NCBI GenBank assembly: GCA_031264145.1
Contig: JAISEK010000188.1
Span: 1 to 40,595 of the forward strand
Reading direction: 5' to 3'
Length of the DNA: 40,595 nucleotides
Source of the DNA: Deltaproteobacteria bacterium
Lineage (GTDB): Bacteria > Desulfobacterota > Desulfarculia > Adiutricales > Adiutricaceae
The notes under the pieces were generated by a model. The model saw only the letters and a list, made by a program, of their open reading frames with translations, was not told where the DNA came from and did not search any database. Position numbers and translations under genes: made by a program. The number at the start of each line of letters is the position of its first letter. Within the stretch, counting starts at the first letter, position 1. Shown one piece after another: positions 1 through 40,595 of the stretch.

Positions 1-89
1 AGGCGGGCCTGGGCCCGCTGGACGACGAATTCTGGCTGGGCGGTTTCGAGGTCATCGAGGGCTTCATTCCCAGGGACCAGCGGGAATGA
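1..89 (+). CDS. C-terminal end of an unidentified protein (partial)
   Basis: An open frame enters from the left edge and ends at TGA 87-89, giving 28 residues rich in Gly, Asp and Phe (ending IPRDQRE). The codons are GC-rich like the other core genes. The fragment is too short to assign to a family; function is unknown. Confidence 0.5.
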   Translation, partial: AGLGPLDDEFWLGGFEVIEGFIPRDQRE

Positions 90-197
90 GTCCCCTGGCC
101 AACGTCAACATCTTTTGGGCCACGGATATTCAGGCACGAAATAGTGAAAAATAGTAAAATATAGCAAACAAAAAAATTCTAAAAGTTAGCAATATTT

Positions 198-239
198 ATA
201 TGTGCAATATTTTATATTTATAAAAAATATTGCACATAT
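198..239. repeat. Perfect inverted repeat, 16-bp arms
   Basis: The left arm 198-213 is the exact reverse complement of 224-239, with a 10-base AT-only loop between. The arms contain TGCAATAT/ATATTGCA. It is the first of three comparable palindromes in the island. It could be a protein-binding site or a cruciform; it lacks the GC-rich stem of a normal terminator. Confidence 0.85.
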
Positions 240-312
240 TACAGTTTAATATAGAAATATTTTATAAAAATTATTCTTTTATATATTTAAATGAGTAATA
301 AGAAAATTATAA

Positions 313-346
313 AACAATAATTATAATATATATTATAATTATTGTT
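313..346. repeat. Perfect 34-bp AT-only palindrome
   Basis: 313-328 is the exact reverse complement of 331-346 with TA in the centre. The arms are almost pure A/T with a single C/G pair near the ends. It is the second of three palindromes with 16-base arms in the island. Confidence 0.85.
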
Positions 347-430
347 ATTATATAAATATATGCCATAGATATATTAATAATAGATAATAATATTATGCAG
401 TTAATAAATTATTTCAAATAGGCATATGAT

Positions 431-464
431 AATATGCAATAACTATATATAGTTATTGCATATT
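431..464. repeat. Perfect 34-bp palindrome
   Basis: 431-446 is the exact reverse complement of 449-464, with AT in the centre. It shares the core TGCAATA with the 198-239 repeat, which suggests related binding sites rather than chance AT-richness. Confidence 0.85.
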
Positions 465-1007
465 TTGATTAGAAATAAATATTTAAACTGCTTAATATGT
501 TGAGCTTGATTGGCCTGGCCTCTCGGGATCGCCCTGGAAGTGGTTTGACAGGCCGAGACATGCTGAGACGTCGTCCGGAGTGGGGCCAAGGGGACAATAA
601 ATTTCAGGTCGTCTTGGCGGCGACAACGGGCCAACCCCAAGGGGGCCGTCTTTTCTGGACCAGACGGCGGGGAAATGGCCCGCAATCCTCTAATTCGGTG
701 ATTTTTGGCACGCCAAGTGATTAATTAAGTTTATAGTCAGCGAAAAGCCTGGACACTCTGGGACGCCACGTGAAACCCATCCCCGGTGCGGCCTGAGGTT
801 GCGTAATCGGGCGGTGGACTTTTTGGCCCGAGGCGGGTAATATATATCCAAAACGACCGCAACCCCGTCTGGGCCTGACCCATGGCCTTGCCCTGGTCGG
901 GACCATGCCGGCGGAAGAGCTTTTTTACCGGCCTGCCCCACGGATGGCCCCCAGTGGCCCCGGCCCCCCTCCTCGCGCGTTGGCGGCTTAAGCGGATATA
1001 GATTTCG

Positions 1008-3914
<2,907 letters not shown>

Positions 3915-3926
3915 GGGGGACTCCGC

Positions 3927-4313
3927 GTGTCCTCCCTGGCCCGCTGTCTCGCCCTCCTGGTGGTCCTGCTGGCCCTGGGCGCCGCCGCCGGCCTGGCCGA
4001 TGGCCCCCCCGTGGGGATGGGGCCAGAGATCCGGGCCGCCGTGGGGCAGGAATTCGAGATTCGCCTTCCGTCCAACCCGTCCACAGGCTATGGCTGGATC
4101 CTTTCCAGCCTGCCGCCGTTCCTGGAGGGGCTGGGCCCCGGGGAGTTCCTGCCCGGGCGTCCTGGCCTGGCCGGCGCCGGGGGCGAGCAGGTCTTCCGCC
4201 TGAGGGCCGTCGCCGCCGGGGAGGGCGAGGCTGTCCTCAGCTACCGGCGGCCCTGGGAAGAGCCGTCCAGGGCCGCCAGGGAGTTCCGGCAGAGGGTCGT
4301 CGCCTCAGAATAG
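3927..4313 (+). CDS. Exported chagasin-type (I42 family) cysteine protease inhibitor
   Basis: 128 residues. An N-terminal hydrophobic stretch (about residues 5-24, ALLVVLLALGAAAGLA) looks like a signal peptide, so the protein probably acts in the periplasm or outside the cell. The chagasin signature NPSTGY is at residues 50-55 and the second conserved loop with RRPWE lies near residue 108; in this family both loops block papain-like cysteine peptidases. The length matches the family. The start is GTG, chosen because GGGGGA overlaps the stop of the kinase gene 12 bases upstream. It converges with plsC. The target protease is unknown. Confidence 0.85.
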   Translation: MSSLARCLALLVVLLALGAAAGLADGPPVGMGPEIRAAVGQEFEIRLPSNPSTGYGWILSSLPPFLEGLGPGEFLPGRPGLAGAGGEQVFRLRAVAAGEGEAVLSYRRPWEEPSRAAREFRQRVVASE

Positions 4314-4358
4314 ATTCCAGGGGAAAGGGGCTTGGGCGGCAGAGGGCCATTTCGCGGC

Positions 4359-5096
4359 TCAGGCCGTGGGCGCGCCCAGGCCCAGGTAGAGGTCCCTCAG
4401 GGCGGCCTGGGCCTCCTGGGCCAGGGCGTTCAGGGACGCGCCGCCGGAGGCGGCTATGGGCCGCCCGATGGCCACCCTTATGAGCCCCGGCCGGGGCAGG
4501 AACGAGCCGCTGGGCCACAGCGGGCCGCTGTTGAGGATGGCCAGGGGGATCAGGGGCACCCCGGTGTGCTTGGCCAGGATGAAGGCGCCCTTCTTGAAGG
4601 GCAGCAGGGGCTCGGCGGACTTGTTGCGGGTGCCCTCGGGGAAGATGGCCATGATTTCGCCGTTCCTCAGGCGTTCGGCGGCCTCGGTCAGCATCTGCTT
4701 GGCCGCCTCGGCCCCCCCGGCCCTGTCGACCAGCATGTGGGCCCGCCTGAGGGTCCAGCCGAACACGGGGATGCGGCCCAGGGCGGCCTTGGCCACCCAG
4801 GAGATGGCCCGGCCGGTGGCCCTGGCCACCGTGGGGATGTCCAGGAGGGAGCGGTGGTTGGCGAAGACGATGAAGCCGCCGTCCCCGGGGGCGGGCAGGA
4901 ATTCCCGCCCGGAGACGATCTCCACCCGGATGAAGGCCGGATCCAGGACTATGTGGGCCCAGACCTGGCTCGTTATGCGCCTGCAGAGGTGCTTGGAGAA
5001 GCAGCTGGCCGCCAGGCACACCAGGCCGCTCAGTATGGTCAGGACCACGAAGATGGGCAGGTACCAGAGCCCGAAAAGAAATCTCTTGAAACGCAT
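4359..5096 (-). CDS. plsC: 1-acyl-sn-glycerol-3-phosphate acyltransferase (PlsC family)
   Basis: 245 residues. The family moves an acyl chain to lysophosphatidic acid at the inner membrane, giving phosphatidic acid. The catalytic HX4D motif is HRSLLD (His81, Asp86) and the substrate motif FPEGTR is at residues 152-157. A hydrophobic N-terminal segment (about 8-32) anchors it to the membrane. Length is normal for the family. It starts with ATG at 5096 and stops with TGA, converging with the protease inhibitor gene. Substrate preference among lysophospholipids cannot be read from sequence. Confidence 0.92.
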   Translation of the reverse strand: MRFKRFLFGLWYLPIFVVLTILSGLVCLAASCFSKHLCRRITSQVWAHIVLDPAFIRVEIVSGREFLPAPGDGGFIVFANHRSLLDIPTVARATGRAISWVAKAALGRIPVFGWTLRRAHMLVDRAGGAEAAKQMLTEAAERLRNGEIMAIFPEGTRNKSAEPLLPFKKGAFILAKHTGVPLIPLAILNSGPLWPSGSFLPRPGLIRVAIGRPIAASGGASLNALAQEAQAALRDLYLGLGAPTA

Positions 5097-5178
5097 GTCG
5101 GCTTGTTCTTGTGGGTAGGGCTCCCCAGGCGGCAGCCAGACTGGGGACGGGCTATGGGCCCGGTATGGGGGTGCCGGC

Positions 5179-5769
5179 CTAGGGGTTGCCGGGCTGGCCC
5201 TCCTGGGCCCAGCGGGCCACCCAGCCCTTCAGGCGGGGCAGCTCCTCCGTCTCCCAGGCCTGGGAGAGCCTGAGGCCCAAAAAGAGGCCCAGGAGGTTCT
5301 CCAGGAGGTTGGCCAGCTCGACGAGGAAGGTCGTCCTGTCCAGGAGGGCCCCGGCCAGGGCGGCCTTGCCGGACTCGGCCTGCTTGAAGTCGGCCCCGGC
5401 CAGGAGCTTGACCGATTTGGGGCTCAGGGTGTCGGAAGGCAGCGTCAGGGCCCACTCGCGCTCGTCGCTCCTGATCCTCAGCCTGGCGTTGCTGACCTTC
5501 TTGTTCCTCCAGACGGCGGTGAAGGCCTCGGCCCACCCCGACCCGTCCTCCTGGCCTGAGCTCTGGCAGGTCACGCTTTTCCTGCTTTGGCCCTGGCCGA
5601 TTTCCAGCCTGATGGAGTTCTCGAACCAGACCTCGATCTCGGTCCCGCCGGGGACGGCGAACTTGTTGTCGACCTCGGAGCTGAGCCAGAGCCAGGTCAG
5701 GAATTCCTGCCCCAGGAACATTTTTTCCTGCCAAAGCTCCAAAAAATCCACGTGCCTTTCCTGGGCCAT
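5179..5769 (-). CDS. Conserved-looking hypothetical protein coupled to the rdgC-like gene
   Basis: 196 residues, ATG at 5769 only two bases after the TAG of the upstream rdgC-like gene, so translation is probably coupled. The protein opens with an acidic helix followed by LGQEFLTWLW and later alternates beta-like and charged segments, ending with a Leu-rich helical region. I do not recognise a named domain. The frame stays open to 6642, but the upstream part is antisense to the rdgC-like gene and looks like shadow. Tight pairing suggests both act together in DNA metabolism, or that the two form the halves of one functional unit. Confidence 0.75.
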   Translation of the reverse strand: MAQERHVDFLELWQEKMFLGQEFLTWLWLSSEVDNKFAVPGGTEIEVWFENSIRLEIGQGQSRKSVTCQSSGQEDGSGWAEAFTAVWRNKKVSNARLRIRSDEREWALTLPSDTLSPKSVKLLAGADFKQAESGKAALAGALLDRTTFLVELANLLENLLGLFLGLRLSQAWETEELPRLKGWVARWAQEGQPGNP

Positions 5770-5771
5770 TT

Positions 5772-6389
5772 CTACTCGCTTTCGCCGAAGGAGGAGGGAT
5801 TCCTCAAGGCCATGAGTTGCCCCAGGAGTGGTTTCTTGAGGATCTCCTGGCCGATGGTCACCGGGACCAGAAGCCTCAGGCCCAGCCCGAAGGTGCGGGC
5901 CCAGGCCTCCTCGAACAGGGCCCGGTCCTTTTCGCCCGTCGCGCCCAGCCAGACCTCGTTGTTCTCGGCCAGCCAGACGACCTCCAGGAGCTTGGTGTCC
6001 AGGAGGGAACGCCTCATGAGATCCTGCCTCAGGGCGTCCTTTATCTCCTTCTTCTTGACCGAGTTGGGCTTGTGGCCGGTCTGGGCCGCGAAGCGCGCCT
6101 CGCCGATGGCGCAGTAGCGCGAGAGGGTCCTGGCCGGGAGCTTGCGCTCGTCCAGCCGGAGGGAGAAGGCCAGAATCTCGCCGAAGCGCCAGTCCTCCGG
6201 GGGGAAGGCCGAGGACAGCTGGTCGAAGATCTGGACCCAGCCCAGGCTCGACTCCTCGCTGGTCTCCTCGATGTCCACGAAGGCGTTCTCCTCCAGCCTC
6301 CGCTGGACGAACTCGTCCGTGAGCCCGCCCTCCGGCTCTTCGAGGAGCCGGTAGCGCGACATGGAGGCCATTCCCTTGATAAAACCCAT
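5772..6389 (-). CDS. rdgC: RdgC-like recombination-associated protein
   Basis: 205 residues. RdgC proteins are ring-forming, non-specific DNA-binding proteins that restrain RecA. This protein shows the RdgC-like pattern LGWV followed by a region of basic residues (VKKKEIKDAL), then LEVVWL and a late LLVPVTIGQ segment like the family's SLPVVPLS region. It is shorter than the 303-residue E. coli protein and lacks an obvious C-terminal third; the coupled downstream gene may supply it. ATG at 6389 has AGGAG eight bases upstream. Assignment rests on pattern recognition, so an unnamed relative is possible. Confidence 0.7.
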   Translation of the reverse strand: MGFIKGMASMSRYRLLEEPEGGLTDEFVQRRLEENAFVDIEETSEESSLGWVQIFDQLSSAFPPEDWRFGEILAFSLRLDERKLPARTLSRYCAIGEARFAAQTGHKPNSVKKKEIKDALRQDLMRRSLLDTKLLEVVWLAENNEVWLGATGEKDRALFEEAWARTFGLGLRLLVPVTIGQEILKKPLLGQLMALRNPSSFGESE

Positions 6390-6879
6390 GGGGCTGCTCC
6401 TTGATGGGGCCCTGGCCGAAGATGGAGGCCAAAATATGCCAAGCGTGGGTCGGGGTCTTGAAGATACGGCCCCATGGCCGGTGCCGGGCCGCGGGCCAGG
6501 CTAACTTTACCCCGAAGTCGGTCCAGTTTTCAAGACCGCTGTCTGGATTGCGGCGACAACATGGCGAAATAATTGGTAAATTGTAGGAAGCGGCCGGGCA
6601 GGGGGCGGGGCAGCTGGGCCCGGGCTGGCCTGGGGCGGTCATTATGTTTAAACAGAAATAATAGTTTATATAAGTTTATGGCGAATAATGTTATTTTTTA
6701 ACATATAATTTGATTGTTAAAATATAACTCTAATTTTGATGAGATTGTAAAAAGTCTGCTTTTAAGAGGTATGACAAAATAAAAACATGTTGATGGGCGT
6801 CATGATTGGTCATTTTTATGTTTTCTGGGTGTTTCTGGTTGCCCGCCGATTCTTGACGGCCAGGCTGTCAAGCGAAAGA
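6390..6879. other. Intergenic region with a second AT-rich island
   Basis: No gene is seen. Positions 6640-6800 are strongly AT-rich and include a 6-bp hairpin (6688-6693 with 6699-6704). The region is upstream of the rdgC-like gene and downstream of the PilZ pair, so it probably carries the rdgC promoter, but no clean -35/-10 pair stands out. A 6-bp inverted repeat (6852-6857 with 6867-6872) just past the PilZ gene has no T-run on the minus strand. Confidence 0.5.
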
Positions 6880-8010
6880 TCATTCCCCGCGCAGGGGGGG
6901 GCGTTTGGGCGGCTGGGAGGGGAACATGTTGGGCGGGCGGTGGTAGTCTGGCGGGGGCAGAAGGTAGAGCTTTTTCTTGATCTGGTAGCGCTGGTAGGCC
7001 TGCATCCAATATGAAAGATCCTCTAGGGAGGTCTGGGTCAGTCCCCTGTAGGTCCAGACCTTCTGCGCCTTGTCCCTGAGATACCGGCCCAGGAACCTGA
7101 CCCTCAGCACGTTGTGGCCTTTTTGGCCGTCCTCGGTGGCCTGCTGCACGTATTCCTGGGACAAAAGCTGGATCAGGACCACCAGGGTCTGCTCGGACAG
7201 CTCGACGTTGAGGTCCTGGGTCGGCAGTTCCATGACCCCGATGAAGCGCTGGGTCTCGCGCAGGGTGACGTTGCTGGCGAGCCTGATTTGGGCCCCGCCT
7301 ATGGATATGTCCATGATCTCGCCGCTGCAGACCGTCTCCAGGTCGGCCACGTTGGGGATGTTGCCCTCGTGGACCTCATGGAGGGAGCACCCGAAGGCGA
7401 ACTGGCCGGTCGGCTCCAGGCGCAGGAAGTTGCGTCTCTGGGCGCTGGTGATGACCTTGGGGATCGGCAGGAGGATCTGGGCCTCGCGCCAGTTGCCGAC
7501 CTTGACGAAGCGGCCGGTGATGACCTTGGTGGCGAACTGGTAGTGCTCGGTCGGCTCCTTGACCGAGGGCCGGAAGTTTATGTGGATGACCCCCGGCAGG
7601 TCGTCGAAGTCGGCGTCGGCGGAGGGGGCCTCGGCCAGGGACAGCACCAGGAAGGTCTCGTCCTCCAGGCCGTTGAGGCTGCCCTTGAAGTTGAGCGTCC
7701 TGGTGGCCTCGTAGATGTCCAGGGTGAAGTGGGCCTGCCTGGAGACGGCCTTGGAGAGGACTTCCCAGATGGCCTGGCTGTTGGTGATGGAGGACCAGCC
7801 TCTGTTGGCCTTGCTGCGCCTTCGCCGCCGCCAGTTGATCAGGCCGGCCGCCAGGATGGTCATGGCCACCGCCACGGCGATGATGATTATATACCGCGTG
7901 TCGGTCGAGGAGATCGACTGGGGCGTGGTCAGGCTGGCCTGGAGTTCCCCGAGCTTTTCGCTGGAGTTGGCCGCGGCCAGGGACAGGCCGCCAAAATTGA
8001 CTGTGGTCAT
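6880..8010 (-). CDS. Membrane-anchored PilZ-domain protein, YcgR-like
   Basis: 376 residues from ATG 8010. A TTG at 8022, overlapping the stop of the upstream gene, would add four residues. One transmembrane segment (about residues 40-60) is followed by WRRRRR, placing the bulk in the cytoplasm. A YcgR-like N-terminal beta domain spans roughly residues 70-185. The PilZ c-di-GMP signature is then visible: QRRNFLR near residue 195 and DISIGG near residue 237. PilZ proteins bind c-di-GMP and adjust motility or surface structures. The C-terminus is proline-rich. It follows another PilZ gene by a few bases, so both probably answer to the same messenger. No flagellar or pilus genes lie nearby. Confidence 0.85.
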   Translation of the reverse strand: MTTVNFGGLSLAAANSSEKLGELQASLTTPQSISSTDTRYIIIIAVAVAMTILAAGLINWRRRRRSKANRGWSSITNSQAIWEVLSKAVSRQAHFTLDIYEATRTLNFKGSLNGLEDETFLVLSLAEAPSADADFDDLPGVIHINFRPSVKEPTEHYQFATKVITGRFVKVGNWREAQILLPIPKVITSAQRRNFLRLEPTGQFAFGCSLHEVHEGNIPNVADLETVCSGEIMDISIGGAQIRLASNVTLRETQRFIGVMELPTQDLNVELSEQTLVVLIQLLSQEYVQQATEDGQKGHNVLRVRFLGRYLRDKAQKVWTYRGLTQTSLEDLSYWMQAYQRYQIKKKLYLLPPPDYHRPPNMFPSQPPKRPPLRGE

Positions 8011-8018
8011 ATTGAGAA

Positions 8019-8402
8019 TCAAGCCTTGAGCATGACGTCGGGGAGAGCGAACAGGTCGATCAGCATGCTGATGCTCCTTTGGGCCTCCTCGTGTGTTTCC
8101 AAAAACATCAGGCCGCTTTCGCTGAAGGGCCTGGCCTGGCTCGGCCTGACCCAGACGCAGCGAGCCTTGGCCCCTATCTGCGGCAGCCCCTGTTCCGAGA
8201 GAACTCGTGGCAACTCGATGCCGATTAGATATTCTTGTCCAACATCTAGCGATTTGTTGCCAATAAGCATGAGGCCCTTTATGTGTATGTCGACCAGCCG
8301 GCCCAGTTCCGAGCTGGTCAGAAGCTCGTTGACCCTGAGGTAATAGATGAGCTCCCGCCGCTGGAGCTGCCTTTTCTCGCTGATTAGGATGCCGGCGGCC
8401 AT
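8019..8402 (-). CDS. Small PilZ-domain protein
   Basis: 127 residues. It carries the arginine motif QRRELIYYLR near residue 15 and the degenerate second motif DIHIKG near residue 38, where most PilZ proteins have DxSxxG. Histidine in place of serine may weaken c-di-GMP binding. The ATG at 8402 has GGGGAGA upstream. It is the first gene of a two-gene operon with the larger membrane PilZ protein. Function is likely c-di-GMP-dependent control or protein binding. Confidence 0.75.
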   Translation of the reverse strand: MAAGILISEKRQLQRRELIYYLRVNELLTSSELGRLVDIHIKGLMLIGNKSLDVGQEYLIGIELPRVLSEQGLPQIGAKARCVWVRPSQARPFSESGLMFLETHEEAQRSISMLIDLFALPDVMLKA

Positions 8403-8955
8403 TGTATCTCCCCTGAAAGATACCAGATTGCGAACGTGGGAGCGCTTTCTTTTAACCTGTCGAAATTAACTGCGAGTAACATGACAATATATATATTCAG
8501 ATGTCAAATATCGGCGGTGAGAATGCCGCCTGGCCCTGGGGCCCTGGCCAGGCTCGAGGCCTTTTCCTGAAAGAAATTCGTTGCCGTGGCCTTGGGACTG
8601 GGAAAGGAGTCGTTCCGGAATAGAGGCCCCATTCGGATGGCGCCCCACTGAGGGCGCAAAGGGCTAGATTAACCAATTATACTTTGGACGGGGAAAAAAG
8701 CAACAATTATCGACATTACCCACTCGGCCAAACGGCACGGGGCTTTTGCCCGAGGAAGGAACCAGGGGCCAGCGGGCTGGGGCCGCGGCGGGGCCGGCTG
8801 GGAGGATGTCCCATGGCGGCCCCGTCTTTGGCGGCGGCCCAGGGCCGTCCCGGCCCCGTCGCCTGGCCCGTTTTTTTATTTAATTGAGCAGGGGGGTATT
8901 TACGTGGGAGAAGCGATATGGCGGCCAATTCCCGCGCCGGCCTGGGGCCAGGCGT
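8403..8955. other. Intergenic region, no gene seen
   Basis: Short frames here (for example 8466-8648 minus, 8684-8887 plus) lack ribosome sites and protein-like composition. A possible minus-strand promoter is listed separately. A T7 run at 8871-8877 follows a weak GC hairpin (8839-8843 with 8862-8866) in the plus direction, but no plus-strand gene precedes it. Confidence 0.5.
8676..8703 (-). promoter_or_regulatory. Possible sigma-70 promoter for the PilZ pair
   Basis: Read on the minus strand, TTGCTT (8703-8698) is followed 16 bases later by TATAAT (8681-8676). It would give a leader of about 260 bases before the first PilZ gene. The -10 is perfect but the -35 is only partial. Confidence 0.35.
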
Positions 8956-9933
8956 TCAGGAGCCTCCCTGGTTCGGGACGATAATCAGCTCCGGCTTCTT
9001 CATGAAGACCTTGGTGTCCGGGGGGATGCTCTCCGTCAGCCAGACGTTGCCCCCGATGACCGAGCGGGCCCCGATGACCGTCTCGCCGCCCAGGATGGTC
9101 GCCCCGGAGTAGACAATGACGTCGTCCTCCAGGGTGGGGTGGCGCTTGAGGCCCTTGAGCCTCTCCCCGGCGTCCCTGGGGAGGGACAGGGCCCCCAGGG
9201 TCACGCCCTGGTACAGCCGGACCCTTTCCCCGATGACCGTGGTCTCGCCGATGACCACTCCCGTCCCGTGGTCGATGAAGAAGCTGGTGCCGATTGACGC
9301 CCCCGGGTGGATGTCGATGCCGGTCTGGCTGTGGGCGAACTCGGTCATTATCCGGGGGACGAAGGGGACATTGCGGATCCAGAGCTCATGGGCCAGGCGG
9401 TAGACCAGGGTGGCGAAGAGCCCTGGGTAGCACAGGATGATCTGATCGAGGTGGTTTCCGGCCGCCGGGTCGCCCTCCTTGGTGGCCAGCACGTCCGAGG
9501 CCATGGCCAGCCTGAGCCTGGGCAGGGTCTGGATGACCTCCATGGCCGTGAGCCGGCCCTGCTGGTAGCAGTTGGAGCACAGGCTGTCATAGCGGACATG
9601 GTCGTGGCGGATGGCGGCGCAGGTCTCCCTGGTCAGCGCGGCGAACAGCCTGGCCAGCGTCTGGCCGATGGAGAACTTGACGTTGAGCTCCGTGGCGGGC
9701 GGCTGGGGCTCGAAGAAGCCCGGGAAGATGATCTGGCGGGCCAGGCCGATGATTTCCTCGGCGGCGGCGAACGAGGGCCTGGGGACGGAGGTGACGTACT
9801 CCAGGAGCGGGAGGTCGGCCCTCATGGCCGAGAGCCGGTTGGTTATGGCCTCCAGGTTGGGGGCGTCGTCGGCGATGTACTCAAGCTCGGCGATCTTGTA
9901 CTCGCACGTCTTCTCTGCGGGGTTAGGGGACAT
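8956..9933 (-). CDS. cysE: Serine O-acetyltransferase (long type)
   Basis: 325 residues. The enzyme moves acetyl from acetyl-CoA to L-serine, giving O-acetylserine for cysteine synthesis. The C-terminal third is a left-handed beta helix built of hexapeptide repeats, including DIHPGASIG, DHGTGVVIGE and GGETVIGARS. The N-terminal half is helical and longer than in E. coli CysE, as in the EpsC-like serine acetyltransferases of many anaerobes. ATG 9933 was chosen over an upstream frame extension (to 10092) that is low-complexity and proline-rich. No cysK is adjacent. Confidence 0.9.
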   Translation of the reverse strand: MSPNPAEKTCEYKIAELEYIADDAPNLEAITNRLSAMRADLPLLEYVTSVPRPSFAAAEEIIGLARQIIFPGFFEPQPPATELNVKFSIGQTLARLFAALTRETCAAIRHDHVRYDSLCSNCYQQGRLTAMEVIQTLPRLRLAMASDVLATKEGDPAAGNHLDQIILCYPGLFATLVYRLAHELWIRNVPFVPRIMTEFAHSQTGIDIHPGASIGTSFFIDHGTGVVIGETTVIGERVRLYQGVTLGALSLPRDAGERLKGLKRHPTLEDDVIVYSGATILGGETVIGARSVIGGNVWLTESIPPDTKVFMKKPELIIVPNQGGS

Positions 9934-10259
9934 GTGGCCTCTGTTTTTTTGAAACTCAAGGGCGGAAGGGAAGAAGGACGGGCCTTGGGCGGGGGCGCAA
10001 GGCCCAGGGGGCGGGAAAACGGAGGCGGTCTGGTCCCTGGTCGTTCTACCCCCTGGCTCCGAAAGGGTGGCCGGGGCGACATCGGGCGGCAAAGATGGCA
10101 GGCATGCGGCTTCTCCGGGGCCAGGCTGGCCCGGGGCGTCGGGCCTGGGCGGGAAGGGAGGCCGCCGGCCCAGGCAAAGATTTAACTTGACATTATTCTA
10201 GCCTGGAAGGCGTGAAAAGTCCAGCGCCGGCCGGCCCTCCCCAGGGCGGGGGCGGCCGG
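9934..10259. other. Intergenic region between cysE and the antiporter gene
   Basis: No gene is seen. Immediately past the antiporter stop there is a GC hairpin on the minus strand (10227-10232 with 10254-10259, part of a longer imperfect stem) followed about ten bases later by TTTT, a weak terminator candidate. TTGACATTATT at 10187-10197 resembles a -35 element but has no matching -10; the same 11 bases recur at 30443-30453. Confidence 0.45.
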
Positions 10260-11954
10260 TCATTTTCCCAGGGGATTCCGGAAATCGGACGGCCCGGCGG
10301 CCCTGGCCTCGGCCAGGCGCAGGGGCTTGTCCTCCTCCGGCACCTTGAAGAACGTGAGAACCCGGTCGAAGACCTCAATGGCCGCCTCGAACTCCTCGGC
10401 CACCACGGCGTCGGCCCCCAGGCTGGTCAGGGTGTCCTTCGAGAGGAGGAACCTGGTCCGGGCCAGGATGTAGATCCTGGGGTTCATGGTCTTGGCCTGG
10501 ACGATTATGCGCCTGGTGGCCAGGGGATCGGGAATGCTCACCACCAGCATGGCGGCCTGGTGGATGCCGACGTGATCGAGGACGTGCTCGTTGACGGCGT
10601 CGCCGAAGATGATGGGCTCGCCCTGCCTCTGGAAGGCCTGGACGCTGGAGGGGTTCATGTCGATTACGGCGTACTGGCGGCCCGTGAGCCTGCAGGCCCT
10701 GGCCACGCCCTGGCCGGCCACCCCGAAGCCGACGACGATGGCGTGGTCCCTGGCCTCGACCTTGGGGCCCTGGATCTCGGGCGCGCCGACGTCGGCCATC
10801 TTGAGGGAAAGAAAGCGGCCCAGGGCCAGGGCCAGGGGCGTCATGGCCATGGTCAGGACGGCCACGTTCAGGAATATCTCCAGCTCGCTGGGCTGGAAGA
10901 GACTGAGCTCGAACGCCTTGCTGATCAGGACGAAGGAGAACTCGCCGATCTGGCAGAGGGAGAAGCCAATCAGCATGGCCACCCTGGTCGTGAGCCCGGT
11001 CACCTTCATGGCCACGCCCGTGGCCAGGACGTTTACGGCCATGATGGCCACGGCCAGGCCCACCGTCATCCCCGGGTTGGCGATCAGGAGATCCACGTTC
11101 ATCTTGAGGCCGATGGAGACGAAGAACAGGCTGGTGAAGATGTCCCGCATGGGCATGACCGAGCCGATGGCCTGGTAGGCGTAGGGGGAGCCGGCCAGGA
11201 CCATCCCGGCCATGAAGGCCCCCAGGGCCAGGGAGAGGCCGGCCTGGTCGGTCAGGTAGGCCGTCCCCAGGCAGACCAGGGCCACGGTGAACATGAAAAG
11301 CTCGTTGCTTTTGGTCTGGGCCACCCACTTCATCAGGAGGGGGACCACCCAGATGGCCAGGACGATGACGACGGCCAGGACCCCGATGACCTTCAGGGCC
11401 ACCAGGTACAGGGGATCGCCGCCCTCGGCCCCGGCCAGCATTGGCAAGATGACCATCAGGGGGACCACGGCCAGATCCTGGAAAATGAGGACCGCGAAGG
11501 CCCCCCGGCCGTGGGGCGCGTCGATCTCACCCCGGTCCTGGAAGATCTTGAGGACTATGGCCGTCGAGGACAGGGTCAGAAGAAGGGCCCAGACGATGGA
11601 CTGGTTCCAGCGGAAGCCCAGGAGCATGGCGACGGGGGTGATGAGGACGACCCCGAGGAGCATCTGGAGGCTGCCCCCCAGGAGGACCAGGCGCTTGATC
11701 TTGAGGAGGTTCTGGATGGAGAACTCGAGGCCGATGGTGAACAGCAGGAGGACCACGCCCAGCTCGGAGAGGACCTCGACCTGCTTGGGGTCGTTTATGA
11801 GGCTAAAGCCGCTTGGGCCGACCATGATGCCGGTTAGCAGGAAACCGACTATGGCCGGCATCTTGAGCTTGAGGCCGAAGAAAATGAGGATTATCGATAG
11901 GCCCAGGAGGGCTATTATCCTGCCGATAAGGAATTCCGGGGAGAGATCGTGCAT
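10260..11954 (-). CDS. CPA2-family monovalent cation:proton antiporter with TrkA-N domain (KefB/KefC-like)
   Basis: 564 residues. About twelve hydrophobic segments fill residues 1-390, typical of the Na+/H+ exchanger-like fold, and a Rossmann TrkA-N (RCK) domain with VVGFGVAGQG follows at about residue 400. These proteins exchange K+ or Na+ for protons at the inner membrane under control of NAD(H) or glutathione adducts on the RCK domain. ATG 11954 is preferred to TTG 11978 because GGAAG lies upstream of it. The true cation is uncertain. Confidence 0.9.
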   Translation of the reverse strand: MHDLSPEFLIGRIIALLGLSIILIFFGLKLKMPAIVGFLLTGIMVGPSGFSLINDPKQVEVLSELGVVLLLFTIGLEFSIQNLLKIKRLVLLGGSLQMLLGVVLITPVAMLLGFRWNQSIVWALLLTLSSTAIVLKIFQDRGEIDAPHGRGAFAVLIFQDLAVVPLMVILPMLAGAEGGDPLYLVALKVIGVLAVVIVLAIWVVPLLMKWVAQTKSNELFMFTVALVCLGTAYLTDQAGLSLALGAFMAGMVLAGSPYAYQAIGSVMPMRDIFTSLFFVSIGLKMNVDLLIANPGMTVGLAVAIMAVNVLATGVAMKVTGLTTRVAMLIGFSLCQIGEFSFVLISKAFELSLFQPSELEIFLNVAVLTMAMTPLALALGRFLSLKMADVGAPEIQGPKVEARDHAIVVGFGVAGQGVARACRLTGRQYAVIDMNPSSVQAFQRQGEPIIFGDAVNEHVLDHVGIHQAAMLVVSIPDPLATRRIIVQAKTMNPRIYILARTRFLLSKDTLTSLGADAVVAEEFEAAIEVFDRVLTFFKVPEEDKPLRLAEARAAGPSDFRNPLGK

Positions 11955-11993
11955 GGGGACCGCGCTTCCAAAGAGCAATTTGTGACGGGAAAT

Positions 11994-12557
11994 CTATTTC
12001 GGGTACTTGCCGACGGAGAAGGCCTTGGCCACGAAGGGGCCTATCTGGAAGTACTCGCCCTCGGGGCTGAAGACGAGGGGGTCAACCTTGCCCATGTCCA
12101 GCTGGCCGTCGGAGAGGACGCCATCGTTGGCCTTGACGTCCAGGACGCGCCCCACGAAAAGGGTGTGGCTGCCAAGCTCCAGGGTCTTCTCCAGGGCGCA
12201 CTCGGCCACCACCGGGCACTCGTCGACGTAGGGGGCGTCCACCAGCTGGCTCCTGGCGGCCGTCAGGGAGGCCTCCTTGAACTTGTCGCGGCCCTTGCCG
12301 GAATACAGGCCCACGAAATCGGTCTCCCGGGCCATGTTTGACCCGGGGAAGCCCACGGTGAAGGCCTTGTTCTTGACGATGCCCGCATGGGTCCAGCGGC
12401 TGGGGCGCACGGAGACGCCCAGGCAGGGCGGATCCGAGGACAGGATGCCTCCCCAGGCGGCGGTCATGACGTTGGGCCGGCCATCGACGTCATAGGAGCC
12501 GACCAGATAGGCCGGAAGGGGGAAGGCGATGGTCTTGGGGCCAAGCGATACTTTCAT
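11994..12557 (-). CDS. Flavin reductase-like FMN-binding split-barrel protein
   Basis: 187 residues. The family binds FMN in a split barrel and includes flavin reductases and electron carriers of anaerobes. Visible signs are the N-terminal VGSYDVDGRPNVMTAAW pattern, the SVRPSRWTH segment and the late EYFQIGPF segment. The second ATG (12557) is chosen because GGAGG sits six bases upstream; the ATG at 12569 overlaps that ribosome site. It lies just upstream of the antiporter gene (39 bases) and may share its transcript. Substrate is unknown. Confidence 0.88.
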   Translation of the reverse strand: MKVSLGPKTIAFPLPAYLVGSYDVDGRPNVMTAAWGGILSSDPPCLGVSVRPSRWTHAGIVKNKAFTVGFPGSNMARETDFVGLYSGKGRDKFKEASLTAARSQLVDAPYVDECPVVAECALEKTLELGSHTLFVGRVLDVKANDGVLSDGQLDMGKVDPLVFSPEGEYFQIGPFVAKAFSVGKYPK

Positions 12558-12789
12558 TTGCGCCTCCATAGTGGCTGGGAGGAAGGGAATGAGCCAGTCC
12601 AGGCCCGTGCCGGGGAGCCCGTGGTCGCGGCGAGGAGAACGAATAATTGCTTTTCCCTCAAATTAGTATAGCATAGACCAGGGCCGAGGCCAAAAGCCGA
12701 CCGGGCCATTGGGCTTTTGGGAGCCCCGGTCTATCTCTGGGCACCACTCAGGACGTAACATCCTTTGATTTCAAGCCTTTATTTTAGGC

Positions 12790-12818
12790 TTGACATCATG
12801 GAGGCAAAACGCTATAAG
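12790..12818 (+). promoter_or_regulatory. Sigma-70 promoter of tRNA-Lys
   Basis: TTGACA (12790-12795) and TATAAG (12813-12818) are separated by 17 bases and end 13 bases before the tRNA. This near-consensus promoter fits a stable RNA gene. Confidence 0.8.
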
Positions 12819-12831
12819 GTTTGTTTCAGGC

Positions 12832-12907
12832 TGCGCCATTAGCTCAATGGTAGAGCAAATGACTCTTAATCATTAGGCTGTAGGTTCGAGTCCTACATGG
12901 CGCACCA
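12832..12907 (+). tRNA. tRNA-Lys (anticodon CTT)
   Basis: A full cloverleaf is visible. The acceptor stem 12832-12838 pairs with 12898-12904, the D arm contains AGCTC...GAGC, the anticodon stem AATGA/TCATT closes the loop CTCTTAA with anticodon CTT, and the T arm has GGTTCGAGTCC. CCA is encoded (12905-12907). It reads AAG, a preferred codon here. The lower-GC DNA that follows suggests its 3' end served as an integration site. Confidence 0.97.
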
Positions 12908-13519
12908 ACAAAAATCGAGAAGGCCTTTTGGGCCCGTTCCCTCTTCCCATAGGCTCTCATCGCCCTCGGCCACTTTGGGACTCCTTGATACGAGACAAGA
13001 TAATTGCCGTTATCGTCCGTTGCGGTTTTTGAGGCCAACGAGGCTTTGGCATCTTGAACAACTGGTTATTCCCCAAAACCATGCAAGACTTAATGATGAT
13101 CAGGCTCGATGTTGGCTATTAAAGGCTTAACTCATCGAAACTCAAAACGACAGCCTTTTGTGGCGGCAGCATCACCATCAAGGGACTTTATAGACACTGG
13201 CAATTAGATATCATGTGAAGCTACCCCCATGGGATAAGCCCACGCCCTGCGAACCCTGACCAGGGGCTTGGCAAGTCTTTTCCAGTGTCTTGATGCCCAA
13301 TGGCGGGACCCGAAAATATGATGCCGGAGTGGCTTGGCAGGGCGATCCTCCCTGTCTGAATCACGAGACTTAGCCCCTATGGGAACGTATGGTTCCTATA
13401 GGGGCTTACTTTTTGTTTAAAATGTTTTAATATAGTATTTTTTATGAATAGTATCTAAAGATTAAATATATAATTAGTAATATAAATTTAATATGTAAAA
13501 CAAATAAAAGGCAGATAAA
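12908..13519. other. Gene-free stretch after tRNA-Lys
   Basis: No gene is supported. Composition falls from GC-rich to AT-rich towards 13420-13515. One strong terminator hairpin is listed separately. The 13140-13370 part could be a transcribed RNA ending at that terminator, but it matches none of the tmRNA, 6S, SRP or RNase P motifs I can recall. Short coding-like fragments without starts may be remnants of a mobile element. Confidence 0.45.
13372..13415 (+). terminator. Rho-independent terminator
   Basis: Arms 13372-13386 and 13392-13406 pair over 15 bp with one mismatch around a 5-base loop, followed by TACTTTTTG. It could end an unannotated RNA upstream or insulate the AlbA_2 gene from tRNA-Lys transcription. 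Confidence 0.75.
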
Positions 13520-14944
13520 ATGAAATCTTTAAATCAACTTCTCATTGCAGAGGCTACTGAATACGAGTTTAAGGCTGCTATTGAGATGAATAAGCCACGC
13601 AGCTGGCTCAAAACTGTGAGTGCATTTGCCAATGGCTTGGGTGGCAGTATATATGTTGGCGTGTCCAATGGGGGTATCATCGTCGGGCTTGCCAACCCGC
13701 AACAAGCCGCCGAACAGGTCAGCGAACTCATCAGGGCTCGCATTGAGCCTTCTATCAAGAAAATCGTGATTGAACCTCTCCATGTGGATGGAAAAGACAT
13801 ACTGCGCATGAAGATCTCGGGCGGTACGAATACGCCTTATTACTACGTCGGTGATGGAAACAAGATCGCATATTATCGTGTTGGCAATGAATCTGTACCC
13901 GCACCTGCGGCTATACTCAACGAACTGGTGTTGAAAGGGTGGCATCAAACATTTGATGCCACCGACACGAAGTACCGTTTCTCGGATTATAGCTATACGC
14001 TTTTCGAGGCGACGTATAAACAACGGACAGGCAATTCGATTGACAAGCCTAGGGATTACCATTCGTTTGGGATGCTCACAGATGAAGACATGCTGACATT
14101 CGTTGGGGCACTGTTCGCTGATCAATGTCCAATATACCAGTCGCGGGTATTCTGTACGCGATGGAATGGCCTGAAAAAGGGAGGGCTGTACATCGATGCG
14201 CTCGATAACGATGAATTCCAGAACAGCGCGATATCCCTTCTAAATGACTCGCTGAAGTTTGTCCGCCATAATTCTTCTGTAAAATGGGAAAAGACAGGCT
14301 CCGGCAGAATAGAGTTTCCAGACTACCCAGCTGTGGCTGTCCACGAGGCCGTGTTAAATGCCATCGTCCACCGCAACTATATGATTCAGGGCAGCGAAAT
14401 TCATATCGATATGTACGATGACCGACTTGAGATAGTCTCGCCAGGCGGTATGCCAGATGGCAAACGTATTCAAGACTTGAACATTGATGACGTACCATCG
14501 ATACGCCGCAACCCAGTTATCTGCGACATTTTTAGTCGTTTGAGGTTGATGGAGCGTCGTGGCAGTGGATTACGTAAAATCATTGACGAATATTCTTCAG
14601 AAGATGCAGTGCCTGTTTTTCGTTCGACAGAGCAGTCGTTTGTCGTGACGTTGAAGAATTTAAACTATGGTAGAGTACTTATGTCGCCTGGCGTAGATCC
14701 TGGCGTAGATGTCGGCGTAGATCCTGGCGTAGATCCTGGCGTAGATGTCGGCAAGGAAAACAACGTCGGTAAAATTTTGAACGCAATTTTCACAGAACCC
14801 AAAGCAACACAGAAGAAGATATCTGAAATGACAGGGCTGTCTACTCGCACGATTTCAAGAGTAATAAAGGAACTCCGTGACACTGGGGCCATTGGTCGTG
14901 TCGGCTCGGATAGGTCTGGCTACTGGGAAATCACAAAGAAGTAA
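13520..14944 (+). CDS. AlbA_2 (Schlafen-type) ATP-binding protein with C-terminal winged helix
   Basis: 474 residues. An AlbA_2 domain at about residues 10-125 (EFKAAIE, FANGLGGSIYVGV, YYRVGNES) is followed by a GHKL-type ATP-binding half with HEAVLNAIVHRNY (His275, Glu276, Asn280) and IVSPGGMP. The C-terminus (about 415-474) is a MarR/HTH-like winged helix with TQKKISEMTGLSTRTISR. Such proteins are usually putative transcription regulators or defence-associated proteins. A linker of PGVD/VGVD repeats separates ATPase and helix. Codon use is much less GC-rich than the neighbours and the gene lies behind tRNA-Lys, so it was probably acquired. ATG is preceded by AAGGCAG. No adjacent partner suggests a full defence system. 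Confidence 0.85.
   Translation: MKSLNQLLIAEATEYEFKAAIEMNKPRSWLKTVSAFANGLGGSIYVGVSNGGIIVGLANPQQAAEQVSELIRARIEPSIKKIVIEPLHVDGKDILRMKISGGTNTPYYYVGDGNKIAYYRVGNESVPAPAAILNELVLKGWHQTFDATDTKYRFSDYSYTLFEATYKQRTGNSIDKPRDYHSFGMLTDEDMLTFVGALFADQCPIYQSRVFCTRWNGLKKGGLYIDALDNDEFQNSAISLLNDSLKFVRHNSSVKWEKTGSGRIEFPDYPAVAVHEAVLNAIVHRNYMIQGSEIHIDMYDDRLEIVSPGGMPDGKRIQDLNIDDVPSIRRNPVICDIFSRLRLMERRGSGLRKIIDEYSSEDAVPVFRSTEQSFVVTLKNLNYGRVLMSPGVDPGVDVGVDPGVDPGVDVGKENNVGKILNAIFTEPKATQKKISEMTGLSTRTISRVIKELRDTGAIGRVGSDRSGYWEITKK
14687..14752 (+). repeat. Five tandem 12-base units within the AlbA_2 gene
   Basis: Units starting at 14687, 14699, 14711, 14723 and 14735 read CCTGGCGTAGAT or GTCGGCGTAGAT, followed by a partial unit. 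They encode PGVD, PGVD, VGVD, PGVD, PGVD, VG. Unit length is a multiple of three, so gain or loss of copies would change linker length without a frameshift. Confidence 0.9.
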
Positions 14945-14973
14945 TACTTTACATGGGTGGTTGATGTGAAAAA

Positions 14974-15234
14974 TCAGGCAAAGGCGAATTTTATGCCGCC
15001 CAGTTTGTGGGTTTGCGACGAATAAAGCATACTGCGGCTCCAGAAAAAGCGCATCGCGAGTTTTATGCCCCAGTAGAAGGCCATGCCGACCACGAGCAGG
15101 GTGTCGCGTTTGGGCCTGGCCAGCTCGTCCAGCAGCCCGCATGGCTGGTCCTTTCGGGCCGGCCGCATGTCCCGCCAGACTGGCCGAGGCCTCCCGTTGT
15201 CGTCCAGCTCGGCCATTGGCAGGCCGACGGCCAT
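14974..15234 (-). CDS. Possible small hypothetical membrane protein
   Basis: 86 residues from ATG 15234, or 80 from an inner ATG. The N-terminal half is charged (DDNGRPRPVW, RPARKD) and one hydrophobic segment follows (DTLLVVGMAFYWGIKLAM). No clear ribosome site is present. It lies between two accessory genes in a region of mixed composition. It is not recognised and may be a remnant of a larger gene. Confidence 0.3.
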   Translation of the reverse strand: MAVGLPMAELDDNGRPRPVWRDMRPARKDQPCGLLDELARPKRDTLLVVGMAFYWGIKLAMRFFWSRSMLYSSQTHKLGGIKFAFA

Positions 15235-15734
15235 GAGCCTGAGGCGGTGGCGTCCGCGTGGTCGGAGTGTCAGAATCTCTTCAGGGTGTGCCGCGGGTCA
15301 TGGCAGGTCTCTGATTCAGCCACAATTCCGACACGGGGCCGATGCGAACGGAGTCCTCTCTGCCAGGGACTGTCTTGCCAGTGCTTGAGATAGGCTATCG
15401 GAGAGGAGAGGAGGAGATGGGTCCAAAGGCGGTTGGTCGAGGGCATTTGATGCCGATTACGGTGCCTGCTTTCTCGAGATCCGCCAAAATCAAGCCCTGA
15501 TAGGGCGTAAAGGCAGTCAAGTCTGGTCTTTTTTGGTCTTTCCGGGGGGTTGCGCCCGCATCGAGTTTGACACATGCAGAAGACAGTTGCCAGATGACAA
15601 GCCGGAAGTTCAAAGGGCCTACGGCGTTCTGGCAATACCTTTCTTGCGCTTAGCGTCACGCGGGCCCATGGACCGCTCAAACGCCGGCTAAGGCGATGAC
15701 GCCGCGTTGAACACGGTTGATGGAGGTGATAATC
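15235..15734. other. Gene-free or decayed stretch before ykgJ
   Basis: Overlapping minus-strand frames (15270-16022, 15395-15613) are partly antisense to the YkgJ-type gene and lack starts with ribosome sites. The composition is intermediate between the AlbA_2 gene and the core genome. It looks like decayed accessory DNA; nothing can be named. Confidence 0.4.
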
Positions 15735-16238
15735 GTGATAGCTCCTGACAAGGTGAAATCTAAGGGGGAAAAACTGGAGGGGCAGAACATCAGATTCCGG
15801 GCTTTCCTGAAAAACCGCGCCGATGATGACGAATTGGACGCGCATTTCCTGCGGCTGCACAAGGAACTGTTCTCGGACTACGACTGCTCCAAATGCAATA
15901 ACTGCTGCAAGTCGCTCACGATAACTCTTGATGATGGCGAGGTGGCGGCCATCGCCGGGTTCCTCGGACAATCGGCGAGCGACTTTGCCGCGGCACACCT
16001 GGTGGAAGACGATGGGCAGCATGCGTTTAAGGCGCGCCCCTGCGAGTTCCTTGGCGATAACGGCCAGTGCGGCATAAAGAGCTGCAGGCCAGCCGTCTGC
16101 GAGGGCTATCCGTACACCGACAGGCCTGGCAGGTTATCGAGAATGCTCTCGGTCGTCTACTCAGCCGAGGTATGCCCCGTGGTCTTTGAAATCCTCGAAA
16201 GGCTCAAGGAGATCTACCGTTTCCGGAATAGAGGCTGA
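15735..16238 (+). CDS. YkgJ-family cysteine-cluster (metal-binding) protein
   Basis: 167 residues. The family has a conserved set of cysteines thought to bind zinc or an iron-sulfur cluster; biochemical roles are poorly known. Here CSKCNNCC gives Cys51, Cys54, Cys57 and Cys58, and PCEFL...GQCGIKSCRPAVCEGYP supplies the second group. The GTG at 15735 is chosen because GGAGGTGAT ends four bases before it; ATGs at 15717 and 15720 lie at or before that ribosome site. GC is lower than in the eut cluster. It stands alone in the accessory segment. Confidence 0.88.
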   Translation: MIAPDKVKSKGEKLEGQNIRFRAFLKNRADDDELDAHFLRLHKELFSDYDCSKCNNCCKSLTITLDDGEVAAIAGFLGQSASDFAAAHLVEDDGQHAFKARPCEFLGDNGQCGIKSCRPAVCEGYPYTDRPGRLSRMLSVVYSAEVCPVVFEILERLKEIYRFRNRG

Positions 16239-16573
16239 CAGGGGATTCCCGATCCCTGGTTTGGGCCGACAATCCAGGCATCCGTGGGGGAAATTCCGGG
16301 GAAATCCAGGGGACGGGCCGTTAGGCGCGGGGAGAAAAGGCGCGATCCGAGCGACGGGGCCATCGAGGGACATGGGACCGCTGGCGGCGGCCAGGAACTC
16401 CCCTCTTTCAGCCCGGCGGGCGGTCCTGGGAGTGCCCTGGGACCAGCGCTGGCGGCCCGATATGGGGCCGCCGGCCATGGGGGAAATGGCGAGGGGGCGC
16501 GGCCCAGAGGGTCCGGGAGTTGGGGCAAGGTGGTGGCGGGGGGACTGGGCCTTGGCCCAAAAGGCTTGGGGGG
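16239..16573. other. Convergent intergenic region after pduT
   Basis: No gene is seen. It separates the plus-strand YkgJ gene from the end of the minus-strand eut cluster. No hairpin with a T-run was found on either strand; a short hairpin GGGCC-TT-GGCCC at about 16547 is followed by AAAA on the plus strand, not a terminator for the minus strand. Confidence 0.4.
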
Positions 16574-17122
16574 CTACAGGAGGGCCGGCCAGAGGTCCTT
16601 GTGGGGACGGGCGATGACCACGGAGCTGACCAGGGCCCCGTCATGGCCAAGGCGCTCCTCGACGGCCTTGCTGGCCGCCTCGACCTGGCCCAGCTGGCCG
16701 GTGAAGAAGACCTCGCCCTTGCCGCCCAGGCCGCGGGCCAGGCGGATGTCCAGGAGGGTCACCCTGGCCGCCTTGGCCACGGCGTCGCCGGCCCGGATGG
16801 CCGAGATGGCGGCGAAGGTCTCCACCACCCCCAGGGCCTCCAGGCGGTCGGCCTGGTTGGTGCCGGAGACGGCCGGGAGGACGGAGTCGTCGACGTTGGT
16901 GACGACGTGGGCCTCGACCAGGAAGAGGCCGGCCGCGTCGATGGCCTTGGCGACCGAGGTGGTCACGTTGGCCACCTGGCCCGAGACGATGGTCACGAAC
17001 TTGCCAGGGCAGATGGGGGTGCCCAGGACCAGGGAGACCTCCGAGGCCTTGAGCATCTCGTCCGTGGCCTCCACGGCCACGGGCACGGTCTTGAATTCTA
17101 CGAGTCCTAGGGCGGTGCTCAT
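16574..17122 (-). CDS. pduT: Tandem-BMC shell protein with Fe-S site, PduT-like
   Basis: 182 residues with two BMC domains (about 2-88 and 92-178), a trimeric shell protein that forms a pseudohexamer tile. The pore-loop sequence PICPGKF places Cys38 exactly where PduT holds a [4Fe-4S] cluster at the three-fold axis. In Pdu systems the cluster is thought to pass electrons across the shell to or from PduS, encoded just upstream here. It is the last gene of the cluster, 71 bases after pduS, ending in TAG. Presence of PduS/T inside a eut cluster points to an electron outlet for NADH made by EutE. Confidence 0.93.
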   Translation of the reverse strand: MSTALGLVEFKTVPVAVEATDEMLKASEVSLVLGTPICPGKFVTIVSGQVANVTTSVAKAIDAAGLFLVEAHVVTNVDDSVLPAVSGTNQADRLEALGVVETFAAISAIRAGDAVAKAARVTLLDIRLARGLGGKGEVFFTGQLGQVEAASKAVEERLGHDGALVSSVVIARPHKDLWPALL

Positions 17123-17193
17123 GTCGATCCTGGCTGGCCCGCCGGGGCCGGCGGGAATCTCGGGTTCTTTGCCCGGGCGGCCCGGGCCCTGGG

Positions 17194-18531
17194 CTAGAGG
17201 GCCGAGACGGTGATGGAGTCCTGGTCGACCGTCTCGACTCGGCCGTCAAGGCTGGCGTGCACTGGGGCCCCGGTCGCCCCCTCGGGCACCCTGGCCACGA
17301 GGTCGCCCAGCCTCACCTCAGCCCCTTCCTTGACCACGGGCAGGCAGGGGGCCCCCAGGTGTTGCCTGAGGAGGAGGCGGACCCGCCGGGGTTGGCCGGG
17401 GAAGTCGGAAAGGGGGGCCGCCAGGGCCTCGAAGGGGCCCAGGGCCAGCTTCTGCACCAGCTTGGGAATGGGGTAGCGACGCATCTCGCGGAAGCGGTTG
17501 ACGGCGGCGGGGGTCTTTTTGGCGAGGGCCTTGGCCACGGCGGGGCCCAGGCGGCCCTTGAGCTCGCGGTTCAGGCGCCAGGGCTGGAGGCCCATGACGC
17601 AGGCCTGCTCGCAGAGGCCGCACTCGCAGCAGAGGAAGACCTGGCCGGCCCGGGCGGTCCCCTCCCCGGTCTGGCCGTAGGAGGCCAGGCGCATGACCTT
17701 GTCCGGGTTGAGGGCGTGGCCCAGGAGGTAGCGGGGGCAGAGATCGGTGCAGAACATGCAGTGGCAGCAGGCCGTCTTGGCCAGGCGCATCATCTGCCCC
17801 AGGCCCCGGCGCTTGGCCACGGCCCTGGGATGGTCCCGGGGAAGGACTATGAGGCCCTTGGAGGTCTTGGTGACCGGGACGGAGAGGTCCTCCTCCAGGC
17901 GGCCCATCATGGGCCCGCCGTTTATGGCCACCGGGTCTGGGACCGTGGGCCCGCCGGCCGCGGCTATGGCCTCGGCGACGGGGAGGCCCACGGGCACCCT
18001 GAAGGTGGCCGGGCTGGCCACGGCCCCGGTCACGGTCAGGTACTTGTGGGTGACCGGCGCGCCGCGGAGGGCGGCCGCGGAGACGTTCAGGAGCGTCTCC
18101 ACGTTCAGGACCAGGGCCCCGCAGGCCAGCGGGAGGCCCCCCTCGGGGACGATGCGGCCCAAGACCTCGTAGACCAGGACCTGCTCGTCGCCCATGGGGT
18201 AGTAGTTGCCCAGGGTCCTGACGGAGAGGGCCGGGCGGCCCCTTATGGCCCTGGAGAGGGCCTCGACGGCCCCATGGTACTTTTCCTTGAGGGCCAGGAT
18301 CCCGGCCTTGGCCCCCAGGGCCCGGACGACCAGGTCCAGGGCCTCGGCCAGCTCGTCGGCCCTGGCCTCGGCCAGCTGCTGGTCAACCTTGAGCAGCGGC
18401 TCGCACTCGGCCCCGTTGACCAGGACGAACTCGGGGCTGGCCGCAAGCTTCATGGCGGTCGGGAAGCCGGCCCCGCCGGCCCCGACCACGCCTGAACTGG
18501 CCACGGCCGCTGTCAATTCTTCCTTGTTCAT
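17194..18531 (-). CDS. pduS: PduS-like RnfC-type flavo-iron-sulfur cobalamin reductase
   Basis: 445 residues. The N-terminus has GAGGAGFPT (residues 17-25) and the RnfC-like NADH/FMN region; an SLBB-like region and two [4Fe-4S] motifs follow (CCHCMFCTDLC, 255-265; CCECGLCEQAC, 301-311). A C-terminal biotinyl/lipoyl-like barrel (VPEGATGAPVHA) closes the protein. PduS reduces cob(III)alamin to the state used by the adenosyltransferase and can also move electrons from NADH to the shell protein PduT. Here it sits between eutA and pduT, so it may serve EutT and the shell electron path. Length is typical. ATG at 18531. Confidence 0.94.
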   Translation of the reverse strand: MNKEELTAAVASSGVVGAGGAGFPTAMKLAASPEFVLVNGAECEPLLKVDQQLAEARADELAEALDLVVRALGAKAGILALKEKYHGAVEALSRAIRGRPALSVRTLGNYYPMGDEQVLVYEVLGRIVPEGGLPLACGALVLNVETLLNVSAAALRGAPVTHKYLTVTGAVASPATFRVPVGLPVAEAIAAAGGPTVPDPVAINGGPMMGRLEEDLSVPVTKTSKGLIVLPRDHPRAVAKRRGLGQMMRLAKTACCHCMFCTDLCPRYLLGHALNPDKVMRLASYGQTGEGTARAGQVFLCCECGLCEQACVMGLQPWRLNRELKGRLGPAVAKALAKKTPAAVNRFREMRRYPIPKLVQKLALGPFEALAAPLSDFPGQPRRVRLLLRQHLGAPCLPVVKEGAEVRLGDLVARVPEGATGAPVHASLDGRVETVDQDSITVSAL

Positions 18532-18615
18532 GTCCTGGTCCCGAAGGCCGGCCGCCGGGGGCGGGCCGGCTGGCCGGCCGGCTTTTTCGCGCCGGGGGTC
18601 ATTGGCGGGCCGCCG

Positions 18616-20058
18616 TCATTGGCCGAAGACGAGGGTCTTGACGACCACGGGGACGACCCTGCCGCCGGCCACTGGCTGGCCGATGTCGATATAGTCGCCG
18701 TTCTCGACCTTGACCGAGTCGAGCGAGACGATCTTCCTGGACGGCAGGGCCGCCCTGAGGGCCTGCCCCAGGCTCTTGGCCAGGTCCTCCTCGACCACGA
18801 CTATCAGGAGGTCGTTCTGGGACAGGTAGTCGTCCAGGCCGGCCAGGAGGCGGTCCCGCAGGGCCAGGACCTGGTCGTAGGAGGGGTTGGCCGGGCCCCG
18901 GAAGGCCACGGCCAGGGTCTGGAAGGCCCCGTCCTCGCCTTCCCGGAACCAGGAGATCCTCTCGGCCAGCCTGGAGGAGAAGTGCCGGTAGCCGTCCTCC
19001 TCGTCCACGGCCGTGAGCTTGAGGATGGGGACGTTCTTCAGCGGCAGGAGGCCCGGGTGGCTCACGGTGATGGTCGAGCCGGAGAGCTCAAGGGAGTTCG
19101 AGCCGGCCCCGACCACGGTGGCCCTGATGGTCTCCTTTGGCCGCAGGATCTCCACCTGGCCGAAGAGGGGGCAGTCCCGGACCGCCTGGCCCAGGACGGG
19201 CCCGATGTCGCCGTACAGGAAGGGATCCCCGCCCGGCTGGCCGTAGATGAGGTCGGCCACGCCCCCGGAGAAGGTCAGGCCGTGGATCTTGTGCCTGGAC
19301 CTGAGGGGGTGGGCGGTGACCATGAGATCCAGGTCGGCCTGGTCGCCCCCGCAGAGCCCCAGGGACTGGGCCATGATGGCGGCCAGCCGGTCGCAGAGCC
19401 GCGAGAGGTCGGGCAGGCTGGCCTCGCGGCCCTCCTCGAGCTCCAGGCCCAGCCGGCGCCCCAGCTCGGCGTACTTGGGGGAGACGCGGGCGTAGCGGCC
19501 GCTCCCGTCCACGGTTATCTGGCGGCCGCCGATGTCCAGGCACGAGGTGTCCAGGGGCTGGCCCTCCAGGAAGACGACGGAGTTGGTGGTGCCCCCGCCG
19601 ATGTCCAGGTTGGCCAGGGGACGGCCGGGGGAGAGCCTGCTCATCTCGGCCGTGCCGGCCCCCCGTCCGGCCAGGATGGACTCCAGATCGCTCCCGGCGG
19701 TGGCCACCACGAAGTCGCCGGCCAGGCCGCTCATGGTCCGGAGGACGGCCTGGCTGTTCTCCTTGCGGGCCGTCTCCCCGGTGATGATGACCGCCCCGGC
19801 GGACAGATCGGCCGGCGTCAGGCCCGCCAGCCGGTATTCCTCCTGGACCATCCCCAGGACGGCCTCGGCGTCGATGATTGACGGGGCCAGGAGGGGGGTG
19901 AAGCGGATCCGGCCCTGGTGTATTATCTCCTTGCCCACTATCCTGATTCTGGGCACCGAGGCCGCCCCGGCCACGTTCTCGACCGTGATGCGGCTGAAGA
20001 TGACCTGGGTCGTGGTCGTCCCCAGGTCGATGCCCACGCTTATGAGGCTCTCGCCCAA
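18616..20058 (-). CDS. eutA: Ethanolamine ammonia-lyase reactivase EutA
   Basis: 480 residues. EutA uses ATP to expel damaged cobalamin from EutBC. It has the actin/Hsp70-like phosphate loops VGIDLGTTTTQV near the N-terminus and NLDIGGGTTNSV near residue 150, then FSGGVADL and IRATVVGAGSNSLELSGST as in known EutA. The end DYIDIGQPVAGGRVVPVVVKTLVF matches the family. The start is TTG at 20058, supported by GAGGGGG at the eutT stop and by alignment of the N-terminus to E. coli EutA; no ATG fits. The eutT stop is 13 bases upstream, so translation is likely coupled. Confidence 0.95.
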   Translation of the reverse strand: MGESLISVGIDLGTTTTQVIFSRITVENVAGAASVPRIRIVGKEIIHQGRIRFTPLLAPSIIDAEAVLGMVQEEYRLAGLTPADLSAGAVIITGETARKENSQAVLRTMSGLAGDFVVATAGSDLESILAGRGAGTAEMSRLSPGRPLANLDIGGGTTNSVVFLEGQPLDTSCLDIGGRQITVDGSGRYARVSPKYAELGRRLGLELEEGREASLPDLSRLCDRLAAIMAQSLGLCGGDQADLDLMVTAHPLRSRHKIHGLTFSGGVADLIYGQPGGDPFLYGDIGPVLGQAVRDCPLFGQVEILRPKETIRATVVGAGSNSLELSGSTITVSHPGLLPLKNVPILKLTAVDEEDGYRHFSSRLAERISWFREGEDGAFQTLAVAFRGPANPSYDQVLALRDRLLAGLDDYLSQNDLLIVVVEEDLAKSLGQALRAALPSRKIVSLDSVKVENGDYIDIGQPVAGGRVVPVVVKTLVFGQ

Positions 20059-20071
20059 GCCGAGGCCCCCC

Positions 20072-20821
20072 TCAGATCCCGGCCCCCTCGGGCACGAAGC
20101 CCTCGGGGAGATACTTGTACATGAGGACGTAGAAGAGGCTCGAGAGGCGGTTGAGGGCCGTGATTATGTCCTCGCGGCCGGTCCGGCCGTCCTGGTCCTG
20201 GAAGGCCCTGGCCGCCGCCAGCTCCGTTTCCCGGACCAGGGCCCTGAGCTCGTTCAGGGCCACCGAGAGGGGGCCCATCCGCCAGGAGGTCCTCATGTGG
20301 CGGTGCCCGAAGAAGGAGAGCGGGTTGTGGCTGCGCTCCCTGATGCCCTTGGCGTCGAGGCCGCAGAGGAACATCTCCGGGACCTTCTCGCCCCTGAGCT
20401 CGCACGGGAGGAGCCGGCGCGCGAACTCCAGCACCTCCTCGAGGTCGGAGACGAAATCGTCCCGGCCGGCCTGGGCCCCGGCCAGCTGGGCCGAGACTAT
20501 GCGGGCGCAGAGGGAGTCGAGGCGGCCCCGGAAGGCGATGATCGGGTGGTTCTTGGCCACCAGCCGGCGGCCGGAGAGATGGGTCAGGCCCTCGGGCTTG
20601 TGGTCCAGGACCGCCCCGTCCGGCCCCTCGAAGGAGCCCGGCGGCAGGGCCCTGAACGAGGCGTCCTTGACCCCGTGCCCCTCGAAGACCGGCGTTATGC
20701 CCCGCTCCCGGAGGAAGTCAAGGGCGGCCGGGGTGGGCACGGTCCCGGCGGGGATGGTCCAGGCCGGGACCGTGCGGTCCATGAGGATGCGCCTGAGCTC
20801 GCTCTCGGTCAAAACTGCCAT
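20072..20821 (-). CDS. eutT: EutT-like corrinoid adenosyltransferase
   Basis: 249 residues. It should transfer adenosyl from ATP to reduced cobalamin, giving the coenzyme of EutBC. Family signs are GLTHLSGRRLVAKNHP, FRGRLDSL and the C-terminal LNRLSSLFYVLMYKYL. The enteric EutT iron-binding motif HX11CCX2C, normally just before the THLS segment, is absent: the region reads VLDHKPEGLTHLSG with no paired cysteines. The enzyme may therefore work without the ferrous ion or bind metal differently. It lies between eutQ and eutA, with pduS downstream as the possible reductase. Confidence 0.9.
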   Translation of the reverse strand: MAVLTESELRRILMDRTVPAWTIPAGTVPTPAALDFLRERGITPVFEGHGVKDASFRALPPGSFEGPDGAVLDHKPEGLTHLSGRRLVAKNHPIIAFRGRLDSLCARIVSAQLAGAQAGRDDFVSDLEEVLEFARRLLPCELRGEKVPEMFLCGLDAKGIRERSHNPLSFFGHRHMRTSWRMGPLSVALNELRALVRETELAAARAFQDQDGRTGREDIITALNRLSSLFYVLMYKYLPEGFVPEGAGI

Positions 20822-20878
20822 GGGTGTCTCCCCGCCGGAGGGCCTGGGTGAAAAGGGGCAGGACGGTCCCGGCGGGGC

Positions 20879-21334
20879 CTACTGCTCGTACCAGTTGGCC
20901 GGGTAGACCACGTAGAAGAACCTGGTGAGGCCCGGGGCCGAGAACTCGATGGTCGAGTGGGCCGGGATGAAGATGACGTCACCGGCCTGCCCCACGACCT
21001 TGCGCCCGTCGATTAGGATCTCCAGGGTGCCCTCGATGACGTAGTCCACCTCGTCGTAGTTGAGCGTCCACTTGAAGACGGAGCGGTCCATCTCCATGAC
21101 CCCGAATCCCAGGCGGGGGCTCTCGGAGAGTTCCGAGATGTCCTTGAGGAAAACGCGGTCTCCGGCTTTCCCGGTGTCGAAGGGCTCCGGCCTGACCTGG
21201 GCCGTGCGCACCGACATGATGCCGCTGGGATCCACGGTCTTCCAGCCAGGTGTCGCCTTGGGGGCCTCGGCCAGGAGCTCGGCCAGGACCTTCCTGACCA
21301 TGGCCTCCAGGGCCTTCTTGTCAATGTCTCCCAT
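20879..21334 (-). CDS. eutQ: EutQ cupin-type acetate kinase-like protein
   Basis: 151 residues. The C-terminal cupin fold is seen in NYDEVDYVIEGTLEI and GDVIFIPAHSTIEF. EutQ of enterics has been linked to acetate kinase activity and to shell assembly. The N-terminus (DKKALEAMVRKVLAELL) is an amphipathic helix followed by a linker, resembling a microcompartment targeting peptide. The second of two adjacent ATGs is preferred, five bases after GGAGG; a longer frame to 21412 is unlikely. If it makes ATP from acetyl phosphate, a phosphotransacylase is still needed from outside the window. Confidence 0.93.
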   Translation of the reverse strand: MGDIDKKALEAMVRKVLAELLAEAPKATPGWKTVDPSGIMSVRTAQVRPEPFDTGKAGDRVFLKDISELSESPRLGFGVMEMDRSVFKWTLNYDEVDYVIEGTLEILIDGRKVVGQAGDVIFIPAHSTIEFSAPGLTRFFYVVYPANWYEQ

Positions 21335-21408
21335 CATGTCCTCCAGGAATATGGCTTTGGGGCCGGAAGGCCTTCGCGCTTTATTTGCGATAGAGTTGCC
21401 CGGGCGGC

Positions 21409-21684
21409 TCACTTGAGGAGCTTGCGGTCGACCTCGAGGGAGTCTATTATGCCCACGATGACGGCATCGACCGGGCTGTCGGCCTCCCCCAGGGCGTTTC
21501 TGGCCACGCTCCCCTTGGTCACCAGGACGTCCTCGCCTATGCCGGCGCCTATCGTGTCGACACAGACGATGGTCTCGCTGTTGCCGTTGGAGGCGGAGGT
21601 CTTGACGACCAGGAGCTTGCGGCCCTCCAGCTTGGGTTCCTTCTTGGTGGCCCAGACGTTGCCCAGGACTTTGCCTATTATCAT
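21409..21684 (-). CDS. eutN: EutN/CcmL-type pentameric vertex protein
   Basis: 91 residues. It begins MIIGKVLGNVWATKK and contains LLVVKTS, VCVDTIGAGIGEDVLV and KGSVARNA, the hallmarks of BMC-P proteins that cap the vertices of the polyhedral shell. Length is normal. It follows the pduM-like gene by 11 bases. Confidence 0.96.
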   Translation of the reverse strand: MIIGKVLGNVWATKKEPKLEGRKLLVVKTSASNGNSETIVCVDTIGAGIGEDVLVTKGSVARNALGEADSPVDAVIVGIIDSLEVDRKLLK

Positions 21685-21695
21685 CGGTCTCTCCG

Positions 21696-22394
21696 CTATT
21701 CTCTCGAGACGGCTATCTTCCTGGCCAGGAGCAGGTCCCGGGCCAGGGGGGTCAGGATGTCGCCCCTGGCCAGCCTCAGGGTCCCGGAGGAGCCCTCGGG
21801 GAAGAGGGCGGAGACCGCGGACTCGGTCAGGACCCGGGCTCCCCGCGGGGCTGGGCAGCAGGCGGGCGCGCCGGGCTGCTGCCCGCCGGCCGCCGGGGCG
21901 GGGGCCCGACCGTCAGTGAGGGCGGACAGGAGGCCGGACTCGGGGGCTATCCTGAGGCCGGCGTTTTTGAGAAGGGCCTCGGACGTCTGGTAGAGCGACA
22001 ACAGGACCCTGGGCGCGGTGGGCGGGAGCGATCGCCAGGCCAGGCCGCTCTCCAGGGCCACCGCCGGGCGGCCGGCGATGAGGGCCGAGAGGATGGCCCG
22101 GCCCTCCTCGGTGCAGCCCTCGTCGCCCGAGGCCACCTGGACCAGGGCCTGGAGCCCGAGGGAGGTCACCAGGAGCGGGGCCTCCGGGCGTCCACCCTGG
22201 TCCAGCCCGGAGATGGGCACCAGATCGAAGCGGGCGGCCAGCGCGTCCCGGCAGCCCTGGCCCAGGGCCGAAAGGGGGCCCACGACCAGAAGGGGCGGCC
22301 TTTTGGCGGCCTGGGCCTGCCCATGGCCGGCGGCCCTAAGGCGCCTGAGAATTTCCTCGGTGATCCTGGTCACCAGCTCGTCGTTGATAATCAC
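21696..22394 (-). CDS. PduM-like microcompartment structural protein
   Basis: 232 residues. The N-terminus (INDELVTRITEEILRRLR) is an amphipathic helix like an encapsulation peptide, and the C-terminus (LARGDILTPLARDLLLARKI) matches the end of PduM, which is needed for correct assembly of Pdu compartments. The middle contains VVGPLSALGQG and resembles a flavoprotein-like Rossmann fold; a Pro/Ala/Gly-rich stretch with a Cys-Cys pair (about residues 165-182) interrupts it. The start is GTG with AGGAG eight bases upstream. The exact role is unknown, and the PduM link rests on the two ends only. Confidence 0.7.
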   Translation of the reverse strand: MIINDELVTRITEEILRRLRAAGHGQAQAAKRPPLLVVGPLSALGQGCRDALAARFDLVPISGLDQGGRPEAPLLVTSLGLQALVQVASGDEGCTEEGRAILSALIAGRPAVALESGLAWRSLPPTAPRVLLSLYQTSEALLKNAGLRIAPESGLLSALTDGRAPAPAAGGQQPGAPACCPAPRGARVLTESAVSALFPEGSSGTLRLARGDILTPLARDLLLARKIAVSRE

Positions 22395-22491
22395 TGTGGC
22401 GCTCCTGACAGCCTGGGATGGGTGGCTGGGGGCGGATGCCGCGCCCGCCCGGAAAGGGGCCTGGGGGACTTGGGACGCAGGGCCGGGTGGC

Positions 22492-23358
22492 CTAGCCGGC
22501 TAGCGGTCCAGGCCTGAAAGGCCGGCAGCCCATGGCGATCCCGGCCGGGGTCACCAGGTCGGGCCTGGGGGCCACCAGGACCCTGAGGCCGGTCTCCTGG
22601 GCGATGACCGGGCCGGCCCCGGGGGCGGCGGCCGAGCCGCCGGCCAGATGGAGGACGCCGACGTCCAGACCGGCCAGGCCGCTGGACAGGATGCGGCCCA
22701 TCTTGGCCAGGACCGGGGCGACCATGGCCGCCACGGCCTTGGCGTTGGCTGGGTCCGTCTTGAAGGCCTCGGCCTTCTCCAGGGGCATCCGCTCGTGGCC
22801 GGCGATGACCAGGCTCAGGTGGTGCCCGCCGGTCGGCTCGTCGAAGGAGGCGACCATCCGGCCGTCCCTGAAGGCCGCGGCCCCCGTCGTGCCTCCGCCC
22901 AGGTCGGCCAGGGCCCCGTCCCTGATGCCCAGCAGGAGGTTCGCGGCCACCGGCTCGTCGAAGACGCCGCAGACCTCCAGGCCGGCGGCCTCGCAGACGT
23001 AGCGGTGGGTGGCCTGGTCGCGCTCGGAGGTGCCGGGCGGCACGGCGATGGCCGCCCGGTCCAGGGACAGGTCCAGGGCGGTCTCGAGTCCCCGCCTGAG
23101 ACGCCCGCAGACGAGCCGGGCGCCGTTGAAGTCGACCACCAGCCCGTCCCTGACCACCGAGGCCGCCTCCCTGGCCAGGGCCAGGGGGGAGCCGTCGCCG
23201 GCCAGGACCACCAGGACGATCGAGGAGGTGCCCAGGTCCAGCCCGACCCTGATCTCCTGGCCGTCAGCGGGGGGCAGCGGCCTTTCCTGCCGGCCCTGGA
23301 GGGCGTCGAGGAAGGGCCCTAGGCCCGCTGGAGGCGGGGCGGGTCCCGGGTCGTCCAC
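22492..23358 (-). CDS. eutJ: EutJ chaperone-like ATPase
   Basis: 288 residues. It has the Hsp70/actin-type phosphate loops VGLDLGTSSIVLVV and ADLGGGTTG, plus a late LAGGSAAAPG adenosine-type motif. EutJ is regarded as a chaperone for ethanolamine compartment proteins; its client is not proven. The N-terminal 35 residues are proline-rich. Start is GTG at 23358, one base after the TAG of the upstream shell gene, so the two are translationally linked. Confidence 0.93.
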   Translation of the reverse strand: MDDPGPAPPPAGLGPFLDALQGRQERPLPPADGQEIRVGLDLGTSSIVLVVLAGDGSPLALAREAASVVRDGLVVDFNGARLVCGRLRRGLETALDLSLDRAAIAVPPGTSERDQATHRYVCEAAGLEVCGVFDEPVAANLLLGIRDGALADLGGGTTGAAAFRDGRMVASFDEPTGGHHLSLVIAGHERMPLEKAEAFKTDPANAKAVAAMVAPVLAKMGRILSSGLAGLDVGVLHLAGGSAAAPGAGPVIAQETGLRVLVAPRPDLVTPAGIAMGCRPFRPGPLAG

Positions 23359-23359
23359 C

Positions 23360-23647
<288 letters not shown>

Positions 23648-23722
23648 AACGGTATGCCTCCATCATTCGGCCGGGGCGCCGTGGCCCGCCGAGAAGCCTC
23701 GCCTCAGGAGAGGGCAGGGCCC

Positions 23723-24031
<309 letters not shown>

Positions 24032-24208
24032 GTGATGGTCCTCCTGTGGGCCCTTCCGGTCCCGGGGGCCTTGAAAGATGGTTTGTTCTCGTCGGTCGTC
24101 ACCGCGCCGGCCCGGGAAGGGGCGGGGACGCGGGTAACACTATAGCATGGGGTCCCCATGGGGACCAGGCTGGGCGCCCCTGGGCGGGGGCCCGCCCAAG
24201 GCCGTCCC

Positions 24209-25687
24209 CTAGCCCGAGGCCAGCCTCTCCATCACCAGGCGCACCAGCTCGTCGAAGGCCTGGTCAGGCGGGGCCTCCCGCGGCCGCGGCCCGGGCCCGG
24301 GGGGGGCGGCGGCCCTCAGGTCGTCGAGTTCCCTCAGGCCGTAGGCCACGCGCCTTATGTTGATGAGGTTCAGTGGGCCCACGTTGTCAGAGGTCGAGTT
24401 GTGGCCGATGGCGCCGCAGCCCAGGGTCAGCGAGGGGGCCAGGGCCGAGGCCGCCCCGATGGCGGCCAGGGCCGCCGGGGCGTTCACGATGAGGCGCGAG
24501 ACCGGCTTCTTCAGGCCGAACTCGCGGATTATGGCCTCGTCGCGGGAGTGGATGGCCATGGTGTGGCCGGCGCCCTCCAGGGACAGGATCTCGATGCACT
24601 TGTGGCAGGCCTTCTCCCAGTCGTCCTCCACGAAGAAGCCCAGGACGGGCATGAGCTTTTCCCGGGAGTAGGGGAACTTCTCGCCGACCCTGGTCTCCTG
24701 GCCCAGGAGGACCCTGGTCCCTGGGGGGACCGTCACCCCGGCCGTCTGGGCGATGTGCTCGGCCGTGCGGCCGACCAGCTTGGCGTTCATGGTCCCGCCG
24801 GGGCCCATGAGGACCCGCTCGACCCTCTCCGAGTCGCCGGGGGGCAGGAAGTAGCCGCCCTGGCGCCCGATCTCGTCCATGACCTCCCGGCGGATGGAGG
24901 TCTCGGTCACGATGGACTGCTCCGAGGCGCAGATGGTCCCGTTGTCGAAGGTCTTGGAGTCGAAGATTCTCCTGACGGCCAGGGGTATGTCGGCGCTCCT
25001 CTCAATGTAGGCCGGGCCGTTGCCCGGGCCGACGCCGATGGCCGGGGTCCCGGAGCTGTAGGCCGCGTGGACCATGGCGTTGCCGCCCGTGGCCAGGATC
25101 AGGTTCATGCGCTCGTGGCGCATGAGGGCGGCGGTGGCCTCCTTGGTCGGCATGGAGAGCGAGGAGACCAGGTCCACGGGGAGGCCCAGGGCCGAGAGGG
25201 CCCCCCGGATGACCGAGACGGTCTCCATGATGCAGCCCCTGGCCGATGGGTGCGGGGAGAAGATGACCGCGCAGCCGGCCTTCAGGGCGATGAGGGCCTT
25301 GAACATGGTCGTGGAGGTCGGGTTGGTCGAGGGGATCAGGGCGGTCACCAGGCCCACCGGGACGCCCACCTCGAAGGTCCTGCCGGCGGGGTCCTCCCTG
25401 ATGATGCCCACGGTCCTCAGATCCCTGACGCTGCGCCAGACCTCCCGCGAGGCGAAGAGGTTCTTCAGGAGCTTGTCCTCCCAGCGCCCGAAGCCGGTCT
25501 CCTCGTGGGCCAGCCTGGCCAGGCGCTCGGCCTGGGCCTCGCAGGCCGCGGCCACGGCCCCGGCGGCGCTGTCCACGCCGGACTGGTCCAGGGAGGCGAA
25601 GGCCCTCTGGGCCGCGTCGGCGGCCATGACCAGATTCCTGGCCTCCTGGATGGAGACCAGATCCCTATCCTTGACTTCGACTGTCAT
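24209..25687 (-). CDS. eutE: CoA-acylating acetaldehyde dehydrogenase EutE
   Basis: 492 residues. It oxidises acetaldehyde to acetyl-CoA using CoA and NAD+ inside the compartment. The catalytic Cys253 lies in FDNGTICASEQS and the cofactor-side motif ATGGNAMV is at 199-206. The extreme C-terminus, after a Pro-rich linker (about residues 457-472), is an amphipathic helix (AFDELVRLVMERL) that looks like an encapsulation peptide; enteric EutE carries such a peptide at the N-terminus, and here the N-terminus lacks it. It lies directly after eutL. NADH from this step must be re-oxidised; no EutG is encoded nearby, but PduS/PduT could do so. Confidence 0.95.
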   Translation of the reverse strand: MTVEVKDRDLVSIQEARNLVMAADAAQRAFASLDQSGVDSAAGAVAAACEAQAERLARLAHEETGFGRWEDKLLKNLFASREVWRSVRDLRTVGIIREDPAGRTFEVGVPVGLVTALIPSTNPTSTTMFKALIALKAGCAVIFSPHPSARGCIMETVSVIRGALSALGLPVDLVSSLSMPTKEATAALMRHERMNLILATGGNAMVHAAYSSGTPAIGVGPGNGPAYIERSADIPLAVRRIFDSKTFDNGTICASEQSIVTETSIRREVMDEIGRQGGYFLPPGDSERVERVLMGPGGTMNAKLVGRTAEHIAQTAGVTVPPGTRVLLGQETRVGEKFPYSREKLMPVLGFFVEDDWEKACHKCIEILSLEGAGHTMAIHSRDEAIIREFGLKKPVSRLIVNAPAALAAIGAASALAPSLTLGCGAIGHNSTSDNVGPLNLINIRRVAYGLRELDDLRAAAPPGPGPRPREAPPDQAFDELVRLVMERLASG

Positions 25688-25739
25688 AGCATGTCACCCC
25701 CCTGGGCGGCCCGCTGGCCGGCGCGGCGCCCGTCCCCCC

Positions 25740-26396
25740 TTAGTAGGCCGTGGGGTTGTCGGCCACGAACTGGACGGCCGACCCGAAGGCGTCGCAGGCG
25801 GCCTTGCAGGCCGACTGGCTGCCGGTCAGCAGGCCCCCGCCGAAGTTGGTCTCGGACGGCGGGCCGTAGAAGGCGGCCATCCTAACGTCGGCGGCCTTGA
25901 TGGCCATGTCGAGGGCGTAGACCGCCTCCAGCGGGGGGGCGATCAGGTAGGCCAGGGAGTCGCCCTCCTTGACCCCGGCAATCTTGGAGAGGTAGCTGCC
26001 GGTTCTGGAGATGCAGTGGGCGTAGTAGATGATCGAGTTTTCCTCGTTGGCCGAGACGAACCAGGCCTCGTCCTCGATGAAGGCCTTGAGGGCGTTGAGG
26101 CCCGATCTGACCTCGGCCGGGTTGGGGCCGGCCAGGACGCCCAGGATCTCGCCGGCCAGCTTGGTGTTCGCGTTGGCCGCGCCACCGTAGAAGCTCTTGG
26201 CGTAGACCACCTCGACGTCGGCCATCTTGGTGGCCTCGTCCAGGGCTGTGTAGGTCACGTCGTCGCAGTCGGTGGTCACCAGCCCCAGACTCTTGACGCC
26301 GGGCCTGAGGCCCAGATCCTTGGCCAGATCGGGGCTGACGTTGGGAATGATCTTGGCGGCCAGGATGTTGGTCTTTAAGGGATCGTTCTTTGCCAT
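25740..26396 (-). CDS. eutL: EutL tandem-BMC trimeric shell protein
   Basis: 218 residues with two circularly permuted BMC domains, as in EutL, whose trimers have a gated central pore that binds ethanolamine. Recognisable stretches are AAKIIPNVSPDLAKDLGL, SLGLVTTDCDDVTYTALDEAT and SFYGGAANANTKLAGE. AGGAGAGA nine bases upstream of ATG 26396 fixes the start; the frame stays open upstream only as shadow of eutC. It sits 59 bases after eutC, in the usual B-C-L order. Confidence 0.96.
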   Translation of the reverse strand: MAKNDPLKTNILAAKIIPNVSPDLAKDLGLRPGVKSLGLVTTDCDDVTYTALDEATKMADVEVVYAKSFYGGAANANTKLAGEILGVLAGPNPAEVRSGLNALKAFIEDEAWFVSANEENSIIYYAHCISRTGSYLSKIAGVKEGDSLAYLIAPPLEAVYALDMAIKAADVRMAAFYGPPSETNFGGGLLTGSQSACKAACDAFGSAVQFVADNPTAY

Positions 26397-26455
26397 TTTG
26401 ACGGTCTCTCCTGTGGCGTGTTTGTGGGGCTCTGCTCTTTCGGCTCGGATACGCC

Positions 26456-27334
26456 TCAGAGCTTGAGATCGAGGCCGCTGGCCTTCTTCTCGAGCATCAT
26501 CTTGACCAGGTCGGCGATGTAGCTGCCGGCCTCCACGGCCGGGGTGCCGCCCCTGTGGATGTTGGAGACCACGGTCCTCTTGGCCTCGGGTATGTCCAGG
26601 TAGGCCTTGTAGCAGAGGTAGGCCGACATGCTCTCGCTGGTCACGAGCCCAGGCCTCTCGCCGATGAGGCAGACCACGACCTCGGCCCCCGTTATCTCGC
26701 TCACGGAGTCCTCGGAGCCGACCCGGCCATACTGGACGAAGAAGGGCGGCGAGGTTGCTATGCCGGCGGTCTTGAGGCCGTCCGCCATGGCCCTCATGGT
26801 GTCCATGGCGTTGACGGTCACGGCCGTGGTCGAGAGGCCGTCGGCCACGAAGACGACCACCCTGTTCTGGGAGCCGACCAGGGCCTTTATCTTGGCCGCC
26901 TCGTCGGGATCGAAGCGCCGGCCCAGGTCGGGCCTGGTGAGGAACATGTCCTTGCTCTCGCAGCGGGTCCTGAACTTCGGCAGGCCGTGCCTGGCCATCC
27001 AATCGTCGGGCACCTCGGTGAAGACGGCGTCCATGGCCACGGCGTGGTCGGCCCTGAAGCGCAGGAGGGTATCCGTCAGGTAGCGGGTCCCGGCCCGCCA
27101 GACCCCGATCCTGGCCGGCGTTATCTTCTTAATGGCCCGGAGGGCCTCGACGTTGTGCGGGTTGGGGACGTCGATCCTCTCGGAGAGGTCCTCGTCGAGG
27201 ATGTCCGCGAGGACGTCGCCGCCCCCGGCCGCGGCTGGCGCGGCCTCGCGCCCGGCCTTGGGCAGGACCCCGGAGACGGCCATGTCCCTGAGCACCTCGG
27301 CCACGTACTTCTTTATCTCATTCTCGGAAACCAT
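26456..27334 (-). CDS. eutC: Ethanolamine ammonia-lyase small subunit EutC
   Basis: 292 residues. With EutB it forms the adenosylcobalamin-dependent lyase that turns ethanolamine into acetaldehyde and ammonia. Family stretches include ARIGVWRAGTRYLT, VFVADGLSTTAV, CLIGERPGL and VVSNIHRGGTPAVEAG. The first 20 residues (ENEIKKYVAEVLRDMA) form an amphipathic helix, the known targeting peptide position of EutC. A linker rich in Ala and Gly follows. The second of two adjacent ATGs is taken, six bases after AGGGGG; the upstream extension in frame is not credible. Confidence 0.96.
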   Translation of the reverse strand: MVSENEIKKYVAEVLRDMAVSGVLPKAGREAAPAAAGGGDVLADILDEDLSERIDVPNPHNVEALRAIKKITPARIGVWRAGTRYLTDTLLRFRADHAVAMDAVFTEVPDDWMARHGLPKFRTRCESKDMFLTRPDLGRRFDPDEAAKIKALVGSQNRVVVFVADGLSTTAVTVNAMDTMRAMADGLKTAGIATSPPFFVQYGRVGSEDSVSEITGAEVVVCLIGERPGLVTSESMSAYLCYKAYLDIPEAKRTVVSNIHRGGTPAVEAGSYIADLVKMMLEKKASGLDLKL

Positions 27335-27393
27335 CATAAACCCCCTAGCGGATTTCCAGTGCCAATCGGGCCTTCGGGAAGGCCATGCCCGGG

Positions 27394-28758
27394 TCAATAG
27401 AAGATGGAGGCGTCACCGGCCTTGGCGGTGAGGCGGCCCTTGTCGTCCATGAGCCCCAGGCCCTTCATCCACTCGAAGAACTCAGGGGCCGGGGTCCGGC
27501 CCAGGATCTCCCTCATGGTGGCGTCGTCGTGGTAGCTGGTGTCCTGGTAGGCCAGCATGACGTCGTCGCCCACGGGGACGCCCATGTAGTAGTTGGCCCC
27601 GGCCAGGGCCGTCAGGAGGGTGGCCATCTCCTGGTCGTCCTGGTTGATCTTGGTGTGGTTGGTGTAGCAGGGGGCCATGCCCATTGGGATGCCCAGGAGT
27701 TTGCCCATGAAGTGGTCCTCGAGGCTGGCCCTTATGATCTGGCGCCCGTCGTAGAGGGTCTCCGGGCCGATGAAGCCCGAGACGTTGTTGAGCATGAAGG
27801 GCTTGTAGCGGCGGGCCAGGCCGTAGCAGCGGGCCTCCAGGGTCATGAGGTCCACCCCGCCGTCGGCGTCGATGGACTGCTCCGAGCCCTGGCCGGTCTC
27901 GAAGTACAGCAGGTTGGGCCCCGGGGCCTGCCCCAGACGGTGGATGCAGTCGTAGGCCTCGTCCAGGATGGCCGCCGTGACCCCGAAGCCGTCGTTGGCC
28001 TGCTGGGTGCCGGCCAGGCTCTGGAAGAGGCAGCAGGCCCTGGCCCCCTTCTCCACGGCCTTCATCTGGGTGGTCACGTGGGCCAGCACGCAGTTCTGGG
28101 TGGGCACCCCCCACTTGTCCATGAAGTCGTGCAGGAGGTTCAAGATGGCCAGGGTGTTGTCGACCGTGTCCTCCACGGGGTTCACCCCCAGGACCGCGTC
28201 GCCCGAGCCGTAGGAGAGGCCCTCGCACAGCGAGGCCTTGATGCCCTCGAGGTCGTCGGAGGGGTGGTTGGGCTGGTTCCGGTACGAGAGCGTCCCCGGC
28301 AGGCCGATGGTGGTCGCGCAGGTGGAGGGGATGGAGATCTTGGAGGCCGCGGCCACCAGGTCCATGGCCGTCATTATCTTGGCCACCGCCGCCGCCGCCT
28401 CGGCCTCTATGCCCCTGGCGACCCTGAGGATGTCGTTTCCGCTGGTCTCGTGGGACAGAAGCCAGTTCCTGAGCTCGCCCACGGTCCAGCCCTTGACCCT
28501 GGAGTAGATGCCCAGGCTCAGGTCATCCTTGAGGACGCGGCTGACCTCGTCCTTCTCCGGGGGCAGCACGGGGTTCTCGAAGATGTCCCCCAGGGTGATG
28601 TTGGACAGGACGATCTTGGCCGCCGTGCGCTCCGTGACGGTGCTGGCCGCCCGGTCCAAAAGGACGTCGCCTGATTTCTCGTCGTTGGCTTTGGCCAGCA
28701 CGTCGGTCAGGCTTTTGAAGGCGTAGACCCGTCCGGCCAGCTTGGTCTTTAATATCAC
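27394..28758 (-). CDS. eutB: Ethanolamine ammonia-lyase large subunit EutB
   Basis: 454 residues, equal to E. coli EutB. This TIM-barrel subunit holds the active site and binds adenosylcobalamin with EutC. Conserved stretches seen are GLSYGSGDAVLGVNPV, NCVLAHVTTQM, LYFETGQGSEQS, GFIGPETLYDGRQIIRA and DDVMLAYQDTSYHDDAT. The start is GTG with GGAGGTAGT just upstream. It is preceded by a 288-base gap after eutP. The catalytic acid (Glu of ETGQGS) is present, so the enzyme should be active. Confidence 0.97.
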   Translation of the reverse strand: MILKTKLAGRVYAFKSLTDVLAKANDEKSGDVLLDRAASTVTERTAAKIVLSNITLGDIFENPVLPPEKDEVSRVLKDDLSLGIYSRVKGWTVGELRNWLLSHETSGNDILRVARGIEAEAAAAVAKIMTAMDLVAAASKISIPSTCATTIGLPGTLSYRNQPNHPSDDLEGIKASLCEGLSYGSGDAVLGVNPVEDTVDNTLAILNLLHDFMDKWGVPTQNCVLAHVTTQMKAVEKGARACCLFQSLAGTQQANDGFGVTAAILDEAYDCIHRLGQAPGPNLLYFETGQGSEQSIDADGGVDLMTLEARCYGLARRYKPFMLNNVSGFIGPETLYDGRQIIRASLEDHFMGKLLGIPMGMAPCYTNHTKINQDDQEMATLLTALAGANYYMGVPVGDDVMLAYQDTSYHDDATMREILGRTPAPEFFEWMKGLGLMDDKGRLTAKAGDASIFY

Positions 28759-29046
28759 TGACTACCTCCAGAAAGGCGCCGCTTGTCGGCGTGATGCCAA
28801 GATGGCCCCGAGCGGCTTGGCGAAGAGGGTCCCCCCCCCCTTGAGCCGGCCCGGGGCCCGTCGTCTTCCGGGCCTGGCTCCGAGGGGCCGGGAAGACCAA
28901 ATCATCCATATTGAAGACATCCATATGAATTTGCCAGGCGAAAAGAAAGGCCCTTCCGGCCTGTGGCCATCGAGCGTCGTGTCTTGGGCAAATCCGAATC
29001 CCTGGCCGGCCCCATTCTCGCGGACGACCCGGCGGGACGGGCGGCC
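28759..29046. other. Largest gap within the eut cluster, between eutP and eutB
   Basis: No gene is supported. It contains an AT-richer patch with a 9-base direct repeat, CATCCATAT, at 28903-28911 and 28918-28926 (15-base spacing, one and a half helical turns). It may hold a second promoter or operator for eutB onward; no consensus promoter was found. Confidence 0.4.
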
Positions 29047-29505
29047 TCAGCCTAGCGGCCCCCCGTCAAGGGCCCCGACCCAGGCCCTCAGCTCTGGGAT
29101 CCCCTGGCCGGTCACCGGGGAGACCCTGAAGACGCCGGGCACGCCGGAGTTCTCGAGGGCCTTCTCGGCCTTCTCCAGGGAGGCCTCGGAGGCCAGGTCA
29201 ATCTTGGTGACGACCCCGACCACGGCGGCCTTGAGGGCCAGGCCTATCTTGGCCGGCAGCCAGATGGGCTTCTGGCCGTCCATGACCATGAGTACGGCCG
29301 AGGCCCTGGCCGAGTTGAGGATCAGGGCGTTGTAGAACCTGGGGAGCGAGAGCATCTCGCCTGGGGTGTCGATGCTCCTGGCCTGGTTGTAGGTCAGGGC
29401 CTCGGTCTTCCTCACCTCGTCGGGGCCCAGGCCCAGGGCGGCCAGAAGCGTGCTCTTGCCCGAGGAGACCGGGCCTATGACCATCAGGGGCCTCGCCTGG
29501 GACAC
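29047..29505 (-). CDS. eutP: EutP/PduV-type small GTPase-like protein
   Basis: 152 residues. A P-loop GPVSSGKST (residues 11-19), the switch-like SIDTPGE and the base-recognition-like VTKIDLA are all visible, as in the Ras-like EutP/PduV family. Its role in compartments is uncertain; EutP has been reported to have acetate kinase activity and PduV to place compartments in the cell. Start is GTG at 29505, six bases after eutS. Confidence 0.93.
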   Translation of the reverse strand: MSQARPLMVIGPVSSGKSTLLAALGLGPDEVRKTEALTYNQARSIDTPGEMLSLPRFYNALILNSARASAVLMVMDGQKPIWLPAKIGLALKAAVVGVVTKIDLASEASLEKAEKALENSGVPGVFRVSPVTGQGIPELRAWVGALDGGPLG

Positions 29506-29511
29506 GGCCGG

Positions 29512-29850
29512 CTAGGTCCTGGTCACGGGGGCCGGATCGAAGCCCAGGATTTCTGCGAGGGCCCTGGTAGCCCCGCGAAGGGCGCTGTCCACGGAGGCCA
29601 CGTCGCCGGTGAAGACCAGGCAGCCCGTGAAGCGGTCCACGAACTCCAGCCTGACATCGCCCGTCTTCTCGGCGGCGTCGGCGGCTATGATGGCCCCCTC
29701 GCCCGGGGTGATGGTCATGAGCCCTATGGCCCCGCTGTCGTCGACGCCTATCTGGCGGCAGAGCTCGGGGCTGGGGTGGGCGATCATGTGGGCCAGCGTG
29801 GCCTGCTTGCCCGGAACGTACTCGTGGATTTGCCTTATCTTCTCGGCCAT
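29512..29850 (-). CDS. eutS: EutS/PduU-type permuted BMC shell protein
   Basis: 112 residues. A circularly permuted BMC domain with IRQIHEYVPGKQATLAH at the N-terminus, which forms the six-stranded barrel capping the pore in EutS/PduU hexamers, and AIGLMTITPGEGAIIAAD afterwards. It is the first gene of the eut cluster on the minus strand, so the promoter should lie in the 902-base region upstream. Stop is TAG, then eutP follows at once. Confidence 0.95.
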   Translation of the reverse strand: MAEKIRQIHEYVPGKQATLAHMIAHPSPELCRQIGVDDSGAIGLMTITPGEGAIIAADAAEKTGDVRLEFVDRFTGCLVFTGDVASVDSALRGATRALAEILGFDPAPVTRT

Positions 29851-29977
29851 GCGTCTTTTCCGGCCCCTGGCTGCGGAATAAGTGTGGCCCCCACTGGCTT
29901 CTTTGGCGCCGGCGGCCCGAATGGCGTCCCGGAATGCCCTGGCTGCCCCAAAATCCAGCTTTTGGCCAGCTTAACCC

Positions 29978-29989
29978 ATTTCGCGAAAT
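29978..29989. promoter_or_regulatory. Perfect 12-bp palindrome, candidate eut operator
   Basis: ATTTCGCGAAAT is its own reverse complement. It lies 128 bases upstream of eutS, in the spacer of a weak minus-strand promoter-like pair (TTGCCA, 17 bases, TAAGCT). A repressor bound here would block eut transcription. The promoter pair is poor, so this is tentative. Confidence 0.35.
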
Positions 29990-30481
29990 TTGGCAATCGC
30001 CCCGGCCGGCCCCGGCCTGGGGCCGTCACCGGTCCAGGGCTGTCGGGCCCGCGGACAAGTATAGCCGTTCGGCGGGCCCATGTCCAAGGTAAAGTGGGGC
30101 CTCTGGCCCAAACCAGGGCCGGGACGCAGGAATATCGCTTCCCGGCCCCCGGCCGGGGGCCGCGGGGGCAGGGGAGGGCAATCACTGGCAAAACCAGTTC
30201 CCTGGCGTAGTGGCCGCCATTGGGCTATCCTGGAGGGGGAAGACGGCCCCCATGGCCCCGCCCCACCGGCCGCGCCTGGGCCGGCCCGGCAGGTGACGGG
30301 CGGCCCGGCTGTCAGGAAATTTTTTTGGGGCCAGGGCCAGAAAGGCCTTTGCGGCCAGGCCGGGAAACGGGGAAAACGCCAGAGGGCCGGTCCTTTAGCT
30401 GCCCGGGCCTGGACGGTGCCCCAGGCCATTCGTTAAGAATCATTGACATTATTTTCAGGCCGGCGGCCCCAGCCTTTGGGC

Positions 30482-30510
30482 TTGACTTGACTCGGGGCAG
30501 GGGTTATACT
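30482..30510 (+). promoter_or_regulatory. Sigma-70 promoter of the mttB cluster
   Basis: TTGACT (30482-30487) and TATACT (30505-30510) are 17 bases apart. Transcription would start near 30517, leaving a 5' leader of about 235 bases before mttB. Confidence 0.7.
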
Positions 30511-30671
30511 TGGGCCAATCCTATGATAGTGGACTTTACGGAAAAAATTAAGTCGTATAGATGACTGGAATATAGATAACTCTGCGGGCTGGATGGGCCG
30601 GCCAGCCCAGCGAACACCCTTTAACCAAAGACGGAAGCCCCCTTACACCGAGTCCTTCCCAGCGCCCAGAC

Positions 30672-30714
30672 GGGCCGGAAGGTCTGCCCCGGGGCCGGGC
30701 CCAGTAGTTTTTTT
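30672..30714 (+). promoter_or_regulatory. Terminator-like hairpin in the mttB leader (possible attenuator)
   Basis: GGGCCGG at 30672-30678 can pair with CCGGGCCC at 30695-30702 (one bulge); a run of seven T follows at 30708-30714, about 40 bases before the mttB start. This layout fits transcription attenuation, but no alternative antiterminator fold was worked out. Confidence 0.4.
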
Positions 30715-30752
30715 GGGAATTTTGAACGCGACAAGCTAAAAGGAGACTCACA

Positions 30753-32267
30753 ATGAAGCGAGCCGTGCAAACAGGGATGCTCATGCAGAAAGGCTGCGGG
30801 CTGACCCTTTTGACGCCGGACGAGGTAAAGGAAACGCATTACGCCGGGCTTGAGATCCTGGCCAAGACCGGGGTGTTCGTGGACTCGGACGAGGCCCTGG
30901 ACATCTTCCACTCCATCGGCTGCGTGGTCGACAGGCCCACGAAGAGGGTGCGCATCCCGGCCCACCTGGTCGAGGCGGCCCTGGAGAGCGCCCCCTCCCA
31001 GTTCATAGTCCGGGGAAGGGATCCCGGGAGGGCCCTCCGCATAGGCGGCAAGAGGGTCAGCTTCACCCCCTTCGGCGAGGGCGTCCGGGTCAACGACCCC
31101 TACACCGGGGAGCAGCGGGACTCCACCAAGAAGGACCTGGCGGCCATCACCCGCCTCTCGGACTGGATAGAGGAGTTCGACATCATCCACAGGGCCGTGG
31201 CCTCCCAGGACGTCCACCCGGAGTCCTACCCCCTGCACAACTTCGAGGCCATGATCCACAACACCACCAAGCCCATCTCCCTGGGCGGCGGCAACGGCTT
31301 CCTGGTCGACAAGATGATCCAGCTGGCGGCCATGGTCAGGGGGGACAAGGATTCCCTGAGCCTCGAGCCGCTGATGGTCATAAGCACCTGCCCAGTCAGC
31401 CCCCTCAGGCTGGTTAGCGAGTGCTGCGAGATAGCCATCCACGGCGCCCGCCACCGCATCCCGGTGCGCTTCACGACCATGGCCCTGTCCGGCAGCACCA
31501 GCCCCATAACCATGGTCGGGACCATGGCCGTCCAGAACGCCGAGTTCATGGCCTGCGCCACCCTGAGCCAGGCCGTCAGCAAGGGCGCCCCCATCTTCAG
31601 GAGCGGGACCTCGACCCAGCTGGACATGAGGAAGGGCGACGCCTCGGTCGGATCCCCCGAGATGGCCATGATGGCGGCCATGAACGCCCAGATAGCCCAG
31701 TTCCACGGGGTGCCCTCCTGGACGGGCGGGACGTAGACTGACAGCAAGATCCCGGGCGGCGCCCAGGCCGGCCACGAAAAGACGCTCACAGCCCTCTTGG
31801 CTGGCTTGGCAGGGTCCAACGTCATCTACGGGGCGGGAATGCTTGAGTGCGGGATGACGGTCGACTACGGGCAGCTGCTCCTGGACTCCGACATGCTCCA
31901 GATGGTCCTCTTCCTTCTTCGAGGAGAAGAAGTGACGGAGGAAAACCTGGATCTCGAGGAAATCCACGAGATAGGCCCCCACGGCAACTACATGATGAGC
32001 AAGCTCACCCGCAAGTTCATGCGGGCCCAGAGCCGGCCCAAGTTCTTCGACCGCATGAACATGGAGTCCTGGAAGAAGCAGGGCAGCCCGGACGCCTACC
32101 AGGTGGCTCTCCTGAAGGCCAAGGACCTTCTGGCCAACCACAAGGTCGAGCCGCTTTCGGCCTCGGTGGCCGACGACGTGAGGCGCTTCATCGTCGAGGC
32201 CGAGAAGGAGCTGGGCGTTCCCTCCAAGAACCCCGACTTCGACCCGACCAAGGGCAGCCTGTCCTAA
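30753..32267 (+). CDS. mttB: Trimethylamine methyltransferase MttB with in-frame amber (pyrrolysine) codon
   Basis: The frame from ATG 30753 (AAGGAG eight bases upstream) runs to TAG 31734-31736 and then continues without another stop to TAA 32265-32267. Read through, it is 504 residues with the amber at residue 328, close to pyrrolysine 334 of Methanosarcina MttB. Sequence on both sides is MttB-like: HGVPSWTGGT before and KIPGGAQAGHEKTL, then IGPHGNYM after. The enzyme moves a methyl group from a tertiary amine to a corrinoid protein (MttC), with pyrrolysine holding the amine. No mttC, ramA or pylTSBCD genes are in the window. Without suppression the product would be a 327-residue truncated protein. 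The true amine could be trimethylamine or N-methylated ethanolamine. A 7-bp hairpin (32294-32300 with 32312-32318) follows. Confidence 0.95.
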
Positions 32268-32521
32268 GGGACCATTCAATCCATCGCCCGACCCTGGCCG
32301 GCTTCCAGGAACGGCCAGCGGGGGGCTCCACATAGGCCGCCCCCAGGGGGGCCCGCGGAAGGCCACTGGCCATCCCGGGGGGCGGCTTGGCCAGAAAACC
32401 CCAACCCGCCACTGTCCGGACGGGTCCCGCTCGCCGAGATTTCGGCCCCGGCCAGCGGGCCCGGTGGCGGCGGCCGGCCAAGGACCTTGGCCGGCCAAGA
32501 GGGAAAGGGACCGAGGGGACC

Positions 32522-33163
32522 ATGCCGCTCAGGAACGCCATCTTCGACTTCGACATGACCCTGGTCGACTCAATTAAGCCCCTCCTGACCAGCGCGAACC
32601 TTTTGGCCATTGAGTTCGGGCTCCGGGAGGTGACCTACGACCAGGTCTACCTGGCCGAGGTCTCGGTCCCCAACTGCACCTTCGAGAAGCTCTGGACCCA
32701 GCTCTGGGGCCGCTACGATCCGGCCTGGTACGAGGCCTACGCCGATCACCTGACCGAGCCTGAGTACAGGGCCATGGAGCTCTTCGAGGGCGGCCGGGAG
32801 ACCCTTCTGGCCCTGAGGTCCAAGGGCGTGGCCCTGGGCCTGGCCTCCAACCGCGACACGCCCGACAAGCCCCTGCGGATGCTGGGCGTCCTTGACCTCT
32901 TCCAGGCCATCGTCGGCCAGCTGGACGTCGAGAACGTCAAGCCGGCCCCGGACATGATCCTCAAGGCCATGGACCTCATGGGGGCGGAGCCGGCCGAGAC
33001 CCTCTACGTCTGCGACTCCAAGGGGGATCTCCTGGCCGCCCGGGCCGCCGGGGTCAAGGCCTTCGCCATGAGCACAGGTGGCCACGCCAAGGAGGAGCTC
33101 CTGGCCCTGGGGGCCTGGCGCGCCGGCGACAGGCTTGCCGAGGTATTGCCTTTTTTCGGGTAG
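32522..33163 (+). CDS. HAD-superfamily phosphatase (phosphoglycolate phosphatase-like)
   Basis: 213 residues. HAD motif I is DFDMT with nucleophile Asp9 and Asp11; motif II Ser is in LASNRD, motif III Lys in NVKPAPD and motif IV in VCDSKGD. A helical cap sits between motifs I and II (about 15-90), as in small-substrate phosphatases. ATG 32522 has GAGGGG upstream; the in-frame extension to 32387 is GC-rich noise. It lies 254 bases after mttB and before a choline-kinase-like gene, so phosphocholine, phosphoethanolamine or a methylated form is a plausible substrate. This is inference; phosphoglycolate is the default reading. Confidence 0.85.
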   Translation: MPLRNAIFDFDMTLVDSIKPLLTSANLLAIEFGLREVTYDQVYLAEVSVPNCTFEKLWTQLWGRYDPAWYEAYADHLTEPEYRAMELFEGGRETLLALRSKGVALGLASNRDTPDKPLRMLGVLDLFQAIVGQLDVENVKPAPDMILKAMDLMGAEPAETLYVCDSKGDLLAARAAGVKAFAMSTGGHAKEELLALGAWRAGDRLAEVLPFFG

Positions 33164-33540
33164 CCGCACCAGGGCCAGTTTGGGCAACTTGGGCAACCAA
33201 ATGGCGGCCTCCCGCGGCCGGCCACTTTCCCAGGGGGCATTTCCCCAAAAGTGCTACCGGACTATTGGCCCACGGGCGACTCCGGTTTCGGCGAAAATTT
33301 TTCCCTTTCTGCTTTTCCTTGGGGGATAATTCCCCAGAAAAGGCCCAGACACACGGAATGGCCTTAGAAGACTAATGAAACCAGGCACCAAGGAGGAACC
33401 ATGAATTGGCTTCCCTTGGCAGGCAAGATAATTTTTTTCGTCCCCAGGCGGTACCTCCGCTCGCGGGACACCCATTAGCCCAGCCCGTCGCCCAGACGGC
33501 AATAACCCTTTTCGGCTTAGGATCCAAAGGAGCTAATCGC
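33164..33540. other. Intergenic region before the first choline-kinase-like gene
   Basis: No full gene. It carries an imperfect hairpin at about 33312-33342 (CTTTTC/GAAAAG outer and GGGG/CCCC inner pairs around GATAAT) and the short leader frame listed next. A clear promoter was not found. Confidence 0.4.
33401..33478 (+). CDS. Possible 25-residue leader peptide
   Basis: ATG 33401 is preceded by AAGGAGG with a four-base gap, one of the strongest ribosome sites in the window. The frame encodes 25 residues with a hydrophobic centre (KIIFFV) and a basic tail, ending in TAG 33476-33478, 62 bases before the choline-kinase-like gene. It could be a leader that couples translation, or chance. If amber is sometimes read as pyrrolysine, the stop would be leaky; the next in-frame stop follows within a few codons. 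Confidence 0.35.
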   Translation: MNWLPLAGKIIFFVPRRYLRSRDTH

Positions 33541-34782
33541 ATGGCCAAGAAGATGGATACCTCCAAGATGCTTCATTTCCCGGCACCCGCCGCCGCCTCG
33601 GCCAATCAGCGCTACATCGGCGCGGCCTCGCTCTACAAGCTGGCCAAGGCCAACTACGAGGAGAGCGACGGGGCCTTCGTGAGGGCCCAAATCAAGGAAG
33701 TAGTCGAGCAGAACTATGATCTCGGCGAGGTCACGGAGGTCTACGAGATTTTTGGCGGTTACGTCAACCGCAGCTTTGGGGTGACCTGCGTCAAGGACGG
33801 CAAGGAGGACGACTACTTCGTTAGGAAGTACAAGGCCAAGTTCAACACCGAGGCCAACCCCGACGACATCCTCTACGAGCACAACCTCATCAACTACTGT
33901 CTCAAGAGCGGCCTCAAGGAGGCGGCCAAGGTCTACGAGTCCAAGAACGGGACCACCATGGTGAGCCTGGTGGACAAGGACGAGACCGGCAAGGACCTCA
34001 AGCGCTACTTCGCCGTCTACGACTACCTCGAGGGCGAGGACAAGTGGACCTGGGTCAACAACGAGAACAACCCCACCGAGTTCAGGAACATCGGGGCCCT
34101 GCTGGCCCGCTTCCATCTCTACGGCCGGGACTTCAACCCAGGCAAGCTGGCCAAGGCCGAGCCCAAGATCCAGTTCCTCCTGCCCTCGTTCGTCGATCTG
34201 TTCTCCAGGCTGGCCGCAAGGGACCTCCCCGACTCCATCTTCCACGCCTTCTTCAACTCCAAGCTGCCCTCGATTATCGAGACCATCAAGAAGAACCAGA
34301 TACCGGACGAGGCCTTCGCCAAGATGCCCGAGACCCCGATCCACAGCGACCTCCATGCCGGAAACGTCAAGTGGGTGGGCGAGGAGTGCACCGGCATCTT
34401 CGACTTCGACTGGTCCAAGATCGAGGTCCGGCTCTTCGACATCGCCTTTGCCCTGATTTACTGCTGCTCCTCCTGGCGGCCGGAGACCGACGGCCAGCTT
34501 CGCCTGGACGACTGCCGGTACTTCCTGGAAGGCTACAACGGCCAGCTCAAGAAGCTCAAGGGTCTCGAGCCCCTCAACGAGACCGAGAAGAAGCATTTCC
34601 CAGTGATGATGGCCGCCGGCTGCCAGTACCTTATAAACTGGTGCACGACCCTGTACTTCTACGAGGACCCCGAGCTGGTCAACGACTACGAGGCCCTCTA
34701 CTATCTGCTCCATATAACCAGGCTCATGGATTGGATCGAGGCCCACAAGGCCGATCTAGCCAAAGTGGTCGAGGGCGTTTGA
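33541..34782 (+). CDS. Choline/ethanolamine kinase-like phosphotransferase (APH fold), LicA-like
   Basis: 413 residues. The APH/choline-kinase catalytic motif is HSDLHAGN with Asp270, and the metal-binding motif is FDFDW with Asp288. The N-lobe nucleotide region includes EIFGGYVNRSFGV and YFVRKYK. Members phosphorylate choline, ethanolamine, homoserine or aminoglycosides. The next gene is a DMT permease, the same pairing as licA-licB of choline uptake operons, and the surrounding genes handle methylated amines and ethanolamine, so choline or a methylated ethanolamine is the favoured substrate. It is longer than LicA (about 100 residues extra at the N-terminus). A paralogue lies at 38398-39603. 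ATG has AAGGAG upstream. Confidence 0.85.
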   Translation: MAKKMDTSKMLHFPAPAAASANQRYIGAASLYKLAKANYEESDGAFVRAQIKEVVEQNYDLGEVTEVYEIFGGYVNRSFGVTCVKDGKEDDYFVRKYKAKFNTEANPDDILYEHNLINYCLKSGLKEAAKVYESKNGTTMVSLVDKDETGKDLKRYFAVYDYLEGEDKWTWVNNENNPTEFRNIGALLARFHLYGRDFNPGKLAKAEPKIQFLLPSFVDLFSRLAARDLPDSIFHAFFNSKLPSIIETIKKNQIPDEAFAKMPETPIHSDLHAGNVKWVGEECTGIFDFDWSKIEVRLFDIAFALIYCCSSWRPETDGQLRLDDCRYFLEGYNGQLKKLKGLEPLNETEKKHFPVMMAAGCQYLINWCTTLYFYEDPELVNDYEALYYLLHITRLMDWIEAHKADLAKVVEGV

Positions 34783-34853
34783 GCTCCGGGGCCATCCGGG
34801 TCCCCCCACCGAGCCCGACGGGACTTGCTCGCAACAGTCTAAGGAGGTAATTC

Positions 34854-35927
34854 ATGAGCGCGAAATCAGCTCAGGCTGTCTTGGAGGCCAAGCAGCTCAA
34901 GCACGCCAAGAAAGGGATCCTGGCCGGGATTCTCTCGGGCGTCCTGTGGGGGGCCTCAGGCACCGTTCTGTACCTGGCCCTCAACTTCGAGCCCTTCACC
35001 CTCCCGCAATTCAGCGGTGAGGGCTTGGAATTCGGGCCCGGCCTGGCCCTTCTGGTGGCCGCCGCCCTGTGCGGGGCCCTGATGCACGACACCTTCGCCG
35101 CCATATGGGTCGGCGTCCACAACATCCGGGCCGGCAAGTTCAAGGAGTATGGCCGGACCCTCCGGACCAAGCCGGGCAAGATGGTCTGCCTGGGGGCCAT
35201 CCTGGGCGGGCCCATCGGCATGAGCGGCTACCTTCTGGGCATCACCTTCGTCAACGCCGCCTACGCCCTCCCGATAACCGCCGCCTATCCGGCCCTGGCC
35301 GCCGTCCTGGCCACCTTCATCTTCCGCGAGCGCAACCCCGCCCGCGTGTGGATCGGCGTCGTCCTGTGCATCCTGGGCTCCTTCCTGGTCTATTACGCCC
35401 CCCTGGGCGAGGGCCAGGAGAAGGACGTCTATTTCGCCATCGGCATGGTCCTCTCGACCCTGGCCTGCCTGGGCTGGGCCTCCGAGGGTCTCCTGTCCAC
35501 CTACGGCATGGACATGCTGGATCCCGACATAGCCCTGGGCATCAGGGAGGGAGTCAGCGCCATCGCCTACTTCATCTTCGTCGTGCCAGTCGTGACCCTC
35601 TTCATGAGCAATAGCTTTGGCCCGACCCCCATCTGGGAGCTCTTCTCGGCGGCCTGGCACACCTCGGCCCTGCCTATATACGTCTTCGCCGGTTTCCTGG
35701 GCGGCTTCTCCTACATCTACTGGTACAGGGCCCTGAACATGACGGGCGTGGCCAGGGCCATGGCCCTGAACGTCACCTACGCCCTGTGGGGCGTCCTTTT
35801 CGGGGCCATCTTCACCGGCCTGACCCCGACGATCTACCTCGTCATGGGCGCCGGGGCCATCGCCTGCGGGGCCATCCTGGTCTCCGCCAATCCCAGGGAG
35901 CTCTTCAGGCTCCGCGAAACCAAGTAA
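34854..35927 (+). CDS. DMT-superfamily (EamA) permease, possible LicB-like choline/amine importer
   Basis: 357 residues with about ten transmembrane segments in two EamA halves (roughly 20-180 and 190-350). The family includes amino-acid, drug and choline (LicB) permeases. Placement right after a LicA-like kinase, with AAGGAGG before its ATG and 71 bases from the kinase stop, is the main argument for amine uptake. An unusually long loop (about residues 45-60 and 80-105) separates early helices. It may stand in for the EutH permease that is missing from the eut cluster. Confidence 0.85.
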   Translation: MSAKSAQAVLEAKQLKHAKKGILAGILSGVLWGASGTVLYLALNFEPFTLPQFSGEGLEFGPGLALLVAAALCGALMHDTFAAIWVGVHNIRAGKFKEYGRTLRTKPGKMVCLGAILGGPIGMSGYLLGITFVNAAYALPITAAYPALAAVLATFIFRERNPARVWIGVVLCILGSFLVYYAPLGEGQEKDVYFAIGMVLSTLACLGWASEGLLSTYGMDMLDPDIALGIREGVSAIAYFIFVVPVVTLFMSNSFGPTPIWELFSAAWHTSALPIYVFAGFLGGFSYIYWYRALNMTGVARAMALNVTYALWGVLFGAIFTGLTPTIYLVMGAGAIACGAILVSANPRELFRLRETK

Positions 35928-35940
35928 TGGAAGGTGAGGC

Positions 35941-36222
35941 ATGGCCGTTCTACCCTTGCGCTTTAGGATCCTGCACATGATCAACCAGGCCGGCGGCAAG
36001 CCCGTCAAGGCCAACGACATCTACAAGGAGCTCTTCGACGAGTACTCCGGGGAGGGGCAGTTCAGCTTCGACTTCATGGAGGACCATCTGATGAGCATCA
36101 AGGCCGTGGGGCTCATAGACGCCGTCGATCCTTATTTCGACGAGTTCGGCGAGGCCCGCTACCAGTACGTCATCACCGAGACGGGCAAGGACAGGACCAA
36201 GTACCTGCCCAAGATCCTCTGA
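35941..36222 (+). CDS. Small winged-helix-like protein
   Basis: 93 residues. The order LPLRFRILHMINQAGGKPVKA (helix), NDIYKELFDEYS (helix), FMEDHLMSIKAVGLID (helix), YQYVITETGK (wing) resembles a PadR-like winged helix without the C-terminal dimer helix. It begins 13 bases after the permease stop with GGAAGGTGAGG before ATG, so it is co-transcribed. It could be a local regulator of the cluster. No named family is claimed. Confidence 0.75.
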   Translation: MAVLPLRFRILHMINQAGGKPVKANDIYKELFDEYSGEGQFSFDFMEDHLMSIKAVGLIDAVDPYFDEFGEARYQYVITETGKDRTKYLPKIL

Positions 36223-36330
36223 TGCGCCGAGGCCCGGGGGGGCCGTCCTCCCCGGGCCATCCCTGACATGGCCTGATGGGCCTTTGATGACTGTTCTCGC
36301 GTAATTGGCAACTGCGTCCCGACGTTATGG

Positions 36331-36359
36331 TTGACGAATGTTAGTTTTTCTGGTAAACT
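36331..36359 (+). promoter_or_regulatory. Sigma-70 promoter of the second methyltransferase gene
   Basis: TTGACG (36331-36336), 17-base spacer, TAAACT (36354-36359). Transcription would start near 36366, so the second methyltransferase can be expressed apart from the mttB message. Confidence 0.65.
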
Positions 36360-36367
36360 GAATATAA

Positions 36368-36383
36368 ACGGCTAGTTAGCCGT
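36368..36383. promoter_or_regulatory. Palindrome at the predicted start of transcription
   Basis: ACGGCTA (36368-36374) and TAGCCGT (36377-36383) form a perfect inverted repeat with two central bases, two or three bases after the predicted +1. The position fits a repressor operator; the small winged-helix-like protein encoded just upstream is a candidate binder. Confidence 0.45.
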
Positions 36384-36614
36384 AAAAATTTTATGGGGCC
36401 CCCAATGTCCTTGCCGGCCTTGAGTCAGCCCCCCCAAGCATGGCCACTGGTCGGGGAGGCCCAAGCCAAGGTAAGGGCGGCCCCGTTGACATAGCCGGGC
36501 CGAGGAAAGCCGCGCCGGCGGGCTTCTTTCGGCACTACCCGAAACAGCGTTCCACCACCACCAATAAGGAAAGGAGGCCGGTCGCCCCGGCGTTGGGGCG
36601 ATCCAGAGCAGCAT

Positions 36615-38051
36615 ATGAATTTTTTTAATTTTTTCACCGACGAGCAAAAGAAGAACATCCACGAGGCTTCGTTGACCATTCTTGAGGAGACGGGCATGGT
36701 GGTCAAGAATGCCGATGCCCTGGAGATCTTCACCAAGCATGGCTGCAAGGCCGATGGCAACCGGGTAAGGTTCCCCAGGAAGATCGTGGCCGAGAAGATG
36801 GCCTCCGTCCCGCCGACCTATACCTTCACCGCCCAGGTGCCCGAGCTTGACGTGACCCTCCCGGGCGACAGGCCCGTCATCGTCACAGGGTCGTCGGCCC
36901 CCAACGTGGTCGATCCCGTGACCGGCGAGGAGAGGCGCGGGACTAGCCGCGACGTGGCCAACATCGCCTACCTGATAAACGAGCTAAAGGGCTTCGACGT
37001 CTTTTCCATCTCCATCCTGGCAGACGACGCCCCCCCGGACATGAGATCCCTGTACCGCTTCTACCCGGCCCTGAAGAACTGCAAGAAGCCGGTCCGCTCC
37101 AACACCCCGACCATCCCTGACCTGGAGAAGGTGCTTGAGCTGGGCTACTCCATCGCCGGCGGGAAGGAGGCCTACTTCGAGAGGCCCTTCATCAACCACC
37201 ACTACTGCCCGGTCATCTCGCCGCTGACCTACGATGTCGAGTCCACGGCCTCGGTGGTCCACCTGGCCAAGTTGGGGCTCCCGGTCTACGGCACCATCGT
37301 CCCCAACGCCGGCATGACCTCGCCGATGAGCCTTTTGGGCACCCTTACCCTTGGGAACGCCGAATTTTTGTCGCTCAGCTTCCTGATGCAGGCCATCAAG
37401 CCCGGCTCCGGGGTCATCTATGCGGTCCTCTCGACCGTCGGCGACATGCGCAACGGCGACTACGCCCCTGGGGCCATCGAGACCGGCATCCTCCAGATGG
37501 GCCACAGCGAGATGGCCCGCTTCTACAACGTGCCCTCCGGCGGCTACATCGGCCTGACCAATTCCCAGAGCAACGACGTCCAGAACGGCTACGAGACCAG
37601 CCTCAACACCGCCGCCGCCCTTCTGGCCGGCTCGGATCTCTTCAACATGGGCGGGCTCCTTGGCGGCCTGATGGCCTTTGACTTTTCCAAGGCTGTCATC
37701 GACAACGAGATCGCCCTGAACCTGAAGCATCTCAAAAAGGGCATCCCCTACGACCAGAACGATTTCTGCCTGGAGCTGATCAACAAGACCGGCCCAGGCG
37801 GCAACTACATGGTCCTGCCCCACACGGCCAAGAACCTCAGGAAGGTCACCCACTACCCGACCATCGGGGTCAGGGGCTTCAGGAGCAAGTGGATAAACGA
37901 CGGCAAGCCCAACGCCGCTGCCCAGGCGGCCGCCTTGGCCAAGAAGATTTTGACCAAGCCCAACCCCAACGCCCTGGCCGCGGACATCGACAAGAAGGTC
38001 AGGGATCACATCCCCGGCCTGCCAGACGGCCAGGCCATCTGGTACGAGTAG
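36615..38051 (+). CDS. MttB-superfamily amine methyltransferase lacking pyrrolysine
   Basis: 478 residues. It aligns along its length with the mttB product (opening TDEQKKNIHEASLTILEETG, the VPSGGYIG segment, and the late GPGGNYMVLPHTA), but where MttB has the amber residue this protein has Leu in YIGLTNSQS. Non-pyrrolysine members act on quaternary amines such as glycine betaine, proline betaine or carnitine, passing methyl to a corrinoid protein. Choline is an attractive substrate here because of the kinase, permease and eut neighbours. The ATG has only a weak ribosome site. It ends with TAG. No corrinoid protein gene is adjacent. Confidence 0.92.
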   Translation: MNFFNFFTDEQKKNIHEASLTILEETGMVVKNADALEIFTKHGCKADGNRVRFPRKIVAEKMASVPPTYTFTAQVPELDVTLPGDRPVIVTGSSAPNVVDPVTGEERRGTSRDVANIAYLINELKGFDVFSISILADDAPPDMRSLYRFYPALKNCKKPVRSNTPTIPDLEKVLELGYSIAGGKEAYFERPFINHHYCPVISPLTYDVESTASVVHLAKLGLPVYGTIVPNAGMTSPMSLLGTLTLGNAEFLSLSFLMQAIKPGSGVIYAVLSTVGDMRNGDYAPGAIETGILQMGHSEMARFYNVPSGGYIGLTNSQSNDVQNGYETSLNTAAALLAGSDLFNMGGLLGGLMAFDFSKAVIDNEIALNLKHLKKGIPYDQNDFCLELINKTGPGGNYMVLPHTAKNLRKVTHYPTIGVRGFRSKWINDGKPNAAAQAAALAKKILTKPNPNALAADIDKKVRDHIPGLPDGQAIWYE

Positions 38052-38397
38052 CCCTTCCTCCCCCCGGCCGCGCATGAGGGCCGGGGGGAAGAGGCCTCCC
38101 GTCCTGAGACCCTCCGCGCCGCCCCGCTCTTTTTTTTCTTTTTTTGCCATCGCCCGCGCGTCTCCTCGGCCCCGCCGGGAGCCGCCCCCATGCCAACGAG
38201 AACCGTCCGTATCTACAAGTTTGGGCCGCCCAGGGAGGTGACGGCCATCAAGGGCTTTAGACAGAGGACAACCAGTTACCGCTTGAAAGCTCCGCCCCAT
38301 GACGGCCAGGGAGTTCGGCCGGAGGCCCCCAGGGGAACCTTCCGGGCGCGCCCGCCAGCCACCGGGGCCCCCGAGCTCGCCAACCAGGAGGTTGCCC
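38052..38397. other. Intergenic region between the methyltransferase and second kinase genes
   Basis: Holds a strong GC hairpin just past the methyltransferase stop (listed separately) and a T-rich tract (38132-38147). A frame at 38190 begins like a quinone oxidoreductase for about 20 residues and then loses protein character; it is not called. Confidence 0.45.
38059..38089 (+). terminator. GC-rich hairpin after the second methyltransferase gene
   Basis: An 11-bp perfect stem, 38059-38069 with 38079-38089, with a nine-base loop, begins eight bases after the TAG. No T-run follows directly; the T8 and T7 tracts lie over 40 bases further on. It may slow transcription or protect the mRNA end. 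Confidence 0.45.
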
Positions 38398-39603
38398 ATG
38401 GATTGCTCCAACATGAAACCCATAGTGGGGGTCTCCCCCAATCAGTTTGAGGAGTGGAGGGAATTATTGGTCAAGAGCCGCAGGGTCGCCGAGGAGGCCC
38501 ATGTGGCCATCGAGTCGCAGGTCCTCTATAACCAGATCCACGAGCTTTTTGGCCGCCACTACGATCTGGGCAGGGTCATCGAGATCCACGAGGTATTCGG
38601 CGGATACACCAACCGCAGCTTCGGGGTGATCGTCGAGAAGGACGGCCAGAGGAACGACTACTTCGTCCGGAAGTACAAGGTCGAGGCCACGGACGCGGAC
38701 GTCCTCATGGAACACGGGCTCATCAGCCATGCCCTGGACAAAGGCTTCGCCGAGGCGGCCGGCATATTCCCGGCCACCGACGGCAGCTCCTTCGTGAGGC
38801 TAGGCGAGCTCAAGGGTGGCCGGGAAGTCAGCCGAATCTTTACCGTCTACCGGTTCCTGCGGGGCCAGGACAAGTACACCTGGATAGAGAACAAGAGCAC
38901 TCCCCGGGAGTTCGTCAACCTGGGGGCGCTTCTGGCCCGCTTCCATGCGGCCACGCACGATTTCGTTCCCAAGGGCGGCCAGCGCAAGACCGAGCCCAAG
39001 GTCAAGGTCCTTATCCCCGACTTCGCCAGGATCTTCAAGGAGAGGACAGCCCAGCCCCTGGAGACCCTTTTTCACGCCAACTTGGCCTCCACCCTGCCGT
39101 CCATACTCAAATATATGGAGAGCTTCGCCATTGGACCCGAGGAGTACGAGGCCCTCCTGGAGCTCCCGGTCCACGGCGACTACCACGCCGGCAACGTCAA
39201 GTTTGACGGGGAGGAGGCCGTGGGCCTCTTCGACTTCGACTGGTCCAAGATAGACGCCCGCGTCTTCGACATCTGCCTGGGCCTGGTCTACTGCTGCGGC
39301 TCCTGGGACATGGAGACCGACGGCTTCCTGCGCCTTGATGACTGCCGAGGCTTTTTGTCCGGCTATAACCAGGCCCTGGCCCAGGGCAGCCTGCCCCCCC
39401 TGACTGCGGCCGAGAGGAAGGTCTTCGTCCGCATGCTGGCCGGGGCCCACTTCTACCTAATCTACTGGCTGACCGAGCTCTGGTACTATCTCGACGTCGA
39501 CAACATCAACAACTACGAGGCCATTTCCTACATGACGCACTTCCTGAGGGGCCTCAGCTGGCTGGAGGCCAATAGAGGCCAGCTGGAGACGCTGGTTTCC
39601 TGA
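38398..39603 (+). CDS. Second choline/ethanolamine kinase-like phosphotransferase
   Basis: 401 residues, a clear paralogue of the 33541-34782 product: both share YDLG, EVFGGYTNRSFGV/EIFGGYVNRSFGV, YFVRKYK, LGALLARFH and the C-terminal YYL segment. Catalytic Asp261 is in HGDYHAGN and Asp279 in FDFDW. GGAGG lies upstream of ATG 38398; the 33 residues before it in frame are Pro/Arg-rich noise. Two kinases may serve two related substrates, for example choline and a partly demethylated form. It ends the cluster with TGA. Confidence 0.85.
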   Translation: MDCSNMKPIVGVSPNQFEEWRELLVKSRRVAEEAHVAIESQVLYNQIHELFGRHYDLGRVIEIHEVFGGYTNRSFGVIVEKDGQRNDYFVRKYKVEATDADVLMEHGLISHALDKGFAEAAGIFPATDGSSFVRLGELKGGREVSRIFTVYRFLRGQDKYTWIENKSTPREFVNLGALLARFHAATHDFVPKGGQRKTEPKVKVLIPDFARIFKERTAQPLETLFHANLASTLPSILKYMESFAIGPEEYEALLELPVHGDYHAGNVKFDGEEAVGLFDFDWSKIDARVFDICLGLVYCCGSWDMETDGFLRLDDCRGFLSGYNQALAQGSLPPLTAAERKVFVRMLAGAHFYLIYWLTELWYYLDVDNINNYEAISYMTHFLRGLSWLEANRGQLETLVS

Positions 39604-39635
39604 AGTCGGCCCTTGCCGTCGGCTGAAAATAAAGC

Positions 39636-39664
39636 TTGACGGCCAGCGCCAAAATCAGTAGAAT
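39636..39664 (+). promoter_or_regulatory. Sigma-70 promoter of tRNA-Asn
   Basis: TTGACG (39636-39641), 17-base spacer, TAGAAT (39659-39664), some 53 bases before the tRNA. Confidence 0.7.
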
Positions 39665-39717
39665 GTGCCGATTGACTGGTCCCGGCCCCTCAAACGATAA
39701 ACAAAACCAGGCCTTGT

Positions 39718-39793
<76 letters not shown>

Positions 39794-39843
39794 TCACCTT
39801 TTTTTTGCGTTTCATTGTCTTTCATAGGTAGTCAAGATCCTCC

Positions 39844-39877
39844 GAAACCCCTTGAAAATCAAGGGGTTTCGTTTTTT
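39844..39877 (+). terminator. Rho-independent terminator after tRNA-Asn
   Basis: A perfect 12-bp stem (39844-39855 with 39859-39870), three-base loop and GTTTTTT tail. It ends tRNA-Asn transcription and separates it from the integrase gene. Confidence 0.92.
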
Positions 39878-39963
39878 ATGGCTCTCATGGCCGTTATGGC
39901 CGCTATACAAGCTTAAATTTTTAGGGTAACATCTGGGGTAACGGACTAGCGGAGGGCCCCAAA

Positions 39964-40595
39964 ATGAAGGTCGTGTTACCCCTGACAGAGCTTAAGATAC
40001 GGAATCTAAAGCCAAAAGACAGAAGATATAAAATTTTTGACGGCGGCATGTCCGGGCTTTATCTTGAGACCTTGCCAAGCGGGACGAAAAGCTGGAGGAT
40101 CCAACACGGCTCCAAAAAAAACGAATGCCGGCATTCCCTGGGGCATTGGCCGGATGTCAGCTTGAAGGAAGCCAGGGACCTCGCGGCCGATTTCAGAAAA
40201 CGGCTCAAGGAGCCCCCGCCGGACATCGACAAGGAAGACGTCACCATAGCCGGTCTTTGCGGGGAGTGGAAGGCCCAGTTCTATCCATCGATGGCCAGAG
40301 CGACAGTCATAAAAAGGGATATGTTCTTTGACCGGCACATCCTGCCGCGCATAGGGCACGTGCCCGTCAATTCCGTTACCCCGGCCATGATCTACTCCGT
40401 CGTCCTGAAGCCGCTGGAAGACGAGAGACTGATGGAGACGGCCCATCGCGTCAAATCGTCCTTGTCGCAACTATTTCCACCTGTGCAATTGGAAACAGCT
40501 AGGCTGCCTGAGCCAGAACCGGAATTGGCCTGAATGGAATCGTGCCATTCCTGACCCACGACTCAATCTCACCATTAAGACAGGTGGATGAGACC
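39964..40595 (+). pseudogene. P4-type tyrosine integrase, broken and running off the window
   Basis: The intact frame 39964-40533 gives 189 residues with the N-terminal arm-binding domain of P4-like integrases (LTELKIRNLKPKDRRYKIFD, GLYLETLPSGTKSWRI) and the start of the core-binding domain (up to AHRVKSSLSQLF). It then leaves the family pattern and stops at TGA 40531-40533. From about 40477 another frame reads CAIGNS, stop, AA, stop, ARTGIGLNGIVPFL and later SPLRQVDE, which resembles the expected continuation (YAIATG..., then LLRAIDE). This implies a frameshift plus TAG and TGA stops. The catalytic domain would lie beyond the window. It marks an old integrated element at tRNA-Asn. Confidence 0.75.

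Follow-up and report, generated by a model that had tools for sequence, protein, structure and literature searches.

What does an in-frame amber codon do inside a methyltransferase gene that stands back to back with a eut microcompartment operon, and which amine would the enzyme demethylate? The locus lies on contig JAISEK010000188.1 of a termite-gut-type deltaproteobacterium, in a draft assembly (GCA_031264145.1, here G000) of 4.01 Mb in 198 contigs that is 96% complete; "the window" denotes the whole stretch of 40,595 nucleotides that was analysed (features in Table 1). Pyrrolysine in bacterial MttB is already known, and its predicted decoding in this mttB adds one more case to those enzymes; the unexpected part is the neighbourhood of the gene, which suggests that pyrrolysine may have a further role, in the breakdown of choline.

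Table 1 Features of the window around the amber-containing mttB gene
Feature	Position	Strand	Evidence
eutA reactivating factor	18616..20058	-	PF06277 547 bits
eutN, eutQ, eutT	20072..21684	-	PF03319, PF06249, EutT
eutJ	22492..23358	-	PRK15080 286 bits
Two BMC-domain shell proteins	23360..24031	-	PF00936
eutE-type acetaldehyde dehydrogenase (acetylating)	24209..25687	-	TIGR02518 657 bits
eutL shell protein (C-terminal half of open frame)	25740..27002	-	TIGR04502 361 bits
eutC, ethanolamine ammonia-lyase small subunit	26456..27397	-	PF05985 261 bits
eutB, ethanolamine ammonia-lyase large subunit	27394..28758	-	601 bits, cut-off 554
eutP/pduV-type protein	29047..29505	-	TIGR02528, PF10662
eutS shell protein	29512..29850	-	NCBIfam EutS 116 bits (cut-off 123); BMC domain
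mttB, predicted pyrrolysine type, 504 aa with TAG read through	30753..32267	+	TIGR02369 563.6 bits; MTTB PF06253 291 bits; Foldseek best match 7XCL, TM-score 0.78
In-frame amber codon, predicted pyrrolysine, residue 328	31734..31736	+	Aligned to Pyl334 of 7XCL; TAG in 12/12 orthologues
PYLIS_3 (RF02510) match directly downstream of amber	31734..31836	+	71.1 bits, above gathering threshold of 38
Most constrained synonymous-site stretch of gene, codons 352-359, TTGGCAGGGTCCAACGTCATCTAC	31806..31829	+	Observed/expected synonymous change 0.25; 0/2000 permutations as low
HAD-family phosphatase-like protein	32387..33163	+	PF13419 107 bits; conserved downstream neighbour
APH-fold kinase 1 (MthK/choline-kinase-like by fold and neighbourhood)	33406..34782	+	PF01636
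EamA/DMT transporter, LicB-like	34854..35927	+	Best solved relative choline transporter LicB 7B0K, E = 4e-20
Second MttB-family gene, non-Pyl, no internal stop	36615..38051	+	PF06253 272 bits; nearest solved relative glycine betaine methyltransferase
APH-fold kinase 2	38299..39603	+	PF01636 68 bits

The gene opens with an ATG at 30753, ends with a TAA at 32265-32267 and is interrupted by a single TAG, codon 328. The initial annotation had read this amber as the pyrrolysine of an MttB whose frame resumes for 177 codons up to the TAA; the frame and an alignment that sets the codon opposite X (pyrrolysine 334) of M. barkeri MttB (7XCL) uphold the residue, and the frame does resume, but for 176 sense codons, the count of 177 including the TAA. 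The read-through protein covers positions 2-469 of the 469 of TIGR02369 (NCBIfam equivalog, cut-off 525) and belongs to the MTTB (PF06253) superfamily by its full-length domain and its fold. Codon 328 is likewise TAG in all 11 named orthologues (78-89% DNA identity), which are labelled Deltaproteobacteria or Candidatus Adiutrix, are 87-96% identical and include one complete chromosome, that of strain Smac51, i.e., an in-frame UAG stands at the pyrrolysine position of a conserved frame, as in a pyrrolysine-containing protein. Median dN/dS between orthologues is 0.026 before the TAG and 0.048 after it, and downstream of it there are no in-frame stops vs 7 to 29 in the other two frames together; by these comparisons purifying selection acts downstream of the TAG, and chance alone would be very unlikely to keep the amber and the open frame in this way. 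The Gly110, Met249, Pyl334, Tyr364 and Gly372 of the solved enzyme, whose catalytic residue set is taken from PMC9842639, are kept, and Gly108 and Tyr359 of the window protein correspond to Gly110 and Tyr364, which that study gives as conserved in pyrrolysine MttBs.

The machinery that the initial annotation expected elsewhere in the genome (pylT, pylS and pylBCD) is indeed present. Contig C57 carries, in this order, tRNA-Pyl (anticodon CUA), pylSn, pylSc, pylB, pylC and a trmL-like gene, with PylSn, PylSc, PylB (373 bits) and PylC (272 bits) all passing curated cut-offs, and pylD adjoins an nfu-like gene on a separate contig, C151 (L022/L024:1003-1875), its product scoring 140 bits, just below the cut-off of 150, and matching solved PylD structures at E = 4e-25. 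The detached pylD looks real and not an assembly break, because pylS and pylD lie ~2.4 Mb apart on the single chromosome of Smac51 (~2.1 Mb the other way round if it is circular) and three relatives likewise have pylD paired with nfu. Although the pyl genes and the window are on different contigs of the draft, the complete chromosome of Smac51 has both mttB and pylS. A tRNA-Pyl is present in the pyl loci of 9 of the 10 relatives, and genera g4 and g10 show another arrangement, pylSc being flanked by TAG-mttB and, in two loci, by pylD. Across the order, PylS exceeds its cut-off in 17 of 41 genomes; when the PylS and TAG-mttB surveys were joined by matching genome handles through identical coordinates, 33 genomes had been tested for both, with 16 having both, 15 neither and one mismatch of each kind (Fisher P = 2.5e-7, uncorrected for the genomes' relatedness). 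For G005 (= G042; 92% complete), the eut-linked gene is the only TAG-mttB found. Given the pyl machinery, the shared codon in 12 orthologous genes and the selection that follows it, the UAG at 31734 is almost certainly decoded as pyrrolysine in the cell, and the gene is, with high probability, a pyrrolysine methyltransferase of the MttB family.

On the opposite strand, divergent from mttB, the eut operon starts 0.9 kb upstream and runs eutS, eutP, eutB, eutC, eutL, eutE, shell proteins, eutJ, eutN, eutQ, eutT and eutA, then an RnfC-like protein; plus-strand frames in this region were rejected as neighbour genes, being antisense to eut genes. Both eutS and eutB adjoin the TAG-mttB in 9 of 9 relatives whose contig reaches far enough, and the linkage spans several genera, whereas the presence of other TAG-mttBs varies; for comparison, eut genes are absent from the surroundings of six further MttB loci, five of which have the TAG. 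We found no description of a eut-linked, separate pyrrolysine MttB clade in the open-access literature searched. The downstream genes recur in relatives as far as contigs allow, and among them the non-Pyl MttB-family gene is flanked by the APH-fold kinases and the LicB-like transporter, a layout that resembles an mth module at the level of protein families; the curated models nearest to both kinases are homoserine kinases, below cut-off, and not choline kinases. No corrinoid protein gene adjoins the window mttB, and neither MthC nor any other corrinoid match occurs on the window contig, leaving the cluster without the MthC and MthA pair of an mth module. Farther downstream (39718-40533), a tRNA-Asn is followed by an integrase-like frame with an arm-binding domain, so that the end of the contig probably marks an integration site.

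Of the 23 MTTB-family matches in the genome, three have a TAG inside the gene at the aligned position. Those on C53 and C85 belong to canonical operons of a transporter (a BCCT-like frame, recognized by eye), an mtbB with its own TAG, mttC and mttB; the mttC that the initial annotation would have sought is thus represented elsewhere, as MttC-type corrinoid proteins, two of which adjoin these other TAG-mttB genes. Counting the two mtbB genes with an in-frame TAG (L025:7041-8426 and L026:15352-16737, both on the minus strand), at least five proteins of this genome are predicted to contain pyrrolysine. The window protein and its relatives form a clade with 100/100 support on a stem of 0.89 changes per column, while M. 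barkeri MttB groups with other bacterial pyrrolysine MttBs, the deeper branching being weakly supported; beyond the order, the closest relatives that 297 genomes sampled from the phylum yield are only 43-44% identical. At 41 core positions (C-terminal tail left out), the clade is fixed differently from nearly all other pyrrolysine MttBs, and 32 of these fall in residues 209-370, a region that, as a caution, is also the most conserved in the other enzymes. These differences include one residue inserted 7 residues after the pyrrolysine. The AlphaFold2 model gives the pyrrolysine loop a pLDDT < 50, and we therefore draw no pocket argument from it. Variants without pyrrolysine occur naturally near pyrrolysine enzymes: Lys (AAG) and Met replace the amber in L114 (G004:C99) and L118 (G327:C83), respectively. 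A plasmid search for additional bacterial pyrrolysine mttB genes gave no match. Smac51 also encodes an MtmB homologue without an internal stop (L064, 1158858-1160204); a recent study reports that a non-Pyl MtmB of Methanococcoides demethylates choline and tetramethylammonium (PMC13044021).

Two features that the initial annotation had missed, the lack of an adjacent mttC and the distinct clade tied to a eut microcompartment operon, mean that this gene cannot safely be labelled a TMA methyltransferase. CutC releases TMA from choline, and we found no CutC match in G000 (96% complete) and none over cut-off in ten relatives, so that a supply of TMA by CutC was set aside for this genome. A precedent comes from E. 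limosum, where a single cluster that choline induces encodes the MttB-family protein MthB, a choline kinase (MthK) and a transporter of the EamA/LicB-like type. Demethylation of phosphocholine there yields dimethylaminoethanol phosphate, and pairs of MthB and MthK have been reported in delta-proteobacteria and insect guts (PMC12155760). Pyrrolysine chemistry in MttB serves the tertiary amine TMA (PMC9842639). Thus, based on the constant eut linkage (9/9), the separate clade, its 41 fixed positions, the missing CutC, the LicB-like transporter and the mth precedent, we tentatively propose, at somewhat under an even chance, that the substrate class is a choline-derived tertiary N-methylated ethanolamine, i.e., dimethylaminoethanol or its phosphate. 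The product of mth is itself a tertiary amine, the class handled by pyrrolysine chemistry, which is why a route from choline to ethanolamine is proposed.

From a parts list that can be read in the DNA (codon, machinery, conserved catalytic residues, clade and gene neighbourhood), we infer decoding in the cell, the substrate and the following route. The UAG would be translated as pyrrolysine with the tRNA-Pyl and the split PylSn/PylSc that the cell itself encodes, and the product would be an MttB-family amine methyltransferase of 504 residues that depends on a corrinoid. In this enzyme, as has been proposed for MttB of M. barkeri, the pyrroline ring would bind a tertiary amine as a quaternary adduct and hand one methyl group on to a corrinoid protein, the gene for which lies elsewhere in the genome. 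The downstream kinase, LicB-like transporter and non-Pyl MttB genes would convert choline via phosphocholine to dimethylaminoethanol (phosphate), the pyrrolysine enzyme would demethylate this further, and the end product ethanolamine would enter the adjacent Eut microcompartment. We hold a little more loosely the wider proposal that the enzyme, acting on dimethylaminoethanol (phosphate) and not on a simple methylamine, completes an anaerobic path by which choline is turned into ethanolamine for that compartment without passing through TMA, and that the motif TTGGCA(GG) may act in cis on the decoding of UAG in bacterial mttB genes.

A sizeable possibility, although one that we would not back at even chances, is that the enzyme is an ordinary pyrrolysine TMA methyltransferase, placed beside eut by chance or co-regulated within a general amine regulon. 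It passes the TMA equivalog model TIGR02369 (564 against a cut-off of 525; the two TAG paralogues reach 684 and 663) and keeps the catalytic residues of the TMA enzyme, and the TMA/DMA-type operons of the genome mean that MttC partners exist; yet these same operons already supply two TAG-mttB genes accompanied by mttC and mtbB, while the window clade is separate, with many core changes fixed, and retains its eut linkage in 9/9 relatives of several genera even though other TAG-mttBs vary in their presence. It is less probable, and in our opinion unlikely, that the substrate is another, acidic tertiary amine, e.g., N,N-dimethylglycine left by the betaine-type MttB encoded at 36615-38051: Arg283 of the clade (Tyr in all 20 other pyrrolysine MttBs) could bind an acid group and the solved structure closest to the non-Pyl neighbour is that of glycine betaine methyltransferase, but this enzyme is simply one of few solved relatives, and the eut linkage, the kinases and the LicB-like transporter would be left unexplained. 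Dimethylaminoethanol or its phosphate is the substrate that we prefer.

Although this genome also uses TAG as a normal stop codon, ending 6 of 20 mttB-family genes including the pyrrolysine-type mttB on C53, it is most improbable that the amber of the window is a real stop in a truncated or split gene, a pseudogene or an assembly error, because the same codon is kept in 12 separate assemblies (one a complete chromosome), dN/dS stays low after it, no later in-frame stop follows and the pyl machinery is present, which together exclude these readings as far as sequence allows. The C53 gene (4853-6253, L008) has a terminal TAG ~31 codons ahead of the next stop, and L099, L102, L105, L109, L110 and L112 end in the same way; since such TAG-mttB genes end in TAG, UAG would mean both pyrrolysine and stop inside one gene. 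In-frame TAA and TGA in two other paralogues were dismissed as recoding, the codons lying at or beyond the gene ends. As UAG is still an ordinary stop in the same genome, even ending a pyrrolysine gene, the role of PYLIS-like signals can be tested here. The PYLIS_3 model also matches a non-Pyl paralogue (41.5 bits) and the Lys variant, making it weak evidence of decoding, and the paralogue's score indicates that the match after the window amber is partly coding conservation. An RNA hairpin at the constrained site was likewise rejected as mostly a by-product of the LAGAN peptide, with little covariation by RNAalifold (1 of 42 pairs). At the aligned Leu-Ala, 7 of 11 pyrrolysine mttB lineages have TTGGCA, as against 2 of the 69 Leu-Ala pairs located elsewhere in these genes. 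The motif was picked after the data had been seen, some distant pyrrolysine mttBs do without it, and a previous survey did not detect a structure common to mttB (PMC3639795). TTGGCA(GG) recurs 63-72 nt after the UAG, and we regard it as a lead to a possible cis element. The conserved TTGGCAGG shortly after the UAG is seen at 31806-31813 of the window and at the aligned site in L008, L101, L102, L109-L112, L116, L117 and L119; GCA is mostly hardly used for Ala in the pyrrolysine mttB genes that have it. A second, weaker stretch of low synonymous variation lies upstream of the amber, at 31239-31274 (codons 163-174).

To our knowledge, the pyrrolysine methyltransferases characterized so far act on mono-, di- and trimethylamine. 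If our proposal is true, a conserved clade tied to eut and choline genes would broaden the chemical range of the 22nd amino acid, and insect-gut bacteria would have an anaerobic choline route that produces no TMA.

Compared with the C53 and C85 MttBs, the window protein has its TAG at the same site and is of the same family, but it shares only 40-41% identity with them, falls in another clade and is encoded without the mttC that adjoins theirs. M. barkeri MttB (7XCL/7XCN), a TMA:corrinoid methyltransferase, has the fold of the predicted window model (TM-score 0.78), 38% identity in the structural alignment, pyrrolysine at the aligned site and the shared Gly110, Met249, Tyr364 and Gly372; it differs in Thr111, which is Glu in the window protein as in bacterial paralogues, and in the loop, which in the window reads GGT-Pyl-TDSKIPGGA with one inserted residue, and the window enzyme is bacterial, with a eut neighbourhood in place of an adjacent mttC. 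The mth cluster of E. limosum (MthB, MthC, MthA, MthK and an EamA transporter) is resembled, in fold and neighbourhood, by the window's MttB-family gene with a phosphotransferase-fold kinase and a LicB/MttP-like transporter; the window lacks an adjacent mthC, has two kinases and adds a pyrrolysine MttB and a full eut operon. Finally, the eutS, P, B, C, L, E, J, N, Q, T and A genes of the known eut microcompartment operon are all present in the window, whose operon differs in having a divergent pyrrolysine mttB alongside.
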